The notes under the pieces are model-generated. The model worked only from the letters and a program-made list of their open reading frames with translations. It did not search any database and was not told where the DNA came from. A stretch of 64,000 nt of DNA from the IMG/VR virus record IMGVR_UViG_3300043778_000098, positions 1 through 64,000 of that record; one strand, written 5' to 3'. Positions 1-64,000 of this stretch are shown one piece after another (within the stretch, counting starts at the first letter, position 1; every line of letters starts with the position of its first letter). The DNA comes from a virus. The translations under genes were made by a program, and so were the position numbers.

Positions 1-1
1 C

Positions 2-664
2 GCCCCGCCCCCGGCGGGCGACGGGGGGGGGGGCCCCCCCGCCGCCCCCGACGACGACGGCTCGCCAGGCGGGGACGATGGCAAGGAAGACGATAGCGGC
101 TCCGGGCCGCCGCCGAAGGGCAAAGGCGGCAAGTCCAAGAAGGAGTCCCTGCGCAATATCTCCGTCCGCCGGTACCGGGGCGTCCGGGGGCAGCCCCTCA
201 CCGAGGAGCAGCTGGTCCGGCACATCGCCGTCGTCGCCTCCGGCGGCGACCCGGCCGTCATGGCCCGGCTGAGGGCGACGGCGGGGCGCCCCGCCCCGGC
301 CAGCCGCAAGGTCGCGGGCTTCTCGCCCGAGGAGCTGACCCCGCACTGCACCCTGAGCAGCGGCCACCAGGTGTCGATCGGCAGGCACGGCGAGGACTGG
401 TACGGGGTGATCAGCGCGCCGCACCCGTTCGCGCGGCACACGCACATGATGTACCTCGGCCGGGAGGACGACCCCCGCGCCGCCGCCGACCGGGAGCTGT
501 CGCGGGGGCCGGCCCGGAACTTCGTGCACTCCACCACCGACTACTCGGGCGCCGTCCCGGGCAACCCGGTGGAGGCCCCGGGCGCCGCGCCGGGCGCCTG
601 GTGGCGGAAGCCGAGCCAGGTCCGCGCCCCCGACCCCATCTTCCACAGCGCGTCGGCCGGGTGA
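2..664 (+). CDS. C-terminal part of an unknown protein (5' end outside window)
   Basis: The frame is open from the left edge of the window to a TGA at 662-664, so the gene starts upstream. The first ~40 visible residues are a Gly/Pro/Asp-rich linker, then a Lys-rich stretch, then about 170 residues of ordinary globular composition (motifs RNISVRRYRGVRG and GEDWYGVISAPHPFARH). I do not recognise the family. The next gene begins 3 nt after the stop, so it belongs to the same plus-strand operon. The low-complexity acidic linker resembles those of the large head-associated proteins further downstream, which suggests but does not prove a virion role. Confidence 0.6.
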   Translation, partial: APPPAGDGGGGPPAAPDDDGSPGGDDGKEDDSGSGPPPKGKGGKSKKESLRNISVRRYRGVRGQPLTEEQLVRHIAVVASGGDPAVMARLRATAGRPAPASRKVAGFSPEELTPHCTLSSGHQVSIGRHGEDWYGVISAPHPFARHTHMMYLGREDDPRAAADRELSRGPARNFVHSTTDYSGAVPGNPVEAPGAAPGAWWRKPSQVRAPDPIFHSASAG

Positions 665-667
665 GCG

Positions 668-1135
668 GTGGGCGCATGGGACCTGATCCGGACGGCCGCC
701 AGGGGGGACCGGCCGAGTTACGTCTACCACGGGTTCAGCGTCCGGCTGCCCCCGGAGGTGCACGCCCTCGTGCACGACGAGTCGCTGCCGGAGCACGTGC
801 GCGGCTTCCACCTCGCCCGCCACCTGCTCACACACAACCCCGTGGACTTCGGGTACCCGCACATGGGGGAGCTGCTCGGGCAGGACTGGCACCGCGACGG
901 CTGGCAGGCGGCCGAGGACGCCCGGAACGCGGACGGCCCGGGCCGCACCTCCTACGTCCTGAAGGCGCTGCACCCGGAGCCGGAGCACATCCTGTCCGAC
1001 CAGAACCGGAAGGGCCACCCGTTGCTCCTGCGCGCGGGGGCCCCGGTGCGCTTCGTCGGCCTGAACTGGGAAGACCACGCTAGCGGGGGCGACGGGGAGC
1101 TGGAGTTCCCCGAGCCGGTCACCGGGAGGGCCTGA
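668..1135 (+). CDS. unknown protein, first of a tandem small-gene family
   Basis: 155 residues from a GTG start 3 nt after the previous stop. It opens with MGAWDLIRTAARG, almost the same N-terminus as the next gene (MGAWDRIRRAASG), which suggests a duplicated leader segment. The rest (HDESLPEHVRGFHLARHLL) is not recognised. No signal peptide or membrane segment is visible. Its place at the end of an unknown operon and just before the ribosomal stalk genes gives no clear functional hint. Confidence 0.65.
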   Translation: MGAWDLIRTAARGDRPSYVYHGFSVRLPPEVHALVHDESLPEHVRGFHLARHLLTHNPVDFGYPHMGELLGQDWHRDGWQAAEDARNADGPGRTSYVLKALHPEPEHILSDQNRKGHPLLLRAGAPVRFVGLNWEDHASGGDGELEFPEPVTGRA

Positions 1136-1137
1136 CC

Positions 1138-1545
1138 GTGGGCGCCTGGGACAGGATCCGGAGGGCCGCCTCGGGCCGGATGCTGAGCGAGGAGGAGCAC
1201 CTCAGCGGGATCAGGGACGGAGTGGAGTCGCTCAAGCGCGCCGGGATGCTGCCGCCCGACGCGGACTGGCGCGGGCAGCCCGGCGCCAGGTTCGACACCG
1301 GCCACTACGTCGGCAGCGTGCTCAGCGGCGGGGACGGCCGCTGGACGACTTACATCCACCACGACTCCGACCCGTCCTTGAACCGGATCGTCCAGATCGA
1401 GCACGGAGACCTCGGCGGCGAGCACTCGCGCCTCGCGGAATCGGTGTCCCGCACTCTGCGCCGGCCCGAGGTCATGCAGTCGATGCGCGAGCAGATGCAG
1501 CACGGCGCCGCCGAGGAGCCGTCCTGGATCCGGAGGTTCGGCTGA
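1138..1545 (+). CDS. unknown protein, tandem family member 2
   Basis: 135 residues, GTG start 3 nt after the previous stop; its own TGA overlaps the next ATG by one base. The N-terminus repeats MGAWD-IR of gene 668. A central motif, DTGHYVGSVLSGGDGRW, and a C-terminal motif, EVMQSMREQM, recur in diverged form in the next two genes (METGHT; EVMERMREQM; ESGHTMDVAL). This points to local duplication. Function unknown. Confidence 0.65.
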   Translation: MGAWDRIRRAASGRMLSEEEHLSGIRDGVESLKRAGMLPPDADWRGQPGARFDTGHYVGSVLSGGDGRWTTYIHHDSDPSLNRIVQIEHGDLGGEHSRLAESVSRTLRRPEVMQSMREQMQHGAAEEPSWIRRFG

Positions 1546-1913
1546 TGGGGTACAACGACCGGCACTTCACCAGCCCGGACAGGATGCCGGGGCAGAGCCT
1601 GGAGCACTACCGGGACGACGTCGCCTTCCGGCAGCAGCTCGCCTCGGTATTCCAGCCCTTCGGGCCGCACAACGTCCGGATGGAGACCGGGCACACCCTC
1701 CTCCCCGTCACTCACGATGAGGCCGAGTCGTTCAGGGACGTGAGGGGGCCGCAGGTTATCGTCCAGCATCGCAACGACCCCGACTCGCCTATCGCCCTGC
1801 CACTCGGCCATGACCCCAGCCAGTGGATGGGCAACCTGATGAGGCACCTGAACGACCGCGAGGTCATGGAGCGGATGCGCGAGCAGATGAACGGCCGGTA
1901 CGGCGATGAGTGA
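1545..1913 (+). CDS. unknown protein, tandem family member 3
   Basis: 122 residues. ATG overlaps the previous stop (TGATG). It shares the TGH motif (RMETGHTLLPVTH) and the C-terminal EVMERMREQM helix with gene 1138. Charged and soluble, with no cysteine cluster or membrane segment. Function unknown; coupled translation with both neighbours is likely because the reading frames overlap. Confidence 0.65.
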   Translation: MGYNDRHFTSPDRMPGQSLEHYRDDVAFRQQLASVFQPFGPHNVRMETGHTLLPVTHDEAESFRDVRGPQVIVQHRNDPDSPIALPLGHDPSQWMGNLMRHLNDREVMERMREQMNGRYGDE

Positions 1914-2340
1914 GTACATTGACCAGGGGGAGATCGCACGGCGCAACGACCTGGCCAGGCACCACCTGCTGCGGTCCGGGATCCGCCTCAGGGACCTGCC
2001 GGCCGGGAGATCACCGGAGTGGGAGACCGAGTCGGGCCATACCATGGACGTCGCGCTGCACCCGCAGACCGGCGAGTGGACGATGGGCGCCACCCACTAC
2101 GGCGACCCGACCGGGAACGCGCTGCGGTCGATGCTCGGGACGCACGACGAGTCCGAGATACCGGGCAGGCTGTCGGCGGAGCTGCGGCACCGGGAGACCA
2201 CGGGCCACCTGCGCGACATGTGGCTGCGGGCGTCGGGCAACAACGACCCGACGGGGAGGGACGAAGAGGCGCAACGCGTCCCCAGGTACATGGCGGCGAA
2301 CCCGCAGACGATCTTCCTGGACCATTACCAGGGTCGCTAG
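1906..2340 (+). CDS. unknown protein, tandem family member 4
   Basis: 144 residues, overlapping the previous gene by 8 nt. It contains the family motif as ESGHTMDVALHPQTGEWTMG and a run of charged helices. It ends in a TAG 15 nt before the likely promoter hexamer of the ribosomal leader. Not recognised; kept because of the motif shared with genes 1138 and 1545. Confidence 0.65.
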   Translation: MSEYIDQGEIARRNDLARHHLLRSGIRLRDLPAGRSPEWETESGHTMDVALHPQTGEWTMGATHYGDPTGNALRSMLGTHDESEIPGRLSAELRHRETTGHLRDMWLRASGNNDPTGRDEEAQRVPRYMAANPQTIFLDHYQGR

Positions 2341-2355
2341 CGATCCGGGTAAGCT

Positions 2356-2444
2356 GGCACGGCCAGAGACCGCAGGCGCCTAAGACCTGCGCAGGTGACG
2401 CTAGCCCGCGCCATGGCGCGGGCTTTCGCTTTGAGGGGGCAGCG
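2356..2444 (+). promoter_or_regulatory. L10 leader-like ribosomal protein control RNA with attenuator
   Basis: The segment between the upstream gene and rplJ contains the L10-leader signature: CCAGAGACCGCAGG (2363-2376), a CTAAGA loop (2380-2385), then CCTGCGCAGGTG (2386-2397). CGCAGG at 2371-2376 pairs with CCTGCG at 2386-2391. It is followed by a 9-bp hairpin, AGCCCGCGC/GCGCGGGCT (2403-2424), and a T-rich tail TTTCGCTTT, the shape of an intrinsic attenuator, then a GAGGGGG ribosome-binding site at 2433-2439. In bacteria this leader binds the L10(L12)4 complex and feeds back on rplJ-rplL. A TAAGCT hexamer at 2350-2355 may be the -10. The match to the family is by eye. Confidence 0.82.
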
Positions 2445-2909
2445 GTGACGCCCGAGCAGAAGGACGGCTGGGTCGGCTGGCTGAAGGGGAAGCTCTCCGA
2501 TCGGCGGTTCATCGTCGTGGGGCACCATCCGGTGGACGTCGGCACGATGGCGGCGCTGCGCGCGTCGCTGCCGACGGGGACGGAGCTGCGGGTCGTCAAG
2601 GGGACCCTCGTCCGGCTGGCGGCCGGGCGGGCCGGGATGCCCGAGGTCCTCCCGCTGATCGCCGGGCCGACGGCCGTGGTCTTCACGGACGCCGACCTCG
2701 CCGTCGCCGCCGCCGCGATCGCCCGGAGTCCCGCCGTCACCGTGCGCGGCGCCGTCGAGGGGAAGCGGCTGCTCTCGCCGTCGCAGGTGAGCGCGATCGC
2801 GGCGATCGGCTCGCGGGAGCGGGCCCTGGCCATGGTGTCGGCGGCGCTGAGGTCGCCGGCGGCGAGGACCGCGACGGCCCTGCGGGCCAGGGGGAGGGAG
2901 ACCCGATGA
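2445..2909 (+). CDS. rplJ: ribosomal protein L10 (uL10), stalk base
   Basis: 154 residues from GTG at 2445, preceded by GAGGGGG. The sequence follows the L10 family: WLKGKLSDRRFIVVGHHPVDVGTMAALRASL, then LRVVKGTLVRLAAGRAG, then LPLIAGPTAVVFTDAD, a hydrophobic core, and C-terminal helices. In cells L10 binds 23S rRNA next to L11 and carries L7/L12 dimers on its C-terminal helix. It is slightly shorter than host L10 (about 165-180). It lies directly upstream of and overlaps rplL, in the usual rplJ-rplL order, and is preceded by an L10-type leader. It is surrounded by phage genes, so it is a phage-borne copy. Confidence 0.93.
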   Translation: MTPEQKDGWVGWLKGKLSDRRFIVVGHHPVDVGTMAALRASLPTGTELRVVKGTLVRLAAGRAGMPEVLPLIAGPTAVVFTDADLAVAAAAIARSPAVTVRGAVEGKRLLSPSQVSAIAAIGSRERALAMVSAALRSPAARTATALRARGRETR

Positions 2910-3283
2910 TGAAGCTGACCACGGCCGAGCTGATCGACGCGTTCAGGGAGATGACCATCCTGGAGCTGGGCGAGTTCACCGCCGCGTTCGAGGAGCAGTT
3001 CGGGGTGCAGGTCCAGGCATTCCCCGCGAACCAGGACGCGGCTCCTGCTGCGGACGTCCCCGAGGACGAGCAGACGGAGTTCGACGTCGTCCTCCGGGAA
3101 GTCGGCGCCCAGAAGATCCAGGTGATCAAGATAGCCCGCTCGCTGACCGGCCTCGGCCTGAAGGAGGCCAAGGACCTGGTGGAGTCGGCCCCCGTGACGC
3201 TCCTCAAGGGCGCCAGCGCAGGCGCGGCTGCCACGGCCAGGGCGGAGCTGGAGCTGGCCGGGGCGCTCGTCACCGTCAGCTAG
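2906..3283 (+). CDS. rplL: ribosomal protein L7/L12 (bL12), stalk
   Basis: 125 residues, close to the usual 120-130. The N-terminal dimerisation domain is clear (KLTTAELIDAFREMTILEL then FEEQFGVQVQAF), then an Ala/Pro/acidic hinge, then the complete C-terminal domain (EFDVVLREVGAQKIQVIKI, LTGLGLKEAKDLVESAP). That C-terminal domain recruits EF-Tu, EF-G, IF2 and release factors. The ATG at 2906 overlaps the rplJ stop (ATGA), so the two are translationally coupled. Both halves are intact, so the protein should be able to dimerise, bind L10 and recruit factors. The hinge is short and more acidic than in typical host proteins. Confidence 0.97.
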   Translation: MMKLTTAELIDAFREMTILELGEFTAAFEEQFGVQVQAFPANQDAAPAADVPEDEQTEFDVVLREVGAQKIQVIKIARSLTGLGLKEAKDLVESAPVTLLKGASAGAAATARAELELAGALVTVS

Positions 3284-3297
3284 CGCCACCGTCGCGT

Positions 3298-3325
3298 CCT
3301 CCCTCCCCCGGAAGGGTTAGGGAGG
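3298..3325 (+). promoter_or_regulatory. leader hairpin with CGGAAG core before the portal gene
   Basis: CCTCCCT (3298-3304) can pair with AGGGAGG (3319-3325), which is also the ribosome-binding site of the portal gene. The loop holds the recurrent CCCCCGGAAGGG core. The same core, often in a hairpin, recurs before most virion genes in this window. Confidence 0.5.
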
Positions 3326-3334
3326 CCGTGACAC

Positions 3335-5617
3335 ATGAGGGTTGCGTACAAGCCGGGCTCGGGGGCCGCTCGCCAGGCGTCGCTCGGCCGCCAGCTGGGG
3401 CGGACGATGGGGGTGGGCGCCGCCGCGTCGGAGCAGATGTCCGCCGACGTGCTGGAGGCGCGCAAGAACCGCCGCGTCAACGCCCGGGCCGCGTCGCTGG
3501 GGCGCCGGACGGCCGGGTACTCCACGGGCGGGGCGGGCGGGTCCGGCTTCTCCGACATCCAGTTCGCGACCGGGCGGCCACGCGACCCGCTGTTCTACTG
3601 GAGGCAGAACAACCTTCCGTATGACTTCTCGCAGAACGAGGAGCTTGCGAAAGTACGCGCGTTTTGCCGCCTGCTGTACCAGACCGACCCGATCGTCGGG
3701 TCGTGCGTCGACATCTTCAGCAAGTTCCCCGTGGTCGGCGCGCACCTGGAGTGCAAGGACAAGCGCCTGGAGGAGTTCTACGAGGACCACTTCTTCGGCG
3801 ACGAGGGCCTCAACTACGGCGAGTTCCTCGTGGACATCGGCCGCGAGTACTACACCACCGGCGAGTCGTGGCCGTTCGCCACCTTCAACGAGGACCTCGG
3901 CGTCTGGGACGACGAGGAGCTGCTCAACCCCGACGACATCAAGGTCGAGCGGTCCCCGTTCCTGAAGGAGCCCCGCTACTTCACCCGGCTGCCGTGGACG
4001 ATCCGGCAGATCCTCACCACCCGCCAGCCCGCCTGGGAATACGCCAAGCTCGTCCAGGAGTACCCCGAGCTGGCCGCCTACACCGCCGAGAACGCGTTCA
4101 TGCCGGTGTCCGGCGTGCTGCTGCGGCAGTTGCGGTTCAAGGGCGACACCTTCAACCTGCGGGGCCTTCCCCTTCTCACCAGGGCGATGCGGAGCATGCT
4201 CCAGCAGGAGATGCTCAACACCGCCCTTGACGCCATCGCCGACCGCCTCTACACCCCGCTCATCCTCTGCAAGCTGGGCGCTTCCGCCACCGACCTGGGA
4301 ACGAGCGTTCCCTGGATTCCGACGGATGATGACCTGGAGAACTTCGAGCTGGCTCTCGACGCGGCCCTGGCGGGAGATTTCCGCGCCCTGATCCACAACT
4401 TCGCGGTCGAGATGGAGCCGGTCTTCGGCCGCGAGAACATGCCGGACCTCACCCCCGACTTCGAGCGCATCGAGGACCGCATCCTCCAGGTGTTCGGCCT
4501 GTCCCGGACGTTCCTGACCGGCGCCGGGGAGGGCCAGACCTACGCCGCCGACGCCCTCAACAAGCAGCTGGTCGAGCAGCTGATGACGACCTACCAGCGG
4601 ATGCTCATGCGGCACGTCCGGCAGCGGGCCCTCATCGTCGCCGAGGCCCAGGAGCATTACGACTACGAGGAGCGGAACGGCCGCCGCTTCGTCATCATGG
4701 AGGAGGTCCTGGAGACCGACGAGGAGAGCGGCGAGAAGCGGATCACCGAGCAGCCCAAGCTCCTGGTGCCTGACCTGAAGTGCGCCGTCCTCAACTTCCG
4801 CGACGAGGACGTCACCCGCCAGTTCGTCGAGGCGCTGCGGGCGTCGGGGATGCCGATCTCCCAGCGGACCCGCAGCCGGGGCCTCGGGCTCGACCTCGAC
4901 GACGAGCGCGAGCGCAGCCAGGACGAGGCGGTCGCCGACATCGTCGCCCAGGCCAAGACCAGGCGGCAGGCGTTCGTCGAGCTGCGCAACGCCGGGCTGC
5001 CCGTCCCGGCCGACCTCATGCAGGACTTCGCGCCGCTCGCCCAGCAGGAGGGCGTGCCCCCGGCGGTCGCCGGCCAGCAGATGATGATCGACCGGATGGG
5101 GGCCTCCCCGGTCCCGCTGCCCGACCTGGCGCCGGTGCCCGCCGACCAGGAGCTGGCCGAGGAGGCCGAGGAGATGGCCGGGGGCCCGGTCAACGCCCCG
5201 CCCGAGGGCGAGGGGGACGAGATGCCGCCGCCGGGAGGGGGCATGGATCAGGTGCCGCCGGAATCCGGCGAGCAGCGCGGGGCCATGCCGAAGGCCGCCC
5301 GCCGGGGGATGCCGAAGCAGGGCGCGCTGTTCCGCCGGGCCGACCGGGTGCGCAGGACGGCGAGGCTCGCCCGGGCGGTCGACGAGGCCCGCGCCGAGGG
5401 CGAGGCCGCCGCGTCCGGCGAGGAGGGCTTCGCGGTGCAGGCCCACTTCTCCGAGTCCCAGGCGGAGGCGCTGGCCGGGCGCGGCGGGTGGGTGTCCGGC
5501 CCGGCGCTGCGCGCCTACCAGGACCCGGCGCACGTCGGCATCCGCGCCCGCCTCGGCGTCACCGAGGAGGACTCGCGCCTGGCCGACTACGAGGCGGTCT
5601 ACAGGCCGTCCAGGTAG
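3335..5617 (+). CDS. portal protein
   Basis: 760 residues from ATG at 3335 with an AGGGAGG ribosome-binding site. The middle of the protein has portal-like features: FWRQNN-type N-terminal segment, RAFCRLLYQTDPIVGSCVDIFSKFPVVGA, a clip/stem region (RIEDRILQVFGLSRTFLTGAGEGQTYAADALNKQLVEQLMTT as one continuous helix-rich block) and a long acidic/proline C-terminal tail. Portals form the dodecameric DNA gate of the capsid. Position at the start of the head module, upstream of protease and major capsid genes, fits. The call rests on the overall pattern, not on a single diagnostic motif. Confidence 0.8.
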   Translation: MRVAYKPGSGAARQASLGRQLGRTMGVGAAASEQMSADVLEARKNRRVNARAASLGRRTAGYSTGGAGGSGFSDIQFATGRPRDPLFYWRQNNLPYDFSQNEELAKVRAFCRLLYQTDPIVGSCVDIFSKFPVVGAHLECKDKRLEEFYEDHFFGDEGLNYGEFLVDIGREYYTTGESWPFATFNEDLGVWDDEELLNPDDIKVERSPFLKEPRYFTRLPWTIRQILTTRQPAWEYAKLVQEYPELAAYTAENAFMPVSGVLLRQLRFKGDTFNLRGLPLLTRAMRSMLQQEMLNTALDAIADRLYTPLILCKLGASATDLGTSVPWIPTDDDLENFELALDAALAGDFRALIHNFAVEMEPVFGRENMPDLTPDFERIEDRILQVFGLSRTFLTGAGEGQTYAADALNKQLVEQLMTTYQRMLMRHVRQRALIVAEAQEHYDYEERNGRRFVIMEEVLETDEESGEKRITEQPKLLVPDLKCAVLNFRDEDVTRQFVEALRASGMPISQRTRSRGLGLDLDDERERSQDEAVADIVAQAKTRRQAFVELRNAGLPVPADLMQDFAPLAQQEGVPPAVAGQQMMIDRMGASPVPLPDLAPVPADQELAEEAEEMAGGPVNAPPEGEGDEMPPPGGGMDQVPPESGEQRGAMPKAARRGMPKQGALFRRADRVRRTARLARAVDEARAEGEAAASGEEGFAVQAHFSESQAEALAGRGGWVSGPALRAYQDPAHVGIRARLGVTEEDSRLADYEAVYRPSR

Positions 5618-5628
5618 CGCCCACGGAA

Positions 5629-5664
5629 GGGCTGGGCGGACCAGCCCGGAAGGGAGCCCAGCCC
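5629..5664 (+). promoter_or_regulatory. leader hairpin with CCGGAAGGG core
   Basis: GGGCTGGGC (5629-5637) pairs perfectly with GCCCAGCCC (5656-5664), just before the GTG start at 5666; the CCCGGAAGGG core lies in the loop. A second, partial core (CACGGAAGGG) precedes it. Such a stem would hide the translation start region. Confidence 0.5.
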
Positions 5665-5665
5665 C

Positions 5666-6844
5666 GTGAGCAGCCCCCTGGTCTCAGCCGGGACGCCGCA
5701 GATCGAGACCTCCAACTTCACCGGCCTCATCACCCCGTCCTACGGCCAGGCGACGACGGCCGGTAACGTCGCGGTCGCCTGGCTCCAGTGCAACTCCGGC
5801 AGCGCGACCGACCCGTTCAGCCTCGACTCCGGGACCGGCTGGGAGCAGGCCGCAGTCGGCGGCGCGGCGTTCGGCTGGTCGGGCATCTGGTGCAAGCGCG
5901 GCCTGGGCGCCGGGGAGGCCCCGCCGCAATTCGCGATAGCCTCCGGCGACGCCACCGGCGGGATGCTGGCCGAGTTCGACGGCAGCATGATCTCCGGCAT
6001 ACTCGACCAGCCCGGCGACGGCGGCTCGGCGGGGGCCACCGAGACGGCGGCCTGCGCGGCCCCCGACGCCGGGCCCGGCGAGCTGATCGTCTTCGCGGCC
6101 AACTACAACGGCGGCGGCAGCGCCACCACCATCGACGTCACGATGAGCGACTCGTCAGGCGCCCCGGTGACGCCCGTCGTCTACGACAACCCCGGTGACA
6201 CGACCGGCTGGAAGTACGTCTTCGCGTGGGGGCAGGCTGGCGAGGCCGGGGCGGTCGCCGACACGGCGACGTCCGTCCTCGGCGTGTTCAGCGAGGGCGG
6301 CTGCTGCATCGCCTCGATCAGGGCGACCGACCAGGGGGCAGGGGCCTTCTCGGCCGCCGGGGCCCTGTCGGCCGCCGCGAGGGCCACCGCGAACGCCGCC
6401 GCCGCGCTGGCGGCCACGGGCTCGCTGGCAGGGCAGGCCGTCGTCGCCAGGCGGGCCCAGGGGGGCCTCGCTGCCGCGCCGGGGCTGTCGGTCTCCGCCC
6501 GCGTCGTCAAGGCGGCCCAGGCGACCCTGTCCGCCGCGCCATCGCTGGGCGTCCACGGGAGCGTCCTCGCGGCCGGACTCGCCTCCCTGGCGGCCACGGG
6601 GGCGCTCGCGGTGCGGGCCACGGCGGGGCCTGACCTGGAGGCGCTGTGGGAGGCGTACCAGGTCGCGGCGGCCGTCGCAGCCGCCAAGCGGCAGCAGTGG
6701 CGCATGATGCGCCAGGCAGGCGGCACCGACGGGACGGCCGGCTTCCTGTACGGGCAGGCGTACGAGGCCGAGCACCAGGAGGAGACGGCCTACCAGGCTT
6801 TCCTGGCCGCCCAGCGGGAGGTGCACCCCGGCGTCACGGGCTAG
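5666..6844 (+). CDS. virion surface/fibre-type protein with Ala-rich repeats
   Basis: 392 residues, GTG start. Residues ~1-220 form a beta-rich domain (SNFTGLITPSYGQATTAGN, GELIVFAANYNGGGSATT, ILGVFSEGGCCIASI) that is paralogous to the protein at 19790. Residues ~225-320 are Ala/Ser/Leu repeats of the type LSAAPSLGVHGSV, the same repeat that fills the tail protein at 34990. The last ~70 residues are helical. Repeats of this kind are common in actinophage minor tail and fibre proteins. I infer a virion surface protein; the exact part is not known. Confidence 0.6.
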   Translation: MSSPLVSAGTPQIETSNFTGLITPSYGQATTAGNVAVAWLQCNSGSATDPFSLDSGTGWEQAAVGGAAFGWSGIWCKRGLGAGEAPPQFAIASGDATGGMLAEFDGSMISGILDQPGDGGSAGATETAACAAPDAGPGELIVFAANYNGGGSATTIDVTMSDSSGAPVTPVVYDNPGDTTGWKYVFAWGQAGEAGAVADTATSVLGVFSEGGCCIASIRATDQGAGAFSAAGALSAAARATANAAAALAATGSLAGQAVVARRAQGGLAAAPGLSVSARVVKAAQATLSAAPSLGVHGSVLAAGLASLAATGALAVRATAGPDLEALWEAYQVAAAVAAAKRQQWRMMRQAGGTDGTAGFLYGQAYEAEHQEETAYQAFLAAQREVHPGVTG

Positions 6845-7277
6845 GGCGCCCCGAGTGCCGCTCTGTCATCAGGCGCTGCCATGCCTCCATGCACCCCTTC
6901 GAGTGGAACCTCCCGCTGACCGTGTGGGTGTCCGGGAAGGTCCCCTCGCACGCCCACGGGTCGTCGTCGAGTTCCTCCCCGCACTGCGGCCCGTCGCACT
7001 TGCCCCCCGCCGCCGCCACGGGAGCCGGCGGGGCGGGCATGATCGCCGGGCGCGCCGGGGCGGCCTCCAGGACGGTGCCCCGGACCGGGCGGCCCAGCTG
7101 GACCGGCCTGTGGTCGGCCCGGAACCTGGCGATGACCGCTGCGGAGGCGATGACGGCCACGGCGCTGACCGCGAAGATGGACTCGGCCGGGTACGCGGTC
7201 ACCAGGTGGTCGACCTCCACCCCCGCCCAGGCCAGCAGCAGGAGGGCGGCGATGATCGCGGCGGCGGTCAGCGGCAC
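6834..7277 (-). CDS. two-TM membrane protein with zinc-binding-like tail
   Basis: 147 residues, GTG start at 7277. Two N-terminal hydrophobic segments (AAAIIAALLLLAWAGVEV; IFAVSAVAVIASAAVIARF) are followed by a Pro/Ala linker and a Cys/His cluster (CDGPQCGEEL, WACEGTF, HSKGCMEAWQ) that looks like a small zinc-binding fold. It overlaps the convergent plus-strand gene end by 11 nt and follows gene 7280-7540 by 2 nt. No known function. Confidence 0.65.
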   Translation of the reverse strand: MPLTAAAIIAALLLLAWAGVEVDHLVTAYPAESIFAVSAVAVIASAAVIARFRADHRPVQLGRPVRGTVLEAAPARPAIMPAPPAPVAAAGGKCDGPQCGEELDDDPWACEGTFPDTHTVSGRFHSKGCMEAWQRLMTERHSGRPSP

Positions 7278-7279
7278 CG

Positions 7280-7540
7280 TCAGCCCGGCGGGAAGAGGCC
7301 GAGGACCAGGGCCGCCTCCTCGGGGGGGACGATCGCGGCGCAGACCTTCCCGTCGAGGCCGATCAGCCAGGTGACCTGGCCGGTCCTCGACGCCAGGTCG
7401 GCGGCCAGGCGCAGGTCGTAGTGCTCGCCGGGATCCAGGTGCCCCTCGTCCACTACCAGCCTCACGAACTTGTCCACGGCCAGCCTCACCGCCTCGGCCT
7501 CGCCGGCCTGCTCAGCCGGGTCGTTCCGCTCTGTCGCCAT
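7280..7540 (-). CDS. small Phd/YefM-like protein
   Basis: 86 residues from ATG at 7540 with a GGGAGG ribosome-binding site. The C-terminal half, DLASRTGQVTWLIGLDGKV then AAIVPPEEAALVL, parallels the gene at 55759 (DLASDQGQVTFLLDERGRR then AAVVPVEFAERAL). The pattern of a helix, a 'GQVT-L' strand, a charged turn and 'AA-VP-E' resembles the Phd/YefM antitoxin fold, but no toxin gene is adjacent. Function is inferred only weakly. Confidence 0.6.
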   Translation of the reverse strand: MATERNDPAEQAGEAEAVRLAVDKFVRLVVDEGHLDPGEHYDLRLAADLASRTGQVTWLIGLDGKVCAAIVPPEEAALVLGLFPPG

Positions 7541-7570
7541 CGCCCGCCTCCCTCTCTGCGTTCTCTCTCG

Positions 7571-7592
7571 ACGTTAGCAATAAATCTTGTAT
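7571..7592 (-). promoter_or_regulatory. promoter-like element for the 7540-6834 minus genes
   Basis: On the minus strand the sequence reads ACAAGATTTATTGCTAACGT, resembling the recurrent TTTCTTGNTANNNT element; the hexamer TAACGT lies at 7571-7576. It drives toward gene 7540 with a ~30-nt leader carrying a GGGAGG site. Confidence 0.4.
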
Positions 7593-7642
7593 CAAAGCAA
7601 GGCGAACCGGCCGCCCGGGAAGAAACGAGGGAGGCGGCACAC

Positions 7643-10600
7643 ATGCGAAGGCACTCGACCAGGCTGTCCCAGGCGCACGAAGAGGAGCCCGAGGACGACG
7701 GTCTTTCGCGCACCGCCGACCGGGACTACCCCGAGCTGGGCACCATCCTCGACGACCGGCCCGACCCCGGCGGCGTCATCACCGTCATCGGCGCCAGGCG
7801 GCTCGCGAACCTCTACGGCACCGACCAGGACGACCGCAACGGGCAGTTCAACGGCGAGCCCGGCGACGCCGGCATGTACTGGTCCGAGCCAGGCCAGCAG
7901 CAGTGGACGCAGGAGAACGAGCCGCAGGAGCCCGCTCCGCCGCCGCCGTGGGCCATGTCGCCGGTGATGGCCCGGCTGGCGGAGCTGGAGGAGGCCGCCG
8001 GGCTCATCGGCATGAGCCACCACGCCACCTCCATCAACGGCCAGCAGGTCGACGACCACGGCGACGCCCCGCAGCACGGCACCGTCCCCCGCGCGCAGGA
8101 CCCCGACTCCTACGACGACCGCTCCACCGAGGGCGACGGCGACCCCAAGTGGGACGACCCGCTCGACCCCGCCCACAAGGAGGAGTACAACGGGGCGACC
8201 GTCGGCATGTACCCCGAGGGCATCTCGGCGGGCGGCGGCCCCGGCATCTCCGTCGGCCCCGTCACGGCGGAGCTGAACCAGAAGGGGCAGAACGAGCTGC
8301 GCCGCCACATGGCCGAGGACCACCTGGCCGACCCGTCCTTGTGCGCCTCCTCCGAGATCCGCGAGCTGGCCGACGACCACGCCGCCGACCACGACTACGG
8401 CAACGCGGACCACGCGCACGGCCCCGACTACGACCACCGGCCCTTCTGGGACGAGGGCGCCGACGCCGGGCGATACCACGAGTTCACCGGCTCCAGGAGG
8501 ACCGCACGCGTGCCCTGGACCCCGGCCGAGCGCGGCACCCTGCACACCTGGCAGCAGGTGCCGACCGGCACGTGGGGCGACTTCGTGCCGTCGTCGGAGT
8601 TCCCGTTCCTGCGGCCGGGCGAGAGCCAGCACGGACCCGAAGAGGAGGACCTGCGTGCGGAGGGGAGCTGGGAGCCCTATGAGGCCGACGAATACGACTT
8701 CGCCGATAAGCCCAGCTACCAAGGCTGGCCGCAGTCCATGCCCGAGGAGTACGAGCCTCGCGACTGGACCGACATCGCCGACCGGGCCGACCACAGGAAC
8801 GACGCCGGCGGCTGGGTACACCACACGCTCAGCTCCCTGCGGGAGGGCGCCTCCGACGCCGAGGACCGCTACTGGCGGGCGCACCTGCGCGATCAGCACG
8901 GCTGGAGCGCGGGCCAGTTCGAGCGGGCCCGCCAGCGGGGCGACAGCCTCCCCGACATGCACGCGGCCGGGCACGAGGCGGGACTCGCCGGCCACCCGCC
9001 GCACGCCATCTCCGCCGAGCAGCGGCTCCGTGCGCAGCGCGACCTGGAGCGGGAGGACTCCCTCCGCAACATGTTCGGCCCGGACATCACCGAGGACAGG
9101 GCCAAGCTGAGGCCCGAGGGGTACGGGCTCGCCCATCCCGCACGGGGCGGCTATTCCGGCGGCGACCCGATGACGGCGATCATGACGTCCGGGGACCCGC
9201 GCCCGGTCGCCGACCCGTCGCACTGGGAGCAGGCCGACCCGGCCCGGTTCCGCCGCATGATGAGCGCCCTTACGGCGCACGCGCACGACGACGAGGGGGA
9301 CTCGCTCGATGACGGGCCGGCCTCCGGGGACTTCGGGGTCGGCGACGAGGAGGACGAGGACGGCCCGGAGGGATGGCCCGCCGCCGGGGCGGACGTCAGC
9401 GAGACCGGCCGGGCCATGACCCAGGGCCGCTACGACGGGAAGACCAGGCGGAGCGGGGACCAGGGGCACCTGGCCGCGTTCGTCGCCGCCTCGGGCAGCC
9501 CGTCGTTCCGCTTCCACTTCACAGCCTCCTGGCAGGACGTCATCGCCAAGGCGAGGCGGATCCGCGCCGACGGCCACGTCCGCATCACCCACGCCTCGGC
9601 GGGCCTGGTGATCGGCGAGGTGCGGGGCGATCACGACACCTATGAGACGGGCATCCAGCGCCCGGTTGGCAAGCGGCAGTCCATCCAGCACTGGGCCTGC
9701 GGCTGCCCGTGGGCGTCGTTCCACCAGAGCAGGACCGCCGCCAGGAGGCCCGGGGGCTACGCGGGCAGGCCGTGCTCCCACGTGATGGCCCTCCAGTTCG
9801 AGGCGCAGTCGCGGGGGATGTTCGGCCGGCAGTTCGGCGCGGACGAGAACCTCCCGTCGTGGTCGCCCCCGACCGTCGTCGTCAAGTCGATGCCGCCGTG
9901 GGAGGGCGAGCCGCACGCGGGACGGTGGCGCGAGGAGTGGCGCGCCCCGGTCGCCTCGATCCGGCGCGCCGCCACGCCCGACGAGGCGCGCGACGCCGAC
10001 TGGACGCCGGAGGACCGGGACGAGTGGGAGCGTTCCGGCGCGGTCGTCGGCTGGCCGTGCCAGCGCGCCACCGCCGCCCTCCTGCGATCCGGCGCGGACC
10101 CGGAGGAGGTCGACGCGCTCCGGGCGATCGCCGGGCTGGGGCCGGTCAGCGCCGACGCGGCGCGCTCCGGCGCGCTCCTGGCGCGCCACCTGACGGTGGC
10201 GCACGGCCTGCCGGAGGAGAAGGCGGCGGAACTGTGCCGGGACGTCCCCGGCGCTCTCGGGTGGCACGGGGCGCTCCACGAGGCGCGCGCCGCCGTGGCG
10301 ATCCCGCACCGGCACGAACCGCCCGGCGCGCCCGGCGCGGGGCTGCTTCCGGTGGAGGGTCTCCGTGTCACCGCCGACGGCGCGAACGGGCCGTGGGGGA
10401 GCGACAACACCGTCTCGCACCCGCCGCAGAAGCCCTACGGCGCGACGTCGCCGCCGGATAAGGACATGGACCCGGGCAGCTACGGGCCGCTCGCCGCGCC
10501 CGACCCGGAGAACTGGGGCCGCATCGACGCGGGCGACGTCTTCCAGATGCCGATCGGCAACACCGCCGCCGTCCGCCCCGTGCCCGGCGACCTGCACTGG

Positions 10601-11683
10601 CCGGACCAGTCCCAGGACGAGCAGGGCACCTTCAGCTACCAGGACCGGGCCGCCGCCGCCGGGCCGTCAACCGCGATGACCCCGCGCGACCCCAACGGCA
10701 TCCGGATGGAGGAGACGCGAAGAGACTGCCCCTGCTGCGGCGGAACAGGCGAGCACAACACCGGCCGGGAATGCTACGGGTGCGACGCGAGCGGAAGCGC
10801 CGACGGGTATTCCGGGCAGGTCCCGTGCGACGGGACTAAGCCCTACGGCGTTGACAGCGAAGGCCACCAGGTCGAGCTGGACCCGCTCGACGGATGGCAG
10901 CATCTGGACGGGTCCGTCTCCCATGACGACGGGAGCACAGTCAGCGATCATCCCGTCCGCGCAGAGCTGCGCGACGAGCCCGAGGCCGCCCTCCCCTCGA
11001 CCACCGGCGACGACCTGGAGGCGACGGCCGCCGCCGACGGCACCATGGGCGGAGGCGACGCCGGGGACGGGGCAGCCCAGGAGGCCCCGCTGGACGTCGC
11101 GTCCCTCGGCGAGTTCGGGGCGTCGGCGCGGGAAGAGTTCCGCCGCAAGTTCGGCGGCCCGACGGCGATGGGCGACCGGTCGGTGGCCGAGGGACTGTCT
11201 GGCGGGGCGCAGGAGCCCCCGGTGACCGGCCAGCAGCCGGGCATGGGCTCGATGGACGAGCCGCTGACGCCGGACGACCAGTCGATCCAGACGATCGGCG
11301 GCCAGCAGTGGTCGGGCGGCGGCGCAGACTCCGACGAGGTCGAGGTCGAGCCCGGCCAGCCGCAGGGCGGCATCGACGACATCGTGGCGTCGTTCCAGCG
11401 CTCGGCGGCGGCCAGGGCCTACGCCGGCGGGGGCGCGGCGGGAGGGGGCGCTGCGGCCGGGCCCGGGGACATCGCCGGGGCCGCCCGCGCCTACCTGGCG
11501 AAGACGGCCGAGGTCCTCCCCCAAGCCGAGGCCGACGAGCTGATCCGGGAGGGGCGCGGCCAGCGGGCGCGCAACCTCGACCTGCTCGACCTGGAGGGCA
11601 CCCACTACGCGGACGCCGACGAGGAACTCGGCAAGAAGGGGCTGAGCATGGACGACCACGACGATGACGTGATCTTCGCGTGA
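7643..11683 (+). CDS. giant head-module protein with SWIM and DnaJ-type zinc fingers
   Basis: 1,346 residues; ATG at 7643 is chosen because it follows the CCCGGGAAG core and a GAGGGAGG site. The protein is acidic, His/Asp-rich and largely low complexity. About residue 680-720 it has a SWIM-type zinc finger (CGCPWASFHQ, then CSHVMALQFE: CxC...CxH). Near residue 1030-1050 it has a DnaJ-like cluster (CPCCGGTGEH, CYGCDASGSA). Both are nucleic-acid or protein-binding folds. It sits between portal and protease, so an internal head or packaging-related role is plausible but not shown. The long ORF has strong third-position GC throughout. Confidence 0.7.
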   Translation: MRRHSTRLSQAHEEEPEDDGLSRTADRDYPELGTILDDRPDPGGVITVIGARRLANLYGTDQDDRNGQFNGEPGDAGMYWSEPGQQQWTQENEPQEPAPPPPWAMSPVMARLAELEEAAGLIGMSHHATSINGQQVDDHGDAPQHGTVPRAQDPDSYDDRSTEGDGDPKWDDPLDPAHKEEYNGATVGMYPEGISAGGGPGISVGPVTAELNQKGQNELRRHMAEDHLADPSLCASSEIRELADDHAADHDYGNADHAHGPDYDHRPFWDEGADAGRYHEFTGSRRTARVPWTPAERGTLHTWQQVPTGTWGDFVPSSEFPFLRPGESQHGPEEEDLRAEGSWEPYEADEYDFADKPSYQGWPQSMPEEYEPRDWTDIADRADHRNDAGGWVHHTLSSLREGASDAEDRYWRAHLRDQHGWSAGQFERARQRGDSLPDMHAAGHEAGLAGHPPHAISAEQRLRAQRDLEREDSLRNMFGPDITEDRAKLRPEGYGLAHPARGGYSGGDPMTAIMTSGDPRPVADPSHWEQADPARFRRMMSALTAHAHDDEGDSLDDGPASGDFGVGDEEDEDGPEGWPAAGADVSETGRAMTQGRYDGKTRRSGDQGHLAAFVAASGSPSFRFHFTASWQDVIAKARRIRADGHVRITHASAGLVIGEVRGDHDTYETGIQRPVGKRQSIQHWACGCPWASFHQSRTAARRPGGYAGRPCSHVMALQFEAQSRGMFGRQFGADENLPSWSPPTVVVKSMPPWEGEPHAGRWREEWRAPVASIRRAATPDEARDADWTPEDRDEWERSGAVVGWPCQRATAALLRSGADPEEVDALRAIAGLGPVSADAARSGALLARHLTVAHGLPEEKAAELCRDVPGALGWHGALHEARAAVAIPHRHEPPGAPGAGLLPVEGLRVTADGANGPWGSDNTVSHPPQKPYGATSPPDKDMDPGSYGPLAAPDPENWGRIDAGDVFQMPIGNTAAVRPVPGDLHWPDQSQDEQGTFSYQDRAAAAGPSTAMTPRDPNGIRMEETRRDCPCCGGTGEHNTGRECYGCDASGSADGYSGQVPCDGTKPYGVDSEGHQVELDPLDGWQHLDGSVSHDDGSTVSDHPVRAELRDEPEAALPSTTGDDLEATAAADGTMGGGDAGDGAAQEAPLDVASLGEFGASAREEFRRKFGGPTAMGDRSVAEGLSGGAQEPPVTGQQPGMGSMDEPLTPDDQSIQTIGGQQWSGGGADSDEVEVEPGQPQGGIDDIVASFQRSAAARAYAGGGAAGGGAAAGPGDIAGAARAYLAKTAEVLPQAEADELIREGRGQRARNLDLLDLEGTHYADADEELGKKGLSMDDHDDDVIFA

Positions 11684-11886
11684 GCCACCGAATGGAGATG
11701 GCCCCGCGCGAGCAGACGGCGGCCGACGACCCGTTCGGCGGGCGCGGGACGTTCCTGCCGTTCCCGGGGCTGAGCGCCACGGAGATCTCCGACGCCCTGA
11801 CGGAGAGGGGGCTGGGCTCCGTCCCGTCCTTCGCCTGGGGCGGCATCGGGGCCTGGGTCGAGGTGGGCCGTGCGGGAAGCTCCTGA
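11680..11886 (+). CDS. small unknown protein
   Basis: 68 residues from a GTG that overlaps the previous stop (GTGA); its own end overlaps the next gene by 17 nt. Sequence MEMAPREQTAADDPFGGRG and LGSVPSFAWGG is not recognised. Kept because of tight coupling and high third-position GC. Confidence 0.45.
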   Translation: MSHRMEMAPREQTAADDPFGGRGTFLPFPGLSATEISDALTERGLGSVPSFAWGGIGAWVEVGRAGSS

Positions 11887-12220
11887 GGCCGCCGACCCGT
11901 TCAGGGTCATCATGCCCCCGGGCCAGGACCTCCTGTCTCGCGTCGGCGTGCTCATCGGCCTGATCTTCTACGCCGCCGGGACGCTGTCCTTCGCCGGGAT
12001 CGTCGTGGCCTATTTCTCGCTGAGAATGTACGACTTCTCCGACGACACGAGAATCGCCTTCATCGTCCTGTTCTCCAGCCTCTTCTCCATGATCCAGGGG
12101 CTCATATTCATCCTGATCACGAGGGGAGGAGAGCTGAGGCGGAGCCAGATGGAGTTCATGCTCAGCCAGATAGGCGTTCTCAAGTCCCAGGGGACTTCCC
12201 CGAGGCCGACCGACGGTTAG
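11870..12220 (+). CDS. small membrane protein, two TM segments
   Basis: 116 residues, GTG start. Two long hydrophobic helices (VGVLIGLIFYAAGTLSFAGI; RIAFIVLFSSLFSMIQGLIF) flank a short acidic turn; the C-terminus is charged. It is the first of three consecutive small membrane proteins (11870, 12232, 12644). The cluster could be a lysis or superinfection module, but no endolysin is present nearby. Confidence 0.65.
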   Translation: MREAPEAADPFRVIMPPGQDLLSRVGVLIGLIFYAAGTLSFAGIVVAYFSLRMYDFSDDTRIAFIVLFSSLFSMIQGLIFILITRGGELRRSQMEFMLSQIGVLKSQGTSPRPTDG

Positions 12221-12231
12221 GGGAAGGACCC

Positions 12232-12684
12232 ATGCTCGCCCTTCCGCCGGCCGTCCAGGCGGTTCTCGCGTCCTCGCCAGTCACAACGGTTCTCTCCATC
12301 GCCGGGGGCCTCATCGCCGTCCTCATCATGGCGGCCGGGATCATCGGCACCTGGGCCGCCCTCCGGGTCGGCAGGAACACGCAGATCACAGCCAACTACA
12401 GAGCCACCGCCGAGTCCTGGGAGAGCCTCGCGACCAGCCTGACGGCCGAGAAGACGGAGCTGGAGCACAGGCTGGAAGAGGCGATGGTCACGATCACGTC
12501 GCTGACCACCAAGGTCTCCACATTGCAGGAACTCGCCACCGGCCACCCGGCGGTGGAGAGGCTCTCCGAGGCCATGCACCAGTCATTCCAGACGCTGACC
12601 ATCCAGATGAACCGCATCGAGGACTCCTTGAAGGGAGCCGGAAATGGCGGAACTGCCAGACCCACCGCCCCCCACGCCGACTAG
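12232..12684 (+). CDS. membrane-anchored coiled-coil protein
   Basis: 150 residues. One N-terminal membrane helix (TTVLSIAGGLIAVLIMAAGI) followed by a long coiled coil (SLATSLTAEKTELEHRLEEA and on) and a polar tail. An AGGGGAAGG site precedes the ATG. It overlaps the next gene by 41 nt. The anchor-plus-coil shape is seen in phage spanin-like and membrane scaffold proteins; function unknown. Confidence 0.65.
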   Translation: MLALPPAVQAVLASSPVTTVLSIAGGLIAVLIMAAGIIGTWAALRVGRNTQITANYRATAESWESLATSLTAEKTELEHRLEEAMVTITSLTTKVSTLQELATGHPAVERLSEAMHQSFQTLTIQMNRIEDSLKGAGNGGTARPTAPHAD

Positions 12685-13036
12685 CGATCTTGACGACGAC
12701 CTCAAAGAGGTGCTGGACCGCAGCCTCAAGTTCCTGAGGAGGATCACCACGGGAATGGGGGTGATCGTCCTCGTGGTCGTCGTCGTGGCCGGCGTCCTCG
12801 TCCGCTGGGCGCTGACCGAGCACTCCCGTGTGGACCAGTACCTCGCCGGGCAGTGCCCGTTCTATTACACGGTGGCCGCTCTCCCTGTTCCGGCCAACAC
12901 CGGGAAGGTCGGGGTGAACCTGGTCGAGGGCGCCAGGAGCGCCCTGGTGAGGCAGGCCTGCCCGGAGAGGCTGCCTCCGCCGTCAGCGGAGCTGGTGCTC
13001 CTCGGCCGCAGGTACGGCATACCGATCACCTACTGA
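12644..13036 (+). CDS. single-pass membrane protein
   Basis: 130 residues, overlapping the previous gene in another frame. The N-terminus is Pro-rich and acidic, then one strong membrane helix (GVIVLVVVVVAGVLVRWAL), then an extracytoplasmic domain with two Cys (GQCPFYYTV; RQACPERLPP). Its stop overlaps the stop of the convergent gene 13030-13566. Not recognised. Confidence 0.65.
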   Translation: MAELPDPPPPTPTSDLDDDLKEVLDRSLKFLRRITTGMGVIVLVVVVVAGVLVRWALTEHSRVDQYLAGQCPFYYTVAALPVPANTGKVGVNLVEGARSALVRQACPERLPPPSAELVLLGRRYGIPITY

Positions 13037-13566
13037 CCGGGCCCGTCCTCGTCCTCGTAGCGCGGCAGCGCCCTCAGGTACGGATCCAGCTGGCGCTCCA
13101 CCTCCGGCGTTATCCTCTCCATCACGCCGGTGGGGGTCTTCCCGGGATCATCCGGGGACCAGGCCCTGAGTTCCGGCAGCGGCGGCTCCTCCTGCGGCAC
13201 GGGCTCCTCCTCCCCTTCCTCGTCGGCCGCCTCCTCCTCGGGGTCCGGCGCGTACGGGGCGCTCTGCCACGGGGGGCTCTCGCCCTCGGCGAGCTGCGCG
13301 CGGGGGACGATCTTGGTCATGCTCGGCAGGTCCTGCCGGCGGACCTGGTAGGCGGGCGGATCCGCCTCCCTCATCCTCGCCAGGAAGTCAGCGGCGTCGC
13401 GCTCCTCGCGGGCGTCCCTGGCGGGGCGCGCCAGCCAACGGCGCAGCGATTCCAGGATGGTCCGCCTGCGCTCCGGGATGAACGGCTCGTCTTCCTGGGG
13501 CCCGCCAGGCCGAAGGGCCAGGGCCGCCAGCACGGCGGCGGCCCTGGCCCTCAGGTCGATCCTCAT
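13030..13566 (-). CDS. acidic unknown protein
   Basis: 178 residues from ATG at 13566, which overlaps the stop of gene 13563-14132. The N-terminus is basic (MRIDLRARAAAVLAAL), the C-terminal half is a Glu/Pro-rich low-complexity stretch (EEEAADEEGEEEPVPQEEPP) ending in an acidic tail. Translationally coupled to the DUF6011-like gene. Function unknown. Confidence 0.6.
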   Translation of the reverse strand: MRIDLRARAAAVLAALALRPGGPQEDEPFIPERRRTILESLRRWLARPARDAREERDAADFLARMREADPPAYQVRRQDLPSMTKIVPRAQLAEGESPPWQSAPYAPDPEEEAADEEGEEEPVPQEEPPLPELRAWSPDDPGKTPTGVMERITPEVERQLDPYLRALPRYEDEDGPGQ

Positions 13567-14132
13567 AAGACTCCCTGGTTCTTGTTCCAGCAGGTGTTTC
13601 CCTTGCCGCGCGAACGCGACAGGTCGTCGGTCAGGTCCCGGTTGCAGTCGGTGCAGCGCTGCATCTTGACGGCGTACATCATCCTGGACTCCTCGGTCCC
13701 GTGCCGGGCGATCGCCGCGATGGCGGCGCGCTGCTCGATCATGTGGATCCTGGTGACGCGAGTCTGGCCGCTGCTGCCGCCGCCCAGCACGCGCTTGACG
13801 AAGGTCCAGCCGGCGTACTTCCCGTCCTCGGGGCGCTCCACCTTCCAGAAGTCGACGTCGTTGCTGCCGGTGCGGGAGGGGGTGGCGTAATAGCCGGCCG
13901 GGATGTCGTGGGCCGGGGCGGTCTCCCCCGTTGCGGCCACCGGCGGCGGAAGGTCCGGGCAGCGCCGCAGGTGCTTCAGCACCATCTCGGCTGCCTGGCG
14001 GGCCAGCGGCCTGCTGCCGTTCACCATGTCCCTGGCGAGGTGGTGCTCCTTGCGCGGGGCGAGGGCGGCGATCTCCCTCATGATTTCCATCATGTCCATG
14101 CCGGACAGTTCCGCGATCACGGTCTGCTGCAT
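13563..14132 (-). CDS. DUF6011-like protein with C-terminal zinc motif
   Basis: 189 residues; start placed at ATG 14132 (MQQTVIAELSGMDMMEIMRE) because a GGGAGAAG site precedes it, although the frame is open further upstream. The C-terminus CTDCNRDLTDDLSRSRGKG followed by NTCW matches the 'CxxCgRpL...S...GxG..C' pattern of DUF6011, common in actinophages. It has its own promoter-like element at 14183-14202. DNA-binding is possible; not demonstrated. Confidence 0.6.
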   Translation of the reverse strand: MQQTVIAELSGMDMMEIMREIAALAPRKEHHLARDMVNGSRPLARQAAEMVLKHLRRCPDLPPPVAATGETAPAHDIPAGYYATPSRTGSNDVDFWKVERPEDGKYAGWTFVKRVLGGGSSGQTRVTRIHMIEQRAAIAAIARHGTEESRMMYAVKMQRCTDCNRDLTDDLSRSRGKGNTCWNKNQGVL

Positions 14133-14182
14133 CTTCTTCTCCCGGGGACTCTGCTGATTCGACTGCTCTTCGCTTGAGACGA

Positions 14183-14202
14183 CAATAACAAGAAACCTTG
14201 TA
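14183..14202 (-). promoter_or_regulatory. promoter-like element CAAGGTTTCTTGTTATTGT
   Basis: On the minus strand this reads CAAGGTTTCTTGTTATTGT, one of the clearest copies of the TTTCTTGNTANNNT element, with hexamer TATTGT at 14183-14188. It points toward the DUF6011-like gene with a ~50-nt leader. On the plus strand the protease gene follows. Confidence 0.5.
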
Positions 14203-14256
14203 TTGCGCAACGCGAACCCCGGCTCCCCCGGAAGAGTGGAGAGACCGGAGGGGATC

Positions 14257-17200
14257 GTGCTCAAGTACGCGGCGCTGGAGATGCTCGACGCGTGGCGCCA
14301 GCCGACGGCGGGCGGGATCTCCCGCCTCGCCCACCGGGTCGCGTTCCACTACGACCCGCGCCCCGGCTACCTGTACGTCCGCTCCCGGATGATCTCCAGC
14401 CGGACCAACGACAACCACGACACGTTCCCCGCCGGGGAGATCGAGAAGGGCTACACGACCTTCCTCGGCAAGCCCGTCTTCGTCAACCACAACAACGCCA
14501 ACCACCGCAGGGCCCGTGGCGTCATCGTCGCCGTCGCCCTGCACCGCGACCGCACCCGCGACGGCAGCCCCGACACCTGGGTCGAGGGCCTCATGGAGGT
14601 CGACGCGGTCAGGTTCCCCAAGCTGGCGAAGGCGATCCTGGAGGGCAGGGTCAACCGCACCAGCATGGGCGTGGACGTCGACTGGTCCACCTGCTCGGCC
14701 TGCGGCAACAAGGCCACCTCCCCGGCCGAGTACTGCAAGCACCTGCCCGCGATGAAGGGCCGGAAGATCCGGCAGCGGAACGCCAAGACCGGCAAGGTGG
14801 AGGAGCGCCTGATCCACGAGATCTGCGCCGGGCTCAGCTTCTTCGAGAACTCCCTGCTGGTCGAGGACCCCGCCGATCCCTCGGCCTTTTTGCTCGGGGA
14901 GCCTGACACGCGAGGGCTACACATGTCTCCACGTTCGGCCAGCTCGAATCCTGGAGATCGCCGCGCTCGAAACGCCGTAACGCCCGGCGATGTCCAAGAG
15001 GCTGAGCTGGCCTCGCTTCGCACATCCGTTGCCGGTCGCTACCAGGGGCAGAAGTTCGTATTTGATGACCCGGACGTCGGCGTCGGTGAGTTTGACAGCC
15101 GGGTTGCGTACGCCCGGCAGGCTGCGCCCCTTGGCCACCATGTCGGCCGAGTTGACCGCGTTGGTGCCCAGGAACCAGTGCATGGAGTTCATGCAGATCT
15201 TGAAGTCGCACGAGTGGCAGACGACAAAGCGCGGCGGAATAGGCCCTCGCAGCAGCTTCCAGCCATAGCGATGCGCGCGGACGCTCGTCCGTCTCGCGTC
15301 CGCCAGAGAGAAGCGCGGGTACCCGCTGTCGAAGGTTCCGCCCGTCCACGGGTTGCAGAAGCCAGGCCCTGCGCTGAAATCGATCAGCGCGAAGTACCGG
15401 TCAACCTCCGACACCGTTCTTACGAATCGTCCGTCCAGTTCACACCTGCCGACCATGGTGTTAATCATAGCCGAGAACCGGACGCACGGGGCATGGAGAA
15501 GGCCGCCGGGCTCCGCCCGGCCCAGGCCCGCCCGGCCCAGGCCCGCAGGCCGTTCGGCGAGCTGGCGCCCCACGAGCAGCAGGCGGTGGCCCTCTACCAC
15601 CGGCAGATGCTCGAAGAGGGGAACGCCCCCCAGGGCAGCACCACCGGCGACTACCTGTACGAGCCCCGCCAGGAGCCCAGGGGCGACTTCATCAACCGCT
15701 ACATGGACGCCGACGACGAGTTCAAGCGGGAGTACGGGCGCGGGGCGGCCGACTGGGAGGCCCACCACCAGGACACAGTGGCCCGCCACCCGATCCCCGC
15801 CTACCCGCCCGAGGGCCGGTGGCCGCTGATCGTCAGCGACGCCAACCCGAACTACATCGACGACGGCTACCACCGGATGCACTCCTACATGCGGGACGGC
15901 GCCACCGAGATCCCCACGATCAGGATGCACCCCAAGAGGGCCTCGAAGACGGCCGCCGCCGGGGACCCCGACTTTAGGGACCTCATCCCCAATTCCTGCA
16001 CCCAGTGCGGGAAGCCGGTGCACTACCGCCCCGGCGCCGGCAGGAACGGCACCTACCCGTGGCGGCACCGGCACCAGGCCATCGAAGACCACGCCGCCGT
16101 CCCGTCCAACCCCGACGACAGGCGGCCGTCGCAGAACGCCACCTTCGGCGGCACCACCTGCCTGATGTGCCACGAGCCGGTGAAGATCAACCTGAACGCG
16201 CTGGACACCGACACCGGCGGCTGGCACCACCACGACGGCATGAAGCGCGACCACCCCGCCATCCCGAAGGACGCCCGCGCCGTCTACGACGCCATCCCGG
16301 GCATCAGGGCGCAGCATGACCAGGCCCGCCAGCAGATCCGCGAGCACCTGCACCGGCAGTTCGAGCAGATGGAAGGCAGGCCGCTGCCCCGGCGCCCGAG
16401 AGGCGACGAGGACCGGATGCCGCCCGACCCGTTCACGGCCAGACGCAAGAGGGCCAGGCGCCAGGCCGCCGGCCGCTTCCGCGAAGAGTTCACGCACTGC
16501 TCCAATTGCGGGGTCCCGCTGCTGGACGCCGACGACATCAGCGCCGCCGACTCGCCCGGCGACTGGTCGCACCACGGCTACCCGCACCTGTGCATGAACT
16601 GCGCCATCGGGCCGATCTCCGACGAGGGGACCATCCCCGGGACTCCCGGCAAGCCGCACCCGATCTTTCCGGGCAACAAGGGCGGCTATCACCTTCGCCC
16701 GGGGCTGGCAGGCGACCCCATGCCCACCGACCGCCTTCCCGAGAGCTACCGGAACTGGGAGCCGGGCGACGCGGTCCGGCAGTCCACGTCGAGCCGGAAG
16801 ACGGCCTACGGGGAGACCCGCGTGCCGCCCCAGGTGGACACGCTGCGGATGGACGAGTGCCCCGTCTGCGGCGAGCACAACGTGTGGTCGGGCAGCCGGT
16901 GCCCGGTTTGCGGCTTCGTGGTGCCGCCCAGTGTCTTCCGCGATCCCGACACCGACAAGGCGCGGCAGGTGCGCGACCAGCTCGACGCCGACGGCGAGGT
17001 CACCGAGGACCCGCAGGACCCCCAGGGCCAGGAAATGGGCGAGGAGGAGCAGATCGGCAGCGGCGATGACGCCGACGACCAGCTCACCCACCCGGACCAG
17101 ATCGCCCCGGACGGGGTGCCGGTCGTGCAGGGCGAGGGCGGCCCGGTGCCCGGCGAGGAAGAGGGCGCGCAGGCGGGGCCGCCCCCCGAGGAAGAGGGCG

Positions 17201-18453
17201 AAGAGCAGGGCGAGCCCGGCGGGATCCCCGGCGACGCCGGCGAGGAGGGCGGCCCTCCCGTGGACCAGGAAGAGGAGCCAGGCGACGAGCTGGAGTGCCC
17301 CGCGTGCGGCACCACGTTCGAGACCGACGCCTACGCCCAGCCGGGCATGCCGTGCCCCGCCTGCGGCATGGCCAACCTCCACCCGATCGACGAGAGCGGC
17401 GAAGACGGGGAGTTCCCGCCCGATGACGGCGACCCTGACGGCGAGGAGGAGGAGGGCGACGGCCCCCAGAAGGATCAGGAAGACGATCCGTCCGCTCCGG
17501 GAGACGAGAAGGAAGAGGACGAGGACATGCCAGCAAAGACAGGCGCCGCGCTCATGCAGGCCCAGGCGCGGAGGATCGCCGAGCAGTCGGCGATGATCGA
17601 GGCGCTGTCGGCCCAGCTGCGCTACCTCGCCTCGGCCGCCGGGGTCGGGCGGGAACTCGACGAGGTCGGCCGCAGGGTGATGCGGCGCCACGCCGACATC
17701 ATGAACCCGGCCAGCCCGGTGCCCGACCCGCCCGAGGGGCCGCCGTCGGAGACCACCGAGCAGGCGCTGATGCCGGAGGCGATGGACGACCCGTCGCGCC
17801 CCGGCGCCACCCCGGGCGCCAACTCCCGGGTGCCGGCCGCGCAGACCACCACGGCGATCACCCCCGGCGTGGAGATGCAGACGCCCCCGGCGACCAACCT
17901 GGTCGACGTCACCGCGCCGGTCCAGGGCACCAACCCGTCGCAGGACGGCGGCGTGCCGATCGAGCAGCGCAGGATCGAGACCGATGTGCGCATTGACCCC
18001 GACCCGCTGAAGGCGCACGGCCCCGGCATCGGCGGCCAGGGCGACAACGGCGCCGCGTTCCCGTGGATGCTGGACGCGCGGATGCCAGACCAGGGCGGCC
18101 AGCCCGGCCAGGGCCAGCGCGCGGCGTCGCTGCACTCGCAGCCGGGCGAGGCGGAATCCTCGCGGCGCACCTTCGGGGCGATCCGCCTGGCGAGGCTCCG
18201 GGTCCAGGCGGGCCTCGCCCAGGGCGACGAGCTGGCCGTAGCCGAGCGCATCGAGAGGGACGCCTCCCTGTCCACCGCGATGATCGAGCACGACATCTCC
18301 ACTCTGGAGCAGGTCGGGGCTGTGGCCCGCCCCCAGGCCCCTCTCCAGCGGCAGGCGGCCCGCTCCGCCCCGTCGCTGGCGTCGGTGGGCGCGGCCAGCC
18401 AGTACGCCCCGGCCGCCGCCGACGACCTCGACGGCTCGGACCTGTTCCTGTAG
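14257..18453 (+). CDS. capsid maturation protease fused to zinc-ribbon and scaffold-like regions
   Basis: 1,398 residues from GTG 14257, preceded by CTCCCCCGGAAG and GGAGGGG. Residues ~1-215 resemble prohead proteases: YLYVRSRMISSRTNDN, FLGKPVFVNHNNANHR, GVIVAVALHRDR, LEGRVNRTSMGVDVDW. The frame then passes antisense through an HNH gene (14917-15456). From ~430 it continues with a ParB/sulfiredoxin-like stretch (PLIVSDANPNYIDDGYHRMH), five CxxC zinc-knuckle pairs (e.g. CPVCGEHNVWSGSRCPVCG), an acidic spacer and a coiled-coil C-terminus like a scaffold. Position between portal and capsid fits a protease-scaffold. Catalytic residues cannot be assigned by eye. Whether the antisense segment is translated is open. 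Confidence 0.65.
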   Translation: MLKYAALEMLDAWRQPTAGGISRLAHRVAFHYDPRPGYLYVRSRMISSRTNDNHDTFPAGEIEKGYTTFLGKPVFVNHNNANHRRARGVIVAVALHRDRTRDGSPDTWVEGLMEVDAVRFPKLAKAILEGRVNRTSMGVDVDWSTCSACGNKATSPAEYCKHLPAMKGRKIRQRNAKTGKVEERLIHEICAGLSFFENSLLVEDPADPSAFLLGEPDTRGLHMSPRSASSNPGDRRARNAVTPGDVQEAELASLRTSVAGRYQGQKFVFDDPDVGVGEFDSRVAYARQAAPLGHHVGRVDRVGAQEPVHGVHADLEVARVADDKARRNRPSQQLPAIAMRADARPSRVRQREARVPAVEGSARPRVAEARPCAEIDQREVPVNLRHRSYESSVQFTPADHGVNHSREPDARGMEKAAGLRPAQARPAQARRPFGELAPHEQQAVALYHRQMLEEGNAPQGSTTGDYLYEPRQEPRGDFINRYMDADDEFKREYGRGAADWEAHHQDTVARHPIPAYPPEGRWPLIVSDANPNYIDDGYHRMHSYMRDGATEIPTIRMHPKRASKTAAAGDPDFRDLIPNSCTQCGKPVHYRPGAGRNGTYPWRHRHQAIEDHAAVPSNPDDRRPSQNATFGGTTCLMCHEPVKINLNALDTDTGGWHHHDGMKRDHPAIPKDARAVYDAIPGIRAQHDQARQQIREHLHRQFEQMEGRPLPRRPRGDEDRMPPDPFTARRKRARRQAAGRFREEFTHCSNCGVPLLDADDISAADSPGDWSHHGYPHLCMNCAIGPISDEGTIPGTPGKPHPIFPGNKGGYHLRPGLAGDPMPTDRLPESYRNWEPGDAVRQSTSSRKTAYGETRVPPQVDTLRMDECPVCGEHNVWSGSRCPVCGFVVPPSVFRDPDTDKARQVRDQLDADGEVTEDPQDPQGQEMGEEEQIGSGDDADDQLTHPDQIAPDGVPVVQGEGGPVPGEEEGAQAGPPPEEEGEEQGEPGGIPGDAGEEGGPPVDQEEEPGDELECPACGTTFETDAYAQPGMPCPACGMANLHPIDESGEDGEFPPDDGDPDGEEEEGDGPQKDQEDDPSAPGDEKEEDEDMPAKTGAALMQAQARRIAEQSAMIEALSAQLRYLASAAGVGRELDEVGRRVMRRHADIMNPASPVPDPPEGPPSETTEQALMPEAMDDPSRPGATPGANSRVPAAQTTTAITPGVEMQTPPATNLVDVTAPVQGTNPSQDGGVPIEQRRIETDVRIDPDPLKAHGPGIGGQGDNGAAFPWMLDARMPDQGGQPGQGQRAASLHSQPGEAESSRRTFGAIRLARLRVQAGLAQGDELAVAERIERDASLSTAMIEHDISTLEQVGAVARPQAPLQRQAARSAPSLASVGAASQYAPAAADDLDGSDLFL
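14917..15456 (-). CDS. HNH/AP2-type homing endonuclease nested antisense in the protease ORF
   Basis: 179 residues. Features of free-standing phage HNH enzymes: CNPWTGGTFDSGYPRFSLAD, RAHRYGWKLLRGPIPPRFVVC, CDFKICMNSMHWFLGTNAVN, a C-terminal helix-turn-helix (LLDIAGRYGVSSAAISRIRAG). The start is set at ATG 15456 because TATGAT lies 7 nt upstream (15464-15469), the leaderless pattern of this phage; an ATG at 15468 lies inside that hexamer. It occupies almost the whole insertion in the protease ORF, so there is no room for an intron ribozyme. Confidence 0.8.
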   Translation of the reverse strand: MVGRCELDGRFVRTVSEVDRYFALIDFSAGPGFCNPWTGGTFDSGYPRFSLADARRTSVRAHRYGWKLLRGPIPPRFVVCHSCDFKICMNSMHWFLGTNAVNSADMVAKGRSLPGVRNPAVKLTDADVRVIKYELLPLVATGNGCAKRGQLSLLDIAGRYGVSSAAISRIRAGRTWRHV

Positions 18454-18786
18454 ATGACCTGGACGGTGACCCTCGACGGCGGGGACCGGGAGGTGGTCCT
18501 CCCCAACGGTCTCCGCTATCAGGGCGCCGCCGAGGCGGTCCTGTCCGACCGCTGGTACGCGCAGCTGTCGGCGGCTGCCCTGGAGAGCCTGATGAGCGCC
18601 TCCTACCTCGGGGGGATCGCCTCCTACGCGGTGACGATGGCGGAGGGGGCCTCCATGGTCGTGCTCCCCGACGGGCTCCCCCACAAGGCGGGCGACCAGG
18701 TGCTGCTGTCCGACGAGCAGTACTCGCTGGTAACCCCGGCGGCGGCGGAGGCGTTCTTCAGTTCCGTAGTGACGACGGTGGCCTGA
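18454..18786 (+). CDS. head-fibre-type protein, two VVLP-DGL repeats
   Basis: 110 residues; the ATG directly follows the previous TAG. It is built of two ~45-residue repeats: 'VTLDGGDREVVLPNGLRYQG...LSDRWYAQLS' and 'VTMAEGASMVVLPDGLPHKA...LSDEQYSLVT'. The next gene starts with a third copy. This repeat is typical of short capsid fibre/decoration proteins of tailed phages. It probably sits on the capsid surface; inference from sequence style and position. Confidence 0.6.
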   Translation: MTWTVTLDGGDREVVLPNGLRYQGAAEAVLSDRWYAQLSAAALESLMSASYLGGIASYAVTMAEGASMVVLPDGLPHKAGDQVLLSDEQYSLVTPAAAEAFFSSVVTTVA

Positions 18787-19790
18787 TGGCGTGGCAGGTG
18801 ACGGTCGAGTCCGGGCTGAAGGAGGTGGTTCTCCCCGACGGGCTCCGCTACCAGGGCGGCGATGTCGCCGTGCTGGACGACGCCCAGTACGGGTCGATGT
18901 CGGCCAACGCGGTCGCCACCCTGTTCAGCGCGGTCGAGCAGATCGGCGGGGGCGGCGGCGGCGGAGGGTCCGTCAGCAGCGTCAACGACGTCGACCCGGT
19001 AGACGGCAACGTGACGCTAACGCCCGCCAGCATCGGGGCGGTGTCCGGCACCGGCGGCGGCAAGGAGACGATCGGCGCCCTCGGCGACGTCACCGGGACC
19101 GCGACCGTCAGCCTGGCCGACGGCAACGTCTTCACGGCCACGATGACGGGCGGCACGACCTGGACGTTCTCGGGCGCGACCAGCGGGAAGTCGTGCTCGT
19201 TCGACCTGCGCCTGAGCCAGGACGGCACCGGCGGCCGGGTGGCCACCTGGCCGGGCAGCGTGACCTGGGTCGGCGGGACGGCGCCGTCGCCGGACACGTC
19301 GGCGGGCGCCCTGAGCGTCTACTCCTTCGAGAGCCTGGACGGCGGGACGACATGGCTCGGCTCCCTGGTGCAGGAGCTGCCGTCGTGGGCCCTCGCGTCG
19401 GCCGCCGCCGCGATCCTCGCGCTCCTGGCGGGCGGCGTCACCCTGCCCGCCTACCTGGCCCCGGCGGTCGTCACGCTCGCACAGTCCGGCGGGTCCGTCG
19501 CGCTGGACGGGACGCTGGGCAACATCTTCCGCCTCACCCTCACGGCGTCAGGCTGGACGCTGGCCAACCCGACGGGCCTCGCCGACGGCCAGCCGGTGGA
19601 GGTCGACCTGATCCAGGGCACCGGAGGCGGCTTCACGATCAGCTACGGGTCCGCGTGGGACTTCGGGGCGGCCGGCGAGCCGACCCTGAGCGTCACGGCG
19701 GGGAAGGTCGACTACCTGATCGGCCGCTACTCCGCCGTCGCCAACGGCGGGGCGGGCGCCGTCGTCGTCTCCCCCGCGCTGGGGTACTGA
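18786..19790 (+). CDS. head-fibre-type protein with repeat N-terminus and Gly linker
   Basis: 334 residues; ATG overlaps the previous stop. The N-terminal ~45 residues are a third copy of the VVLPDGLRYQGGD repeat, then a Gly8 linker, then SSVNDVDPVDGNVTLTPASI, a motif common in phage fibre proteins, and two beta-rich domains with internal similarity (TWTFSGATSGKSCSFDLRLS; GSVALDGTLGNIFRLTLTAS). The C-terminus ends GAVVVSPALGY. Likely a capsid fibre or decoration protein. Confidence 0.6.
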   Translation: MAWQVTVESGLKEVVLPDGLRYQGGDVAVLDDAQYGSMSANAVATLFSAVEQIGGGGGGGGSVSSVNDVDPVDGNVTLTPASIGAVSGTGGGKETIGALGDVTGTATVSLADGNVFTATMTGGTTWTFSGATSGKSCSFDLRLSQDGTGGRVATWPGSVTWVGGTAPSPDTSAGALSVYSFESLDGGTTWLGSLVQELPSWALASAAAAILALLAGGVTLPAYLAPAVVTLAQSGGSVALDGTLGNIFRLTLTASGWTLANPTGLADGQPVEVDLIQGTGGGFTISYGSAWDFGAAGEPTLSVTAGKVDYLIGRYSAVANGGAGAVVVSPALGY

Positions 19791-20500
19791 TGGGATTCGC
19801 CCTCGTCAGCGCCGGGGAGGTCGCCTACGGCAACCCGAACTACACGGGGGAGATCGCCCCGTCGTTCGGGGCGTCCACCGGCGCAGGCCACCTGCTGGTC
19901 GCGTGCCTCTACAGCGGGTCCAGCGACGCGACCAACCCGTACACCTGCGAAGACGACACGTGGGCTCAGGTCGAGCCGAGCGACGAGTCCTACAACTGGT
20001 CTGACATCTGGTACAAGGAGGACTGCGGGGCCGGGGAGGCGCCTCCCGTGTTCGGGCTGTCCGACTCGACCACCTCGGCCGGGATGCTCCTGGAGTTCAG
20101 CGGCGGGGCGACGGCGGGGGCGCTCGACCAGGACGGCGGCCCGGCCTCTTCCGGCGAGACGCTCTCCGCCTCGGCGGGCGGCCCTGACGGCGGCGGGGGC
20201 CGCCTGCTCGTGTTCGCCGGGGGGTGGAACGGCGGCAGCGGGGCGACGACGATCGTCAACTCCGCGACGGACTCCTCCGGGGCCAGCGTCTCCCTGACCT
20301 CGTACAACGACCCGGACGACACCACGGGCTTCAAGTACAGCTTCTTCTGGGGCGTGTGCGGGGAGGCGGGCGGCGAGGCCGACTCCTGCTCCTCCGTCCT
20401 GGGCGTCTACTCCGGCGGCGGCTGCTCGATGGCGACGTTCAAGCCGGGCGGCGCCGGCCCGGCGGCGGTTCCCGCCCTCGCCTGGGCGGCGGTCGTATGA
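19790..20500 (+). CDS. virion surface protein, paralogue of the 5666 N-domain
   Basis: 236 residues; ATG overlaps the previous stop. Nearly the whole protein matches the beta-rich N-terminal domain of the 5666 product: LVSAGEVAYGNPNYTGEIAP, GAGEAPPVFGLSDSTTSAGM, LLVFAGGWNGGSGATT, SSVLGVYSGGGCSMATFKPG. It lacks the Ala-rich repeat tail. Probably a surface-exposed domain used on two virion proteins. Its stop overlaps the start of the next gene. Confidence 0.6.
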   Translation: MGFALVSAGEVAYGNPNYTGEIAPSFGASTGAGHLLVACLYSGSSDATNPYTCEDDTWAQVEPSDESYNWSDIWYKEDCGAGEAPPVFGLSDSTTSAGMLLEFSGGATAGALDQDGGPASSGETLSASAGGPDGGGGRLLVFAGGWNGGSGATTIVNSATDSSGASVSLTSYNDPDDTTGFKYSFFWGVCGEAGGEADSCSSVLGVYSGGGCSMATFKPGGAGPAAVPALAWAAVV

Positions 20501-22302
20501 CCCGCCAGTGGCGAACCCGCGAGGACGAGGAGACCGGGCTCGGGTGGGCGCGGCCGCTCGGCGGCGGCCTGGAGGCGCGGAGGCGCTCCGCCCGCGCCCG
20601 CGCGCTCCGGCCGCTGCCCGCGATCCGCTCGGCGGTCGCCGTCCACCTGGCGCTCGCACTGGCGCTGGCGCTGCTCGCCGCCCACGTCACGTCCGCCGCC
20701 CTGATGACCGCGCCGGCCTCGCCGTCGGCGGTCTGCGGCTCGCCGTCGCTCGACGGCCCGTCCTCGGCGCCGGAGGGCGCGATCACCGTGGCCGCCGGGG
20801 ACAACTCGGCCCAGAGCTGGAGCGCCGAGGGGGCGACGTACTGGCTCGCGCCCGGCGTCCACACGATCGGGACCGGCCAGTACGACCAGATCCAGGCCGC
20901 CGACGGGGTGACCATCGAGGGGGCGCCGGGCGCCGTCCTGTCCGGGCAGGGCGACAACGAGTACGCGATCGTCAGCCTAGACACCAGCGGCGCCGACACC
21001 GGCATCACTGTCGAGTACCTGACCGTCGAGAACTTCATTCCCGGCGGCTCGGCCGGGGCGCTCAACGAGACCGGCACCCCGGGCTGGACGATCAAGTACG
21101 ACACCGTCGAGTACAACGCCCCGGGCAGCGGGATGATGCTCGGCAGCGACAACGTCATCGAGGACGACTGCCTCGTACAGAACGGCCAGTACGCGTTCAA
21201 CGGGTACTCGGCCATAGACCTCTCCAGCGTCACGGGCGGGCCGAGCGATATCACGGTCAGCGATAACGAGATCGCCTATAACGACACCTGCAACTGGGAG
21301 GACGTGCCCTCCGGGAATTTCCCGGTGACGCCGCCCTCCGCGTGCGCCGGGATTCCCCGTTACGATGGCTGCGGATGCAGCGGGGGCGGGAAATTCTGGC
21401 ATGTCCTCAATTCCACGTACACCGGTAATTACGTTCTCGATAACTACAACGTCGGCGTGTGGTGGGACACCGACAACGCAGGCGAGACGGTCACCGGCGA
21501 CTATTTCCAGGGTAATTTCGCCGAGGCGGTCATCGTCGAGGTCTCCTATAACGCCTATATCAACGGCAACGACTTCGTCGACAACTCGATCGGCGCCGGC
21601 CAGGCCGACCTGACGCCCGGCTTCCCCTCGGCCACGGTCTACATCAGCGAGTCCGGGTCCGATGACCGGGGGCAGCTGGCCACAGTGGAGTACGGCACCC
21701 AGTTCGCGGTCACCGGAAATTACTTCTGGGATAACTTCGGCGGGGTCGATCTCTGGGAGAACTCCAACCGGTTCTGCGGGACCCTCTCCACCGGGGCGGA
21801 CGCCGCCTGCACCCTTGACAATGACGGCTGGACGTACGCGGACTACGGGTCGGGGGCGCCGTGCAGCCAGTCCGGGAACATCTCCGGCGCGCCCTACCTG
21901 GAGGACTGCCGCTGGAAAACCCAGAATGTCGCCGTCTCCGGCAACACGTTCTACAACAATCCCTCGGACCCGGTTTACGCCGGGAGCTGCACGACCGAGA
22001 ACCTGTGCGGCTATAACGGGATCTTCAGCGAGGTCGCCACCTACGCCCCGTATTCCGAGCTGCCGGATGACGATCCCGGCTATCTCGTGGCCGACAGCAT
22101 CACCTACGACCAGGACAACGAGTTCGCCGGCAACACCTACTGCGGCTCATGGGGGTTCGAGTCCCTCTTGCAGGGCAACGCGATCGCCTGGTCGGCGTGG
22201 CAGGCCTCGCCGTCGGGCCAGGACGCCGGGAGCACCATGAACGGCCCGGGCTGCGCGGCCGCCGCCCCTGCGGGCCACGTCGGCGGGCGGCGGCGCCGGT
22301 GA
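20497..22302 (+). CDS. exported or membrane-anchored parallel beta-helix protein
   Basis: 601 residues; ATG overlaps the previous stop. Residues ~50-72 are a hydrophobic segment (VAVHLALALALALLAAHVTS) after a basic N-terminus, a signal peptide or anchor. The rest is a right-handed beta-helix (pectate-lyase-like): ILGSDNVIEDDCLVQN-like turns, NDTCNWED, TGNYVLDNYNVGVWWDTDNA, NGNDFVDNSIG, with many Asn/Gly ladders and paired Cys. It could be a polysaccharide-binding or -degrading factor. Codons from ~21200 on include more AT-ending ones than the neighbouring head genes, hinting at separate origin. Confidence 0.65.
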   Translation: MTRQWRTREDEETGLGWARPLGGGLEARRRSARARALRPLPAIRSAVAVHLALALALALLAAHVTSAALMTAPASPSAVCGSPSLDGPSSAPEGAITVAAGDNSAQSWSAEGATYWLAPGVHTIGTGQYDQIQAADGVTIEGAPGAVLSGQGDNEYAIVSLDTSGADTGITVEYLTVENFIPGGSAGALNETGTPGWTIKYDTVEYNAPGSGMMLGSDNVIEDDCLVQNGQYAFNGYSAIDLSSVTGGPSDITVSDNEIAYNDTCNWEDVPSGNFPVTPPSACAGIPRYDGCGCSGGGKFWHVLNSTYTGNYVLDNYNVGVWWDTDNAGETVTGDYFQGNFAEAVIVEVSYNAYINGNDFVDNSIGAGQADLTPGFPSATVYISESGSDDRGQLATVEYGTQFAVTGNYFWDNFGGVDLWENSNRFCGTLSTGADAACTLDNDGWTYADYGSGAPCSQSGNISGAPYLEDCRWKTQNVAVSGNTFYNNPSDPVYAGSCTTENLCGYNGIFSEVATYAPYSELPDDDPGYLVADSITYDQDNEFAGNTYCGSWGFESLLQGNAIAWSAWQASPSGQDAGSTMNGPGCAAAAPAGHVGGRRRR

Positions 22303-22384
22303 TGACGCCTTTTCCCCTCTGCGCCCCAGAAGGAATAGCAGGAGGGCCTTCAGCCCAGGCTCATGAGAAAACGGAGATCTCGGA

Positions 22385-23005
22385 ATGATCCGGACTTACC
22401 TGTCTAACGACTACGTTAAGCGGACAATTCGCCCGTTGTACTCGTGGACCCAGGCGACCCCCAAGTCGTGCTTCCTCGACCCCGCGTGGACCCGCGCCGT
22501 CCCCATCTGGCCGGGCATGGGCTTCGTCCGCACCGGCGGCGACCTGGTGGCCCTCGCGGGCGCCAACAGCACCCAGATGGGCGGCAAGTCCATGACGGGC
22601 ACCGCCTACTCCGGGAACGCGGGCACCACCCTGTCGGCGGCGGGCAACCTGCCGATCTACGGGCTGGGCGCCCTGTACGTCGGCGGCGACGGCATCGACG
22701 AGCTTCTCTACGCCGGCATCAACGCCTTCGCCGTGTGGGTGCTCGGCCCGGACTCGGAGTTCGAGATCCTCGCCCCCGCCTTCGACGCCACCCAGTCCTG
22801 GACCGACCCGGCCGACGGGTCCGGCGCCGCGTTCGTCGGCGTCAGCACGGCGACCTCCAACCAGGGGATGCTCGTCCCCTGGTCGTCGAGCACGACCATC
22901 TCCGCGCCGGTCGCCCGGCTGCTGAAGGTCAACTCGGCCACCAAGCTCACCATCGGCGGCCTCAACGCCTACGACGCGGCCGAGCTGACCGCCGCCAGGG
23001 CCTGA
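22385..23005 (+). CDS. probable capsid decoration/head protein
   Basis: 206 residues; ATG 22385 after GGAG. It lies directly before the major capsid gene, the usual place of the decoration (capsid-stabilising) protein. Sequence is beta-rich with Gly/Ala/Thr (VALAGANSTQMGGKSMTGTA, GLGALYVGGDGIDELLYAGI, TKLTIGGLNAYDAAELTAAR). No diagnostic motif is visible, so the role is inferred from position. Confidence 0.6.
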   Translation: MIRTYLSNDYVKRTIRPLYSWTQATPKSCFLDPAWTRAVPIWPGMGFVRTGGDLVALAGANSTQMGGKSMTGTAYSGNAGTTLSAAGNLPIYGLGALYVGGDGIDELLYAGINAFAVWVLGPDSEFEILAPAFDATQSWTDPADGSGAAFVGVSTATSNQGMLVPWSSSTTISAPVARLLKVNSATKLTIGGLNAYDAAELTAARA

Positions 23006-23039
23006 CCGGAACACGCGGGAACACAGGAAAGGGAACCAC

Positions 23040-24065
23040 ATGAACGAGCTGGCTACCGTTTCGGCCGGCGGGCAGCTGGCGCTGGCCCCCGGCGGCGGCC
23101 TGCGGCCCCGCGTGGCGTCGCGCAAGTCCGACGACTACGTCGCCCAGATCGAGGCCCGGCGGGCGCGGACCGGCGGGGTCTCGCTGACCCGCGAGGCCAA
23201 GGTCCGCAAGATGGCCCTCATCCTCTCCGACGAGATGCACGGCTTCCGCAGGCTCGGCGTCGGCATGGTCGGCCCGATCCAGCTGAAGCTGAGGTACCAG
23301 GGCATCGTCCGCAACGTCCTGATCGAGGACCCGGTCACCCCCGGCACCCCCGTCGAGTACGACGTGTGGGACGACCTGGGCCAGGCCTACATCCTGTCCG
23401 GCACCGAGGGCGAGGTCCGCGTCACCCCGTTCGAGGGCAAGCGGATCCCGGTGCGGTTCTTCCGCATCGCCTCCCGCCCGGCGCTGCGCAAGGAGGACCT
23501 GTTCTACCTGCGCATCAACGCGGTCGAGCAGGCCCAGGACGAGACCAAGCAGGCGATCCTCAAGCAGGAGGACGCCCGGCTGCTGGTCCTCCTCCAGGCC
23601 GCCATCACCGACTACGCGACGCGCCCCGACCACGTGGTCACCCCCAACCACAACATCACCGAGGCGTCGGGCTACCTGACCCCGGGCTCGCTCTACAGCG
23701 CGGTCGCCATGACCGACCTGCACGAGCTGCCCAGCGCGCGGATCCTGATCAACCCGTTCGACTACCGGGACATGTTCCGCTGGGACATCAACCAGACCGG
23801 CTGGGCGTTCAAGGACCGGGTCGTCGCCGGCGAGACCATCACCAGCTTCGGCGAGTTCCAGATCCAGCGGTCGATCATCGTCCCGCAGGCCAAGATCTTC
23901 CTCGCGCCCGAGCCGAATTTCCTCGGCGTTTTCCCGATCCTATATTCGCTCGACGTAGAAGAGAACCATAATGTTGAAGCCTTCTGGAAAGGATGGGTCT
24001 TCGATGAAATGATTGCGATGTCCATTCTAAATCCGAGGGGCCTCGCCAGCATTACGAAGAGCTGA
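23040..24065 (+). CDS. major capsid protein (HK97-type fold)
   Basis: 341 residues; ATG 23040 after AGGAAAGGG. The arrangement fits a major capsid protein of a large actinophage: basic N-arm, then VRKMALILSDEMHGFRRLGV, a spine-helix region (DLFYLRINAVEQAQDETKQA), and late beta strands (RILINPFDYRDMFRWDINQT, FGEFQIQRSIIVPQAKIFLA). Ends with a strong terminator, as capsid genes often do. The last ~45 codons switch to AT-rich synonymous codons, next to an HNH gene. Confidence 0.8.
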   Translation: MNELATVSAGGQLALAPGGGLRPRVASRKSDDYVAQIEARRARTGGVSLTREAKVRKMALILSDEMHGFRRLGVGMVGPIQLKLRYQGIVRNVLIEDPVTPGTPVEYDVWDDLGQAYILSGTEGEVRVTPFEGKRIPVRFFRIASRPALRKEDLFYLRINAVEQAQDETKQAILKQEDARLLVLLQAAITDYATRPDHVVTPNHNITEASGYLTPGSLYSAVAMTDLHELPSARILINPFDYRDMFRWDINQTGWAFKDRVVAGETITSFGEFQIQRSIIVPQAKIFLAPEPNFLGVFPILYSLDVEENHNVEAFWKGWVFDEMIAMSILNPRGLASITKS

Positions 24066-24084
24066 CCTGTTCAGAGCATTAAAT

Positions 24085-24122
24085 CGAACACCTCGTCTAA
24101 TCGACGGGGTGTTCGCATTTTA
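24085..24122 (+). terminator. intrinsic terminator after the capsid gene
   Basis: A hairpin with arms CGAACACCTCGTC and GACGGGGTGTTCG (one G-T pair) around a short TAAT(C) loop is followed by CATTTTATT. It closes the head operon and also lies near the end of the convergent HNH gene. Confidence 0.85.
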
Positions 24123-24132
24123 TTAGTGATAT

Positions 24133-24705
24133 TTACTTAATATTCGCCTGATGAGGACAGATCCCTCGGTTCCACTGCTTCCCGCAATTACAGTTGGCGC
24201 ACAGCACCTGAAATCCGTCCGGGTAATTGTTATTCCGCAGCCATCGATAAGTTCGAGCCCCGGCCTGGCTATATTCAAGGCCGGTTTCTCCTGCCATCTT
24301 CCTCCGGTGCTCAGCACCGTTGTCGTCGATGTGGTCGATCGTCAGGAAGACCAGCTCCGTCTCTCCGCAGCAAGCGCAGACGCCCCCGTAGGCGTCCATG
24401 ACCTGACGCTTTAGCTTCAGGAGAGACTTCCGGTTGTACTCGCTGTACTTCCCCGGGTTGGCCTGCCGCCAAGCGTCTCCGTACTGCTTCCTGACTCCAG
24501 GGTTGCGAGCGTAGTAGTTGTCGAGGTTGGCGCGGACGCTCCTGCGCCGGGTCTCCAGGTGCGCCTCGGGGTCGGTCTCGTCGGCCACCTGGTGGACGCG
24601 GGGCCGTCCTGCCCTCTTCTTCGGCCGCAGGTCACCGGTGACCTTGTCGATCGTCCAGCCGTATGGGGCCTCCGGATCGATAGGATTATCCTCAGTAGCT
24701 ATCAT
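24133..24705 (-). CDS. HNH endonuclease
   Basis: 190 residues. A classical HNH/zinc module: CACCGETELVFLTIDHIDDN, then GAEHRRKM, LRNNNYPDGFQVLCANCNCG. N-terminal helices are basic. Start ATG 24705 has TAAGAT 7 nt upstream and no ribosome-binding site, so it is probably leaderless. It lies convergent to the capsid gene, a typical place for a free-standing homing endonuclease. Confidence 0.85.
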   Translation of the reverse strand: MIATEDNPIDPEAPYGWTIDKVTGDLRPKKRAGRPRVHQVADETDPEAHLETRRRSVRANLDNYYARNPGVRKQYGDAWRQANPGKYSEYNRKSLLKLKRQVMDAYGGVCACCGETELVFLTIDHIDDNGAEHRRKMAGETGLEYSQAGARTYRWLRNNNYPDGFQVLCANCNCGKQWNRGICPHQANIK

Positions 24706-24712
24706 GTAGAGA

Positions 24713-24737
24713 ATCTTACAACTTTCCTTGGTAGGCT
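24713..24737. promoter_or_regulatory. divergent leaderless promoter pair
   Basis: On the plus strand ACAACTTTCCTTGGTAGGCT ends with TAGGCT (24732-24737), 6 nt before ATG 24744. On the minus strand TAAGAT (24713-24718) lies 7 nt before ATG 24705. Neither gene has a ribosome-binding site. Confidence 0.65.
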
Positions 24738-24743
24738 ATCTGC

Positions 24744-24908
24744 ATGACCGAGAGCGAGAAGAAGCGCAAAGCCCGGTGCCTGTACTGCGGCACGCTCAAG
24801 CCGGTGACCAAGTCAGGCAAGATCCGCAGGCACTGGGTCATCGGCGGCCCCACCACCACGACGGCCGGCCAGCGCGTCGTATGCGGCGGGTCAGGGAGGG
24901 CGGCGTGA
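24744..24908 (+). CDS. small zinc-knuckle protein
   Basis: 54 residues: basic N-terminus (MTESEKKRKARCLYCGTLK), one CxxCG knuckle, then HWVIGGPTTTTAGQRVVCGG. Start supported by TAGGCT 6 nt upstream (leaderless). The stop overlaps the GTG of the nuclease gene, so the two are coupled. Probably nucleic-acid binding; unknown. Confidence 0.65.
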   Translation: MTESEKKRKARCLYCGTLKPVTKSGKIRRHWVIGGPTTTTAGQRVVCGGSGRAA

Positions 24909-25258
24909 AGATCACCGTGGACGGCATCGAGCTGAACTCGCCCGAGGAGGCCCTGTTCTACGGCCTGATGCGGCTGTGGAAGGTCCCCTGCGAGCGCGCC
25001 GATCGCAGCCGGGCCATCTCCGTCAACGGCAGCGGCTGGTACTGCCCGGACTTCTACCTGCCGGAGCAGGACCTCTGGGCGGAGACCAAGGGCTTCGAAG
25101 AGGAGGACCACCGGCTGCGGTACGCCTGCTGGCGCATGCCCGGGAAGAAGCTGGCGGTGCTGAGGCGCGAGCAGCTCGACGTGCTCCGGGCGATCGCCCA
25201 AGGCACCCAGGCCATCGCCTATCTCGAAGACCTGGCGTGCAAGGCGGTCAGGCTATGA
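24905..25258 (+). CDS. PD-(D/E)XK-type nuclease
   Basis: 117 residues, GTG start overlapping the previous stop. The core SGWYCPDFYLPEQDLWAETK is a PD...ExK nuclease signature (Asp in PDF, Glu and Lys in ETK), with an upstream Glu helix (NSPEEALFYGLMRLW). Small single-domain enzymes of this type occur in many phages. The gene at 27700 is a paralogue in which these residues are lost. Followed by an overlapping zinc-ribbon gene. Confidence 0.75.
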   Translation: MKITVDGIELNSPEEALFYGLMRLWKVPCERADRSRAISVNGSGWYCPDFYLPEQDLWAETKGFEEEDHRLRYACWRMPGKKLAVLRREQLDVLRAIAQGTQAIAYLEDLACKAVRL

Positions 25259-25887
25259 GCGGAGAGAACTTCCCGGTTGAGTGCGCTCACGGGAACACCG
25301 GGATATGCCGGGATTGCGGGGGCACCACCATTCCTGTCCCCTCCCTCCCCAACGGCTGGGCCGCCGACGGGCCGCGCTTCAAGGACGCCGGCAGCTACCT
25401 GTCGGCTGACGGCGAGAATCCGGAGGCCCCGTGGCCCGGGTACGGCTGGCCGCTGGGCAGCGAGTGCTGGTACTACGTGCTGCGCAGGCGGGGCCGCCGG
25501 CTGCACGCGACCGGGCTGACCGTGGAGAGCGCCGCCCGGCGGGCAGAGCAGCTGGCCCGCGAAGAAGAGGGATTACGCGCTCACGACGGCTTGGGCCTCA
25601 CCAGCTCGACGACGTCCCCGCAGATCCCGCAGTCGCACGGCACCAGCGTGGCGTCCATCCACCCCGGGTTGGCCGCCAGCCATTCGGCCAGCTGCCGCCC
25701 GCTCCAGCCGGACACGTCCTGCGTCTCGTGCATCGGCCCGTGGTGGCTCACCGGGTGCGGTTCCTCTCCGCCTCATCCAGGCAGCACTCCAGGCCGATCA
25801 GGACCTGCCGGCGCCGCAGCAGGTACAGCGGGGTGTCCGTCGGGTCCTCCCCGTCGGCCAGCATCTCCTGCGTCGTCCACTCGCTGA
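25255..25887 (+). CDS. zinc-ribbon protein, 3' end uncertain
   Basis: The frame is 210 codons, ATG overlapping the previous stop. The first ~110 residues look genuine: VECAHGNTGICRDCGGTTIP (Cys pairs), GYGWPLGSECWYYVLRRRGR, ARRAEQLAREEE. From about 25590 the frame runs antisense through the well-supported minus genes at 25581-25733 and 25748-25990 and has low-quality composition. Either the gene really overlaps them or a stop was lost. Function unknown. Confidence 0.5.
   Translation: MSGENFPVECAHGNTGICRDCGGTTIPVPSLPNGWAADGPRFKDAGSYLSADGENPEAPWPGYGWPLGSECWYYVLRRRGRRLHATGLTVESAARRAEQLAREEEGLRAHDGLGLTSSTTSPQIPQSHGTSVASIHPGLAASHSASCRPLQPDTSCVSCIGPWWLTGCGSSPPHPGSTPGRSGPAGAAAGTAGCPSGPPRRPASPASSTR
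25581..25733 (-). CDS. small CxCxxC protein
   Basis: 50 residues from ATG 25733 (MHETQDVSGWSGRQLAEWLA), followed by CDCGICGDVVELVRPKPS. Compact zinc-ribbon-like protein, last of a three-gene minus operon (26382, 25990, 25733). It follows the stop of the upstream gene by 14 nt. Confidence 0.6.
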   Translation of the reverse strand: MHETQDVSGWSGRQLAEWLAANPGWMDATLVPCDCGICGDVVELVRPKPS

Positions 25888-25990
25888 TCCTGCGGCAGAC
25901 CTCTTCTGCGAGCCTGCCCGTCCACGCCCGGGAGAGATGCTGCTCGGGGGTCAGGTCGTCGTGGCCTCGTTCCGAGCTCTCTCTGCTCAT
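25748..25990 (-). CDS. small helical unknown protein
   Basis: 80 residues, MSRESSERGHDDLTPEQHLS at the start, then amphipathic helices (RLAEEVCRRISEWTTQEMLA; YLLRRRQVLIGLECCLDEAE). TAAGAT (25998-26003 on the plus strand as ATCTTA) lies 7 nt before the ATG, so it may be transcribed separately as a leaderless message. Not recognised. Confidence 0.6.
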   Translation of the reverse strand: MSRESSERGHDDLTPEQHLSRAWTGRLAEEVCRRISEWTTQEMLADGEDPTDTPLYLLRRRQVLIGLECCLDEAERNRTR

Positions 25991-25995
25991 GGGCT

Positions 25996-26382
25996 TTATC
26001 TTACGGCTTTTCTTGATACCACGATCCCCGCCGCTATCAGCCCGTCCTCCATCCGCCCCACCTGAGACCGCAGGATCGCCGTCTCGTTCGCCGCCCTCTC
26101 CCACCGCTCCAGCAGGACCTGGGGCTTGACCCGGTTCCTCAGCCCCGGCCTGGCCAGCCACGGCAGGCCGCCCAGCTCCCGGAGGGCGTTCACGGCATTG
26201 GCCGGGTTCGTGTAGAGGGGGACGCGCCCCCCGCCGAACCGGCCCGCGCGGTTGGGCAGGTGCCTGACCACCTCGCGGATGCGCCGCTCCGCCTTGACCT
26301 GCTCGGCCTCGGCCAGGATCAGCCGCTCGCGGAGGTCCTGGAGCTGCCACAGGGCCTCGGCTGTTCCGGATGGTCGTCTCAT
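25996..26382 (-). CDS. unknown coiled-coil protein
   Basis: 128 residues. N-terminal coiled coil (LWQLQDLRERLILAEAEQVK), then YTNPANAVNALRELGGLPWL, a segment similar in style to ANALKELERRAGSLFGGRPL in the gene at 30154. TATCAT lies 6 nt before ATG 26382, with no ribosome-binding site. Function unknown. Confidence 0.65.
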   Translation of the reverse strand: MRRPSGTAEALWQLQDLRERLILAEAEQVKAERRIREVVRHLPNRAGRFGGGRVPLYTNPANAVNALRELGGLPWLARPGLRNRVKPQVLLERWERAANETAILRSQVGRMEDGLIAAGIVVSRKAVR

Positions 26383-26388
26383 GCGGAC

Positions 26389-26414
26389 ATGATAACAGCT
26401 TTCCTTGCTAGGCT
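26389..26414. promoter_or_regulatory. divergent promoter: gene 26382 (-) and structured RNA (+)
   Basis: Minus hexamer TATCAT (26389-26394) is 6 nt from ATG 26382. Plus element ACAGCTTTCCTTGCTAGGCT (26395-26414) has hexamer TAGGCT at 26409-26414, predicting transcription from about 26421, but no start codon follows; instead an RNA-like inverted repeat begins at 26426. Confidence 0.6.
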
Positions 26415-26420
26415 AGGCGG

Positions 26421-26573
26421 TCGTCGTATAGAGATTACTTACCTCCCGGCGCAAGCGCAGGGGCCGCCCCGCCGGATCGGTCGCATAGGGGCTCCGAGGG
26501 CCGCCGCGAACGGAGGACCGGCACCGCGAGCGCGGGAGTGCCACCGGCGCGAGCGAGGGGGTTCTCTATACAA
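26421..26573 (+). ncRNA. candidate structured RNA
   Basis: The ~150 nt between a promoter element and the next leaderless gene have no good ORF. GTATAGAGA (26426-26434) pairs perfectly with TCTCTATAC (26563-26571), closing the whole segment. Inside are CCGGCG/CGCCGG, CTCCG/CGGAG and a nested GGCA-CCGC-GAGC-GCGG-GAG-TGCC hairpin. The layout (transcription start just 5' of the closing stem) suggests a stand-alone RNA. Not a family I recognise. Confidence 0.45.
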
Positions 26574-26589
26574 CGTTTCTTGATATGCT
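26570..26589 (+). promoter_or_regulatory. leaderless promoter of gene 26596
   Basis: ACAACGTTTCTTGATATGCT with hexamer TATGCT at 26584-26589, exactly 6 nt before the GTG start. Confidence 0.65.
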
Positions 26590-26595
26590 GTCTCC

Positions 26596-26928
26596 GTGAA
26601 CCTCCCGGCAGGCGCGGTACTCGCCTATTCCTTCGAGCCAGAGGCCCGGTACTGGCCGGCGATCACCGCCAGGAACCCGGGGATGGTCCCCGACATATGC
26701 GTCCAGGCGGCCTACTCCGGGGACGGCTGCGAGTGGGAGTTCGTCATCGAGGACCACGGCGCCGGCGAGGTCTGCGTCTCCCGCAGCTCGGGCCGCCGGG
26801 ACCTGGACCAGGCGCGCGCCCAGGCGCCCGAGCTTTTCGCGGCCCTGGCCGAAATGCGCCCCCGCACCCTCGAAGAGGTCCGGGCCGTCCTGGTCCTCGT
26901 CGGGGCCGAGGACATCACGATAAGGTAG
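26596..26928 (+). CDS. unknown protein
   Basis: 110 residues, GTG start set by the promoter 6 nt upstream; no ribosome-binding site. Sequence: VLAYSFEPEARYWPAITARN, GDGCEWEFVIEDHGAGEVCV, then a C-terminal helix (PELFAALAEMRPRTLEEVRA). Not recognised. Confidence 0.65.
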   Translation: MNLPAGAVLAYSFEPEARYWPAITARNPGMVPDICVQAAYSGDGCEWEFVIEDHGAGEVCVSRSSGRRDLDQARAQAPELFAALAEMRPRTLEEVRAVLVLVGAEDITIR

Positions 26929-26932
26929 ACAA

Positions 26933-26953
26933 TACAGCCTTTCTTGATATGCT
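26933..26953 (+). promoter_or_regulatory. leaderless promoter of gene 26960
   Basis: ATACAGCCTTTCTTGATATGCT-type element; TATGCT at 26948-26953 lies 6 nt before ATG 26960. Confidence 0.65.
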
Positions 26954-26959
26954 GTTGTC

Positions 26960-27112
26960 ATGAGCCAAGCAGACGCCATGAGCGCGGCAGAATGCCTGTG
27001 CATCCTCAACTGCCGGGACGACCCGGCCACCAGATGCTCGCTGTCCGGCGAGTGGCACGTCCACCCCGGCGAGCCGTGCCGGGTCCACCCGGCCGCCCCC
27101 GGCGACCGCTGA
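26960..27112 (+). CDS. small Cys/His-rich protein
   Basis: 50 residues (MSQADAMSAAECLCILNCRD; RCSLSGEWHVHPGEPCRVHP). Five Cys and three His suggest a small zinc-binding protein. Leaderless start. Its TGA overlaps the ATG of the next gene, beginning an eight-gene run of overlapping or touching ORFs to 29696. Confidence 0.6.
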   Translation: MSQADAMSAAECLCILNCRDDPATRCSLSGEWHVHPGEPCRVHPAAPGDR

Positions 27113-27318
27113 TGGACGCCCTGATCGAGGCGCTGACCATCCTGCGCAAGTACGCCAACCCCCAGTTCCCGCTTCACTGCGAGCACGACATGCTCTACGT
27201 TGACGTGGACCCCGCCCTCGTCTCGCCCGAGGACCTCGCCCGGCTGAGGGAGCTGTGGTTCGCCCCGGATCGCGACGACGGCAGCCTGTTCGCCTCCTCC
27301 TACTTCGGGAGCTGCTGA
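27112..27318 (+). CDS. small unknown protein
   Basis: 68 residues, start overlaps the previous stop. MDALIEALTILRKYANPQFP, then CEHDMLYVDVDPALVSPEDL and LRELWFAPDRDDGSLFASS. Acidic, soluble. Not recognised. Confidence 0.6.
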   Translation: MDALIEALTILRKYANPQFPLHCEHDMLYVDVDPALVSPEDLARLRELWFAPDRDDGSLFASSYFGSC

Positions 27319-27319
27319 C

Positions 27320-27700
27320 ATGGCGCGCGTCCCCCTCCAGGCGTCCGACGTCCGGTCCTCCGAGGAGGGCTACTGGACGCTCGCCTCGTGCGAGCCCTAC
27401 TGGGTCGTCCTGGCGGTCTTCGCCGAGGCTCCCGGGTTCCTCTTCGAGTGGACCGGGGACGGCTGGTCCGACCTCCTGTCCGACGTGATGCTGTTCGACC
27501 GCGCCGAGGCGGAGGCAGAGGTCTCGCGCCTGGGCGACCTCCCCGGCCGGACCGTCCGCAGCGCCAACTTCGCCGATTGCCTCCGGTACGACCGCCGGAG
27601 GGCCGGCTACCCCCGCCACCGCGCCGGGAGCCCGCGCCACAGCGGATCCTCCGAGGCGCTCAGGGACGTCTACCAGGCTATGGCGGACGGGGAGGCGTGA
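27320..27700 (+). CDS. unknown protein
   Basis: 126 residues, ATG one base after the previous stop. N-terminal beta-rich part with Trp (EEGYWTLASCEPYWVVLAVF; FLFEWTGDGWSDLLSDVMLF) and a basic C-terminal tail (RYDRRRAGYPRHRAGSPRH). Stop overlaps the next ATG (TGATG). Function unknown. Confidence 0.6.
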   Translation: MARVPLQASDVRSSEEGYWTLASCEPYWVVLAVFAEAPGFLFEWTGDGWSDLLSDVMLFDRAEAEAEVSRLGDLPGRTVRSANFADCLRYDRRRAGYPRHRAGSPRHSGSSEALRDVYQAMADGEA

Positions 27701-28080
27701 TGGGGATCGTCATCGACAGAGACGACGAGCCGGACATCACCCTCCAGTCGCCGGGCGAGGCCCTGTTCTGGGGGCTGTGCTGGCTCCACGAGATCCCGGT
27801 GGAGCGCGCCCGGCTCGACCGGGACTCCGTGCAGTCCGGTGACGTCTGGTACTGCCCCGGCTTCCACGTCGTCGTCCCGAAGTTCCTGAACCTGTGGGTC
27901 GAGATCGCCGACGGCGACGGGGAGGGCGTGCTGCGCCCCGCACGGGAGGCGTACCGGAAGGTCGTCGGACGGCGCCTGGTCGTGCTCTACCGCGAGGACC
28001 TGGATAACCTGAGGGACGCAAGCCGGCAGTCCCAGTTCATCGCCAGGCTGAGGCTCCTCGACCAGCGGCGCCGGCCATGA
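27700..28080 (+). CDS. degenerate PD-(D/E)XK paralogue
   Basis: 126 residues. Aligns with the nuclease at 24905: SPGEALFWGLCWLHEIPVER against SPEEALFYGLMRLWKVPCER, and GDVWYCPGFHVVVPKFLNLW against SGWYCPDFYLPEQDLW. The catalytic Asp of PDF is Gly (PGF), and ETK is EIADGD, so it is probably not a nuclease. It may be an inhibitor, partner or DNA-binding relic. Stop overlaps the next ATG (ATGA). Confidence 0.65.
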   Translation: MGIVIDRDDEPDITLQSPGEALFWGLCWLHEIPVERARLDRDSVQSGDVWYCPGFHVVVPKFLNLWVEIADGDGEGVLRPAREAYRKVVGRRLVVLYREDLDNLRDASRQSQFIARLRLLDQRRRP

Positions 28081-28307
28081 GAATCCCGGGCGACTGGCCG
28101 AAGGCCGGGGACCTGAAGCCCTTCGAGGGCAGCTGGGTCCGCATCGAGATCGAACACCCGGTCCTGAGAGAATGGGCCGACAACGGCATCTGGGAGGGCG
28201 TCCTCGTCAATGCGAACGCCGACTGGTGGACCTGCCTGCTGCGGCTCGACGACGGCGCGCTCAAGTTCCTGGACGTCCGCAAGACCGCAAGCTGGGAGGC
28301 CGTGTGA
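28077..28307 (+). CDS. small unknown protein
   Basis: 76 residues, start overlaps the previous stop. An SH3-like beta pattern is possible: GSWVRIEIEHPVLREWADNG, WEGVLVNANADWWTCLLRLD, GALKFLDVRKTASWEAV. Not recognised. Confidence 0.6.
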   Translation: MRIPGDWPKAGDLKPFEGSWVRIEIEHPVLREWADNGIWEGVLVNANADWWTCLLRLDDGALKFLDVRKTASWEAV

Positions 28308-28795
28308 TGGGGAAGGCGGCGCGGGCGAGGCGCGACCGGCGCGAGGCGGGGTCCCTCCCCGCCAGGTTCGACTTCGGCCCGCATCACCTCGTCCGCTCGA
28401 CGGCCCGGTGGATCAAGGCCGAGCCGGGCACATCGGGCATCTTCGAGATCCACGAGTTCGGCGAGACCCGCGAGCGCCCGTGCCCGGAGTGCGGCGGCGA
28501 GGTGATCTACCGGTACGGGAACTGGATCTGCCCGCCGGCCGGCCCCGGCGGGGAAGAGATCAGCGGATGCGGCTGGACCACCGCCAAGGAGACGACCGGC
28601 GGCCGGGGCGCCCGGGGCATGAACAACGGGACGACCACCCTGGAAAGATGCCCGGACTGCGGCGGGAGGGTCATCTACAACGGGAACTACTTCTGCGAGA
28701 GCTGGGGCGGGCCGTGCTGGTGGGCGCTGCCGCACCCGGCCAGGAGGAGGGCCGACCGGGACCTGGCGCTGCGGCTGACCGGGAGGACCTCGTGA
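28307..28795 (+). CDS. double zinc-ribbon protein
   Basis: 162 residues, ATG overlaps the previous stop. Two ribbon-like modules: CPECGGEVIYRYGNWICPPA with SGCGW, then CPDCGGRVIYNGNYFCESWG with GPCWW. Basic N-terminus (GKAARARRDRREAG). Possibly binds nucleic acid. Directly upstream of and overlapping the methyltransferase. Confidence 0.65.
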   Translation: MGKAARARRDRREAGSLPARFDFGPHHLVRSTARWIKAEPGTSGIFEIHEFGETRERPCPECGGEVIYRYGNWICPPAGPGGEEISGCGWTTAKETTGGRGARGMNNGTTTLERCPDCGGRVIYNGNYFCESWGGPCWWALPHPARRRADRDLALRLTGRTS

Positions 28796-29328
28796 GATTC
28801 GCCTACGCCGACCCGCCGTACATCGGGAAGTGCGGCAAGTTCTACGGCCATCACCACCCGGACGGCCGGTGCTGGGATGACATCCTGACGCACAAGACGC
28901 TCATCGACCGGCTGGCAGACGATTACCCGGATGGCTGGGCCCTTTCGTGCGCCTCCCCTAATCTCAGGGAGATTCTCCCGCTCTGCCCGCCGGACGCCAG
29001 GATCGCCGCGTGGGTGAAGCCCTTCTGCATTTTCAAGAAAGGCGTCCGGCCCGCTTACGCATGGGAGCCGGTCATCTTCTGCGGCGGCAGGAACAAGAAC
29101 CACCCGCCCCCCCTCAAAGGCGGCAAGCAGACGACCCCGAAAGACTTCATCGCCGAGCCCATCACGCTGCGGAAGGGGCTGACCGGCGCTAAGCCCCAGA
29201 AATTCTGCGACTGGGTGCTGGACCTGCTCAACTTCCGGCAGGGCGACTCGGTCGACGACTTGTTCCCCGGCACCGGGGCGATGGGCGCAGCGGTGCTGAG
29301 AAGAGAGGCAACTATCATCACCTCGTGA
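28792..29328 (+). CDS. DNA amino-methyltransferase, beta-class order
   Basis: 178 residues, GTG start overlapping the previous stop. DPPY (motif IV) is at residues 7-10, and the SAM-binding motif (SVDDLFPGTGAMGAAVL) is near the C-terminus. That order is typical of beta-class N6-adenine/N4-cytosine DNA methyltransferases. It is short, with a small central target region (PLKGGKQTTPKDFIAEPITL). Phages use such enzymes to escape host restriction. No cognate restriction gene is adjacent. Confidence 0.8.
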   Translation: MRFAYADPPYIGKCGKFYGHHHPDGRCWDDILTHKTLIDRLADDYPDGWALSCASPNLREILPLCPPDARIAAWVKPFCIFKKGVRPAYAWEPVIFCGGRNKNHPPPLKGGKQTTPKDFIAEPITLRKGLTGAKPQKFCDWVLDLLNFRQGDSVDDLFPGTGAMGAAVLRREATIITS

Positions 29329-29696
29329 GCCTCCCCTATCCCCGCTGCCACGACGACACGCCCCACGGCCCGCACCCGGAGATCAGCGGCCTCCCAGGTC
29401 AGGACTGCCCCGGCTGGACGGCCGAGCAGAAGACGGTCCACGACCTGATCGCCGGCGTGCAGGCGTACGTGCGCGAGCACTGGAATCCGCGCGAGCCCCG
29501 TCCGGAGGGGCTGCGGGTGGAGATGCACCCGGACGTCCACCGCCTGCTGATGAGGGACCCGGACCTGTGGAACCGGCCCGAACGGGAGTCGGCCCTGGAA
29601 GACTGGTTCCCCGTCCCGGCGAAGGTGACCACGGACGTGGCCCCGGGCAAGTGGCGGCTGGTGATCATCACCGAGGAAGTGCTGCTGGAGGGCTAG
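29325..29696 (+). CDS. unknown protein
   Basis: 123 residues, GTG start overlapping the previous stop. Two N-terminal Cys (PRCHDDTPHGPHPE; GLPGQDCPGWTAEQ), then a helical part and EMHPDVHRLLMRDPDLWNRP. Its stop overlaps the convergent gene 29693-30154. Not recognised. Confidence 0.6.
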   Translation: MSLPYPRCHDDTPHGPHPEISGLPGQDCPGWTAEQKTVHDLIAGVQAYVREHWNPREPRPEGLRVEMHPDVHRLLMRDPDLWNRPERESALEDWFPVPAKVTTDVAPGKWRLVIITEEVLLEG

Positions 29697-30154
29697 CCCG
29701 CCTCGGCCGCCTTCCCCAGCTTGACGACCAGGGCCCTCAGCTCGTCGAACTCGGCGTGCTCCCGTGTGTGCTCGGCGTGGCCGCCGGGGAAGACGACGGC
29801 CGCGCACCGCTCGCAACTCAGTAGGTCGCCGCGCAGCTCGTGGCTCCCGCCGTCGAACCCGATCGTCACGCGGGCCGCGAACCGGTACCCCTCGGGAATG
29901 CCCGGCTGCTCCCGTGTCACGTAGAGGAAGAGGCTGTCCCCCTCCTGCCTGTCGACCTCCCAGCGGTACCCGTCGGGCGGCGGCATGGCAGTCGAGGCGT
30001 AGGCGATAACATCGCCCCGCAGCTGCCAGGTGAGGGGTCGGCCGCCGAACAGGCTGCCGGCCCTCCGCTCCAGTTCCTTCAGCGCGTTCGCCGTCACCCC
30101 GCCGTGGACCGGGGCGAACGCCTGCCGGGTGGCCTCGGCGCGCAGATCGTCCAT
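29693..30154 (-). CDS. unknown protein with C2H2-like zinc motif
   Basis: 153 residues. ATG 30154 has TATGCT 6 nt upstream (plus-strand AGCATA 30161-30166), so it is leaderless. The C-terminus holds CERCAAVVFPGGHAEHTREH, a CxxC...HxxxH-type zinc finger. The N-terminal ANALKELERRAGSLFGG echoes the gene at 26382. Function unknown. Confidence 0.65.
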   Translation of the reverse strand: MDDLRAEATRQAFAPVHGGVTANALKELERRAGSLFGGRPLTWQLRGDVIAYASTAMPPPDGYRWEVDRQEGDSLFLYVTREQPGIPEGYRFAARVTIGFDGGSHELRGDLLSCERCAAVVFPGGHAEHTREHAEFDELRALVVKLGKAAEAG

Positions 30155-30223
30155 GACCGGAGCATAGGGCACAGCAGCGGCTATCGTCTGGCGCCGCGAA
30201 ACTGGACATGCGTGTAGCGTGTT

Positions 30224-30243
30224 ACGGCTTTCCTTGCTAGGCT
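30224..30243 (+). promoter_or_regulatory. leaderless promoter of gene 30250
   Basis: TTACGGCTTTCCTTGCTAGGCT-type element; TAGGCT at 30238-30243 lies 6 nt before ATG 30250. Confidence 0.65.
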
Positions 30244-30249
30244 GCTGGC

Positions 30250-30720
30250 ATGACATCAGAAGCGAAGTTCCCCGACGTGGTGGCCGCCGTGCTCGGCGCC
30301 GCCCTGAATGAAGACGGGCCGGTCCACGCCGACTACAAGCTCATCAGCAGAGCGCAAGAGGCCCTGGGCCTGGAGTTCCCGCCGACGGGCGTTTTCGCCC
30401 GCCAGGACCGGGACAAGTTCGCCGGCCAGGTCGGGCGGGCCCTCGGCAAGCTCGCCGCCGAGGGACTCCTGGTCAAGATCGGCAAGGGACACGGCAACGT
30501 CCGCTACTGGGCCCCGGCCGCCTGGGAGTCCCACCAGGAGCGGGAAGCGGAACGGGAGTCCGTCAGGGCCGCCCTCGAAGCGCGCAAGGCGGACATCACG
30601 CAGCGGATCCGCCGCCTGGACGGCAAGGCGGTTTTCTACGTCACGACGCCCAGCACGATCACGATGACCCTGGACACCGCCTCCGCCCTGCTGGACCTGG
30701 CCGAGAGGACCGGGTCATGA
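30250..30720 (+). CDS. possible winged-helix DNA-binding protein
   Basis: 156 residues. KFAGQVGRALGKLAAEGLLV followed by KIGKGHGNVRYWAP looks like the recognition helix and wing of a winged-helix fold; then a charged coiled coil (EREAERESVRAALEARKADI) and a short C-terminal domain. Leaderless start. Could be an accessory regulator. The call is tentative. Confidence 0.55.
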   Translation: MTSEAKFPDVVAAVLGAALNEDGPVHADYKLISRAQEALGLEFPPTGVFARQDRDKFAGQVGRALGKLAAEGLLVKIGKGHGNVRYWAPAAWESHQEREAERESVRAALEARKADITQRIRRLDGKAVFYVTTPSTITMTLDTASALLDLAERTGS

Positions 30721-31238
30721 CGCCGGAGCAGACCGAGACGCCGCCCTTCCGGCTGACGGCCCGCCTGTTCACCCCCGACCGCGTCACCGTCGAGGTGGCC
30801 GACGTCCCTCTTCCCCCTCCTGCCACCGCAGGGAAGATCAGGGTCGCCATCCCCTACCCGGCGTCCGAGCCCGCCAGGATCGTGAGCCGGGTCGTCGTGA
30901 TCAACGAGAGCACCGGGGGAGTGGCGCGCGCGTCCGTCTGGCCGAGGGTCGTGGAACCCGGCGACATGCTGACCGTCGAGTTCGGGGCGGACAACGTCTT
31001 CGGCTTCCCCGGGTTCTCGCCGGACCGCCCGGACCAAGTCCTGGCCCCGGAGCGAACCTTCACCGGGCTGGAGGACGAACGGCTCGTCAGCGCGATCACC
31101 GCCAACCTCGCCAGCCTCAACGAGATCATCGCTGAGATGACCGCCAAGGTGTCCGGCGACCCCGAGTTCATCGCCATGGTCCGCCGGACGCTGCGCGATC
31201 ACTCGCACGCGCTCGGCTTCAAGTTCGAGGGAGACTGA
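30717..31238 (+). CDS. unknown protein
   Basis: 173 residues, start overlaps the previous stop (ATGA). N-terminal two thirds beta-rich (FRLTARLFTPDRVTVEVADV; IVSRVVVINESTGGVARASV), C-terminal third helical (LVSAITANLASLNEIIAEMT). Not recognised. Confidence 0.6.
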   Translation: MTPEQTETPPFRLTARLFTPDRVTVEVADVPLPPPATAGKIRVAIPYPASEPARIVSRVVVINESTGGVARASVWPRVVEPGDMLTVEFGADNVFGFPGFSPDRPDQVLAPERTFTGLEDERLVSAITANLASLNEIIAEMTAKVSGDPEFIAMVRRTLRDHSHALGFKFEGD

Positions 31239-31240
31239 CC

Positions 31241-31681
31241 ATGACAGACTACAGGCACAAGGCGACCAAGGATCGCCAGAAGGACGTCGCCGGCCGCCTG
31301 TCTGCCGCCGCTACCATGCTGGGCGAGGCAATCTCTCTTGTGCGATCCCGGACGGCGATCCTGGAGGAGCACCTGCGAGCCGCAGGAGCAGCCGGGGTGC
31401 CCTATGACGAGGCCGAGGCGATGGTGAAGGACCTGGGCTGGGAGGCACAGGCCATGCTGAGGAGCGCCTACCTGGACGGGTACGAGGTCACCGGCGCCGA
31501 CACCAGGATGCACTGCCTGGCGCACCGGCGCCTTGTCGAGTGGATCCCCGCCCCGGGGTGGTGGATCCACGTCAAGGAAGGCTTGCCGCTCGACGGGCTC
31601 GACGGCAGCCCGACGGACCCCAGAGGCTGCCGGTCCATGTGGAACGCGGACGCCCCGATCACCATCACCAGGAAGGGCTAG
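31241..31681 (+). CDS. unknown protein
   Basis: 146 residues, ATG 2 nt after the previous stop. Helical N-terminus (KDRQKDVAGRLSAAATMLGE), then a domain with scattered Cys/His (TRMHCLAHRRLVEWIPAPGW; DPRGCRSMWNADAPITITR). Not recognised. Confidence 0.6.
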   Translation: MTDYRHKATKDRQKDVAGRLSAAATMLGEAISLVRSRTAILEEHLRAAGAAGVPYDEAEAMVKDLGWEAQAMLRSAYLDGYEVTGADTRMHCLAHRRLVEWIPAPGWWIHVKEGLPLDGLDGSPTDPRGCRSMWNADAPITITRKG

Positions 31682-31683
31682 TC

Positions 31684-31920
31684 GTGAACGAGATCGTGCC
31701 GACGGCCGCGTCCGTAGCGAATATCTATGACCTGCGCGCGTTCCTCGACTGGCTCCACGAGGCGTGGCGCCGCGACCCTGAGATGGGGCACGGCATCGAC
31801 GACCAGATCCGCCAGCGGGTCCTGGAGCTGTGCGCCGAGGGGCACCCCGACGCGGCGCTCCTCGCCCGCGAGGTGCTGGTCACCAGCGCCTGGGACGACT
31901 GCGCGGCGTGGTCCGCATGA
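31684..31920 (+). CDS. small helical protein
   Basis: 78 residues, GTG start 2 nt after the previous stop. All-helical look: IYDLRAFLDWLHEAWRRDPE, QIRQRVLELCAEGHPDAALL, AREVLVTSAWDDCAAWSA. TGA overlaps the ATG of the regulator that follows, so they are co-translated. Confidence 0.55.
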   Translation: MNEIVPTAASVANIYDLRAFLDWLHEAWRRDPEMGHGIDDQIRQRVLELCAEGHPDAALLAREVLVTSAWDDCAAWSA

Positions 31921-32504
31921 CCTCGCGATCCGAAGCGCTGTGGAATCTCCTGCGGCTGCGGGTGACGCAGGTCCGGCTCATGGAGGTCCTCGTCGCCTCG
32001 CACGGGCCCGTGAGCGGACGGGAGTTCGCCCGGAAGCTCGGCATCTCCCCGACCAGCGCGATCGCCGCGCTGAAGCGGCTGGAGAAGGCGGGGGTCGTCA
32101 CCCGCGAGGCGGTCGGCAAGGCCCACCTGTGGCGGCTCGACGACACCGAGGAGGCCGTCCGCGAGTGGCGGGCCGAGCACGCCGCCGCCCGCCAGGCCAG
32201 GCTGCTGGGGCTCATCAAGGAGCACAGCGGCACCAGGCACCAGAAAGTGCTGCACTGCGCCCAGGACGTGTGGGACGAGGTCAGGGTGGCCAGCGCGCCC
32301 GCCGCGCCCCGGCGGCCCTGGGAGCCGGACCTGCGCTCCCTGACGGCCATCGAGGTCACCGTGGCCGGGCACTACGAGCCCGGGCGGTGGAAGATGATCC
32401 GTCACGACCACTGCCTGGTGACCGGCGGCGACGAGCCGGGCCAGGCCATGCTGGTCACCCACGAGGAGTGCACCGTGCTGGGGACGAGCGAGGACGAGCC
32501 GTGA
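31917..32504 (+). CDS. MarR/winged-helix transcriptional regulator
   Basis: 195 residues. Clear winged HTH: RLMEVLVASHGPVSGREFAR, KLGISPTSAIAALKRLEKAG, VVTREAVGKAHLWRLDDTEE (recognition helix then wing). The C-terminal domain (QKVLHCAQDVWDEVRVASAP; HYEPGRWKMIRHDHCLVTGG) is not known. Likely controls phage or host genes; its site is unknown. Stop overlaps the next GTG. Confidence 0.75.
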   Translation: MTSRSEALWNLLRLRVTQVRLMEVLVASHGPVSGREFARKLGISPTSAIAALKRLEKAGVVTREAVGKAHLWRLDDTEEAVREWRAEHAAARQARLLGLIKEHSGTRHQKVLHCAQDVWDEVRVASAPAAPRRPWEPDLRSLTAIEVTVAGHYEPGRWKMIRHDHCLVTGGDEPGQAMLVTHEECTVLGTSEDEP

Positions 32505-32746
32505 AGAGCGGCGCGAGACTGCACCGGGACGGATCGGTGAGCATCGACGGCGAGGTCATCGGGCACGTCGCAGGGGAGGCCCGCGACTGGGGGTTCGTGC
32601 TAGCCGACTACCGCGATCCCGGACGGACCCCGGCCAGCGGGTGGTTCAGCAAGGCAGAGGCCGCCGAGATGTGCGCCCGCGCGCACCTGGAGACCCCTTC
32701 CCGCCGGGAACTGCGTCCTGGCGAGGCGGAGAGCGAGGACTCATGA
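32501..32746 (+). CDS. small unknown protein
   Basis: 81 residues, GTG overlapping the previous stop. RLHRDGSVSIDGEVIGHVAG and DWGFVLADYRDPGRTPASGW suggest a small beta domain, then a helix (SKAEAAEMCARAHLE). Not recognised. Confidence 0.55.
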   Translation: MKSGARLHRDGSVSIDGEVIGHVAGEARDWGFVLADYRDPGRTPASGWFSKAEAAEMCARAHLETPSRRELRPGEAESEDS

Positions 32747-33249
32747 TCAGCGAAGAGGCAGGGCGGGCGATGTCCGTCATCAACGGCATCGACTTCTGCA
32801 AGCAGGTCGAGCCGGGCTTCTGGATGAGCTGCGTGACCCGGATCGTCCTGGACCTGGACGAGGCCGGGCACCAGGACCGGGTCCGGGAGATCAGGGAGAC
32901 GCTCTACCGGCTCTGGCAGGGCCTGCCCGACAAGGCGGGGATGACCAGGTGCAACCGGTGCGAGGTGCTGCCGGGCACCGTCCCTGTTCGCTCGATCTGC
33001 GGCGAGTGCGACGACGTGATGCTCTGCCAGTCCTGCTACGAGCGGCACGCCCGCGAGGTGTTCGACAAGGGACGGGAGCAGGACGCCGCGCTGGCTGGGG
33101 AGGCGCTGCTGAGGTTCGAGGCCGCCGCCGAGGTCGTGACCGAGGTAGCGGTGCGGAACATGGCCGCCGGGCCGCCGCTGAGCCTGAACGAGTTCCTCGC
33201 GGGCGACCCGCCCGGCCACGGCTACTGGGAGGCGGGGGATGAACCGTGA
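32743..33249 (+). CDS. unknown protein with three CxxC knuckles
   Basis: 168 residues, start overlaps the previous stop. Central zinc cluster: CNRCEVLPGTVPVRSICGEC followed by MLCQSCYERHAREV, a double knuckle. Helical on both sides. Stop overlaps the next GTG. Confidence 0.6.
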   Translation: MISEEAGRAMSVINGIDFCKQVEPGFWMSCVTRIVLDLDEAGHQDRVREIRETLYRLWQGLPDKAGMTRCNRCEVLPGTVPVRSICGECDDVMLCQSCYERHAREVFDKGREQDAALAGEALLRFEAAAEVVTEVAVRNMAAGPPLSLNEFLAGDPPGHGYWEAGDEP

Positions 33250-33464
33250 CCCTGGCGTACATCTCGGGCGAGGGGGAATCGTACCTGCCGCTGTGGGTCG
33301 TGATCCCGATGATCGCGGTTATCGTGATCATTGTCGGGATCGGGCTCTGGGCGACCATGTGCGAGCTGAACCCCGATCCGGGATGGCGCGCCCGGGCGGC
33401 GGAGATCCGCCGCCTGGAGCAGGAGCGGAGGCTGAGGGAGCTTAGGGATGCCGCCGGCGAGTGA
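33246..33464 (+). CDS. single-TM small membrane protein
   Basis: 72 residues, GTG start. One strong membrane helix (LPLWVVIPMIAVIVIIVGIG), then a charged cytoplasmic-type tail (AEIRRLEQERRLRELRDAAG). Overlaps the next gene by 17 nt. Function unknown. Confidence 0.6.
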   Translation: MTLAYISGEGESYLPLWVVIPMIAVIVIIVGIGLWATMCELNPDPGWRARAAEIRRLEQERRLRELRDAAGE

Positions 33465-33690
33465 CTTCGGGTTCGACTCCGTGACGGCCCTGTACGAGCG
33501 GATCTGCGAGCGCCGCCGCCGGGAGAAGTACAGGATCCCCTCGGTCACCTGCCCGGTCTGCGGCCGGACCAGCTGGAACCCGGGCGACGTCCGCGAGGGG
33601 TACTGCGGGAACTGCCATGACTGGACGAGTGCCCGTTCTGGGCCGTCCGGGCCTGATAATGACCGTTTAGGACCAGAATCACTCACATGA
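33448..33690 (+). CDS. zinc-ribbon protein
   Basis: 80 residues. CPVCGRTSWNPGDVREGYCG followed by NCHDW is a standard four-Cys ribbon seen in many actinophage proteins. N-terminus basic (ERICERRRREKYRIP). Last gene of the operon that began at 30250. Confidence 0.65.
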   Translation: MPPASDFGFDSVTALYERICERRRREKYRIPSVTCPVCGRTSWNPGDVREGYCGNCHDWTSARSGPSGPDNDRLGPESLT

Positions 33691-33716
33691 TGGGTTCTGT
33701 CCCCGTACCGGGAGGC

Positions 33717-33722
33717 TAGGAT
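33717..33722 (+). promoter_or_regulatory. leaderless -10 of DUF397 gene 1
   Basis: TAGGAT, 6 nt before ATG 33729; no ribosome-binding site. Confidence 0.6.
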
Positions 33723-33728
33723 GCGGCC

Positions 33729-33920
33729 ATGAGCATCGACAGCGAGAACGGCGCCTGGCGCAAGTCCACCCACAGCGCCGCAGGCAACTGCGTCGAGGCC
33801 GGGAGCCGGCCCGGGACGGTCGGCGTCCGCGACACCAAGGAGGCGGCCCTCGGGGCGGCCCGGACGGTGCTGGAGTTCACCCCCGCCGCCTGGTCCGCCT
33901 TCCTCGGCCGCCTGGCCTGA
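33729..33920 (+). CDS. DUF397 protein 1
   Basis: 63 residues. Matches the DUF397 pattern: WRKSTHSAAGNCVEAGSRPG, VGVRDTKEA, LEFTPAAWSAFLGRLA. In Streptomyces and relatives DUF397 genes usually pair with a Scr1-like helix-turn-helix regulator and act in regulatory or toxin-antitoxin-like pairs. Here no such HTH gene is adjacent. It is a single leaderless gene with its own terminator. Likely host-derived. Confidence 0.9.
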   Translation: MSIDSENGAWRKSTHSAAGNCVEAGSRPGTVGVRDTKEAALGAARTVLEFTPAAWSAFLGRLA

Positions 33921-33933
33921 CAGATCCGGAATA

Positions 33934-33967
33934 GCGAAGAGCCCCGTCCTGGGACGGGGCTCTTCGC
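33934..33967 (+). terminator. terminator after DUF397 gene 1
   Basis: Perfect 15-bp hairpin, arms GCGAAGAGCCCCGTC and GACGGGGCTCTTCGC with a 4-nt loop; no T-run, as is common in actinobacteria. Confidence 0.8.
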
Positions 33968-33975
33968 CGTCACGC

Positions 33976-33981
33976 TAGGAT
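33976..33981 (+). promoter_or_regulatory. leaderless -10 of gene 33989
   Basis: TAGGAT, 7 nt before ATG 33989; no ribosome-binding site. Confidence 0.55.
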
Positions 33982-33988
33982 CGCCGCC

Positions 33989-34240
33989 ATGGACGGTGAA
34001 ACAGTCAGGTCTCCCGGTGAAGTGATCGTCTCGGCCCTGAAGCTGGCACGGGAGCGGGTGACCAGTGACGACCCGGAGGCCAAGGAGCGCAGGCGCGAGG
34101 CGCTGGCCGACATGGTGATCCGCGTGCAGATGCACGGCGCCCTGAACCAGGTGCCCCGGCCCACGGCCGGGGAGCTGAGGGAGATCCTCGGGGACCCTGA
34201 CGACGGGGATTTGCGCAGGGCGCTCGAAGCGTGGGGATGA
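33989..34240 (+). CDS. unknown helical protein between two DUF397 genes
   Basis: 83 residues: SPGEVIVSALKLARERVTSD, EAKERRREALADMVIRVQMH, ELREILGDPDDGDLRRALEA. All-helical. It has its own leaderless promoter and its own terminator. It is not an obvious HTH; a partner role with the DUF397 proteins can be guessed only from position. Confidence 0.65.
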   Translation: MDGETVRSPGEVIVSALKLARERVTSDDPEAKERRREALADMVIRVQMHGALNQVPRPTAGELREILGDPDDGDLRRALEAWG

Positions 34241-34243
34241 TCG

Positions 34244-34278
34244 TGCGCCCCGCCCAGGGCCACTTAGGGCGGGGCGCA
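34244..34278 (+). terminator. terminator after gene 33989
   Basis: Perfect 12-bp hairpin, arms TGCGCCCCGCCC and GGGCGGGGCGCA with an 11-nt loop. Confidence 0.75.
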
Positions 34279-34299
34279 TTACCGGTATTATTGCCAGTT

Positions 34300-34536
34300 A
34301 TGGACGCAAACGGAAGCCCCGAGTCACATTCAGTGCCCGAATCACCTCGATGGGTGAAGTCATCCCTGTCGTTCGCCAACAACAACTGCGTCGAGGTGGC
34401 CGATTTGAGCGGGGGCGAGATCGGCGTCCGCAACAGCCGCGAGCCCGGCGGCCCGGTCCTCCGCTTCACCCCCGCCGAGTGGGTCGCGTTCGTCGGCGGC
34501 GTCCGCAACGGCGAGTTCGACCGCTTCGGGGCCTAG
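34300..34536 (+). CDS. DUF397 protein 2
   Basis: 78 residues from ATG 34300 (MDANGSPESHSVPESPRWVK). DUF397 core: WVKSSLSFANNNCVEVADLS, EIGVRNSREPGGPVLRFTPA, EWVAFVGGVRNGEFD. TATTAT lies 8 nt upstream. About as divergent from copy 1 as two host paralogues are. Its stop overlaps the stop of the convergent tail gene. Confidence 0.88.
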   Translation: MDANGSPESHSVPESPRWVKSSLSFANNNCVEVADLSGGEIGVRNSREPGGPVLRFTPAEWVAFVGGVRNGEFDRFGA

Positions 34537-34961
34537 CAGCCCACGGCGTTCTGGTTGGCCATCGCCGTGCCGGCGCCGGACCACTTGAAGTACCAGCCGG
34601 CCGGCAGCCGGAACGAGTAGACCTGGCCCAGGGTCGCGGTCGACGACGCGGCCAGGGTGACCGCGCTGGCGGCGCTGGTGAGTCCCATGGCGAGGCTCGT
34701 CGCGGTGCCCGCCGTGGTGACCTCCAGGTAGACCATGTAGTCCCGTGAGGTGTCCGCTAGCTGAGTGGCGGTGCCGCTGACCGACCCGATCGACTCGATG
34801 ACCGGGGCGTCGGCGCCGGTGTCGGTCGCGGGCCCGGCGCCCTCCAGCGCCTCGACTGCCGACTCCAGGGCGGCCAGCGCGTCCGAGATCGTGTTGTGGT
34901 CCGCGATGTGGCCGGTCTGGCCCGGCGCCCTGGTGTCGGGCGGCGGCGTCGGCATCGTCAT
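34533..34961 (-). CDS. minor tail/fibre-type protein
   Basis: 142 residues, ATG 34961. The N-terminal motif GQTGHIADHNTISDALAALE is a recurrent actinophage minor tail motif, also present in the gene at 45977. The rest is Ala/Ser/Thr-rich beta (LADTSRDYMVYLEVTTAGTA; YSFRLPAGWYFKWSGAGTA). Preceded by the GCCCGGAAG core at 34978-34987. Starts the minus-strand virion block read in reverse. Confidence 0.65.
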   Translation of the reverse strand: MTMPTPPPDTRAPGQTGHIADHNTISDALAALESAVEALEGAGPATDTGADAPVIESIGSVSGTATQLADTSRDYMVYLEVTTAGTATSLAMGLTSAASAVTLAASSTATLGQVYSFRLPAGWYFKWSGAGTAMANQNAVGC

Positions 34962-34989
34962 AGCGCTCCCTCTCTCCCTGCTTCCGGGC

Positions 34990-37074
34990 TCAGGCGCCGC
35001 CGAGGGAGGCGGACGGCTGGAGGCGCCCCGAGGTCGCCGGGGGCGGCTCCTCGCCGGGGATGAGCGGCCCGTTGGCCTGCTCCAGCCACGCGTAGTCGGC
35101 CGGGATCCTGGTGTAGACGCCCAGAGCGCTCTCCAGCTCGCCGCGCGACGGCGGGATGAGGTAGGCGACCGACGCCCTCGGGTCCTCCAGGGTGGCGTTC
35201 GACAGGTTGTAGCTGATCGCGGCCGACTGCTGCCACGGCGACCCGAACCCGGTGCGCAGCGTCGTCCTGGCCGGGACCGCCAGCTGGTAGCGGCGCCCGT
35301 CGGACCGGAACGCGTAGTCGAGGGTGTTCACCCGGAAGTCCGGGGTCGACTGGATCTGCACCGACCCGGTGCTGACGACGCCCTTGGCGCTGCGCTGCTG
35401 GTTCTGGTCGGTGTCGGTCAGGATGGCCGGGCGCACCAGAATGGCGCGGACGCCGGGCACCTGCGCGGGGGCGGCGGCGATCAGCTGGGTGCCGTAGCAC
35501 AGCGGGCAGCGGTACTGGGCGCCCTGCCCGTAGGCGGCGCTGATCTGGGCCTGGGCGGAGGCCCCGGAGTCCGGCTGGGCGGGGTTCTCGGCGATCACCG
35601 CCTGCGGGTAGTAGCACCGGGTGCACCGCTGCGCCAGCCCGAGGCCGATGTCCTCGGGCCGCCACATGAGGGCGAAGACCGTCAGCTCCCCGTACTGCCA
35701 GAGCGCCTGGGCGTGCCGCTGCCGCTCCTGGCTGATCGCGAACCGCTGCACGTCCCGCTGCCAGGCCGGCTGGGGCCGCCCCGGGCGGAGCGGCAGCGGC
35801 CGGCCTGGGCGCGTCTCCGGCGCGATCGCGATGACGGGCGCCGAGGACAGCGCGGCACGCACCGTGACGACCCCGGTCGGGGCGGCGGACAGGGCGGCGG
35901 CCGAGGCCAAGGCGATCCTCGGCAGCTTCGTGCTCCTGGCGGCGGCCGTGAGCGACGCGGCGGCGGACAGGGCGGCCCTCCCCGCGCGGGAGGCCTTCGC
36001 GGCGGCCGACAGGGAGGCGGCGGCGTGCAGCCGCGCCCCCGGCTCGGCGGCCCCCGCCCCGGTCAGCGCGGCGGCGGCGGCCAGATGCCCCGTTCCGGCC
36101 GCCCAGCGGGTCCCGTGGGCGGCTGCGGCGGCCGAGGCCGACAGGTGAGCCGCGCCCGCCGCCAGGCGGCCTCCTGCGGCCCTCAGGGACGGTTCCGCCG
36201 CCAGGGGGGCGGCGGCCCGCCGCAGGACCACCGCCCCGCCCGTGAGGCGCGGCGCGGCGGCCAGGGAGGAGGCCCCGTGGACCGTCCGCCGGCCGGCCGC
36301 CGCCAGCGAGCCCGGCGCGTGCAGCGACGCCGCAGCCTTCTCGGCGACCGACCCGATCGCCCCGAGGGCCGCCCCGGCGGCCAGGTGCGCGGCCGAGGCG
36401 ACCGGCGACGCGTACAGGACGGCGGGGGCTGACAGCGCGGCTGACGGGCGCTGGGTGACCAGGGGGGCCGGGGTCATGGCGGGCGCCGCCGCGAGCGCGG
36501 CCGACGCCTCGTCGGTGACGCGGGAGATCGCCTGGAGGCTCGCCGGGGCCGACAGGGCGGCAGCGCCGGGGGCGAAGTAGGCGCCCGACGCGGTCAGCCG
36601 GGTGCCCGCCGACAGGGCGGCGGTCCCGGCGCGGCCCGGGGCGATGAGCAGGGCCCCCGCCGACAGGTGGGCGGACGACGCCGAGGTGCTCACTGTCAGG
36701 GACGTCCCGGCCGAGAGGACGGCGACCGCGTGCTCCGTGCTCTTCGCGCCCGCCGTCAGGGTCGCGGCGGCGGACATCGTGGGGACGGCCACCGAGGTCG
36801 ACAGGACCGGGTCGGCGCTCAGCGCCGCCTGGGCGTTCTTGATGACGCGCCCGCCGACGGTCAGCCTGGGCCCGGCCGCCAGGAGGGTGGCGGTCCCCGT
36901 GACGGCCAGGGCGGCCGAGGCGGAGAGCGCGGCAGTCCCCTTCTGCACCTCTGCCGCGCTGGCCCCCAGGCGCCCCGGCGCCGAGAGCGCCGACCCGGCG
37001 GCAGCCGAGCGGACGGCCGCCGCGTGCAGGACCGCCGAGGCGGCGAGGGCGGCGGCGCCGTTCTGGGTCGGCAC
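34990..37074 (-). CDS. tail/baseplate-type protein with ~20 Ala-rich repeats
   Basis: 694 residues, GTG start. Residues ~1-400 are imperfect ~20-24-residue repeats of the form 'AALSAAPRLTVGGRVIKNAQ'. Residues ~410-694 form a globular domain with a CxxC pair (CTRCYYP; CPLCYG) and motifs IQSTPDFRVNTLDYAFRSDG and VAYLIPPSRGELESALGVYT. The C-terminal part reads like a neck or baseplate wedge subunit. The same repeat occurs in the 5666 product. Virion role inferred from repeats and neighbours. Confidence 0.6.
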   Translation of the reverse strand: MPTQNGAAALAASAVLHAAAVRSAAAGSALSAPGRLGASAAEVQKGTAALSASAALAVTGTATLLAAGPRLTVGGRVIKNAQAALSADPVLSTSVAVPTMSAAATLTAGAKSTEHAVAVLSAGTSLTVSTSASSAHLSAGALLIAPGRAGTAALSAGTRLTASGAYFAPGAAALSAPASLQAISRVTDEASAALAAAPAMTPAPLVTQRPSAALSAPAVLYASPVASAAHLAAGAALGAIGSVAEKAAASLHAPGSLAAAGRRTVHGASSLAAAPRLTGGAVVLRRAAAPLAAEPSLRAAGGRLAAGAAHLSASAAAAAHGTRWAAGTGHLAAAAALTGAGAAEPGARLHAAASLSAAAKASRAGRAALSAAASLTAAARSTKLPRIALASAAALSAAPTGVVTVRAALSSAPVIAIAPETRPGRPLPLRPGRPQPAWQRDVQRFAISQERQRHAQALWQYGELTVFALMWRPEDIGLGLAQRCTRCYYPQAVIAENPAQPDSGASAQAQISAAYGQGAQYRCPLCYGTQLIAAAPAQVPGVRAILVRPAILTDTDQNQQRSAKGVVSTGSVQIQSTPDFRVNTLDYAFRSDGRRYQLAVPARTTLRTGFGSPWQQSAAISYNLSNATLEDPRASVAYLIPPSRGELESALGVYTRIPADYAWLEQANGPLIPGEEPPPATSGRLQPSASLGGA

Positions 37075-37077
37075 AGG

Positions 37078-37476
37078 CTACTCCGGGTCGGCGGGGTCCC
37101 GCGCGGGGGCCAGCGGGTGGTCCTCCCCCGTGTGGTGGCGGTACAGGTCAGCGACTATCGCGTTGGTCTTCTCGGCCATGACGGCCCGCAGCTCGGCGGC
37201 CCTCGTCTGCTTCCGCTGGTGCTTGACCAGGGTGAGCGTCCCGCCGGCGGCGATGCACGCGCCGATGTCGGAGGTGACGTTGGTGTAGTTCCCGCCGATC
37301 AGCTCCGACTTGGCGGAGACGTCCACCCCGAGCAGCGGCAGGACGATCAGGTAGAACCCGAGGGCCATCAGCCAGATGACGTGCGCGTGGCTGGCCAGGA
37401 CCCGTGGGACGTACCCGAGGGCGCTCTCCAGGCGGTTCGGGCTCTCGGCCGCGCCCGGCACGCTGATGTCCGTCAT
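37078..37476 (-). CDS. two-TM membrane protein, holin-like
   Basis: 132 residues; ATG 37476 with GCGGAGGG upstream and the CCCCCGGAAGG core at 37500-37510. Two hydrophobic segments (HVIWLMALGFYLIVLPLLGV; SDIGACIAAGGTLTLVKHQR) and a charged C-terminus. Size and topology fit a holin, but no endolysin lies nearby. The label is tentative. Confidence 0.5.
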   Translation of the reverse strand: MTDISVPGAAESPNRLESALGYVPRVLASHAHVIWLMALGFYLIVLPLLGVDVSAKSELIGGNYTNVTSDIGACIAAGGTLTLVKHQRKQTRAAELRAVMAEKTNAIVADLYRHHTGEDHPLAPARDPADPE

Positions 37477-37519
37477 GCTCTTCCCTCCGCAGGCGTCACG
37501 CCTTCCGGGGGCAAAGCGA

Positions 37520-37548
37520 GACCCCGCCGACGGGGGCGCGGCGGGGTC
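37520..37548 (-). terminator. hairpin upstream of gene 37476
   Basis: GACCCCGCCG/CGGCGGGGTC, 10-bp stem with a 9-nt loop, followed on the minus strand by CTCGCTTTG. It could end transcription from the DUF6085 gene or act as a leader structure. Confidence 0.5.
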
Positions 37549-37646
37549 CGGGTCGGCTCCTGCGGCCACGGGGGCAGGCCGCTGATCTAAAGAACAGGGA
37601 GCCGCTGATAACAATACAGCAGGGAGCGCCGGAAACCGGGAAAATT

Positions 37647-38039
37647 TTACTGCCGGGCCGGCCGTGTTCTCGTCGCCAGGGGATAGGAGGCCGATTTTTC
37701 CGTCCGGGAGGGCAGGGCCCCGAAGTCGAGATTCCCGTCCTCGCCGAAGGTCACGCGGTACCGGCCGGGCAGCACGGGGGGCTCGCTCATGGCGAGCAGC
37801 GCCCTGTTCACCGGGCAGTCGAACAGACCGCCCTGGAGGCGCTCTCGCAGCGGGTGGAGGATCGAGAACCCGTCCCCGTCGATCTGCACGATGTCCGCGC
37901 CGACGTCCCCGTCGAGGATCTCCTGCGCCGCCGTCGGCCTCGGGCAGGCCTGGCCGAGGCAGCGGACAAGCCCCGACGGCATGAGGTGCAGCTTCCGCTC
38001 CCGGCACATCGGGCACGGGGCCTGCATGTCCGCGATCAT
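37647..38039 (-). CDS. DUF6085-like zinc protein
   Basis: 130 residues, ATG 38039. Matches the DUF6085 pattern common in actinophages: CPMCRERKLHLMPSGLVRCL, GQACPRPTAAQEIL, FSILHPLRERLQGGLFDCPV, PVLPGRYRVTFGEDGN. Four Cys likely bind zinc. Function unknown. Stop falls ~170 nt before the membrane gene 37476; the space holds only a hairpin. Confidence 0.75.
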   Translation of the reverse strand: MIADMQAPCPMCRERKLHLMPSGLVRCLGQACPRPTAAQEILDGDVGADIVQIDGDGFSILHPLRERLQGGLFDCPVNRALLAMSEPPVLPGRYRVTFGEDGNLDFGALPSRTEKSASYPLATRTRPARQ

Positions 38040-38042
38040 CGC

Positions 38043-38189
38043 TTAGTGAACCTTCCTTTCCCGGAGATGAAGACACCCGAGGCAGCTGCACGTGCAGGGC
38101 TTGGGGTAGCAGGCTTCCCAGTCGTGGCCGCCCCATCGCTCCGGGCCGATAACCTGCGCGATTTTTCCAGCGGGGACGGGCGGCGTCAC
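38043..38189 (-). CDS. small Cys-rich protein
   Basis: 48 residues, GTG overlapping the upstream stop. C-terminus CYPKPCTCSCLGCLHLRERK has five closely spaced Cys, with IGPERWGGHDWEAC before it. Similar 'C-xxx-C-C-C-C' tails occur in small actinophage proteins. Function unknown. Confidence 0.6.
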   Translation of the reverse strand: MTPPVPAGKIAQVIGPERWGGHDWEACYPKPCTCSCLGCLHLRERKVH

Positions 38190-38482
38190 TTGATCATCCC
38201 CGTCATCCTCCAGATGGCCCAGGCGGCCCGATCGCAGCGGACCCCGCACAGCCACGTGCAGAGGCGGTCGACCCGGCGCCGGGCGCGCAGCCTGATCCTG
38301 GTCCCCAGCGGGAGCGGGAGGCGCCGCCGGGCCTTGCCGTCGGGGTGCACCCACAGGACCGGCCGGTCAAGAGCCCTCTCAAGACGCCGCCGGAAATCTT
38401 CGGCCTGCTCCGAGGTCAGGCCTTTTTCCGGCGGGAGGATCTCGGTCACACATCCCCTGTCGTACTTGCCGTCGGTTCCCAT
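38186..38482 (-). CDS. small basic unknown protein
   Basis: 98 residues. TAGAAT lies 6 nt before ATG 38482 (leaderless). N-terminal acidic part (LTSEQAEDFRRRLERALDRP), then a basic stretch (GKARRRLPLPLGTRIRLRAR). Not recognised. Confidence 0.6.
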   Translation of the reverse strand: MGTDGKYDRGCVTEILPPEKGLTSEQAEDFRRRLERALDRPVLWVHPDGKARRRLPLPLGTRIRLRARRRVDRLCTWLCGVRCDRAAWAIWRMTGMIK

Positions 38483-38495
38483 ACCGGGATTCTAG

Positions 38496-38753
38496 CTAAC
38501 GTCGGCCGTCTTTGGTCATCTTGCCGGTGAGGATCCACCGCTGCGCGGGCGGGAGCATGAGGACGGCCCCCATGATCACAAGGGTCACGGTCGCGCCCGC
38601 GACTGCGATCAGAGCGCTGACGAGCTGCTCCGCGTGAAGTCCGGCCGCCGCCAGATGACCGATCAACAAAGCGCTCAGCACCACGAAGAGGAACGCGACG
38701 AGGCGCTGCACCCTGCCGGGCGCGGCCTCCTTGACCAGATCCGTCAGCTTCAT
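38496..38753 (-). CDS. two-TM membrane protein
   Basis: 85 residues; TAGGAT 6 nt before ATG 38753 (leaderless). Two hydrophobic helices: VAFLFVVLSALLIGHLAAAG and LIAVAGATVTLVIMGAVLML; basic ends. Possible immunity or lysis factor; unknown. Confidence 0.65.
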   Translation of the reverse strand: MKLTDLVKEAAPGRVQRLVAFLFVVLSALLIGHLAAAGLHAEQLVSALIAVAGATVTLVIMGAVLMLPPAQRWILTGKMTKDGRR

Positions 38754-38762
38754 ACCGGGATC

Positions 38763-39167
38763 CTAGCTAAACTCGCCGAGCAGCACCCGCATGATCGTCT
38801 CGCGGGTCAGCCACCCGCTCTCCTTGCCCGAGTAGAGCCGACTTCGGCGCTCGGCCTCCTCGGGCGGCAGCGGCCGGATGAACGAGCCGAGGTACCCGAG
38901 CAGTTCGAGGTCGGCCATGCCGTGGGCGTAGGCGCACCCGCCGTCCTGGCAGGCGTGATCGTCGCCAGTGGGCCAGTAGATCAGCGGGGTGCCATGGACG
39001 GGGCAGGTGCACCTCTCGTCACACCGATGCGGTTTGCCTGGCAGCGCCCTCCTCTTGCGCTCCGACGGCAGCATCGTCGGCAGCGGTGGAGGCGGGGATT
39101 CCTCCATGAGGTAGAGGCCGGCTATATCGTCCATGTCGGACCACTTAGGCTCGTCCGGAGTGCTCAT
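38763..39167 (-). CDS. unknown protein with Cys/His cluster
   Basis: 134 residues, ATG 39167 overlapping the end of the HNH gene. HRCDERCTCPVHGTPLIYWP then ACQDGGCAYAHGM suggest a zinc-binding module; C-terminal helices (PPEEAERRSRLYSGKESGWL). Not recognised. Confidence 0.6.
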   Translation of the reverse strand: MSTPDEPKWSDMDDIAGLYLMEESPPPPLPTMLPSERKRRALPGKPHRCDERCTCPVHGTPLIYWPTGDDHACQDGGCAYAHGMADLELLGYLGSFIRPLPPEEAERRSRLYSGKESGWLTRETIMRVLLGEFS

Positions 39168-40207
39168 GTCTTCCTTCTGACGTTAACGTTCTTCGACTGG
39201 TTGCACCCGAAGTGCGCTAGCTGGGCGTTCTCCAGGGAATGAGCGCCTCCACGGGCGACCGGGATGATGTGGTCGATGCTTTTGGACATGAGGTTGATCT
39301 TTCCAGTACCACGATCGCGATAGGGAAGGTCAGGATCGATCGGCACGAGGCAGAGCTGGCAGATACCGCTGTCGCGCCCCCAGATGAATTTCCTGTCCCT
39401 CTTGGAACTAAAAGTCCGAGGAGCGCGAACCCTGGCCTCAGGTCCGTCGGCCCACCGCTTTCCCGAGAGAACATCAGCCAGCCACCGCCGGTTGACATTG
39501 TATTTCTTCGCTAGCGCAGTCTGCATTCCGTAGCGTCGCCCGGCTTCCTCGTATTCGGCGCGCACCATGTCGACGAACTGCCGGGTGGCCGTTGAAGCGT
39601 GATGGCGCTCGCCGCGCCCCGGGCCGGTAGCCCTGCCTTTGGCCCTCATGTCGGCCGTGTTGCCTGCGGGGGTGTCCTTGAACCAGTGGCTCTCGTTGCA
39701 GCACGGCGGGTTGTCGCAGCGATGGCAGACCATCGTCTCCTGCGTCATCTTGTCGTCCGGGTGGATCTGGTCCCAGGCCCATCGCTGCGCCCGGACCGTG
39801 ACGTACTTCCCGTCCTGCGAGAAGGTGAGGATCGGGTAGCCGTCAGCGTCCCTGCCCTCTGTCCACGGGTGGCAGGCGTCTGCCCCGCTGCTGCGGTCGA
39901 CTCGCGCTTCGTATTTCTCCCACGGGGAGTTTGAGCCGTCGCGGGGCTTGACGCGCCAGTGGGCCAGATTCTGGCACGACCTCAGGCCGCAGGTGTTGCG
40001 CAGCCCGTACCCGGCGGGGACGGGGCCGCGCGAGTTCCGCCACGCCCAGGCGTGCGCTCCGCCCTCTCGATGTCTGCCGTCGTCGTCAGTCCAGGAGAAC
40101 TGGGCGTTGCCGTACTTGTCGATTTTCCCGCTCCAGCCGGTGCAGCCGTCGTCCTGGGGGACCAGCTTCTCCTCGTACCTTTGCCAAGGTTTCTTGCTAG
40201 TGCTCAT
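39164..40207 (-). CDS. large multi-domain HNH endonuclease
   Basis: 347 residues. Two HNH/AP2-like N-terminal modules (HAWAWRNSRGPVPAGYGLRN; RAQRWAWDQIHPDDKMTQET followed by CHRCDNPPCCNESHWFKDTP), a helix-turn-helix (MQTALAKKYNVNRRWLADVL) and a classical C-terminal HNH (CQLCLVPIDPDLPYRDRGTG; SIDHIIPVARGGAHSLENAQ). TACAGT lies 7 nt before ATG 40207, the leaderless pattern. It looks like a fusion of two homing-type enzymes. Confidence 0.85.
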   Translation of the reverse strand: MSTSKKPWQRYEEKLVPQDDGCTGWSGKIDKYGNAQFSWTDDDGRHREGGAHAWAWRNSRGPVPAGYGLRNTCGLRSCQNLAHWRVKPRDGSNSPWEKYEARVDRSSGADACHPWTEGRDADGYPILTFSQDGKYVTVRAQRWAWDQIHPDDKMTQETMVCHRCDNPPCCNESHWFKDTPAGNTADMRAKGRATGPGRGERHHASTATRQFVDMVRAEYEEAGRRYGMQTALAKKYNVNRRWLADVLSGKRWADGPEARVRAPRTFSSKRDRKFIWGRDSGICQLCLVPIDPDLPYRDRGTGKINLMSKSIDHIIPVARGGAHSLENAQLAHFGCNQSKNVNVRRKT

Positions 40208-40257
40208 GGCTCGAACTGTAGCAGAAGTTGGAGCATGAATCGAAGCGTAAAATCCAA

Positions 40258-40287
40258 ATGCCCCACCAGATACAACTGGTGAGGCAT
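40258..40287 (-). terminator. terminator of the minus-strand virion operon
   Basis: ATGCCCCACCAG/CTGGTGAGGCAT hairpin (one internal mismatch) with a 6-nt loop, followed on the minus strand by TTTGGATTTTA. Lies downstream of gene 40326-41225. Confidence 0.85.
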
Positions 40288-40325
40288 CGGATGATGGTAC
40301 TAGATATATGCTCTGACCTGGGGTT

Positions 40326-41225
40326 TTAGTACCAGCGAGCCCACATGCGGGGCCGTGCGGCCACAGATCCGGCGATACGCGTCGGAGCGTAGTTTCCGTA
40401 GGTTCCGCCGCTGACCAGAACTCTCGGGCTGCCGTTCATGATGTGGCGGATCTTGAAGACGTCCAGCAGGCCCTTCAGCTCGGCCGTCTCGTCCTTCACC
40501 ACCTCGCGCCACCGGTCGGCGTAGTCGCGGCGGTCCATCCTGGCCACCGGCGGCCCCGCGAACTGCGGCTGCTCGGTGTAGGAGCGGATCAGCTGCTTGA
40601 CGCACTCGACGTAGGCGTAGCTGGCCAGCAGGCCGCCCCAGAACTGGATCGGGTACTGCGGGCCGCCGTTGCCGTCGAGGGTGTAGGAGGACCACGGCTG
40701 GGCGGCGGCGTTGATCTTCTGGAGGGCGATCCCCATCATCTGGGCGGCCCGGCCCCGGCTCCAGTGCGACTGGAAGTAGGCCTGGAGGTTGGGCCCTCCC
40801 CCGGCCGAGTCGAACAGGTCGGCGAACCGCACCCACACCTGGGAGTTGAGGAAGTCCTGCATCTCCGGCGGCAGCGCGTCGTAGTGCGGGTTGGCCGGGC
40901 CGATCTCCAGGTAGGAGGCGTACTGCTGCGGCTGGCCGCCGACCGCGTACGACCAATCGAGCTGCGCGTAGCCGGGGGTCTGCGTGTCGGCGCTGGTCGG
41001 GGTGATGACGTAGACGCCCGCCTGCTGCCGCGCGGCCGTCAGCTCGTCCACGAGGGCGACGGTGCCGTCCGGGTTGTCCATGAAGAGGCGCCCGGTGACC
41101 GACTGGCCGTCCGGGTCGCCCGGCTGGCCGCCGATGTAGACCGCCAGCGTCAGCGGCGGCGCGGAGAACTGGGACACGTAGGCGCGCTCGGTCCAGTCGA
41201 CCAGGCCCGGGTCGGGGATCGTCAT
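40326..41225 (-). CDS. virion structural protein
   Basis: 299 residues, ATG 41225. Last gene of the minus virion operon. Beta-rich N-terminal third (LTLAVYIGGQPGDPDGQSVT; GVYVITPTSADTQTPGYAQL), helical C-terminal part (DRWREVVKDETAELKGLLDV). Context suggests neck/baseplate or fibre attachment. No diagnostic motif. Confidence 0.55.
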   Translation of the reverse strand: MTIPDPGLVDWTERAYVSQFSAPPLTLAVYIGGQPGDPDGQSVTGRLFMDNPDGTVALVDELTAARQQAGVYVITPTSADTQTPGYAQLDWSYAVGGQPQQYASYLEIGPANPHYDALPPEMQDFLNSQVWVRFADLFDSAGGGPNLQAYFQSHWSRGRAAQMMGIALQKINAAAQPWSSYTLDGNGGPQYPIQFWGGLLASYAYVECVKQLIRSYTEQPQFAGPPVARMDRRDYADRWREVVKDETAELKGLLDVFKIRHIMNGSPRVLVSGGTYGNYAPTRIAGSVAARPRMWARWY

Positions 41226-41226
41226 G

Positions 41227-41883
41227 TCAGAGGCTGTTCCCGCTGGCGTACAGGGAGACCATCGCGATGACCTTCACCCCGATCAGCGTGAGCGGCGTGT
41301 TGTAGACGGAGCCCACCTGCACCTTCACGCCGACCTTGTGCTGCCCGGCGGAGACGCTGGGGATCACCGTCATCGAGTAGGCGTTCGCTCCGGTGCTGGC
41401 CCCGGTGTCGCCGAGGTTGCCGGTGAAGCGGATCTGCTCGCGGTACCCCATGTACTGCTCCACGCCGTCGAACGCGATCGACTGGTAGGCGTCCTGCGTC
41501 TTGGTGTTGGACCAGTTGTAGGTCGCCGTCAGGAAGATCGACAGCGCTGACGGGCGCGGGGTGGTGAACGTCAGGATGTTGAAGACGCCCGACGAGCCGG
41601 GGTTGCACGCCACGTCCAGGTAGGTGCCGCCCGCGAAGACGGGCGCGGAGTCCCGCAGGTCCGCCCAGGCGGTGCCGGTCCAGTACGAGAGCTGCTTGAG
41701 GTCGGTCATGAAGATCAGCCGCCCCGCCTGGGCGGTCCCCCAGGACGGGCGGCTGACCGACGTGCAGATGAACGCCCCGGGGCTGGCGTCCAGGATCCCC
41801 CAGTTCGCCACGAAGTCGCTCAGCTCGAACGGGTCGCTCAGCTGGTTGAGCTTCAGCCCCAGGACGGTCGAGTAGGTGGCCAC
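41227..41883 (-). CDS. minor tail/fibre protein
   Basis: 218 residues, GTG start. YSTVLGLKLNQLSDPFELSD and FVANWGILDASPGAFICTSV resemble short tail-fibre adaptor proteins, with LSYWTGTAWADLRDSAPVFA in the middle and a jelly-roll-like beta C-terminus. Ends 1 nt before the next start. Confidence 0.6.
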   Translation of the reverse strand: MATYSTVLGLKLNQLSDPFELSDFVANWGILDASPGAFICTSVSRPSWGTAQAGRLIFMTDLKQLSYWTGTAWADLRDSAPVFAGGTYLDVACNPGSSGVFNILTFTTPRPSALSIFLTATYNWSNTKTQDAYQSIAFDGVEQYMGYREQIRFTGNLGDTGASTGANAYSMTVIPSVSAGQHKVGVKVQVGSVYNTPLTLIGVKVIAMVSLYASGNSL

Positions 41884-41886
41884 CGG

Positions 41887-44223
41887 CTAGCCGCCCAGCC
41901 CGGTGCCGCTTTTAATTGTGCCGTCGGGCTTGTAGATCGGGTTGATCGTGTTGGCCGGGTCGAGGGAGCCGGTCCCGACGTTGATCGACCCCTCGCTGCC
42001 CGGCTGCGCCTCGTTGTAGTTCAGCGGCACCACGTAGGCCGAGTAGGCGCTGAACGGGCCGAGGCCGAGCTGGTTGCCCGCCGCGACCTTGAACCGGTAC
42101 CCCTGGGTGTAGGGGGTGCTCCCCGACGGCGTGTAGATGACCGGGTCGTTCGGCAGGATCCCCTGGGTGAAGACCGCCGACACCGACGACGGGTCGGCCC
42201 CGTACCAGTACTCGGCGATGATCGTGTCGCCGGACTCGGCGTTGACCGACCCCTCGGCGAGCAGGATCTCGTAGGTCACCCACGGGCCGATGCCGGTCGC
42301 GGTGATCGTGTAGTCGTACCCGTACTCCAGGACCAGCCCGTCGGCCTGGAGGGGGTCCGCCTCGCCGCCGGCGATCTCGCCGCTTGTCAGGATCGACTGC
42401 TGCGAGGAGGTGACGTCCTTGACGACGACCTGGTGCTTCGGGGTGAGGATCCCGGACTGGGACAGGACCGGCGCCGTGGTGTCAGCCGTCGGGGCGTGCG
42501 CGCCCGAGGAGGTGGGCGGCGCCGTCAGGGTCAGCCCGGTGCCGATCGCCGTCGGCGAGCCCAGGGCCTGCTGCCGGGTGAAGGTGCTGCCCCCGGCCTG
42601 GGTCACGTAGGCGTACCAGTGGGTGGCCCCCGCCTCGGCGGCGGGCGACGGGATGGTGATCGTCGAGGTCGACCCCGTGGTGGTGACGGGCCCATTGGCC
42701 GAGGCGACAGTCTCGCCGTTGCCGCCGACGTAGGTCACCTTGACGCCGTAGGTGCCGGCCAGGACGGTGCCGCCGGTGGTGGCGGTGGTCGGGGACGGGG
42801 CCCCGGGCGCGGCCAGGGCCGCCGCCAGCAGGACGAGGGTGTCGGCCTGGTAGGTCGGCTGGCCGACGCTCGCCCCGCCCGAGGGGGACGGCTGCCCGTA
42901 GTCGACCGGCTGGCCGGTGGCGGGCACGTACATCGTCCCCAGGTCCTGGCACTGGAGCAGGTAGTACTGGACCGGGACGAGGCCCGACGGGGGCGTCCAG
43001 GTGATCTTCGCGCCCCGGTTGACGGCCGTCGCGGAGGTGATCGACGGGGCGCCGGGCACCGAGGCGGGCGGGTTGGAGTCCCAGTAGGTGGCGTCGCCGT
43101 AGCTGTAGGCGGCGCTGACGTTGTTCCCGGCGGTGAAGTTGGTGCCGGTCTCCAGCTCGACGTAGGCGACGGTGGTGGGGCCGTTCCCGGCCGTCGTCAC
43201 CGTGTAGTCGGTGCCGAGCACCAGGGTCCCGCTGGTGGTGGTGTCGGTCAGCACCAGGGTGGAGGGGACCACGCCCTGCTGGCTGAGGTAGTACGGCGTC
43301 GATGCCTGCGCGGCGGCGAACGCGTCGGTCTGCGAGGCCAGGGAGGTGGGCTCGGCGGGCGCCCCGATGTAGCTGGTGTCCACCGTCTGCGCCGCGTACG
43401 AGGCGTCGGTCTGGAGCGGGTTCGCGTTGACGGCGTTGCCGAGGATGTCGGTGAGCGTCGTGTCCTTGACGCCCGCCGCCACCCCGGCCGACGGGGCCCG
43501 GTAGCCGGGCGGCGAGGAGTACATGGACGGCACCAGGTCGGAGCCGCCGGCGATGGTGGTGTCGAGGGTGCCGGAGTAGTCGTTGGCCGACGGGGCGAAG
43601 TCCTCCGGCAGCCCCCCGCCGTACACCGGGTTGGTGTCGGGGGCGCCCGACGGCCACCCGAACGCGCCGGGCTCGACCTCCGTGACCGCGTACTCCGAGC
43701 CGGGGGCGCCGGTCTCCGAGCTGGACTGGGCGCCCATCGCCGGGTCGGTGAGGGACCCGCCCGCCGCCTGCTCGCCGAGCCCGGCGACAGTGGACCCGGT
43801 GGTCGCCTGGTCGGACGCCTCGAAGGCGGTGCCCGCCGGGGCGGCGCCGCCCTCGCCCTGGAACTCGCCGAAGTTGTAGCTGGTGTCGGGGACGGTGCCG
43901 TACCGGTAGGTGACCTTGCAGGTGTCCCCGTTGGAGGAGACCGAGCTGCCCGAGACGCGGGTGACCGAGTACGTCCACGTCTCCGGCTTGCTCCCCGAGG
44001 AGGTCAGCGTGTAGTCGGTGCCCAGGACCAGCGCGTGGCCGCTGGTGGAGTCGTAGACCGTGATGACGTCCGCCGTCGGGGACGCCCCTGCGGTCTCCGC
44101 CGACGGGTAGGAGACGATCCCGGTCCTGCTGAGCGCGGCCGGGGCGGCCGAGATCGTGATGGTGTCGGTCTGCTCGACGACGCTTTCGAGCGGGACTCCG
44201 TAGAAGTCGGGGGGTGTGGTCAT
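41887..44223 (-). CDS. large fibre/adhesin-type protein with FnIII and repeated beta domains
   Basis: 778 residues, ATG 44223. Three copies of a beta domain with core 'ALVLGTDYTLTSSGSKPETW...CKVTYRYG' at ~70-115, ~335-380 and ~650-695. Fibronectin-III-like segments (SVPGAPSITSATAVNRGAKI; YRFKVAAGNQLGLGPFSAYS). The same beta domain is inserted in the tail sheath at 56027. Probably a tail-surface or baseplate adhesin. No chaperone or peptidase domain is visible. Confidence 0.65.
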   Translation of the reverse strand: MTTPPDFYGVPLESVVEQTDTITISAAPAALSRTGIVSYPSAETAGASPTADVITVYDSTSGHALVLGTDYTLTSSGSKPETWTYSVTRVSGSSVSSNGDTCKVTYRYGTVPDTSYNFGEFQGEGGAAPAGTAFEASDQATTGSTVAGLGEQAAGGSLTDPAMGAQSSSETGAPGSEYAVTEVEPGAFGWPSGAPDTNPVYGGGLPEDFAPSANDYSGTLDTTIAGGSDLVPSMYSSPPGYRAPSAGVAAGVKDTTLTDILGNAVNANPLQTDASYAAQTVDTSYIGAPAEPTSLASQTDAFAAAQASTPYYLSQQGVVPSTLVLTDTTTSGTLVLGTDYTVTTAGNGPTTVAYVELETGTNFTAGNNVSAAYSYGDATYWDSNPPASVPGAPSITSATAVNRGAKITWTPPSGLVPVQYYLLQCQDLGTMYVPATGQPVDYGQPSPSGGASVGQPTYQADTLVLLAAALAAPGAPSPTTATTGGTVLAGTYGVKVTYVGGNGETVASANGPVTTTGSTSTITIPSPAAEAGATHWYAYVTQAGGSTFTRQQALGSPTAIGTGLTLTAPPTSSGAHAPTADTTAPVLSQSGILTPKHQVVVKDVTSSQQSILTSGEIAGGEADPLQADGLVLEYGYDYTITATGIGPWVTYEILLAEGSVNAESGDTIIAEYWYGADPSSVSAVFTQGILPNDPVIYTPSGSTPYTQGYRFKVAAGNQLGLGPFSAYSAYVVPLNYNEAQPGSEGSINVGTGSLDPANTINPIYKPDGTIKSGTGLGG

Positions 44224-44645
44224 CCTGCGCTCCGGTCAGTGCTGTCTTCGACCGTCGTCATCGGGCCGATGCTGGACGCGTGGTTCTGCCAGGAGGCGGT
44301 GTGGTCGCGCGTGCGGATCTCGCCGCTGGCGGCGTCCAGCTCCATCCCCGCCTCTTCCAGGGCGCGCCTGGCCCGGCCGGCGGCCTCCGTCACCCGGCGC
44401 TTGTCGTCGTCCGGGTCGCCCCGGTTGACGGTGAGCCCGGGGCTGGTCTGCACGACGTTCGGGCTCACTTCCTCGTCCTGCGGGTCCATCGCCCGCAGCG
44501 CCCAGGCCAGGTCGGTGGCCCGTGCGAACGAGAACGCGTTGGTGACCCCGGTCAGGGCGGTGTGCGGGGCCCCGGGCCCGGCGGTGTCGGTGGTGTCGTA
44601 CGTGCCGGTCATCAGGGCCGGGTCGGGGACTCGCCGCAGGCTCAC
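44220..44645 (-). CDS. virion-operon protein
   Basis: 141 residues, ATG 44645, overlapping both neighbours. ALTGVTNAFSFARATDLAWA, a helical centre (KRRVTEAAGRARRALEEAGM) and TRDHTASWQNHASSIGPMTT. Not recognised; position suggests tail assembly. Confidence 0.55.
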   Translation of the reverse strand: MSLRRVPDPALMTGTYDTTDTAGPGAPHTALTGVTNAFSFARATDLAWALRAMDPQDEEVSPNVVQTSPGLTVNRGDPDDDKRRVTEAAGRARRALEEAGMELDAASGEIRTRDHTASWQNHASSIGPMTTVEDSTDRSAG

Positions 44646-44857
44646 TCGTCTCTCCCGATCTTATTCTCGATCGCCATGACGGCCGCGCGGGCGTACCGGA
44701 TGACGCCGAGGCGGCGCTCCTCCGGGAAATCCGGGGGGAGGTTGATCCCCAGGTAGACGTCGACCCGCGAGCCCGAGGTGACGACCCGGCAGCCAGTGTG
44801 GTCGCTCGTCACCGTCTGCTCGACCATCCCCTCTCGCTCGACCGTCACGGTGTTCAC
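44642..44857 (-). CDS. small unknown protein
   Basis: 71 residues, GTG start. VEQTVTSDHTGCRVVTSGSR, then LPPDFPEERRLGVIRYARAA. Similar in plan to the next gene upstream (beta strands then a helix), perhaps a duplication. Not recognised. Confidence 0.5.
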   Translation of the reverse strand: MNTVTVEREGMVEQTVTSDHTGCRVVTSGSRVDVYLGINLPPDFPEERRLGVIRYARAAVMAIENKIGRDE

Positions 44858-44858
44858 G

Positions 44859-45080
44859 TCAGCCTGCGCCCAGTTCTTCCGCGATCTCCCGCGCCGCTTT
44901 CGCGGCTGCCGCCCTGAGGCTCTCGACGACCTCTGGTTCGACGCCCGGCGGCAGCTGCACCGATACGGTGATGCACGCGTCGGCCTTCGCCTCCGTCACC
45001 ACGACGCTGCACGTCACCAGGTCACCGGTGAGACGGCTCTTCACTTCCCCGATTTCCTCGGGGGCCATCGTCCCTGCCAT
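44859..45080 (-). CDS. small unknown protein
   Basis: 73 residues, ATG 45080 overlapping the upstream stop. LTGDLVTCSVVVTEAKADAC, VSVQLPPGVEPEVVESLRAA; strands then a C-terminal helix, the same plan as 44642-44857. Not recognised. Confidence 0.5.
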   Translation of the reverse strand: MAGTMAPEEIGEVKSRLTGDLVTCSVVVTEAKADACITVSVQLPPGVEPEVVESLRAAAAKAAREIAEELGAG

Positions 45081-45616
45081 CAGAACCCGCTCTCCTCGAA
45101 GACCCAGGGGCCGTCGCCGCGCTTGACGCACCGGTCCGACATCTGCCGGTGCCGGTCGCACAGCGGCGGCCGGGCGGCGGCGTCCTTCGCCTTCAGCGGC
45201 ACCTGCTCGCCGCAGGGCGAGTCCTCGCGGGAGCCCGGCCCGATGCAGACGACGACCAGGATGTCGTCCTCGCTGGGGGAGTCGATCACCTCGCGGGCGG
45301 CGGTCTCCTGCGCCCTCATCCGGTCCCGGAAGGCGCTGGTCTGGCGGCTCATCGCCTGGACGACGACCGGGTGGTCCTCGCCCTCGATGACCTTCAGGAC
45401 CCCCTTGCGGAGCGCCTGCTGGAACGAGATGGTGCGCAGCAGGGCGTCCGGGATGGGCTGGACGTCGTTCCCGTCGGGGTCGTCCTTCCCGGCGAAGATA
45501 GTCTCGTAGTTGCGCTTGGCGTCGGCGGCGATGACGGTCGGCCCGGCCATCTGGTTCTGGCACATGACGGCCAGGGCGTCGCCGGGTGTGGGTGATGCGG
45601 CATCCATGATGGTCAC
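45080..45616 (-). CDS. virion-operon protein with Cys-rich C-terminus
   Basis: 178 residues, GTG 45616 (an ATG three codons on is possible). Leader carries CACGGAAGGCTTAGGAGG. Middle helical (RTISFQQALRKGVLKVIEGE; SAFRDRMRAQETAAREVIDS); C-terminus has GPGSREDSPCGEQVPLKAKD and LCDRHRQMSDRCVKRGDGPW, a possible zinc site. Not recognised. Confidence 0.55.
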   Translation of the reverse strand: MTIMDAASPTPGDALAVMCQNQMAGPTVIAADAKRNYETIFAGKDDPDGNDVQPIPDALLRTISFQQALRKGVLKVIEGEDHPVVVQAMSRQTSAFRDRMRAQETAAREVIDSPSEDDILVVVCIGPGSREDSPCGEQVPLKAKDAAARPPLCDRHRQMSDRCVKRGDGPWVFEESGF

Positions 45617-45650
45617 GTTTGATCCTCCTAAGCCTTCCGTGGCGCGGCGG

Positions 45651-45977
45651 TCAGCCCAGCACGAGCCACGCCACCGTGGAGGCGTCGGTGGCCGAGGAGG
45701 AGGCGATGGTGAAGCCGCCGCCGGGGCTGACGGACGGCACCGACAGGTGGCCGAGGGTCCCCGACGGGGTCATGCGGGACACCAGGACGGGCGACCCCGA
45801 GGTCACCGACGCGGCGCTCACGCTGACGCTGCCGCCGGACAGGGTCGCCTTCCCCCACTGCACGGAGGGCAGGGCGTCCAGCTGGGCGGCCATCGCGGTC
45901 AGGACGTCGGAGATGGCGTTGTGCGCGGCCACGTGGCCGGTCTGGCCGGGGGCGGCGTTGTCAGGCGGGATGGTCAC
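45651..45977 (-). CDS. minor tail protein
   Basis: 108 residues, GTG 45977. GQTGHVAAHNAISDVLTAMA is the actinophage minor tail motif also found at 34961. Beta-rich rest (SVSVSAASVTSGSPVLVSRM). Its leader hairpin is at 45983-46009. First gene of the minus virion block downstream of the tRNA array. Confidence 0.65.
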   Translation of the reverse strand: MTIPPDNAAPGQTGHVAAHNAISDVLTAMAAQLDALPSVQWGKATLSGGSVSVSAASVTSGSPVLVSRMTPSGTLGHLSVPSVSPGGGFTIASSSATDASTVAWLVLG

Positions 45978-45982
45978 GGGTC

Positions 45983-46009
45983 GCCTCCTCACCGCTTCCG
46001 GGGGGAGGC
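45983..46009 (-). promoter_or_regulatory. leader hairpin hiding the ribosome-binding site of gene 45977
   Basis: On the minus strand GCCTCC pairs with GGAGGC, which holds the GAGGAGG site; the loop contains CCCCGGAAGC. Confidence 0.55.
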
Positions 46010-46032
46010 CTCAACGGCGGGAACATCAGGGC

Positions 46033-46105
46033 GGGGCTGGCCAGATTCGAACTGGCGACAACCCGCTTAGGAGGCGGGTGCTCTATCCGGCTGAGCTACA
46101 GCTCC
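46033..46105 (-). tRNA. tRNA-Arg(CCT)
   Basis: Clover-leaf with anticodon stem CCCGC/GCGGG and loop CTCCTAA; reads AGG. One acceptor mismatch (position 3:70). Confidence 0.9.
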
Positions 46106-46110
46106 ATGGA

Positions 46111-46181
46111 GGCGGTAACCAGAGTCGAACTGGTGTGACGCGCTTTGCAGGCGCGGGCCTGGGCCGCTCGGCCATACCGCC
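46111..46181 (-). tRNA. tRNA-Cys(GCA)
   Basis: Anticodon stem CGCGC/GCGCG, loop CTGCAAA; reads TGC. Acceptor GGCGGTA/TACCGCC. Confidence 0.9.
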
Positions 46182-46341
46182 GGGTAACTGGGCGCCTCCC
46201 CGTCCTATCCGCCGGGCGGTGCCCGGTTCTCCCTTCGTCCGGCCGTTCATGGTTCGGGGACTGGTCAGGGGGCTGTTGTAACCGGGTTTGGATCCCCGGC
46301 GACCTGGGAGGCGCAACCGCCCAGGCTACTCTCGGCAGGAG

Positions 46342-46392
46342 GCCGGCAGGGGGCTTAGCCCGAAGGCGGTGTAAGCCTGCTCGCCTGCCGGC
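46342..46392 (-). ncRNA. inverted-repeat RNA element in the tRNA array
   Basis: GCCGGCAGG/CCTGCCGGC closes the segment; inside, GGCTTA/TAAGCC and a GCC-TTCG-GGC hairpin with a UUCG tetraloop. No tRNA T-arm. Confidence 0.4.
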
Positions 46393-46397
46393 CTGGC

Positions 46398-46468
46398 GTC
46401 CCCAACAGGACTCGAACCTGTGCGCGCGGCTCCGGAGGCCGCAGCTCTATCCGCTGAGCTATGAGGAC
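46398..46468 (-). tRNA. tRNA-Arg(CCG)
   Basis: Stem GCGGC/GCCGC, loop CTCCGGA; reads CGG. Acceptor GTCCTCA/TGGGGAC. Confidence 0.9.
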
Positions 46469-46480
46469 CCGGCATAGCCA

Positions 46481-46542
46481 GGCAGGGACCGCGCAGACTC
46501 CAGGAGACCCTGCGGGCGGCGGGCGCCATTTAGTTCCCTGCC
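46481..46542 (-). ncRNA. inverted-repeat RNA element in the tRNA array
   Basis: GGCAGGGA/TCCCTGCC (8 bp) closes 62 nt with no ORF or T-arm. The same closing stem recurs at 46888-46990. Confidence 0.35.
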
Positions 46543-46549
46543 CGGCCGA

Positions 46550-46629
46550 GGCGGCACCAGGTGTCGAGCCTGGTCTGTCGGAGACAACGGTTTTACGGAC
46601 CGCCGGGCGTGCCGCCGCCCACTACCGCC
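46550..46629 (-). tRNA. tRNA-Tyr(GTA)
   Basis: Long variable arm as expected for bacterial Tyr; loop CCGTAAA gives GTA but with C at position 33 instead of U. Acceptor GGCGGTA/TGCCGCC. Confidence 0.85.
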
Positions 46630-46637
46630 ATGTAGAC

Positions 46638-46732
46638 GATGAGCACACCGGGCGCGAGGCCGGCGATCTCCAGCTCCGCGAGAGCGTTAAATCCGGCTGC
46701 GCTGGCGTGCTGCGTATTGCACTATGCTCACC
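46638..46732 (-). ncRNA. inverted-repeat RNA element in the tRNA array
   Basis: GGTGAGCA/TGCTCATC (8 bp, one G-T) closes a 95-nt spacer. No ORF or T-arm; internal hairpins are possible. Confidence 0.4.
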
Positions 46733-46737
46733 GCCGA

Positions 46738-46809
46738 GGGTCGCACGGGATTCGAACCCGTCAATAACGGCCTCACAAACCGCTGCCTCAGCCACTTGGC
46801 TCGCGACCC
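46738..46809 (-). tRNA. tRNA-His(GTG)
   Basis: Loop TTGTGAG; reads CAC. T-arm GGTTCGAATCC intact. Confidence 0.88.
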
Positions 46810-46811
46810 GG

Positions 46812-46884
46812 TGCCCGATGGGGGACTCGAACCCCCGGCATCCTCGGTGTGGGCGAGGCGCTCTCCCGCTGAGCTAACCGGACA
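46812..46884 (-). tRNA. tRNA-Val(CAC)
   Basis: Stem CCTCG/CGAGG, loop CCCACAC; reads GTG. C33 instead of U33. Confidence 0.88.
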
Positions 46885-46887
46885 TGG

Positions 46888-46990
46888 GGCAGGGAAAGGG
46901 ACTACTCGGCCGGCCTCGCCTTTCGTCCCCGGGCGTTCCTTCCCGACGGCTGACCACGTGTTTCGGCACGCTCCGGCCTTACTCCCTGCC
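46888..46990 (-). ncRNA. inverted-repeat RNA element in the tRNA array
   Basis: GGCAGGGA/TCCCTGCC closes 103 nt; an inner CGTG-CCGAAA-CACG hairpin is visible. Same closing stem as 46481-46542. Confidence 0.4.
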
Positions 46991-46994
46991 TTGT

Positions 46995-47065
46995 GCGCCC
47001 GGAGGGAATCGAACCCCCACACACGGTTCCGTAGACCGCAGCTCTATCCGTTGAGCTACGGGCGC
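46995..47065 (-). tRNA. tRNA-Arg(ACG)
   Basis: Stem GCGGT/ACCGT, loop CTACGGA; A34 likely modified to inosine; reads CGT/C/A. Confidence 0.9.
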
Positions 47066-47073
47066 GTACTGGG

Positions 47074-47099
47074 GCGGCCCGGCTGCGCAGCCGGGCCGC
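47074..47099 (-). terminator. perfect GC hairpin between tRNAs
   Basis: Palindrome GCGGCCCGGCTG/CAGCCGGGCCGC. Could be a processing signal or a terminator; no T-run. Confidence 0.45.
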
Positions 47100-47101
47100 T
47101 A

Positions 47102-47178
47102 AGGGCAGGCGGGACTCGAACCCGCATGCGTGGTCTGACATACCGCGCGTCAACGTCTGCCGATTTCGCCACTACCCT
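47102..47178 (-). tRNA. tRNA, isotype uncertain
   Basis: Acceptor AGGGTAG/CTGCCCT and T-arm GCGGG/CCCGC are good. The D-arm (TGGCGAAATCGGCAGACG) is Leu-like. The anticodon arm folds poorly: one option gives GTC (Asp) with a mismatched stem, another CGG. Confidence 0.6.
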
Positions 47179-47183
47179 CCCGT

Positions 47184-47254
47184 GGGCGTACCTGGATTTG
47201 AACCAGGGACCTCTTCCGTGTCGGGGAAACGCGCTTCCGCTGCGCCACACGCCC
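47184..47254 (-). tRNA. tRNA-Val(GAC)
   Basis: Loop CCGACAC; reads GTC. C33. Acceptor GGGCGTG/TACGCCC. Confidence 0.88.
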
Positions 47255-47257
47255 ATC

Positions 47258-47331
47258 GATCGCCGCCTGTTCAGTCTCAGGTCCGTCCCGTGGGATGCGA
47301 GCCCCGGTTGCGCCGGGGAGTCGCGGCGATC
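47258..47331 (-). ncRNA. inverted-repeat RNA element in the tRNA array
   Basis: GATCGCCGC/GCGGCGATC (9 bp) closes 74 nt; an inner CCCCGG-CGCAA-CCGGGG hairpin. No T-arm. Confidence 0.45.
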
Positions 47332-47403
47332 ATGCCCGGGGATTCGGAGAACCTTGTCCCGGATCGATCCAGGAACGCGCCGCCCGGTCGGCGCATATGC
47401 AGG

Positions 47404-47423
47404 ACTCTAGCAACAAAAGCTGT
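47404..47423 (-). promoter_or_regulatory. promoter-like element inside the tRNA array
   Basis: Minus strand ACAGCTTTTGTTGCTAGAGT, hexamer TAGAGT at 47404-47409 (plus ACTCTA), same as the phage CTTTCYTTG element. It would drive the tRNAs from 47335 downward. Confidence 0.55.
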
Positions 47424-47434
47424 CTTCGTCCAGC

Positions 47435-47509
47435 GGTCGAGACGGGATTCGAACCCGCGATGCCCTCCTTGACGGGGAGGTGGGGACGGCCAGGCTCCCC
47501 TACACGACC
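47435..47509 (-). tRNA. tRNA-Asp(GTC)
   Basis: Stem CCTCC/GGAGG, loop CCGTCAA; reads GAC. C33. Confidence 0.88.
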
Positions 47510-47598
47510 ATTGACGCCGATATTTCGGGTCCCCGGTTTCCCGTGCTATCGGAGCACGGGACCTGAGGCCGCGTTCTTCGCCTCGGCGCGGGCGAAGC

Positions 47599-47669
47599 TC
47601 CGGAGTTCAGACTCGAACTGAAAACCCTCCGCTTAACGGGCGGACGCTCTGCCATTGAGCTACACCGGA
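47599..47669 (-). tRNA. tRNA-Asn(GTT)
   Basis: Stem TCCGC/GCGGA, loop CCGTTAA; reads AAC. C33. Confidence 0.9.
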
Positions 47670-47845
47670 TCGCCCCCTCTCGCGGCCCCGCAGCGAGGGG
47701 GAGGCTGCGCTCAGGCGCCGGAGTGACGGCTCCGGCCGGGCCTTCCCTTTCGAGGCGTCGGCAGGGTGGGCCGACTGGAACCTCCCGCTGGCGAACAAGA
47801 CCCAATACGACCCGGGCGTAAAGGAGCCAGCCGGGAATGCCTCGC

Positions 47846-47912
47846 GGACGAGGCGGGACTCGAACCCGCCGGCTCCCCGAGGGGTCTCGGTTGCGCCCGT
47901 GCCTACTCGCCT
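47846..47912 (-). pseudogene. degenerate tRNA-like sequence
   Basis: Acceptor-like AGGCGAG/CTCGTCC and a good T-arm (GCGGG-TTCGAGT-CCCGC), but only 67 nt and no proper anticodon arm. Confidence 0.45.
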
Positions 47913-47916
47913 TTGG

Positions 47917-47990
47917 TGGCGGGGGCAGGATTCGAACCTGCGTTCTTCGGATTATGAGTCCGACGAGCTACCGAACTGCTCCACCCCGCG
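47917..47990 (-). tRNA. tRNA-Met(CAT), initiator-like
   Basis: Backbone CGCGGGGTGGAGCAGTTCGG is that of initiator tRNA, with an unpaired C1:C72 end and an encoded CCA (plus TGG 47914-47916). Loop CTCATAA. The three G-C pairs typical of initiators in the anticodon stem are changed (TCGGA/TCCGA). Confidence 0.85.
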
Positions 47991-48023
47991 CCGCCAGCCC
48001 AGCCTAGCATCGTCTGGCTCTGC

Positions 48024-48095
48024 TCCCCCAGCGAGATTCGAACTCGCGCCCTCGCCTTGAAGGGGCGGTGACCTGGGCCGCTAGTCAATGGGGGC
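48024..48095 (-). tRNA. tRNA-Glu(TTC)
   Basis: Loop CCTTCAA; reads GAA. C33; D-arm TTGACTAGCGGCCCAGGTCA is typical Glu. Confidence 0.85.
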
Positions 48096-48098
48096 GGG

Positions 48099-48171
48099 CT
48101 GCTCACCGGGAGGGCGGATGCCACAGACTGTGCTCGCACCCCCTGGCCAGGGAGCCCCTCCCGGTGAGCAG
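48099..48171 (-). ncRNA. inverted-repeat RNA element in the tRNA array
   Basis: CTGCTCACCGGGAGG/CCTCCCGGTGAGCAG: a perfect 15-bp stem closing 73 nt. The strongest such element in the array. Confidence 0.5.
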
Positions 48172-48175
48172 ACGT

Positions 48176-48249
48176 AGCCCCGACCGGCTTCGAACCGGCG
48201 TCGCCGCCTTGAGAGGGCGGTGTCCTGAGCCTGACTAGACGACAGGGCC
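48176..48249 (-). tRNA. tRNA-Glu(CTC)
   Basis: Stem CCGCC/GGCGG, loop CTCTCAA; reads GAG. Confidence 0.9.
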
Positions 48250-48337
48250 GTGGTCCGGCGGCTTGACCGACCGCACGGGGAGGGCCCGGGGCTAGCACCC
48301 GGGTCCACGGAGCCCGTCTTAAGTGGGCCAGTCTCGC

Positions 48338-48411
48338 GCGCCGAGAGGGATTCGAACCCCCAGCACAGGGCTTAGAAGACCCTGGGTCTGTCCGATTGAC
48401 TGTACCGGCGC
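48338..48411 (-). tRNA. tRNA-Arg(TCT)
   Basis: Loop CTTCTAA; reads AGA. Acceptor GCGCCGG/TCGGCGC. Confidence 0.88.
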
Positions 48412-48417
48412 TCAGTT

Positions 48418-48535
48418 CGGTGCTGGTGTGCTGCTACGCCGAAGGCCTCAGGTCTTTCACCCGGCGTCGGATTCGGCCGGCCCCTATCGCCACTCCTTAG
48501 AGGATGGCTGCCTTTAAGCCAACCTTCCAGCACCG
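48418..48535 (-). ncRNA. structured RNA resembling the 23S rRNA GTPase-associated centre
   Basis: 118 nt closed by CGGTGCTGG/CCAGCACCG (9 bp). The core at 48491-48524 on the minus strand begins GGTTGGCTTAAAGGCAGCCA and continues TCCTCTAAGGAGTG. About 30 of 34 positions match the actinobacterial 23S rRNA helix 43/44 sequence as I recall it, and 26 of 33 match the E. coli 1059-1091 stretch. The helix-43 stem TGGC/GCCA and its 9-nt loop are kept, including the A equivalent to A1067. The helix-44 part is diverged. The 3' part folds separately (ACGCCG/CGGCGT). In rRNA this site binds L11 and adjoins the L10-L12 stalk; the phage also encodes L10 and L12. Confidence 0.7.
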
Positions 48536-48744
48536 GACGGGCCGCCCGGATCCCCGGCCGTCCGCTCACAGGTTAGCAGCGCTGCCCTCTGGGCTACCGG
48601 CGCCTGTCATCCCACCACCGGAGGGCGGGGAACCTGAACGCCAGTCTGCACCCCCACTCGCCGCGAGCGTGCCATTCGCCGCCCTCCCGGAGGGGGATCT
48701 GGTCCAGGGCCTCGTCCAGCAGCCAGAGCGCGATGCGCATGCTG

Positions 48745-48817
48745 TGCCTCCCCTGGGACTCGAACCCAGAATCCACGGATTAAAGGTCCGCTGCATTGTC
48801 ATTGTGCTAGAGAGGCA
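48745..48817 (-). tRNA. tRNA-Lys(TTT)
   Basis: Loop CCTTTAA; reads AAA. C33. Confidence 0.88.
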
Positions 48818-48820
48818 GGT

Positions 48821-48893
48821 AGCGGTAAAGGGAATCGAACCCCTGGCCTCTCGAATTATGAGTTCGGCGCTCTGCCATCTGAGCTATACCGCC
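48821..48893 (-). tRNA. tRNA-Met(CAT), elongator (or Ile2)
   Basis: Loop CTCATAA. Backbone GGCGGTATAGCTCAGATGGC is elongator type; CAT could also be a lysidine Ile tRNA. Confidence 0.85.
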
Positions 48894-48987
48894 GCGAATG
48901 GCCCTCGGACGTCCCTCGCAGCACCCCGGGCCGGGGCCCGGACCGCCGACCTGCCCGTCCGGTCGTACCCTCGCCCGACGGCCAAGT

Positions 48988-49060
48988 GGGCAACCATGGA
49001 GTTGAACCATGCGGCTAACCGCTTATCAGACGGTCCCCTTCACCGGTTGGGTAGCTGCCC
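48988..49060 (-). tRNA. tRNA-Ile(GAT)
   Basis: Loop CTGATAA; reads ATC. Confidence 0.88.
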
Positions 49061-49093
49061 TTATCGTTTCGCCCGGTACGCCGGGCGGTGAGC

Positions 49094-49182
49094 AGAGGGA
49101 GTGGGTCTCGAACCCACACGGGAGTTACCCCTGACCGCTTTCGAGGCGGCTGCCGGTAGGCCGAAGCTCGGCTTATCCCTCC
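49094..49182 (-). tRNA. tRNA-Ser(CGA)
   Basis: 89 nt with a long variable arm, as expected for Ser. Loop CTCGAAA; reads TCG. Confidence 0.9.
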
Positions 49183-49187
49183 AGGGT

Positions 49188-49249
49188 GGAACGTACGGGA
49201 GTCGGACCCGCCTTGCGCGCGCTGCACTGAGTCCGGTGCAATACGGCCC
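49188..49249 (-). pseudogene. truncated tRNA-like sequence (62 nt)
   Basis: Acceptor GGGCCGT/ACGTTCC and a T-arm are present, but there is only one further stem (TGCAC/GTGCA). An arm is missing. Confidence 0.4.
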
Positions 49250-49519
49250 ATGAGTGAAAACGACGAGATCAGGATGACCCTCACCGTCCGGGGGACCCGC
49301 GCGCCGCGCCTGGCCGCGCAGGCGGTCGTCAACCACGCGAAGCGCTCGCTGTTCCTGGTCGACGCGAAGCCCGGGGAGTTCGCCGCCGAGATCGAGATCT
49401 CCGTGGCGGGCGCCCCGTCGGAGCGCTCCCGGATCGACGAGCACGGGACCTGGCAGAGGGAGCGGGATTCGAACCCGCGAGGACCGGAGCCCCACGTCAT
49501 TAGCGGTGACGCGCCATAG
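49250..49519 (+). CDS. small unknown protein inside the tRNA array
   Basis: 89 residues on the opposite strand to the tRNAs. MTLTVRGTRAPRLAAQAVVN then FLVDAKPGEFAAEIEISVAG looks genuinely coding with high third-position GC; the last ~20 codons run antisense through tRNA-Ser(GCT). Not recognised. Confidence 0.5.
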   Translation: MSENDEIRMTLTVRGTRAPRLAAQAVVNHAKRSLFLVDAKPGEFAAEIEISVAGAPSERSRIDEHGTWQRERDSNPRGPEPHVISGDAP

Positions 49520-49539
49520 GCCAGCTAGGCGACCCCTCC
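49455..49539 (-). tRNA. tRNA-Ser(GCT)
   Basis: Long variable arm; stem CGTCA/TGACG, loop CCGCTAA; reads AGC. C33. Confidence 0.88.
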
Positions 49540-49645
49540 ATGACGCTGCTCCCCCGAGACGCCATTCACGGGGTGCGAGATGACCGGAAGCATCCTGGCG
49601 TCGGAGCCCGTTCACTCGGGGCCGTCGCAGCGCTGGCGGCCTTGT

Positions 49646-49727
49646 GGGCGAGGAGGGACTCGAACCCTCACGTCCTCGCGGACACCGGCACCTGAGGCCG
49701 GCGCGTATGCCGTTTCGCCACACGCCC
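49646..49727 (-). tRNA. tRNA-Leu(CAG)
   Basis: Long variable arm; stem CCGGC/GCCGG, loop CTCAGGT; reads CTG. Confidence 0.9.
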
Positions 49728-49790
49728 ATCGCCCCGGCCGAGGCCGGGGATGCCGCACGGCGGCGCCTCCCGTGGGCGCTGCGGCAGGGA

Positions 49791-49861
49791 GCGGACAACG
49801 GGACTCGAACCCGCGACGTCGTGCCTGGGAAGCACGTGCTCTGCCACTGAGCTACGTCCGC
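49791..49861 (-). tRNA. tRNA-Gly(CCC)
   Basis: Stem CGTGC/GCACG, loop TTCCCAG; reads GGG. Confidence 0.9.
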
Positions 49862-49922
49862 ATGCTCGGGCGCCCCTAGGAACGCTTACCCCGCGAGGGG
49901 GTGGCCGCCGAGCCGGCGCGGA

Positions 49923-49995
49923 GCGGCTGAGGGGACTCGAACCCCCGACCTAGACGTTGGCAACGTCTCGCGCTAGCCAGCTGCGCCACAACCGC
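49923..49995 (-). tRNA. tRNA-Gly(GCC)
   Basis: Stem AGACG/CGTCT, loop TTGCCAA; reads GGC. Confidence 0.9.
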
Positions 49996-49997
49996 GA

Positions 49998-50069
49998 GCC
50001 CCATTACGGAATCGAACCGTAGACCTCGGCCCTACCATGGCCGCGCTCTGCCGACTGAGCTAAAAGGGC
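49998..50069 (-). tRNA. tRNA-Thr(GGT)
   Basis: Stem CGGCC/GGCCG, loop ATGGTAG; reads ACC. One acceptor mismatch. Confidence 0.85.
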
Positions 50070-50080
50070 GTGGATCCCGC

Positions 50081-50150
50081 TCCGGGAGCAGGGGTCGAAC
50101 CTACGTGACAGCCACCAAAGGGCTGCGTCCTGCCATTAGACGATCCCGGA
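50081..50150 (-). tRNA. tRNA-Gln(TTG)
   Basis: Stem CAGCC/GGCTG, loop CTTTGGT; reads CAA. Confidence 0.88.
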
Positions 50151-50155
50151 CCGGA

Positions 50156-50228
50156 GCCGCCTGCCGGTTTCGAACCGGCGGCCTTCCGCTTACAAGGCGG
50201 TCGCTACTGCCATCTGAGCTAAGGCGGC
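50156..50228 (-). tRNA. tRNA-Thr(TGT)
   Basis: Stem ACCGC/GCGGA, loop CTTGTAA; reads ACA. Confidence 0.88.
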
Positions 50229-50440
50229 GAAATGGAGCCGGGCCGGGGGCCTTGGCCGTACGCACCACGCGAAAGGTGCCCCCAACCGGATCGGACGGGC
50301 GTCCCCGCTACCCGCTTCCGGCGTCGCGCTCGCCCAACATCACGGGAGGCGCTCTATGCCAGGAGAATTCAGGCACCTTGAGCTACGGGAGGCTCCTGAT
50401 CCCCCCGGCGGGCAGCCCAGGCCCGCATCTCCTCCCTGGT
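50229..50440 (-). other. spacer with tRNA-half-like sequence
   Basis: About 210 nt without a gene. On the minus strand CGTAGCTCAAG (about 50382-50392) and ATAGAGCG look like the two sides of a tRNA D-arm split by ~20 extra bases; no matching T-arm was found. Otherwise GC-rich with hairpins. Confidence 0.3.
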
Positions 50441-50524
50441 GTCCGAGACGGGACTTGAACCCGCACGCCCCTCGCGGGGCACCAGCACCTCAAGCTGGGG
50501 CGTCTGCCATTCCGCCACTCAGAC
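50441..50524 (-). tRNA. tRNA-Leu(GAG)
   Basis: Long variable arm; stem CCAGC/GCTGG, loop TTGAGGT; reads CTC. Confidence 0.9.
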
Positions 50525-50613
50525 GTAACCCGGCGCACCACCTCGCGACCAAGGCCCGCGACATGCATGCGCCGGAAGGGAACCCAGACGAAGCCGGCCT
50601 CTGGTTCCCGTGA

Positions 50614-50685
50614 GCCCCGAAACGGATTCGAACCGGTGACCTGCGCATTACGGGTGCGCCGCTCTTCCGACTGAGCTACCGGGGC
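50614..50685 (-). tRNA. tRNA-Thr(CGT)
   Basis: Stem GCGCA/TGCGC, loop CCCGTAA; reads ACG. C33. Confidence 0.88.
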
Positions 50686-50735
50686 GGGAGGCTAACGTGG
50701 CGCTGGACTGCGCCTGAAGTCGCGTTAGCCGAAGC

Positions 50736-50809
50736 TGGGGTACCTGGGATCGAACCAGGGAACTCCGGGGCCAGAACCCGGCGACTTTGCCAACGTCATC
50801 CATACCCCA
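50736..50809 (-). tRNA. tRNA-Gln(CTG)
   Basis: Stem CCGGG/CCCGG, loop TTCTGGC; reads CAG. Confidence 0.88.
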
Positions 50810-50815
50810 TTGAGT

Positions 50816-50892
50816 GGGCGAGGCAGGATTTGAACCCGCAACCCAACCCGTTTTGAGCGGGCCAGCTCTGCCGATATTGGACTCACTCGCCC
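50816..50892 (-). tRNA. tRNA-Leu(CAA), short variable arm
   Basis: Loop CTCAAAA gives CAA (reads TTG), but the molecule is class I in size (77 nt) and lacks the long variable arm of Leu tRNAs. Charging identity is uncertain. Confidence 0.75.
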
Positions 50893-50927
50893 GTGCTCTA
50901 CCTGACTCTGCCGAACTTTACTGGCGT

Positions 50928-50999
50928 GCGCCGCGAGGGACTTGAACCCCCAACTCCCGACTTAAGAGGACGGTACTCTGCCAATTGAGTTACCGGCGC
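50928..50999 (-). tRNA. tRNA-Lys(CTT)
   Basis: Loop CTCTTAA; reads AAG. One T-T mismatch in the anticodon stem. Confidence 0.85.
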
Positions 51000-51004
51000 G
51001 TGGA

Positions 51005-51074
51005 GCGGATGACCGGAATCGGACCGGCGTGGCCAGCTTGGAAGGCTGGTGCTCTGCCACTGAGCCACATCCGC
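51005..51074 (-). tRNA. tRNA-Gly(TCC)
   Basis: Stem CCAGC/GCTGG, loop CTTCCAA; reads GGA. Confidence 0.9.
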
Positions 51075-51175
51075 ATTAGCCTCCGGGGTCCTCGTCAGAG
51101 GCTCCTGGGCCGTCTTTGCGTGACGGCAGGTGGCGTGGCCGAGGCCGCCCGGAGGCGCCTTCCCGCCAGGCCCTT

Positions 51176-51320
51176 TACCACCAGGGGGAATCGAACCCAT
51201 GGGGCCTGACTTGCGGGGTAGCGCTACCCCGCCGCGCGGCCCCGGGGACCGAACCCGGCCTTTCCCTCAGCGAGGAGGTAATCGGGCCCACCAGGGCGGC
51301 CGATCGCCCCCGGGCCGCGT
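51176..51320 (-). pseudogene. two degenerate tRNA-like sequences
   Basis: T-arm-like GGGTTCGATTCC (about 51183-51196) sits beside a GCGGGGT/ACCCCGC hairpin; a second T-arm, CCGGG-TTCGGTC-CCCGG, lies near 51240-51258. Neither has a full clover-leaf. Confidence 0.35.
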
Positions 51321-51359
51321 ACCACGGGGGCGCCAGGCGGCGCCGTACGCCGCCGCCGT

Positions 51360-51432
51360 GGTCATGCCCTGGATCGAACAGGAGACCTGCCGCTTTTCAG
51401 GCGACCGCTCGTTCCGACTGAGCTACATGACC
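51360..51432 (-). tRNA. tRNA-Phe(GAA)
   Basis: Acceptor GGTCATG/CATGACC, loop CTGAAAA; reads TTC. Confidence 0.9.
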
Positions 51433-51497
51433 ATGACGAGGACCCCCGGCAGGGCGTGGCTCTTTCTGCCGCCGCACTTAGGCCATTGAGGTCCAGT

Positions 51498-51549
51498 GGC
51501 AAGGAGGGGGTCGAACCCTCGCTCGGATCAATTCGCCCGGTTCCGTGCC
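51498..51549 (-). pseudogene. 52-nt mini-tRNA-like sequence
   Basis: Acceptor GGCACGG/CCTTGCC and T-arm GAGGG-TTCGACC-CCCTC are joined by only ~20 nt; the D-arm is absent. Confidence 0.4.
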
Positions 51550-51663
51550 GCCCTCAACGGGCGGTGGTGCCGGGCAGCTTATCACCAGTGCACGCCGCAC
51601 ACCGCTTGCCGCACACAGATAGCTGGCCTGTGCTCCAGCAGACCGCCGGCCGGACGGTCTCGT

Positions 51664-51736
51664 CGGGAAGGCCGGATTCGAACCGACGGCCTCTCGCACC
51701 CGAAGCGAGCGCGCTACCAAGCTGCGCCACTCCCCG
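51664..51736 (-). tRNA. tRNA-Pro(CGG)
   Basis: Stem CTCGC/GCGAG, loop TTCGGGT; reads CCG. Typical Pro backbone CGGGGAGTGGCGCAGCTTGG. Confidence 0.9.
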
Positions 51737-51880
51737 ATCGGGGTGCTCTTCCGCTGAGCTACCGTTGGCTTCCGCCGCCGGGCAGGATTCGAACCTGCGA
51801 CCTCCCCTTGGCCAAGCTCTGTCCGCTGAGTTACCGGGCATAACCCCGGGCAGGATTCGAACCTGCGACCTCTGGCCGGT
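51737..51880 (-). pseudogene. broken tRNA fragments
   Basis: A 5' half (ACGGTAGCTCAGCGGAAGAG) is fused to tRNA-Pro, and two 3' halves share GCAGGTTCGAATCCTGCCCG. The copy near 51777-51841 lacks about 8 nt of anticodon arm. Looks like recombination debris. Confidence 0.5.
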
Positions 51881-51881
51881 C

Positions 51882-51952
51882 GGAGTACCTGGACTTGAAC
51901 CAGGGACCTCACGCTCCCCGAGCGTGCGCGCTGCCAACCTGCGCCATACTCC
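51882..51952 (-). tRNA. tRNA-Pro(GGG)
   Basis: Stem CACGC/GCGTG, loop TCGGGGA; reads CCC. C33. Confidence 0.85.
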
Positions 51953-52058
51953 GGTGCGGCGCCGGGGTCGTGTCGCGATCACGCCCCGGGCACCTGCGCG
52001 ATTCCGCCGGTCCAGCCGGTTTTCGCCTCGTCGCGCTATCGATACGCGGCCACTGCGT

Positions 52059-52126
52059 CTCCGGTTACCCCGAATCGAACGGGGGGCACCCCTTTCGAGG
52101 GCGCTGGTGGCCAGCCCTACCCGGAG
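52059..52126 (-). tRNA. tRNA-like, anticodon CGA, short variable arm
   Basis: Loop CTCGAAA as in tRNA-Ser(CGA), but only 68 nt with no long variable arm and a mismatch in the anticodon stem. May be degenerate. Confidence 0.5.
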
Positions 52127-52142
52127 CCGTGCGCCGAACGTC

Positions 52143-52212
52143 GGGGTGGCCGGTCTCGAACCGGCGACCTCCAGGTCCCAAACCTGGCGCGCTGCCAACT
52201 GCGCTACGCCCC
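52143..52212 (-). tRNA. tRNA-Pro(TGG)
   Basis: Stem CCAGG/CCTGG, loop TTTGGGA; reads CCA. Confidence 0.9.
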
Positions 52213-52307
52213 GTGGAGTGGTGAGTTGCTCCGGCCCGGGCGCTCGGATTCGCGCCGGGTGATGCCGGTTGCCTTGCGCCAGGCTGCCGTGCCTCGGCTC
52301 ACCACGT

Positions 52308-52380
52308 GGAGAAGATCGGATTCGAACCGACGACGCCCCGGTTGCGGGCCGGGTGCTCTACCAGACTGAGCTACATCCCC
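52308..52380 (-). tRNA. tRNA-Ala(CGC)
   Basis: Stem CCCGG/CCGGG, loop CCCGCAA; reads GCG. C33. Confidence 0.87.
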
Positions 52381-52391
52381 ATGACGCCAAT

Positions 52392-52470
52392 GTGCCTGCG
52401 GTGCCCGCCGCTATCGGGACGGGCCGCGCTCCCCTACGGTTTACGAAAGCCTCCCGGCCACCGCAGGCAC
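52392..52470 (-). ncRNA. inverted-repeat RNA element in the tRNA array
   Basis: GTGCCTGCGGT/ACCGCAGGCAC, perfect 11-bp stem closing 79 nt; no T-arm or ORF. Confidence 0.45.
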
Positions 52471-52633
52471 GGCGCTTGCCACTCGGACGCGGCCGATCCC
52501 GCGTCGCCGGGCGCTTATGTCCGGGGTACCCTCCCGGTCCGGGACAACCAGAAGCCGCAGGCACGATGTTCCACTAGCCTGCCGTCCCCGCTCCGCCGGG
52601 ATCATCTACGTTTCGCCCGGCTTATCCCAAAGT

Positions 52634-52705
52634 GGAGCCTAGGAGATTTGAACTCCTGACCTTCTGCATGCCATGCAGACGCGCTACCAGCTGCGCCAAG
52701 ACCCC
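52634..52705 (-). tRNA. tRNA-Ala(GGC)
   Basis: Stem TCTGC/GCAGA, loop ATGGCAT; reads GCC. Confidence 0.9.
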
Positions 52706-52831
52706 ATTGGCGGGCCCGCCCCTCCCGCGTACCGGGTAGGACGGGCCCGGCCTCCCGTCCCCCTCCGGCCGGCTGGCCCCCGATGCGAACAGGGGCGCGG
52801 CGACACGATGGAGGAAGACGGAAGACTGTCT

Positions 52832-52912
52832 CCGTCGGCTCTGCGGCGTGGACCGGTTCATCCCACGGCGAGCCGGGGAAGTTCGTGCCGCACGAGCATG
52901 CAGAGCCGACGG
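52832..52912 (-). ncRNA. inverted-repeat RNA element in the tRNA array
   Basis: CCGTCGGCTCTGC/GCAGAGCCGACGG, perfect 13-bp stem closing 81 nt in a 400-nt gap between tRNA-Ala and tRNA-Trp. Confidence 0.48.
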
Positions 52913-52923
52913 AAGATCAAGCT

Positions 52924-53016
52924 GGCACGGTGCCCGGTACAGGAACGCCTTGCGGTGTCCCCAGCCTTTAGCGGCTGCTGCTCCCCGGGAGTAGCTGCAT
53001 TGTCTTTCACCGTGCC
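52924..53016 (-). ncRNA. inverted-repeat RNA element in the tRNA array
   Basis: GGCACGGT/ACCGTGCC (8 bp) closes 93 nt. Inside, CAGCC-GCTAAA-GGCTG. Contains CAGCAGCCGC, discussed in the findings. Confidence 0.42.
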
Positions 53017-53103
53017 TGCGGCGGGTTGGCTTCCCGCCGCGATGTTCCCGCTATTGAGGTTTCACGTAGCAGGCGCCGAGGCGCCGGGCCCGTAGGGCTT
53101 GCA

Positions 53104-53173
53104 GGGACGGAGGGACTCGAACCCCCGGCACGCAGGTTTGGAATCTGCTGTTCTGGCCTCTGAACTACGCCCC
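53104..53173 (-). tRNA. tRNA-Trp(CCA)
   Basis: Loop TTCCAAA; reads TGG. The last anticodon-stem pair and acceptor pairs 7:66 are mismatched. Confidence 0.82.
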
Positions 53174-53420
53174 TATGTGAAGTTGTCGGGTAAACGAAGG
53201 GAGCCGCCTGCGGTTTCCCGCCTGCGGCTCCCGGAGTGAGTCTGTCGTCTCTTACTCCCGGAACCGCCTGCGGCACGGCTGGCGCTTCCCGGCGCCCAGG
53301 ATCGCGAAGGAGGGTATGCCTGAGGCGCTGGCCTCATGCCGTCCATCGGTCCTGCGCGCGTACCTGGTCACGGTTCCTGCTTCAACGATGTCCGCCTGCC
53401 GGGGATCCGGCTGGCATGGG
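53174..53420. other. gene-free spacer with hairpins
   Basis: About 250 nt without a gene. GGGAGCCGC/GCGGCTCCC (53200-53233 region) forms a 9-bp hairpin; more inverted repeats follow. May end the tRNA array promoter region or act as a terminator. Confidence 0.3.
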
Positions 53421-53696
53421 TCAAACATAGCATCCGGGCGTGCGGGGTCGCAACGGATTTACAGGTTTTCTTGCTAACATCTGCGGGCCGTCCCTCTCGC
53501 CTAGCAGCCTGTCCACCTCCGACTTGCGGAAACGCCGGTGCCCTCCGGGGGTCCGGGTGGAGCCGATCCGCCCGGCCGCCGCCCATCGGGTCACGGTCTT
53601 GGGGTCCACCCTGAAGATCGCCGCCACCTCGGCGGAAGTGTAGAGAAGGTCGCCCTCGTCTCCCCGGACCGGGAGGGAAGGCGGGTTATAGGCCAT
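53421..53696 (-). CDS. BldC/MerR-like DNA-binding regulator
   Basis: 91 residues, ATG 53696 with AAGGAGCG. LLYTSAEVAAIFRVDPKTVT then RWAAAGRIGSTRTPGGHRRF is the BldC-type MerR helix-turn-helix with its 'TPGGHRR' wing. Host BldC is ~68 residues; this one has ~25 extra C-terminal residues. Likely a phage regulator or excisionase-type protein; it sits between the tRNA array and the origin-like segment. Confidence 0.85.
   Translation of the reverse strand: MAYNPPSLPVRGDEGDLLYTSAEVAAIFRVDPKTVTRWAAAGRIGSTRTPGGHRRFRKSEVDRLLGERDGPQMLARKPVNPLRPRTPGCYV
53461..53480 (+). promoter_or_regulatory. promoter-like element antisense to the BldC-like gene
   Basis: ACAGGTTTTCTTGCTAACAT, hexamer TAACAT at 53475-53480; a good copy of the phage element on the strand opposite to the gene it lies in. 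Confidence 0.45.
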
Positions 53697-53784
53697 GAGC
53701 GCTCCTTACAGTGACATGCGGGAATCCCCTGGTCACGAGGGCTCAAAGTTGCTGACCAGGGTGAATGTCACCTTAACGGATCGC

Positions 53785-54270
53785 TGGCCAGTGCGAATCG
53801 AGGCCGCGCCAGTGCGGTCGAAGTGCGCTTCAAAGTGCGGAACACATGATCGATAAACCTCGATTGCCAGGGACAGTGCGGAAGTGCGCATGAAAACGCC
53901 CGATTTCCCGAAAAGGATCAGGCGAAGGACGAGCGGTCATATACCGGGCAAACTACGCGAATCGGTCATCGCGAGGGAACCGGCCGCGTAGTGACTGATA
54001 GTAATCTCATACTCACAAGTAACCGGCGGGGTCACCCGCGTAGCGATTTCGGCCAGTTTTAAGTGCACTTGCGCACTGTCCCTGCGTATAGGGCTTTTTC
54101 GAGTGGCAGTTCCGCACTTTGATCCGCACTGGGATGCGCACTCCGTCAGTGCGATCCGCACTGGGCCCGCGTATAGAGCTACCCCCTCCACTACATAAGT
54201 ACTTATTAATTATTATTTTTAGAAAAATTAAGTTAGATAGTTAGGTTTTAAGGTTTATAAGTGCACTGCC
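53785..54270. other. origin-like segment: AGTGCG repeats plus AT-rich block
   Basis: A 660-nt gene-free gap. About eleven copies of AGTGCG or its complement CGCACT lie between 53785 and 54175, several as GATCCGCACTGGG or AAGTGCGC. Then comes an AT-rich block at 54192-54262 (TTATTAATTATTATTTTTAG) that stands out in this GC-rich DNA. GCGTATAG-GCT occurs twice. Iterons next to an AT-rich unwinding region are the usual form of an origin. Confidence 0.5.
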
Positions 54271-54355
54271 TCGAAACCTATTTCCATCAATGTTACTGGT
54301 TGGTAGTCTACTGCCGAGTAACCTAGCGCGCGCAGAGGCACGCCCGGGAAGGGTC

Positions 54356-54982
54356 ATGGCGGCCCTCACCGAGACGCAGGAGATGACGATCTCCGCCCAC
54401 CCCGACCGCCTCGTCATGCTGGTGGACGGCCTTCGCGGCCCCCGTGCCCGGCTGCTGGCCAACTACGCGGTCCGGGAGGCCAGGCGGGTGATGCCTAAGC
54501 TGAGCGGCGCCTCGGCCAGCCGCCTGTTTCCCCTCTACGGCAGCGGCTACTTCGGGATCGGCTGGCAGGACAGCTACGTCTGGTTCCAGGAGCAGGGCAT
54601 CCGGGCGTTCACCATGTGGAGCCTGAAGGGCAAGACGATCCCGATGTGGGTCGACGACCCGACCGGCACCGAGCGGGAGAGGAACCCGAGGGCGCAGACC
54701 AGGGTCACCCTGTCGGGCAAGGTCCAGGTGCTGATCTTCCGCAAGGCGACCGCCCCGGGGGCGCCTGGCCGGATCGGGAAGCGGGAGACCGGGCGGCCCT
54801 GGACCACCCCCGGGCGGCGGCCGGGGGCGATCGCCCGTGGCAACGTCGGGGTGAAGTGGCGCCATCCCGGCCTGGCCCCCCGCAGGTTCCTCAATCACGC
54901 CATGGGGGCGGCGGCCCGCTGGGGCGGGATCGAGCCGGAGCGCATCTACGCGGCCGACCGCACGTGGAGGGCCAGGTTTTGA
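54356..54982 (+). CDS. neck/tail completion-type protein
   Basis: 208 residues; ATG 54356 follows CCCGGGAAGGG. DRLVMLVDGLRGPRARLLAN, then YFGIGWQDSYVWFQEQGIRA, a basic stretch, and PGLAPRRFLNHAMGAAARWG. First gene of the tail module; size and place fit a head-tail joining or tail completion protein. No firm family. Confidence 0.55.
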   Translation: MAALTETQEMTISAHPDRLVMLVDGLRGPRARLLANYAVREARRVMPKLSGASASRLFPLYGSGYFGIGWQDSYVWFQEQGIRAFTMWSLKGKTIPMWVDDPTGTERERNPRAQTRVTLSGKVQVLIFRKATAPGAPGRIGKRETGRPWTTPGRRPGAIARGNVGVKWRHPGLAPRRFLNHAMGAAARWGGIEPERIYAADRTWRARF

Positions 54983-55088
54983 CGGTACTCCAGCGGGGCG
55001 ACCCCGCCGCTTGAGACTAGCGCCCGAAGGCGCCCGGCGGGGGCGCCCGGCACCGGCCTGCTGCCCCTGATCGTACCCCGGAAGGGTC

Positions 55089-55718
55089 GTGACCGGGTTC
55101 CTCCGCACGATCAAGACGACTGCCGTGCAGGCGGTCCAGCAGTCGTTCGAGATCAGCTACCCGGCTCCCGACCCCGAGGGCGGCGCCAAGGCCCCGTTCG
55201 TGTCGGTCGAGTACCCGGTGGAGGAGGCGCAGTACCCGGCGATCTGGGTGGACTACGAGGGCGCCGAGCTGCGGACGGTGGGGATCGCCTACACCGAGAC
55301 GGACGCCAGCGGGGCCGCCTACGCCCGGTGGCGGTTCGCCGGGCACGTCGCGTTCACGATCGTCGCCTTGTCCTCCAACGAGCGGGACCTGGTGTACGAC
55401 CAGCTGCTGGGCCTGACCGCGTTCGCCGCCCAGTCGGAGTTCCCGTCGCGGTTCCGCCAGGTGGTGGAGGCCGCCCCGCTGGTCGCCTCGGTGTGGTCGT
55501 TCGACGCGGTGGAGGACCGCCCGTCCTCGGCCGCGATGGGCACGCCGTGGGGCACCCTGGACGTCGTCTACGAGAGCGGGTTCGCCGTCCAGGTGATCGG
55601 CGAGTTCGTCAGCGACCCGTACAGCCAGGCCCTGGTGAGCCTCGCCGAGATCCAGGTGGTTGCCACGGCGGAGGGCTTCCCGGACGACACCTCGGTCATC
55701 GACGTCACCGGCGGCTAG
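55089..55718 (+). CDS. tail terminator/neck-type protein
   Basis: 209 residues, GTG after CCCCGGAAGGG. TAVQAVQQSFEISYPAPDPE, VSVEYPVEEAQYPAIWVDYE, HVAFTIVALSSNERDLVYDQ. The pattern of a small domain with early strands and a helix (NERDLVYDQLLGL) resembles tail-terminator proteins just upstream of sheath genes. Inferred from position. Confidence 0.55.
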   Translation: MTGFLRTIKTTAVQAVQQSFEISYPAPDPEGGAKAPFVSVEYPVEEAQYPAIWVDYEGAELRTVGIAYTETDASGAAYARWRFAGHVAFTIVALSSNERDLVYDQLLGLTAFAAQSEFPSRFRQVVEAAPLVASVWSFDAVEDRPSSAAMGTPWGTLDVVYESGFAVQVIGEFVSDPYSQALVSLAEIQVVATAEGFPDDTSVIDVTGG

Positions 55719-55731
55719 CAGCGTTGTCGGA

Positions 55732-55752
55732 TACAGCTTTCCTTGGTATTGT
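55732..55752 (+). promoter_or_regulatory. leaderless promoter of gene 55759
   Basis: ATACAGCTTTCCTTGGTATTGT, hexamer TATTGT at 55747-55752, 6 nt before ATG 55759. Confidence 0.65.
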
Positions 55753-55758
55753 TCGTTC

Positions 55759-55962
55759 ATGCCATACACGACCGTGAACGAGCAGTACGTGGACCTCGGC
55801 ACCGACGGCGACCCGGAGTGCGGCGAGTCCGTCCTGGCCGATGCCGTGGACCTGGCCTCCGACCAGGGCCAGGTCACCTTCCTGCTCGACGAGCGCGGCA
55901 GGCGGATCGCCGCCGTCGTCCCTGTCGAGTTCGCCGAGCGGGCCCTGGCGCTGGAGGGCTAG
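55759..55962 (+). CDS. small Phd/YefM-like protein inside the tail module
   Basis: 67 residues. VLADAVDLASDQGQVTFLLD, then ERGRRIAAVVPVEFAERALA. Paralogue of 7280-7540. It has its own leaderless promoter although flanked by late genes, so it is expressed separately from the tail genes. Antitoxin-like fold is a guess. Confidence 0.65.
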   Translation: MPYTTVNEQYVDLGTDGDPECGESVLADAVDLASDQGQVTFLLDERGRRIAAVVPVEFAERALALEG

Positions 55963-56026
55963 CCAGAGTCTTACCCCCGCCTGCTGGCGGCGCCCCCGGA
56001 AGGATTGACCGGAGGGATGCCAGCGC

Positions 56027-57565
56027 ATGACGATTCCGTCTTTCACGTCCTACCAGCAGCCGGGCGTCTACGTTCAGGACGTCTCGACGCCGATCGTCAC
56101 GACGCCGCTGGTGCCGTCGCAGACCCTGACGCTGGTCGGCCTGGCGCAGGGGTACCGCACGGCCGTCCAGTCGCTGCTGCTGTACTACGCCACCGCGACC
56201 CCGCTGACCTACATGGGCGTCTTCACCACCGAGCAGAGCGGGCCGCCCGTCATCGCCGCCCCGGTGGTCACCACCCTGGCCGGCACCGTCCTGACGGCGG
56301 GCATCGACTACACGCTCTCCACCGTGGCGGACCCCTCGGGCAACCCCGGCCTGGCGGTGACGAGCATCAGCCGGGTGAGCACCAGCTCCAACGTCTCCGA
56401 CGGCCAGCAGGTGCAGGTCGTCTACAACTACGCCGACGCGGGGTACTTCCTGCCGCAGGTATTCACCGACTCCCAGTCGGTGATCAACGCCTACGGGCAG
56501 CCGTTCCTCTCGACGGCGCCCGCCTCCCCGACGGCCTCCCAGGTCGCCAACCCGCTGTCGGCGGCGGCCCAGGTGGCGTTCACCAACGGGGCGACCACGC
56601 TGGTCTGCGTGGCGCTCAACCCGGCCGACGGGACGCTCACCGAGCAGCTCAACTCGGCCTACGCCAAGATCGCCACCAACCCGGCCTGCACGATCGTCGT
56701 CCCGGCGCTCACCGACTCGCTGACCCCGGAGTCGGGCACGGCGGCGGCCTACGCCCAGGAGCTGGCGCAGGCGCTGAGCGCCGCCATGTGGGCGGCCTAC
56801 AACGACGGCTTCCCCCGCGTCGGGTTCTTCGGCCTGCCCGTCAACTACAGCGAGTCGAGCCTGCCGGTGCCGTCGCTGGCCAGCAGCATCGCGAGCCGCA
56901 GGCTGGTGCTCGCCTACCCCGAGATCGCCCTGCTCTACAACAGCGCCGCCAACCAGACCTTCCAGGCGTCGGGCCAGTACCTGGCGGCGGCGCTCGGCGC
57001 CCGCCTGTCGTCGCTGCCGGTCGACACCGGCCTGACGAGCCAGGTGCTGAGCGGGTTCGCCGGGCTCCCGGCGGCCGAGACGGCGGCGATGACCAACGCG
57101 TTCATGAACTCCCTGGCCAGCGCCGGGGTGGCGGTCTGCTACGTCAACTACCAGGGGGCGCTGGTCTGCCGCCAGGGCCTCACCACCGACATGAGCGCCC
57201 TGAACTACCAGGAGGTCTCGATCGTCCGGCAGTCGGACGCGCTGCTGACGGCGGTGAGCCAGGGCCTCCAGGCCAGCGGCCTGATCGGCTCGCCGATCAC
57301 CGGCAGCACGGTCAGCGCGGTGCAGGAGGCCGTCCTCGGGATCCTGGAGGCGGCGGTCTCCAACGGGGTCATCGTCAGCTACACGAACCTGACGGTGACG
57401 CAGCAGAGCTACCCGGGCGGTTCGCCCACGGTCATCTCGGTCACGTACTCGTACCTGCCCGCGCTGCCGCTGAACTTCATCACGGTGCAGCAGAGCGTCG
57501 ACCTGTCGACCGGCCTGGTCGCCTCCACGACGTCCACCCAGAACGCGAGCGGCACGGGGACCTAG
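56027..57565 (+). CDS. tail sheath protein
   Basis: 512 residues; CCCCCGGAAGG leader. N-terminus FTSYQQPGVYVQDVSTPIVT has the conserved PGVYVxE-type sheath start. An inserted beta domain (LTAGIDYTLSTVADPSGNPG...VVYNYADAGY) occupies ~85-145 and matches domains in the fibre protein at 41887. C-terminal half: RRLVLAYPEIALLYN, VSIVRQSDALLTAVSQGLQA. A sheath proves a contractile tail. Followed by an HNH gene on the other strand. Confidence 0.9.
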   Translation: MTIPSFTSYQQPGVYVQDVSTPIVTTPLVPSQTLTLVGLAQGYRTAVQSLLLYYATATPLTYMGVFTTEQSGPPVIAAPVVTTLAGTVLTAGIDYTLSTVADPSGNPGLAVTSISRVSTSSNVSDGQQVQVVYNYADAGYFLPQVFTDSQSVINAYGQPFLSTAPASPTASQVANPLSAAAQVAFTNGATTLVCVALNPADGTLTEQLNSAYAKIATNPACTIVVPALTDSLTPESGTAAAYAQELAQALSAAMWAAYNDGFPRVGFFGLPVNYSESSLPVPSLASSIASRRLVLAYPEIALLYNSAANQTFQASGQYLAAALGARLSSLPVDTGLTSQVLSGFAGLPAAETAAMTNAFMNSLASAGVAVCYVNYQGALVCRQGLTTDMSALNYQEVSIVRQSDALLTAVSQGLQASGLIGSPITGSTVSAVQEAVLGILEAAVSNGVIVSYTNLTVTQQSYPGGSPTVISVTYSYLPALPLNFITVQQSVDLSTGLVASTTSTQNASGTGT

Positions 57566-58314
57566 CTAGGCGACCTGGAGGCTCGGCGCGGAATTGTCTT
57601 CCCCTTGATGGCGCTTCCGTTCCGGGCCTTCACGACGGGAGGGGCGATCTGGTTGAGGTGCTTCCAGGTCCGCCCCGTGATTGCCCACCGGAGGACGGTC
57701 TCGCTGACCACGCCGCCGAGAGTTTGGTGCACCTCCCATGTCATTTTGCCGTCGCGGGCCAGCCTGCGCGCCTCGATGACGAGTTCATCCGTCAGCTTGG
57801 CCTGGGCGTTCTTCGCGCCGTTCTGCTGACGCGTCCGGCTTCTGCCTCTCAGCGACTTGTCCCTCATGTTCTCGGCGTGAGTTCCGTCGTACAGGTGCTT
57901 TGGTCTTGAGCAGGGAGGATTATCGCAGTGGTGGTTCCCCTGGTTCGCGGGGAGACAGCCGTCTGTGAGGAACATCGCCACGACGCTGGATGCGGATACC
58001 GTGCTCTGCTCCGTCCTCGGGTGGTTCCAACGGAACGATCCGTAGTTGTCCGGCTCCGGGCTTCTTGCTCCCCGCCATTCCCAGCATGAGTCTTCGTCGT
58101 CGGTGATCCCCACTTTGGCCCAGAAGCGGAACTCCAGGTCGTCCAGGTCCAGAGGGCACTCTGACCGAAGTCTGTCCCTAGTCTCCTTGGCCCTTACTCG
58201 AAGCTCTCTGAGCTGTTTCCACAGATCGGTGATCTGGTCTTCGATTTCTTCTAGCTCTCCGAGCCCCGGAAGCCATGAGGCAAGCATTCGCAGCTGTTCA
58301 TCGGTGTACGCCAT
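57562..58314 (-). CDS. HNH endonuclease between sheath and tube genes
   Basis: 250 residues. N-terminal coiled coil (EIEDQITDLWKQLRELRVRA), then CWEWRGARSPEPDNYGSFRW, NHHCDNPPCSRPKHLYDGTH and a C-terminal helix-turn-helix (MTWEVHQTLGGVVSETVLRW). TATACT lies 6 nt before ATG 58314. Free-standing homing type; inserted just upstream of the tube gene. Confidence 0.85.
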   Translation of the reverse strand: MAYTDEQLRMLASWLPGLGELEEIEDQITDLWKQLRELRVRAKETRDRLRSECPLDLDDLEFRFWAKVGITDDEDSCWEWRGARSPEPDNYGSFRWNHPRTEQSTVSASSVVAMFLTDGCLPANQGNHHCDNPPCSRPKHLYDGTHAENMRDKSLRGRSRTRQQNGAKNAQAKLTDELVIEARRLARDGKMTWEVHQTLGGVVSETVLRWAITGRTWKHLNQIAPPVVKARNGSAIKGKTIPRRASRSPS

Positions 58315-58376
58315 GAGAACAGTATAGCCGTCATAACACTGGCTCGTGTTATGACATCAGGAGGTGAGATTTCTAA

Positions 58377-58922
58377 ATGGCCACGACAAAAGCACGCGTC
58401 GTGGGCTCTTTAGGAGCCTAGTCTGGTTATACAGTTCTATCGTACAACGCATCTCCCATTGCCTACTGCGAGGGGTGGGAAGATAGTGGTCAGAGAGCTT
58501 TTTCGGACGTAGGACAGCCCTACCAGTTCATCCAGCCCATTGGTGCCGAACACCCGGTCGAGATCGCGACCTCCCGCGTGATCTCGGGCGGCACCATCAT
58601 GATCACCATCCGGGAGCTGTGGTCGCAGCCGGTGTGGTGGCAGATGGCGGGCCTGGCCGGGACGTGGAACATGGTGGACATCTTCAACGCCCTGGCCGCC
58701 AACCCGAACTACGTCACGGCGAGCATGATCATCAAGCCGCCCGGGACGGAGAGCAAGCCGTCGATGTGGCGCGGCAAGGTCTACCAGAACGTCACCGTGG
58801 TCGACATCAACGACGGCGAGACAGTGACGGTGGGCGCGCTCGCCGTCACCAAGGGCATCACCGTCGCGTACACGCATTACCTGCCGCTTAATTCAAATCA
58901 GTACGCGACGGCATCAGGATGA
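58377..58922 (+). CDS. tail tube protein with in-frame TAG at codon 15
   Basis: Start ATG 58377 after CAGGAGGTGA. Translation: MATTKARVVGSLGA, then TAG (58419-58421), then in the same frame SGYTVLSYNASPIAYCEGWE, PYQFIQPIGAEHPVEIATSR, MITIRELWSQPVWWQMAGLA. This is the tube-type pattern of actinophages (VLSYN..PIAYC; IQPLGA.HP.EI). With the TAG read through it is 181 residues. No good start lies between the TAG and GTG 58578. Codons from 58377 to about 58510 are AT-rich (TTA, ACA, AAA, CTA). Confidence 0.75.
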
Positions 58923-58941
58923 CCTTTATTAGCTAGGAACC

Positions 58942-58971
58942 TTGCATTCGTTTATCACAATGACATATATT
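58942..58971 (+). promoter_or_regulatory. sigma70-like promoter of lsr2
   Basis: TTGCAT (58942-58947), 18 bp, TATATT (58966-58971). One of few canonical promoters in this window. Confidence 0.5.
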
Positions 58972-58973
58972 CC

Positions 58974-58999
58974 CCTCTGTCGGGAAAAGCCCGCAGAGG
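58974..58999 (+). promoter_or_regulatory. leader hairpin of lsr2
   Basis: CCTCTG/CAGAGG with inner CGGG/CCCG and AAAAG loop; the 3' arm overlaps the AGAGGAGG ribosome-binding site. Confidence 0.5.
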
Positions 59000-59005
59000 A
59001 GGATC

Positions 59006-59365
59006 ATGGCCCAGAAAGTGCAGTTTGAGTTGATCAGCGACCTGGCGCTGGCCCAGGACCCGGAGAGCAGGGCCCCAGCCGCCCGCACCGTCAGCTTCTC
59101 CATCGACGGGGAGTCCTACGAAATCGACCTCAGCGAGGGGGAGGCCCAGGAGCTGGAGGAGAAGCTCGCCCCCTACATGATCGCCGGGCGCAGGAGGGGG
59201 CGGGCCGGGGGCACGCGGGCCAGGACCGCGCTGAAGGCCGCGAGGAAGTCCGTGGACACCGTGGCGGTGCGCGACTGGGCGCGCGAGAACGGCATCGAGG
59301 TCAAGGACCGGGGCCGGGTGCCCGCCGACGTGGTGGCCAGGTACGAGGCCGCGCAGCGCGCCTAG
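59006..59365 (+). CDS. lsr2: Lsr2-type nucleoid protein/xenogeneic silencer
   Basis: 119 residues, the usual Lsr2 length (~112). N-terminal oligomerisation domain: FELISDLALAQDPESRAPAA, TVSFSIDGESYEIDLSEGEA. Basic linker (GRRRGRAGGTRAR). C-terminal DNA-binding domain: VRDWARENGIEVKDRGRVPA, DVVARYEAAQ, with the RGR AT-hook-like motif that inserts in the minor groove of AT-rich DNA. Host Lsr2 silences AT-rich foreign genes; phage copies are thought to bind phage or host DNA or interfere with host Lsr2. Confidence 0.95.
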   Translation: MAQKVQFELISDLALAQDPESRAPAARTVSFSIDGESYEIDLSEGEAQELEEKLAPYMIAGRRRGRAGGTRARTALKAARKSVDTVAVRDWARENGIEVKDRGRVPADVVARYEAAQRA

Positions 59366-59372
59366 CCCTGCC

Positions 59373-59414
59373 GCTCCCCCGGGAAGGTAAGGACACCAAG
59401 CCTTCCCGAGGAGC
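59373..59414 (+). promoter_or_regulatory. leader hairpin before gene 59419
   Basis: GCTCC...GGGAAGG (59373-59387) pairs with CCTTCCC...GGAGC (59401-59414); the 3' arm carries the GAGGAG ribosome-binding site. Confidence 0.55.
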
Positions 59415-59418
59415 AGCC

Positions 59419-59736
59419 TTGACCACTCCGCCCGCCCCCACCGTTACCGTCAGCGCCGACCAGGCCAGCTACGCGGTCGGCGACGCCATCACCGTGACCG
59501 TGGACTACACGGACCCGGGCAACCCGGGCACCACCCTGACCGTTACCGCGACGGTCACCAACTCGGACGGCACTACCTCGTCCGGCACCGCCGAGGTCCA
59601 GGTGGGCGCCACCCCCGCCGTCGCCCTCCCCGTCGCCGTCACCGACTCCTTCGGCGACGTCTACACGCAGTCCTCGAACACCCCGGGCACCGCCGTCTTC
59701 ACCTCCACGGTCGGCCCGATCCCCGCCGGGGCGTGA
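59419..59736 (+). CDS. Ig-like/PKD-type small virion protein
   Basis: 105 residues, TTG start after GAGGAG. PTVTVSADQASYAVGDAITV, VDYTDPGNPGTTLTVTATVT, then DSFGDVYTQSSNTPGT: one immunoglobulin-like beta domain. Probably a tail or capsid decoration domain. Stop overlaps the next GTG. Confidence 0.65.
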   Translation: MTTPPAPTVTVSADQASYAVGDAITVTVDYTDPGNPGTTLTVTATVTNSDGTTSSGTAEVQVGATPAVALPVAVTDSFGDVYTQSSNTPGTAVFTSTVGPIPAGA

Positions 59737-59900
59737 TCCTCCAGATCGACGTCACCGTCACCGGGCCCGGCTGGGTCGCCGCCGGGTCCGTGGCGGTCGA
59801 CGTCACCGACCCGGCGGCCCAGGCGGAGAGGCCCCTGGACGAGAACGCCCGGATGAGGGACCGCTCGCGCCAGCAGCGGTGGGGGGTGAACAGGGCGTGA
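59733..59900 (+). CDS. small unknown protein
   Basis: 55 residues, GTG start overlapping the previous stop: VTVTGPGWVAAGSVAVDVTD, then a basic tail (RMRDRSRQQRWGVNRA). Overlaps the next gene (GTGA). Not recognised. Confidence 0.5.
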   Translation: MILQIDVTVTGPGWVAAGSVAVDVTDPAAQAERPLDENARMRDRSRQQRWGVNRA

Positions 59901-60037
59901 ACGTAGTGGTCAAGGCCAAGGTCGAGGCGGACGGCTCCGTCGTCTGCGATATCGACTGCGACGGCCAGAAGGCCGTCGTCGCCTTCGCGGGCGGCGACGT
60001 CACCCTGACCGTTCCCGAATCGGGCGGCGGCCGGTGA
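59897..60037 (+). CDS. small beta-rich protein
   Basis: 46 residues, GTG start: VVVKAKVEADGSVVCDIDCD, then GQKAVVAFAGGDVTLTVPE. Overlaps both neighbours by 4 nt. Not recognised. Confidence 0.5.
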   Translation: MNVVVKAKVEADGSVVCDIDCDGQKAVVAFAGGDVTLTVPESGGGR

Positions 60038-60573
60038 CGATTCCCTCAGACGAGGGCCTTCCCGACGAGGCTTCCCCTGCGGGGACGAGCGGCACCGGCG
60101 ACAACCCGTGGGTGCTGCACGTTGACGACTTCGACGACGCGAACTGGCGCGTCGACCTCACCGGGCTGCTCGCCCTCGGCTGCCTGTCCGGCTGGTTCGA
60201 CTGGTGCGGCCACCGCATCGCGATCAGGACACTCACCACGGACGAGGAGCTGATCGTCGCCCAGCTCATCCGCGAGTACGAGGGCGGCCTCGGCTCGGCC
60301 AAGGCGTACGCCACGGCCGTGGCCGGCATCTGCGTCGAGTCGATCGACCACCAGCCGATGCCCGTGCCCCTCGGCGAGCACCCGAACAAGCCCTACCAGT
60401 GGGCCCTTCAGCGCTTCAACTACGCCCGGCGCTGGTACCCGCCGACGATCGACGCCATCTTCGACGCCTACCTCCAGATGGAGATCAGGCAGAAGGCGGT
60501 GATCACTGGACTGGGAAAAGCGTCCTCCCAGGGGGAGAGTGCGACCCCTGGGTTGAGCGCCAGCTCCGGGTAG
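60034..60573 (+). CDS. tail assembly chaperone (gpG-type)
   Basis: 179 residues, GTG start overlapping the previous stop. LLALGCLSGWFDWCGHRIAI, TTDEELIVAQLIREYEGGLG, QWALQRFNYARRWYPPTIDA. Position just before the tape measure and a slippery GGGAAAA near the end (60513-60519) identify it as the first tail chaperone. It helps tape measure folding and tube assembly. Confidence 0.8.
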   Translation: MTIPSDEGLPDEASPAGTSGTGDNPWVLHVDDFDDANWRVDLTGLLALGCLSGWFDWCGHRIAIRTLTTDEELIVAQLIREYEGGLGSAKAYATAVAGICVESIDHQPMPVPLGEHPNKPYQWALQRFNYARRWYPPTIDAIFDAYLQMEIRQKAVITGLGKASSQGESATPGLSASSG

Positions 60574-60950
60574 CCGAGCGCGGCGGCCTCTTGGCCGGCT
60601 CGTTCCGGTCGCCGGTCGCGGTCCTCGCGCTGGAGATCCTGCACTTCCTCGACGGCGTGGCCGAGAGCCGGCGGCGCCGCGACATGGCGCTGTCGGCGGC
60701 CGTCTTCTCCGGCGCGATCACGGCGGCGGCCGCGTGGCCGGACTTCTTCGCCGGGGACGGCGGGGACTCGGGCGCCTTCCCGTCCAGGGACGCCGACATG
60801 ACGGAGTTCGAGCTGGAGGAGGCCACGCCGGAGTCCTTCGCGGCCGACCTGGACGCGATCCTGGCCGCGAACAGGCGGGTCACGGTGCGAGAGGCGGAGG
60901 CTCCCGTCTTCCGGCCGCCGGGATATATCCCGCATCCCGAGTGGACCTGA
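60034..60950 (+). CDS. tail assembly chaperone, -1 frameshift product (gpGT-type)
   Basis: At GGGAAAA (60513-60519; codons CTG GGA AAA) the ribosome can slip to -1. It then continues as SVLPGGECDPWVERQLRVAE, SPVAVLALEILHFLDGVAES, RVTVREAEAPVFRPPGYIPH to 60950, a ~305-residue fusion. The -1 frame is strongly coding after 60517 and has no start of its own. This is the classical GT frameshift of tailed phages. Confidence 0.8.
60513..60519 (+). other. -1 frameshift slippery site GGGAAAA
   Basis: X XXY YYZ heptamer in the zero frame (G GGA AAA), 54 nt before the zero-frame stop. Confidence 0.8.
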
Positions 60951-61023
60951 GGGAAATCTCCCGATCGCCGTGGGGCCGGCGCCCTCCCGGCACCTATAAG
61001 CCGTTCGGCGGCGCATCTAAAAT

Positions 61024-61048
61024 TCCCGCCACGGAAGCCGTGGGAGGA
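61024..61048 (+). promoter_or_regulatory. leader hairpin before the tape measure gene
   Basis: CCACGG-AAG-CCGTGG (61029-61043) next to GGGAGGAAG; contains the CGGAAG core. Confidence 0.5.
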
Positions 61049-61053
61049 AGCTC

Positions 61054-63165
61054 ATGACGATTCCGTGGCCCGGCGGCCCCGACAGCTCGGTCAACGGGCC
61101 GGACTCCAGCGCGCAGATCGCCCAGGGCCTCCAGGTGGTGGTCCGCCAGCTCTCGACTCTCAACCAGTCGATCGCGGCCCAGACCGCGCAGATCACCCGG
61201 ACGATGAACGCCCAGTCCCGCTACCAGGTGGGCAGCCATGGCAGCGGGGTGAGCAACACCCCGCAGATGAACCCGCAGATCGTCGCCAATGTGCAGGCGG
61301 CAGGCGGCCAGCTGGGGCCCGGCGGGACGGGGCAGACGACCCCGATGGGGGCGCTGTCGTCCCTCCAGGGCATGCAGTCCTACCTGCTCCAGCAGCTCGG
61401 CCAGTGGATCGCCGGGGTCCCCCTCTACCAGCCGACGGTCCCCGGCGGCGCCCCCGGAGGCCCCGTCGCCGGCGGCGGCCCGGGAGGCGGTCCCGCCGGG
61501 GGAGGAGGCGGAGGTGGCGGCGGCGGCGCGGGGGGAGGAGCAGGGGGCGGTGGCGGCGCGGGGGGAGGAGCAGGGGGCGGTGGCGGCGGCGGCGGAGGAG
61601 GCGGCGGGGGTCCTCTCCTGCCCACAGGAGGGCTCGGCGGCGCGGTGCTCGGGGGCGCCATGGGCGGCAGGATCCCCACGGGCGCGGCGGCCCGCAGCAT
61701 CCAGGTCCTCCAGAACGTCGGCGCCCAGGTCGCCTCGGGCGGCGGCGGCAGCCTGACCGGGATAGTCGGCAGCGCGCTGCGCGCCATCCCCGGCGTCGGG
61801 CTCCTCATGGACGCGGCCAACGCCGGGACGAACTTCTACCTGGGCCAGCGGGAGGCCGGGCGCGTCTACCAGAGCGTCGAGGGCGGCAGCAACCTCGACG
61901 CCCAGACCGAGCGGCTGCACGAGGCCGCCTACCAGGCCAGCATGTACGGCCTGATGCCGCAGGGGGCCGCCGCCCAGGCGTTCGGGGCCGTCACCGCCCT
62001 CGGCTACAACCAGGCCGCCGCCGGAGAGGGCCAGCAGCCGCAGAACCGGCAGAGCGCCCTCAACTTCATCTACGGCAACTACACCAAGACGGGGATGGAC
62101 ACCTCGCAGAGCGAGCAGATCCTCCAGACCGCCTCGGGCAACGCCCAGGTCAACCTCACCCAGCTCTCGCAGGCGCTGAACGCCTTGTCGGCGGCGGCCG
62201 GGGAGGCGGGCGCCAACGCCGACGTCGCCCGGCAGCAGTTCAACTCCTACTTCGCCTCGGCCCTCGGCCAGGGCGCCGGGAACGGGTCGACGACCCTGGC
62301 GGCGGGGATCTCCAGCATGCAGGCCAGCATGGGCAAGGAGTTCTCGGGGGTGAACTTCTCCGGCGAGCTGTCCCAGCAGCGCCAGTACCTGCTGAGCGGG
62401 ATGTCCGGCCAGACTCCGGCCCAGCTCCAGTACATGCAGCGGAACGACCCGCAGCAGTACCTGAGGATGCTGTCGGGCCAGAACATGCAGTTCCTCACCT
62501 CCGGGGGGCTGATGACGCCGCAGATGACGGCGTCCCTCAACAGCCTCATCGCGAAGGCCGGGGGCGCCAAGGCCGTCGCCGGCAACCCCGGGGTGCGCGA
62601 CCAGATCGCCACCCAGTTCCTGAACGCCAATCAGGTCAGCGGGAACATCAACGAGAACCTGTGGGCCCAGGAGATCTCCGCCCTCACCGGCGTCAGCATG
62701 AGCCCCAGCCAGGCGTTCCAGTGGATCGTCAGCCAGAGCGCGGGGGACAACGAGGCGTCCCACAACGCGGCGCTGCCCAACACGGGCACGGTCGCGGCCC
62801 CGGCGGCGAAGAAGAAGACCGCCTCTGCGGTCGTTTCGGCCGCAGTCAAGGCGTCGGCGGCGAAGAAGGCCGCCTCCGCGACGGGAAGCGGCCTGACCGG
62901 CGAGCTGGACTCGATTTTCGGCTGGACGCCGCCGCAGCCCGTCAACGCCGGGTCGACTGCGGCGGGGGAGGCGGCTGCCAAGGCCAAGGCCGCCGTGAAG
63001 TCCGCCCCGGCCGCAGCCCAGGCCGCCGTCTCGGCGGCGAAGGTGACCGTCGACCTGACCCCGCAGGCCGCCCAGCTGCTGAAGATGCTGCCGTCGAACA
63101 GCGACGAGGCCGCCGCCACGTCCTCGGTGCCCGCCAACCCGTACGTGAACCAGGCGAGCCGCTAG
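61054..63165 (+). CDS. tape measure protein
   Basis: 703 residues; follows the frameshifted chaperones, the fixed place of the tape measure gene. N-terminal coiled-coil-like part (QGLQVVVRQLSTLNQSIAAQ), a Gly-rich hinge at ~130-185 (long runs of Gly with Ala/Pro), then helical repeats (SGNAQVNLTQLSQALNALSA) and an Ala/Lys-rich C-terminus (AAKKKTASAVVSAAVKASAA). No peptidase or lysozyme motif is seen. It is short for a myovirus, suggesting a short tail or that part of the role lies elsewhere. Confidence 0.75.
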   Translation: MTIPWPGGPDSSVNGPDSSAQIAQGLQVVVRQLSTLNQSIAAQTAQITRTMNAQSRYQVGSHGSGVSNTPQMNPQIVANVQAAGGQLGPGGTGQTTPMGALSSLQGMQSYLLQQLGQWIAGVPLYQPTVPGGAPGGPVAGGGPGGGPAGGGGGGGGGGAGGGAGGGGGAGGGAGGGGGGGGGGGGGPLLPTGGLGGAVLGGAMGGRIPTGAAARSIQVLQNVGAQVASGGGGSLTGIVGSALRAIPGVGLLMDAANAGTNFYLGQREAGRVYQSVEGGSNLDAQTERLHEAAYQASMYGLMPQGAAAQAFGAVTALGYNQAAAGEGQQPQNRQSALNFIYGNYTKTGMDTSQSEQILQTASGNAQVNLTQLSQALNALSAAAGEAGANADVARQQFNSYFASALGQGAGNGSTTLAAGISSMQASMGKEFSGVNFSGELSQQRQYLLSGMSGQTPAQLQYMQRNDPQQYLRMLSGQNMQFLTSGGLMTPQMTASLNSLIAKAGGAKAVAGNPGVRDQIATQFLNANQVSGNINENLWAQEISALTGVSMSPSQAFQWIVSQSAGDNEASHNAALPNTGTVAAPAAKKKTASAVVSAAVKASAAKKAASATGSGLTGELDSIFGWTPPQPVNAGSTAAGEAAAKAKAAVKSAPAAAQAAVSAAKVTVDLTPQAAQLLKMLPSNSDEAAATSSVPANPYVNQASR

Positions 63166-63377
63166 CTCGCGCGCCTGAGGAAGTACCGGGAGCCGCTGCG
63201 CCCGCCTGGGAGGCTGAACGTCTCTGTGTAGCCGGCGTACTCGATCTCCACTGCATCTCGGCCGAGAATCCTCGCCACGCGTCCGGGCCACTCGGGACCG
63301 GGCATTCCGGGAGCCCCGTTCTCGTCCATGACCCTCACTTCGGCGCCGATGCTCGAAGGCTCGTCAGGGCTGCTCAT
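63162..63377 (-). CDS. small beta-rich protein
   Basis: 71 residues, ATG 63377, overlapping the end of the upstream gene by 14 nt. GAEVRVMDENGAPGMPGPEW, VARILGRDAVEIEYAGYTET: SH3-like small barrel. Its stop overlaps the tape measure stop. Confidence 0.55.
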   Translation of the reverse strand: MSSPDEPSSIGAEVRVMDENGAPGMPGPEWPGRVARILGRDAVEIEYAGYTETFSLPGGRSGSRYFLRRAS

Positions 63378-63786
63378 CGGCGCCCCTCTCGGCGCCGATC
63401 ACGCTTTCGCTCAGCCGGGCGTCCTCGCGCCGGTTATGGTCGCGCAGGGCGACGTGGCCCGCCTCCATGGCGGCGCCCTCGGCGAAATGGACGAGGAGCC
63501 GCTCCTGCGGGGTCAGCGTGCTCATCCACGCCCGGTACTCCCGGATCCGGCGGGCGAGGAACACCCCGAGGGCCGTGCCCGCCGGGATGATCATGAGGGC
63601 GAGCGAGGCCCAGAGCAGGTTGAACCCCACGGCTCCCGCCGACGGGTCGCCGTAGGGGGAGTAGCGGAGCAGCTTGTCGATCGCGCTGGGGAGGATGCAC
63701 GCCCCGGCCATCGCCGAAACGGACCCGGCGATGACGCCCCAGCTGAACGACTCCCTGGGCCCGGATGCGCGGCGTCTTGTCATCAT
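63364..63786 (-). CDS. two-TM membrane protein
   Basis: 140 residues. TATTAT lies 6 nt before ATG 63786 (leaderless). Two hydrophobic helices (SWGVIAGSVSAMAGACILPS; NLLWASLALMIIPAGTALGV) and a charged C-terminal part (ERLLVHFAEGAAMEAGHVAL). Forms a two-gene minus operon with 63162-63377 inside the plus-strand tail module. Function unknown. Confidence 0.6.
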   Translation of the reverse strand: MMTRRRASGPRESFSWGVIAGSVSAMAGACILPSAIDKLLRYSPYGDPSAGAVGFNLLWASLALMIIPAGTALGVFLARRIREYRAWMSTLTPQERLLVHFAEGAAMEAGHVALRDHNRREDARLSESVIGAERGADEQP

Positions 63787-63792
63787 GATCCG

Positions 63793-63817
63793 ATAATACA
63801 GCTTTTCTTGTTAAAAT
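63793..63817. promoter_or_regulatory. divergent promoter pair
   Basis: Minus TATTAT (63793-63798) serves gene 63786; plus ATACAGCTTTTCTTGTTAAAAT with hexamer TAAAAT (63812-63817) serves gene 63867 through a leader containing CCCCGGGAAG (63831-63840). Confidence 0.6.
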
Positions 63818-63866
63818 CTACGCCGACCCGCCCCGGGAAGAAAAGAGAGCCGATCAGGGAGGGTCA

Positions 63867-64000
63867 TTGGGAACCGCCACCCTCGGGTACCCGGGAGGGC
63901 CCTCGATCGCCTTCCGGATCGATCCCGACAGCATCGACTGGCAGTGGGACGTCCTGACCAACGTGGTGGAGACGATCGGCGGCCGGGTCATCCAGGTCAT
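63867..64000 (+). CDS. tail protein, start only (runs off the window)
   Basis: 44 codons visible from TTG 63867 after AGGGAGGG: GTATLGYPGGPSIAFRIDPD, then IDWQWDVLTNVVETIGGRVI. The style (Pro/Gly start, 'DWQWDVLTNVVETIGGRVIQ') is that of tail proteins found just after the tape measure in actinophages. 3' end outside the window. Confidence 0.6.
   Translation, partial: MGTATLGYPGGPSIAFRIDPDSIDWQWDVLTNVVETIGGRVIQV

Follow-up and report, generated by a model that had tools for sequence, protein, structure and literature searches.

The DNA analysed here (the window, 64,000 nucleotides) is the first part of IMG/VR record IMGVR_UViG_3300043778_000098, which has 79,503 bases and 70% G+C and belongs to the IMG/VR class without end repeats (often a fragment). 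Between a short phage gene and the portal gene lie two genes encoding homologues of the ribosomal stalk proteins uL10 (L10, RplJ) and bL12 (L12, RplL), preceded by a leader-like RNA element and a terminator-like hairpin (Table 1). The two frames follow the rplJ-rplL order of hosts, overlap by 4 nt as ATGA and end 51 nt upstream of the portal gene; coordinates and profiles agree with an earlier note on this DNA, which had described overlapping L10 and L7/L12 frames in that order ahead of the portal. The bounds it gave (2445-3283) hold for the genes, while at the upstream end the feature extends to about position 2362 to take in the leader-like RNA and the terminator. In 23 of 23 host loci rplJ and rplL are separated by gaps of 14-124 nt and do not overlap. 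Third-position GC is 0.97 for L10 and 0.94 for L12, alongside 0.92-0.96 for the neighbouring phage genes.

Table 1. Features of the stalk-gene cassette, its flanks and the tRNA array, by position in the window
Feature	Position	Strand	Details
Left-flank phage gene	1906-2340	+	homologues 47-95 nt before the portal gene in four relatives' loci (empty site)
Miniature rplJ-type (L10) leader	2362-2403	+	5' strand GACCGCAGG (2368-2376), CTAAG in loop, 3' strand GCGCAGGTGA (2389-2398)
Intrinsic-terminator-like hairpin	2403-2424	+	AGCCCGCGC/GCGCGGGCT, then TTTCGCTTT; 9 pairs, 8 of them G-C
Shine-Dalgarno-like GAGGGGG	2433-2439	+	from sequence; 5 nt upstream of the L10 start
uL10 (RplJ) homologue, 154 aa	2445-2909	+	GTG start, TGA stop; PF00466, NF000955, phmmer, AF2
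bL12 (RplL) homologue, 125 aa	2906-3283	+	ATG start, TAG stop; dimerisation domain at the N-terminus, factor-binding domain at the C-terminus
Phage portal gene (right flank)	3335-5617	+	ATG at 3335; phrog_2833, E=1e-140
39 tRNA genes in one array	46029-53174	-	ARAGORN; all 20 amino acids; further translation genes of this phage

The L12 frame matches TIGR00855 with 115.2 bits (cut-off 84.4) over residues 1-124 of 125, and scores 83.1 bits against PF00542 and 39.4 bits against PF16320, both over their cut-offs. It keeps 41 of the 51 positions that are invariant in 23 actinobacterial L12s. Residues K70, I71, V73, I74, K75 and R78 and the run L83-E93, which we take to be the factor-binding residues of the C-terminal domain, are all identical to the actinobacterial invariants. 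In a phylogenetic tree the protein groups with 25 Actinomycetota L12s and three viral L12s (support 98/84), and by sequence the gene is actinobacterial in origin, while its long branch (0.95, against a median of 0.12) leaves the exact place unsure. The nearest cellular L12 among the matches listed is at most 59% identical, and nearer relatives may exist. A C-terminal domain of this kind could bind factors off the ribosome, and the pair might serve a non-ribosomal use such as an L10-L12 trap for host translation factors, or an unrelated function; a soluble trap, however, would need neither L10 nor an rplJ-type leader, and we regard this explanation as highly improbable.

The L10 frame matches PF00466 with 51.8 bits (E=8.8e-14; cut-off 22.8), so the significant profile match on which the earlier note had made its L10 claim depend is present, and all three Pfam families it had proposed for a search (PF00466, PF00542 and PF16320) are matched over their cut-offs. 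The score against NCBIfam NF000955 is 69.6 bits, under the equivalog cut-off of 85. A search with a profile of exclusively cellular L10s picks it out as the sole matching open reading frame of the window (E=5.8e-23), and a phmmer search of the PDB returns M. smegmatis uL10 as the best match (E=6.6e-11). An AF2 model computed with host L10s as the alignment (pLDDT 83.8) superimposes on the uL10 of 5o60 with a TM-score of 0.84 on the target and an rmsd of 2.0, and also matches 1zav (E=1.1e-7). Because the fold is not recovered when the alignment is withheld (pLDDT 42.1), the predicted fold agrees with the sequence evidence but is not independent of it.

L10 is about 30% identical to the nearest cellular L10s among the matches listed. 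Relative to 23 actinobacterial sequences, 22 of 45 invariant positions are kept and 23 are changed: the TEYRGL motif is replaced by VGHHPV (0 of 6 kept) and the N of KNTL is also lost. These lost positions may touch rRNA; archaeal and eukaryotic uL10/P0 are likewise not known to have YRGL, yet bind the same rRNA site. Ten columns are invariant across 21 aligned L10s with the phage protein among them. Actinobacterial hosts have a longer C-terminal helix; in the phage protein helices are predicted at residues 124-136 and 138-152 (model confidence 53-73), and known L10-L12 structures suggest that this shortened region would bind fewer L12 dimers. The full-length matches reported for both proteins are thus borne out for L12 and not for L10, with its short helix and altered invariants.

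The unequal retention of invariants in the two proteins (22/45 in L10 vs 41/51 in L12) could indicate a passenger or a decaying capture in which L12 may still serve while L10 drifts and no longer works, and five other viral records (L002-L006) do carry a full or nearly full L12 without L10. Yet both frames are intact, they overlap as ATGA where every host examined has a gap, their third-position GC is phage-like and the leader strands described below have been retained, and we consider decay unlikely.

Upstream of L10 the elements occur in the order leader strands (within 104 nt), terminator hairpin with T-rich tail, and Shine-Dalgarno sequence. A GACCG[CT]NGG strand together with a C-G-C/T-AGG strand lies upstream of rplJ in 23 of 23 actinobacterial loci examined, and the phage strands, compared by eye, are nearly the same as in all 23. 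The phage element is shorter, at 42 nt vs 61-115 nt in hosts, both inner hairpins being missing. A covariance model (R1) built from the 23 actinobacterial rplJ leaders, with the phage left out, ranks the phage leader first in the window (28.0 bits, with a rough E-value of 4.2e-5 given the short calibration; next best 19.0 bits). The model's own training leaders score 42.5-77.4 bits and other bacterial loci up to 34.8, while its best score on 26 other viral stretches without L10 (25 other records and the rest of the present one; 531,554 bases) is 16.2 bits. The bipartite leader pattern matches once in the window and in none of 100 shuffles. Across IMG/VR the same pattern occurs in at least 119 stretches, and since neither L10 nor L12 was present in any of the 80 loci examined, so short a pattern lacks specificity by itself when a large collection is scanned. 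RF00557, which we take to be the Rfam L10_leader family, has no match in the window; as none of 20 actinobacterial rplJ loci match it above gathering either, Rfam is blind to the actinobacterial form of this leader.

The minimum-energy fold of positions 2362-2432 consists of the leader stem and the terminator (-33.5 kcal/mol). When 2338-2447 is folded the 5' strand pairs with the start region instead, with an ordinary energy (z 0.15). By our own rule a terminator-like hairpin precedes rplJ in 19 of the 23 host leaders. At least 6 pairs can form between the 3' strand of the leader and the terminator in 17 of these 19 leaders, and 7 in the phage; shuffled controls often reach 6 pairs in several host leaders, and we make no claim for an antiterminator. 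No sigma-70-like promoter could be identified. As a group, the 23 actinobacterial rplJ leaders look like attenuators with an L10 site, possible antiterminator pairing and a terminator, and a new leader model for actinobacterial rplJ could be built from them, no Rfam family scoring above gathering in 20 such loci.

Since L10 identity has fallen to about 30% while the leader strands have stayed close to those of hosts, continued selection on L10-RNA recognition is suggested, and this kept leader beside a much-diverged protein is the strongest hint that such recognition still matters. In bacteria, as described in parts of PMC4538822, the L10(L12)4 complex binds a kink-turn and unpaired UAA of the leader that mimic its site on 23S rRNA, such binding promoting termination in B. 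subtilis. Like the B. subtilis rplJL leader set out there, the phage element has an L10 target stem carrying UAA, with an intrinsic terminator between this stem and rplJ, but it spans only about 42 nt and its L10 site is a putative one. From the near-identity of the leader strands, cross-regulation with the host operon would be expected.

The same near-identity to 23 of 23 host leaders would also suit a takeover of the host through this switch, in which the phage complex binds the host rplJ leader and stops host stalk synthesis, ribosome binding being secondary or absent; the loss of part of the conserved L10 surface points the same way. However, an intact L12 factor-binding domain would be needless for repression alone, and because ribosome stalks are long-lived the shut-off would act slowly. 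We judge a role chiefly through this switch to be quite unlikely.

The closest known arrangement is the actinomycetotal rplJ-rplL operon, with which the cassette shares gene order, the L10 and L12 families, a leader of the GACCGCNGG...CGCAGGTG kind and a terminator before rplJ. It differs from that operon in having no rplK-rplA or rpoBC neighbours, in the gene overlap that takes the place of the 14-124 nt host gap, in the absence of inner hairpins from the leader, and in an L10 of about 30% identity with a shorter C-terminal helix.

The surrounding DNA is that of a phage. Structural genes in the record include those for the portal, major head protein, tail sheath and cement protein. The portal is 39.6% identical to portals of cluster C mycobacteriophages (Bxz1/Myrna type), and the capsid up to 59%; Gordonia phages are also among the nearest. 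On this evidence the source is a piece of about 79.5 kb of a myovirus akin to cluster C mycobacteriophages, and, given these nearest relatives, its host is likely an actinobacterium. Cluster C phages also share the tail sheath and a large tRNA set with the present phage, but give no tblastn match to L10 or L12. The tRNA array counts 34 members above gathering with the Rfam tRNA models vs 39 with ARAGORN. Neither the window (ARAGORN) nor the rest of the record yielded a tmRNA, unlike two cluster C genomes whose abstracts report one.

Closer relatives in IMG/VR (33 records behind 35 handles) reach 84% identity in the portal and 98% in the capsid, and their pre-portal DNA is homologous to the window on either side of the cassette. 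In four of their loci (L104, L112, L107 and L108, of which L104 and L112 are identical in sequence at this site) the portal begins 47-95 nt after the end of the homologue of the 1906-2340 gene. In the window the same interval is 994 nt, all but 51 nt of which is taken up by leader, L10 and L12, so that the 943-bp cassette is extra DNA relative to the empty site. PF00466 is matched in 0 of the 33 relative records, many of which are fragments, so that absence from any one record is no proof, and PF00542 in 1 of 34 (the 33, many fragmentary, plus the present record), namely the present one.

A contig joining host and phage DNA by mistake, which the earlier note had named as the other outcome that would undo its claim, is argued against by these flanks and by the empty site. 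The cassette is known from a single contig, and such errors are common elsewhere: all 8 of the L10-containing INPHARED records that were examined are mislabelled bacterial fragments. On the other hand, the cassette has phage DNA with homologues in relatives on both flanks, sits exactly at the site that is empty in relatives, and lacks L11, L1 and rpoB as neighbours; each of the two proteins is also remote from all cellular homologues among the matches listed (L12 at most 59% identical, with a branch of 0.95). We therefore reject contamination, on the phage flanks, the empty site and the divergence of both proteins, and consider an assembly chimera or cellular contamination unlikely, the least probable of all the explanations weighed here.

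Searches for other phage L10s covered several collections, from which near-copies of the window's genome may have been left out. A tblastn search of 50,697 phage records with the phage L10 gave no match. Cellular L10 queries against INPHARED matched 14 records; eight were examined and rejected as phage L10s, rplA adjoining rplJ in each of these bacterial fragments, and the other six include two labelled as Salmonella genomes. Three IMG/VR scans with a few peptide patterns, which can miss divergent L10s, gave no confirmed relative, none of 16 further viral records in which L12-like matches occur has PF00466, and a fold search of BFVD with L10 returned nothing at E<=0.001. The family phrog_31116 matches the phage L10 but matches cellular L10s far better, and we discarded it as evidence of a phage L10 family. 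The view that L10 and L12 together are not a known phage module has thus held up, with no counterpart in INPHARED, the three IMG/VR scans, BFVD or the literature searched, and by these searches the uL10 of the cassette is, from its sequence, the first genuine phage uL10.

Viral ribosomal proteins have been described before. The main-text portions of PMC6375957 report 14 of them, with 8 contigs carrying two each, and mention uL10 only as a host stalk component; viral bL12 was found in ribosome fractions, while attempts to purify ribosomes with the tagged viral protein failed. S4, S1, S21 and L7/L12 are named in parts of PMC7162821, and S21 or L12 in parts of PMC6802176. The cassette thus shares a virus-encoded bL12 with the phages of PMC6375957 and PMC7162821, and differs in its uL10, not named as viral in those portions. 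Microcystis phage PhiMa05 also encodes several ribosomal proteins, uL11 being part of the stalk base, but the six given in the corresponding part of PMC13157829 include uL11 and uL1 without uL10 or bL12.

Taken together, we favour the reading that the cassette is a phage-borne rplJ-rplL stalk operon of actinobacterial origin whose self-regulated L10-L12 complex is placed on host ribosomes, and give it a probability of roughly 0.6. The operon would have been captured from an actinobacterium and shrunk to phage size, keeping leader RNA, terminator, L10 and L12. We infer that the genes are expressed during infection, that the phage thereby makes its own L10-L12 complex, and that this complex binds ribosomes and regulates its own synthesis. 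L12 dimers would attach to the C-terminal helix of L10, and L10 would dock onto host 23S rRNA at its kink-turn region, a contact made plausible by the retained leader RNA and the predicted fold. Ribosomes would thereby gain a phage-type stalk to which host translational GTPases would still be recruited. Free L10-L12 would bind the leader, favour the terminator and so cap its own supply, as in bacteria. More tentatively, with odds somewhat short of even, phage-type stalks on host ribosomes would come with their own control element and, since the phage leader matches that of the host, host and phage stalk synthesis would be tied into one feedback loop.

By carrying both L10 and L12 the phage may refit the ribosomes of its host, and might replace the host stalk as the earlier note had suggested. 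Most viral ribosomal proteins known so far occur singly, are loosely bound and exchangeable; here the anchor and the factor-recruiting arm occur together, and both halves of the stalk come with an apparent regulatory RNA that would measure their supply. The long-standing idea of phage-specialised ribosomes could thus be directly tested in one small cassette.

Several further observations were made in the window and in the loci compared. The run of short genes before the portal (window 260-2340, and relatives L118 and L121) contains partly paralogous-looking members that are reshuffled or multiplied among relatives, one of them being matched as many as five times in a single relative's locus, and looks like a variable cargo slot. 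Between portal and capsid, two genes on the + strand encode very long proteins of 1346 aa (7643-11683) and 986 aa (15493-18453), the latter with a weak double zinc ribbon match.

Stand-alone L12 genes were seen in other genomes. Three viral contigs of about 150 kb (L002, L003 and L004) share with the window an actinobacterial-type viral L12, and differ from it in having no L10 and in forming one clade (100/100) on a separate tree branch; the capsid profile of the cluster C type finds no match in them. In a 529-kb viral jumbo contig (L006), whose capsid matches phrog_2522 (E=4e-54), the gene beside a stand-alone L12 resembles, by eye, aspartate transcarbamoylase. Finally, two Nocardia genomes (L166 and L169), whose retrieved loci showed no L10, carry L12-like genes that pair on a tree branch of their own and may be second L12 copies.

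Follow-up and report, generated by a model that had tools for sequence, protein, structure and literature searches.

A free-standing phage RNA homologous to the GTPase-associated centre of 23S rRNA

The DNA analysed here, a window of 64 kb from a 79.5-kb IMG/VR virus record with ~70% G+C, holds a tRNA array: ARAGORN called 39 tRNAs, which lie between 46.0 and 53.2 kb and without exception on the minus strand. Within this array and on the same strand lies a 118-nt unit (48418–48535), flanked upstream by tRNA-Lys(ttt) (48744–48816, minus strand), the nearest called tRNA on that side, and downstream by tRNA-Arg(tct) (48336–48411, minus strand), the next gene of the array, both called by ARAGORN and Rfam. 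Just upstream of the unit, a degenerate tRNA-like stretch (48530–48604, minus strand) has a possible 7-bp acceptor stem (GCGCCGG...CCGGTGC), the 3' strand of which overlaps the closing stem of the unit; this stretch received no ARAGORN or Rfam call and folded no better than shuffled sequences. A region resembling tRNA-Ser with anticodon CGA (~49093–49184, minus strand) was likewise reported by neither program. On the plus strand, two adjoining genes encode the ribosomal proteins L10 (uL10; 2445–2909, start codon inferred; PF00466, E = 8e-15, Pfam match 2448–2723) and L12 (bL12; 2906–3283; PF00542, E = 4e-24, a full-length bL12 match), confirming that both stalk proteins are encoded by the same phage as the RNA. 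The best PDB match of this L10 was mycobacterial uL10, which suggests an actinobacterial host.

The 118-nt unit, read from 48535 to 48418 on the minus strand, specifies an RNA with homology to the 23S rRNA domain called the GTPase-associated centre (GAC; helices H42–H44). It was the sole match in the 64 kb (E = 9e-5) for a covariance model made from nine true 23S GAC sequences and nothing else, and a second model, built from 45 phage relatives with the window excluded, again returned it alone (48537–48416, 77.8 bits, E = 2e-17); run in reverse on true 23S GACs, the phage-family model scored 38–55 bits. The two independent models strongly support the original prediction of a stand-alone mimic of the 23S GAC. 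That prediction had also pointed to an Infernal search with an LSU model: whereas the GAC-only model recognised the element, the whole-23S Rfam model (RF02541, LSU) gave no match in the window or the whole record, because an insert splits what is a short element. The element is therefore not an rRNA gene, as had been anticipated.

The unit is closed by its own H42-like stem of 9 perfect base pairs, exactly as first described, with a 5' strand CGGTGCTGG (48527–48535) and a 3' strand CCAGCACCG (48418–48426), both on the minus strand like all parts given here, and with column pairs that covary in the family. Next comes the H43 hairpin (48501–48525; E. coli 1057–1081), identified by identity to 23S and by compensatory changes, in which the equivalent of U1060 is at 48522 and that of A1067, itself an A as predicted, at 48515. 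The junction and the 5' strand of H44 follow (48491–48500; E. coli 1082–1091; CTAAGGAGTG) and include A1084, A1085 and G1087–G1091, near-invariant among the relatives selected by their 3' block. Between the equivalents of 1090 and 1091 a 51-nt insert (48440–48490) enters H44, with a base helix of a G-C and three covarying pairs and then a CUUYGG linker; behind this insert, 51 nt downstream of the 5' half of H44, stands the H44 tip (GCGUAGCAGCACAC), present as GCGTAGCAGC plus ACAC (48426–48439; E. coli 1091–1104) with a phage-specific A at 1101. The likeness to 23S first reported, about 30 of 34 positions over 48524–48491, is real, but its extent is better given as up to 30 of 37 positions identical to bacterial 23S over 48527–48491 (E. 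coli 1055–1091). Its assignment to H43 and the 5' half of H44 was correct, but overlooked the H44 tip at 48439–48426, where 11 of 14 positions are identical. In energy-based folding, with models that ignore tertiary contacts and protein, the lowest-energy secondary structure of the window copy lacked H43 (P ~0.001), the median P across 75 members being 0.54.

The window element belongs to a widespread, unannotated family of phage RNAs, found in many large phages within the tRNA gene clusters. BLAST of 421 bases of the window against named phages returned tRNA matches only, and a long pattern copied exactly from the window matched nothing; a shorter, exact 17-mer of H43 was therefore tried, and this opened the family. 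It occurred in seven viral contigs, all seven extending to a common longer block outside rRNA and six having tRNA genes in the sequence retrieved. With a gapped pattern for the 5' half, at least 119 contigs were then obtained, and with the 3' block alone at least 120 stretches, so that the prevalence stated here is a lower bound. Of 64 distinct, previously unused sites read from the 3' scan, 61 carry the 5' GAC core 56–396 nt upstream together with a closing stem: scans by either half alone recover the same RNA. The common plan consists of the closing stem, GGAUGUUGGCUUAGAAGCAGCCAUC, UUUAAAGAGUG, an insert of 28–350 nt, CUUUGGCGUAAUAGCACAC and the second strand of the closing stem. Since the last block, CUUUGGCGUAAUAGCACAC, is the H44 tip of 23S (GCGUAAUAGCUCAC), the insert splits H44. 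The window conforms to this plan in its GAC 5' block, H44 insert, CUUUGGCGUARNAGCACAC block (here in the form CUUCGGCGUAGCAGCACAC) and closing stem. In 84,980 prokaryote genomes the 3' block alone occurred just 8 times, mostly in metagenome-assembled contigs.

Altogether at least ~150 distinct members were gathered from viral contigs, in addition to at least 17 named isolates among twenty-odd INPHARED records, so that the search in related phages proposed at the outset was amply answered. The named carriers include Cronobacter phage GAP32, Pectobacterium phage CBB, Serratia phage BF, seven Erwinia phages, Pseudomonas phages pf16, Astolliot, Milchi and UNO-G1W1, Xanthomonas phages XacN1, XaC1 and XbC2, and Aeromonas phage 4_4572. 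In none of the named INPHARED carriers is the element annotated as RNA, and any annotation beneath the match is a hypothetical protein; in most of those examined the element lies between annotated genes, and in Milchi a small ORF on the opposite strand has been called across it. Two of 50 large contigs hold two copies and the remainder one; divergent copies within one phage were seen in contig IMGVR_UViG_3300028364_000014 (L007 and L118) and also for L049. A contig fetched for its tRNA alone matches the family model at 34.8 bits (L148:11191–11254, minus strand). Three members (L103, L106 and L361) have a closing stem and flanks that still resemble 23S H42 (GACAGCCAGGAUG...CACUGGCCGAG) and, judging by this resemblance, are possible links to an rRNA ancestor.

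The association with tRNA genes extends across the family: a tRNA was present in the retrieved sequence of 62 of 90 members, the nearest one being on the same strand in 62 of 62 and within 300 nt of the element in 48 of them. As for recurrent neighbouring proteins, no family was found at more than 4 of ~90 neighbourhoods, and none hints at L11 or ppGpp.

Comparison of the members indicated that base pairing is maintained. In the 45-member alignment, from which the window was left out, 88.6% of cells form standard pairs, compared with 35–52% when partners were slid and 68% after shuffling, and the values for H43 and the H44 pairs are 98.7% and 100%, as expected of a GAC domain. Changes on both sides affect 11 pairs of the closing stem, two of H43 and four of the insert helix. 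Compensatory changes in H43 fall at 1058–1080, 1057–1081, 1064–1074 and 1062–1076; in the 3'-selected set the C-G pair 1064–1074 is replaced by A-U in five members and by G-C in one, and the G-C pair 1062–1076 by A-U in three. Closing stem, H43 and insert base thus all covary. Two outcomes named as refuting the original prediction, an unconserved spacer and a plain degenerate tRNA, do not apply: the element is kept and covaries across the phage family, and neither ARAGORN nor Rfam called a tRNA, or anything else, at 48418–48535.

Which bases are fixed was assessed by scoring each half-selected set only at columns not used for its selection. U1060, G1063, C1072, A1084, A1085, G1087–G1091, A1098–C1100 and C1102 are at or near 100%; of the bases that build the fold, U1060, A1085, G1087, A1088, C1072, G1091, C1092, G1099 and C1100 show no variation and G1071 almost none, while the buried bases 1069 and 1070 vary in 18–25% of members. 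A phage-only change in H44 replaces U1101 by A in 98%. Exposed positions behave differently: A1096 is kept in 69% and U1097 in 43% of members, and A1067 is an A in only 67% of 61 3'-selected members, the remainder having G, C or U, whereas A1067, A1096 and U1101 are each at 100% in the 23S sequences used for comparison (18 distinct sequences, mainly from Bacillota and Pseudomonadota). The A1067 equivalent, said at first to be kept, is so in the window and is replaced in about a third of members. This pattern, with fold bases fixed while A1067, A1096 and U1097 vary, indicates that the fold is under selection and that the tip bases known for thiostrepton or factor contact are relaxed. A1067 is the crucial determinant for thiostrepton, and A1067 mutants leave the GTPase activity of EF-G unaffected (PMC5829649). 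Its variability argues against a mimic of the thiostrepton site or factor contacts in general; for the thiostrepton/nosiheptide site, an A at 1067 is found in the window and not throughout the family.

In light of earlier work, L11 is the candidate ligand. The 58-nt GAC folds on its own and is the site of both L11 and thiostrepton (PMC4409310), and by analogy with this known L11-binding role of the rRNA the phage RNA probably binds L11. A fold kept across unrelated phages, with closing stem and arms varying, is best read as an L11-binding decoy, which is also the best of the options that the original prediction had listed. We tentatively envisage the following course: an RNA gene of the phage, with the 23S GAC as its origin, would be transcribed together with the tRNA array, fold autonomously into the GAC tertiary structure (H42-H43-H44) with a variable extra arm on H44, and act in trans by binding host L11, thereby keeping L11, or L11 together with the stalk L10(L12), off ribosomes. 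Capture of L11 would damp L11-dependent events, in the first place RelA activation and ppGpp synthesis and perhaps also factor-dependent steps of host translation; in the phage of the window, the free GAC could in addition take up the phage L10-L12, completing a stalk base outside the ribosome. As L11 is essential for the activation of RelA by starved ribosomes (PMC7058999), such a decoy would give the phage a concrete benefit. The decoy as such may well be wrong, and the decoy effect, its target and transcription alongside the tRNAs are somewhat more doubtful still. Against it stand (i) the H43-less energy fold of the window copy; (ii) the variable buried bases 1069 and 1070; (iii) the lack of a neighbouring gene related to L11 or ppGpp; and (iv) the abundance of ribosomes, for which a decoy would be needed in large amounts.

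The inserts bear on an alternative, an adaptor or scaffold whose GAC part attaches to L11, on or off the ribosome, and whose variable arm has the activity, recruiting RNA or protein specific to the phage to the stalk base. The insert helix begins with G1091 paired to the C of CUUUGG, followed by three covarying pairs; the entry point of the arm in H44 is thus between 1090 and 1091, which keeps the tip hairpin, GC-GUAAUA-GC, whole. About ten 3'-selected members carry a further insert at 1077/1078 and otherwise retain the core (L305, L318, L323, L331, L334, L342, L347, L350, L353, L355 and L361), so that inserts use two entry points only and leave the core undisturbed. Large and variable as the H44 inserts are, 23 of 90 share a module, CACCCC-(GNRA or UNAC loop)-GGUAAGG, at a fixed spacing, mostly 17 nt, before the 3' block (carriers include L002, L004, L007, L020, L021, L034, L051, L072, L090, L141 and L144). 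This module, the covarying base helix and the second insertion site would all suit an adaptor, but the insert is nearly absent in some members (28 nt in L106, the shortest, and similarly short in L131), so an active arm is not universal, and we regard this role as unlikely.

Another conceivable role is that of a substrate decoy, the RNA soaking up a host defence nuclease, a toxin or an rRNA-modifying enzyme whose point of attack on the ribosome is the GAC. Phage tRNAs may similarly compensate for defences that cleave tRNA, and by analogy the same-strand location in tRNA arrays would fit a joint role in resisting attacks on the RNAs of translation, as would a retained fold with variable exposed tips. 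Against this, the exposed tip bases of H43 and H44 are those that such an enzyme would see best and are the variable ones, and no defence enzyme is known to us to cleave the GAC; this explanation is distinctly unlikely.

Assembly of the RNA with L11 and the stalk off the ribosome, into a free 'factor-binding centre' capturing translational GTPases or RelA, appears improbable. Here the stalk would be formed by the phage L10-L12 in the window's phage and by host L10-L12 elsewhere, the H44 arm would tune the partner, and host translation or the stringent response would be switched during infection. The narrower proposal of a platform that forms a ribosome-free stalk with phage L10 and L12 and recruits EF-G or EF-Tu has very little likelihood. 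It draws on the adjacent L10 and L12 genes of the window and on the presence of L12 above the Pfam cut-off in 9 of 50 carriers and 0 of 35 other tRNA-bearing contigs, a co-occurrence that is suggestive only because the carrier contigs are larger. However, none of 50 other carriers has L10, and none of 50 records, the window's phage among them, has L11. With these absences and with full L12 in only a minority of carriers, a platform for phage stalk proteins does not hold as a general role, and the general partner of the RNA must be a host molecule. Phage proteins that match the L12 C-terminal domain over its first half only are encoded by some RNA carriers (records G004, G013, G021, G023, G025, G027 and G041), sometimes as neighbouring pairs.

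A sink for the thiopeptide antibiotics (thiostrepton type) of competitors, to which the rRNA element is a binding site (PMC4409310), is highly improbable and was rejected on the G, C or U found at A1067 in about a third of 3'-selected members; moreover, the family spans phages of very different hosts. Some database matches are indeed real 23S contamination and were set aside (contig L116 and Paenibacillus phage Pd_22F, L142), but as an explanation of the family, 23S contamination or a chance-acquired rRNA fragment has a negligible probability, being refuted by covariation and also by the phage-specific A1101, the conserved insert site and the independent finds in isolates and contigs. The Pd_22F record (MZ092003.1) contains, near 84 kb, genuine 23S sequence that includes both the GAC and the sarcin-ricin loop and probably stems from host DNA or a misassembly. 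Copies of the sarcin-ricin loop were found alongside the GAC in true rRNA only. Matches on plasmids appear to be ordinary 23S of plasmid-borne rRNA operons, as were all three sequences inspected.

In H43 and H44 the phage RNA resembles the bacterial 23S GAC (H42–H44, E. coli 1051–1108) in both sequence and secondary structure; it also shares the fold-building bases and the character of an independently folding domain. It differs in being a free-standing gene with its own variable closing stem, in having A1101 rather than U1101 and an unfixed A1067, in the 28–350 nt insert at 1090/1091 and sometimes another at 1077/1078, and in matching no Rfam LSU model. Like the L1 operon operator and the L10 leader, it is a copy of a protein's rRNA site outside rRNA, a case of 'molecular mimicry' (PMC10931766); unlike these leaders, it lies in tRNA arrays with no ribosomal protein gene behind it, and any action would be in trans. 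Rfam leader models gave no match in the window, tRNAs being the only hits, and the element precedes tRNA-Arg rather than a ribosomal protein gene. Phage-encoded ribosomal proteins (bS21, bL12 and others) are similarly phage copies of parts of the ribosome, L12 being of the stalk region, but they enter ribosomes (PMC6375957), whereas the phage GAC is an RNA with its own closed stem and no obvious route into 23S. With the tRNAs of phage arrays it has location, strand and probably transcription in common, and it is not a tRNA. The GOLLD and ROOL RNAs, large and ornate, are likewise structured non-coding RNAs of tRNA-rich phages and lie near tRNAs; the phage GAC RNA has no Rfam match to either, is much smaller and shows clear homology to 23S.

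Copies of ribosomal proteins and of tRNAs are familiar from viruses. As far as the searched literature and Rfam 15 show, no record exists of a selected, virus-encoded version of an rRNA functional centre that works as an RNA of its own: no family in Rfam 15 matches, and no report of a phage GAC RNA was found in a literature search that left preprints and most subscription papers outside its reach. The phage GAC RNA points to RNA-based viral interference with the control of the host ribosome. It is common, yet unannotated in cultured phages such as pf16 and 4_4572, and it comes with a clear prediction, the binding of L11. If the L11 decoy is true, the phage would be using RNA to counter the stringent response or factor-dependent translation, and the natural variants of this RNA would constitute a large and informative set of mutants of a much-studied RNA-protein site.
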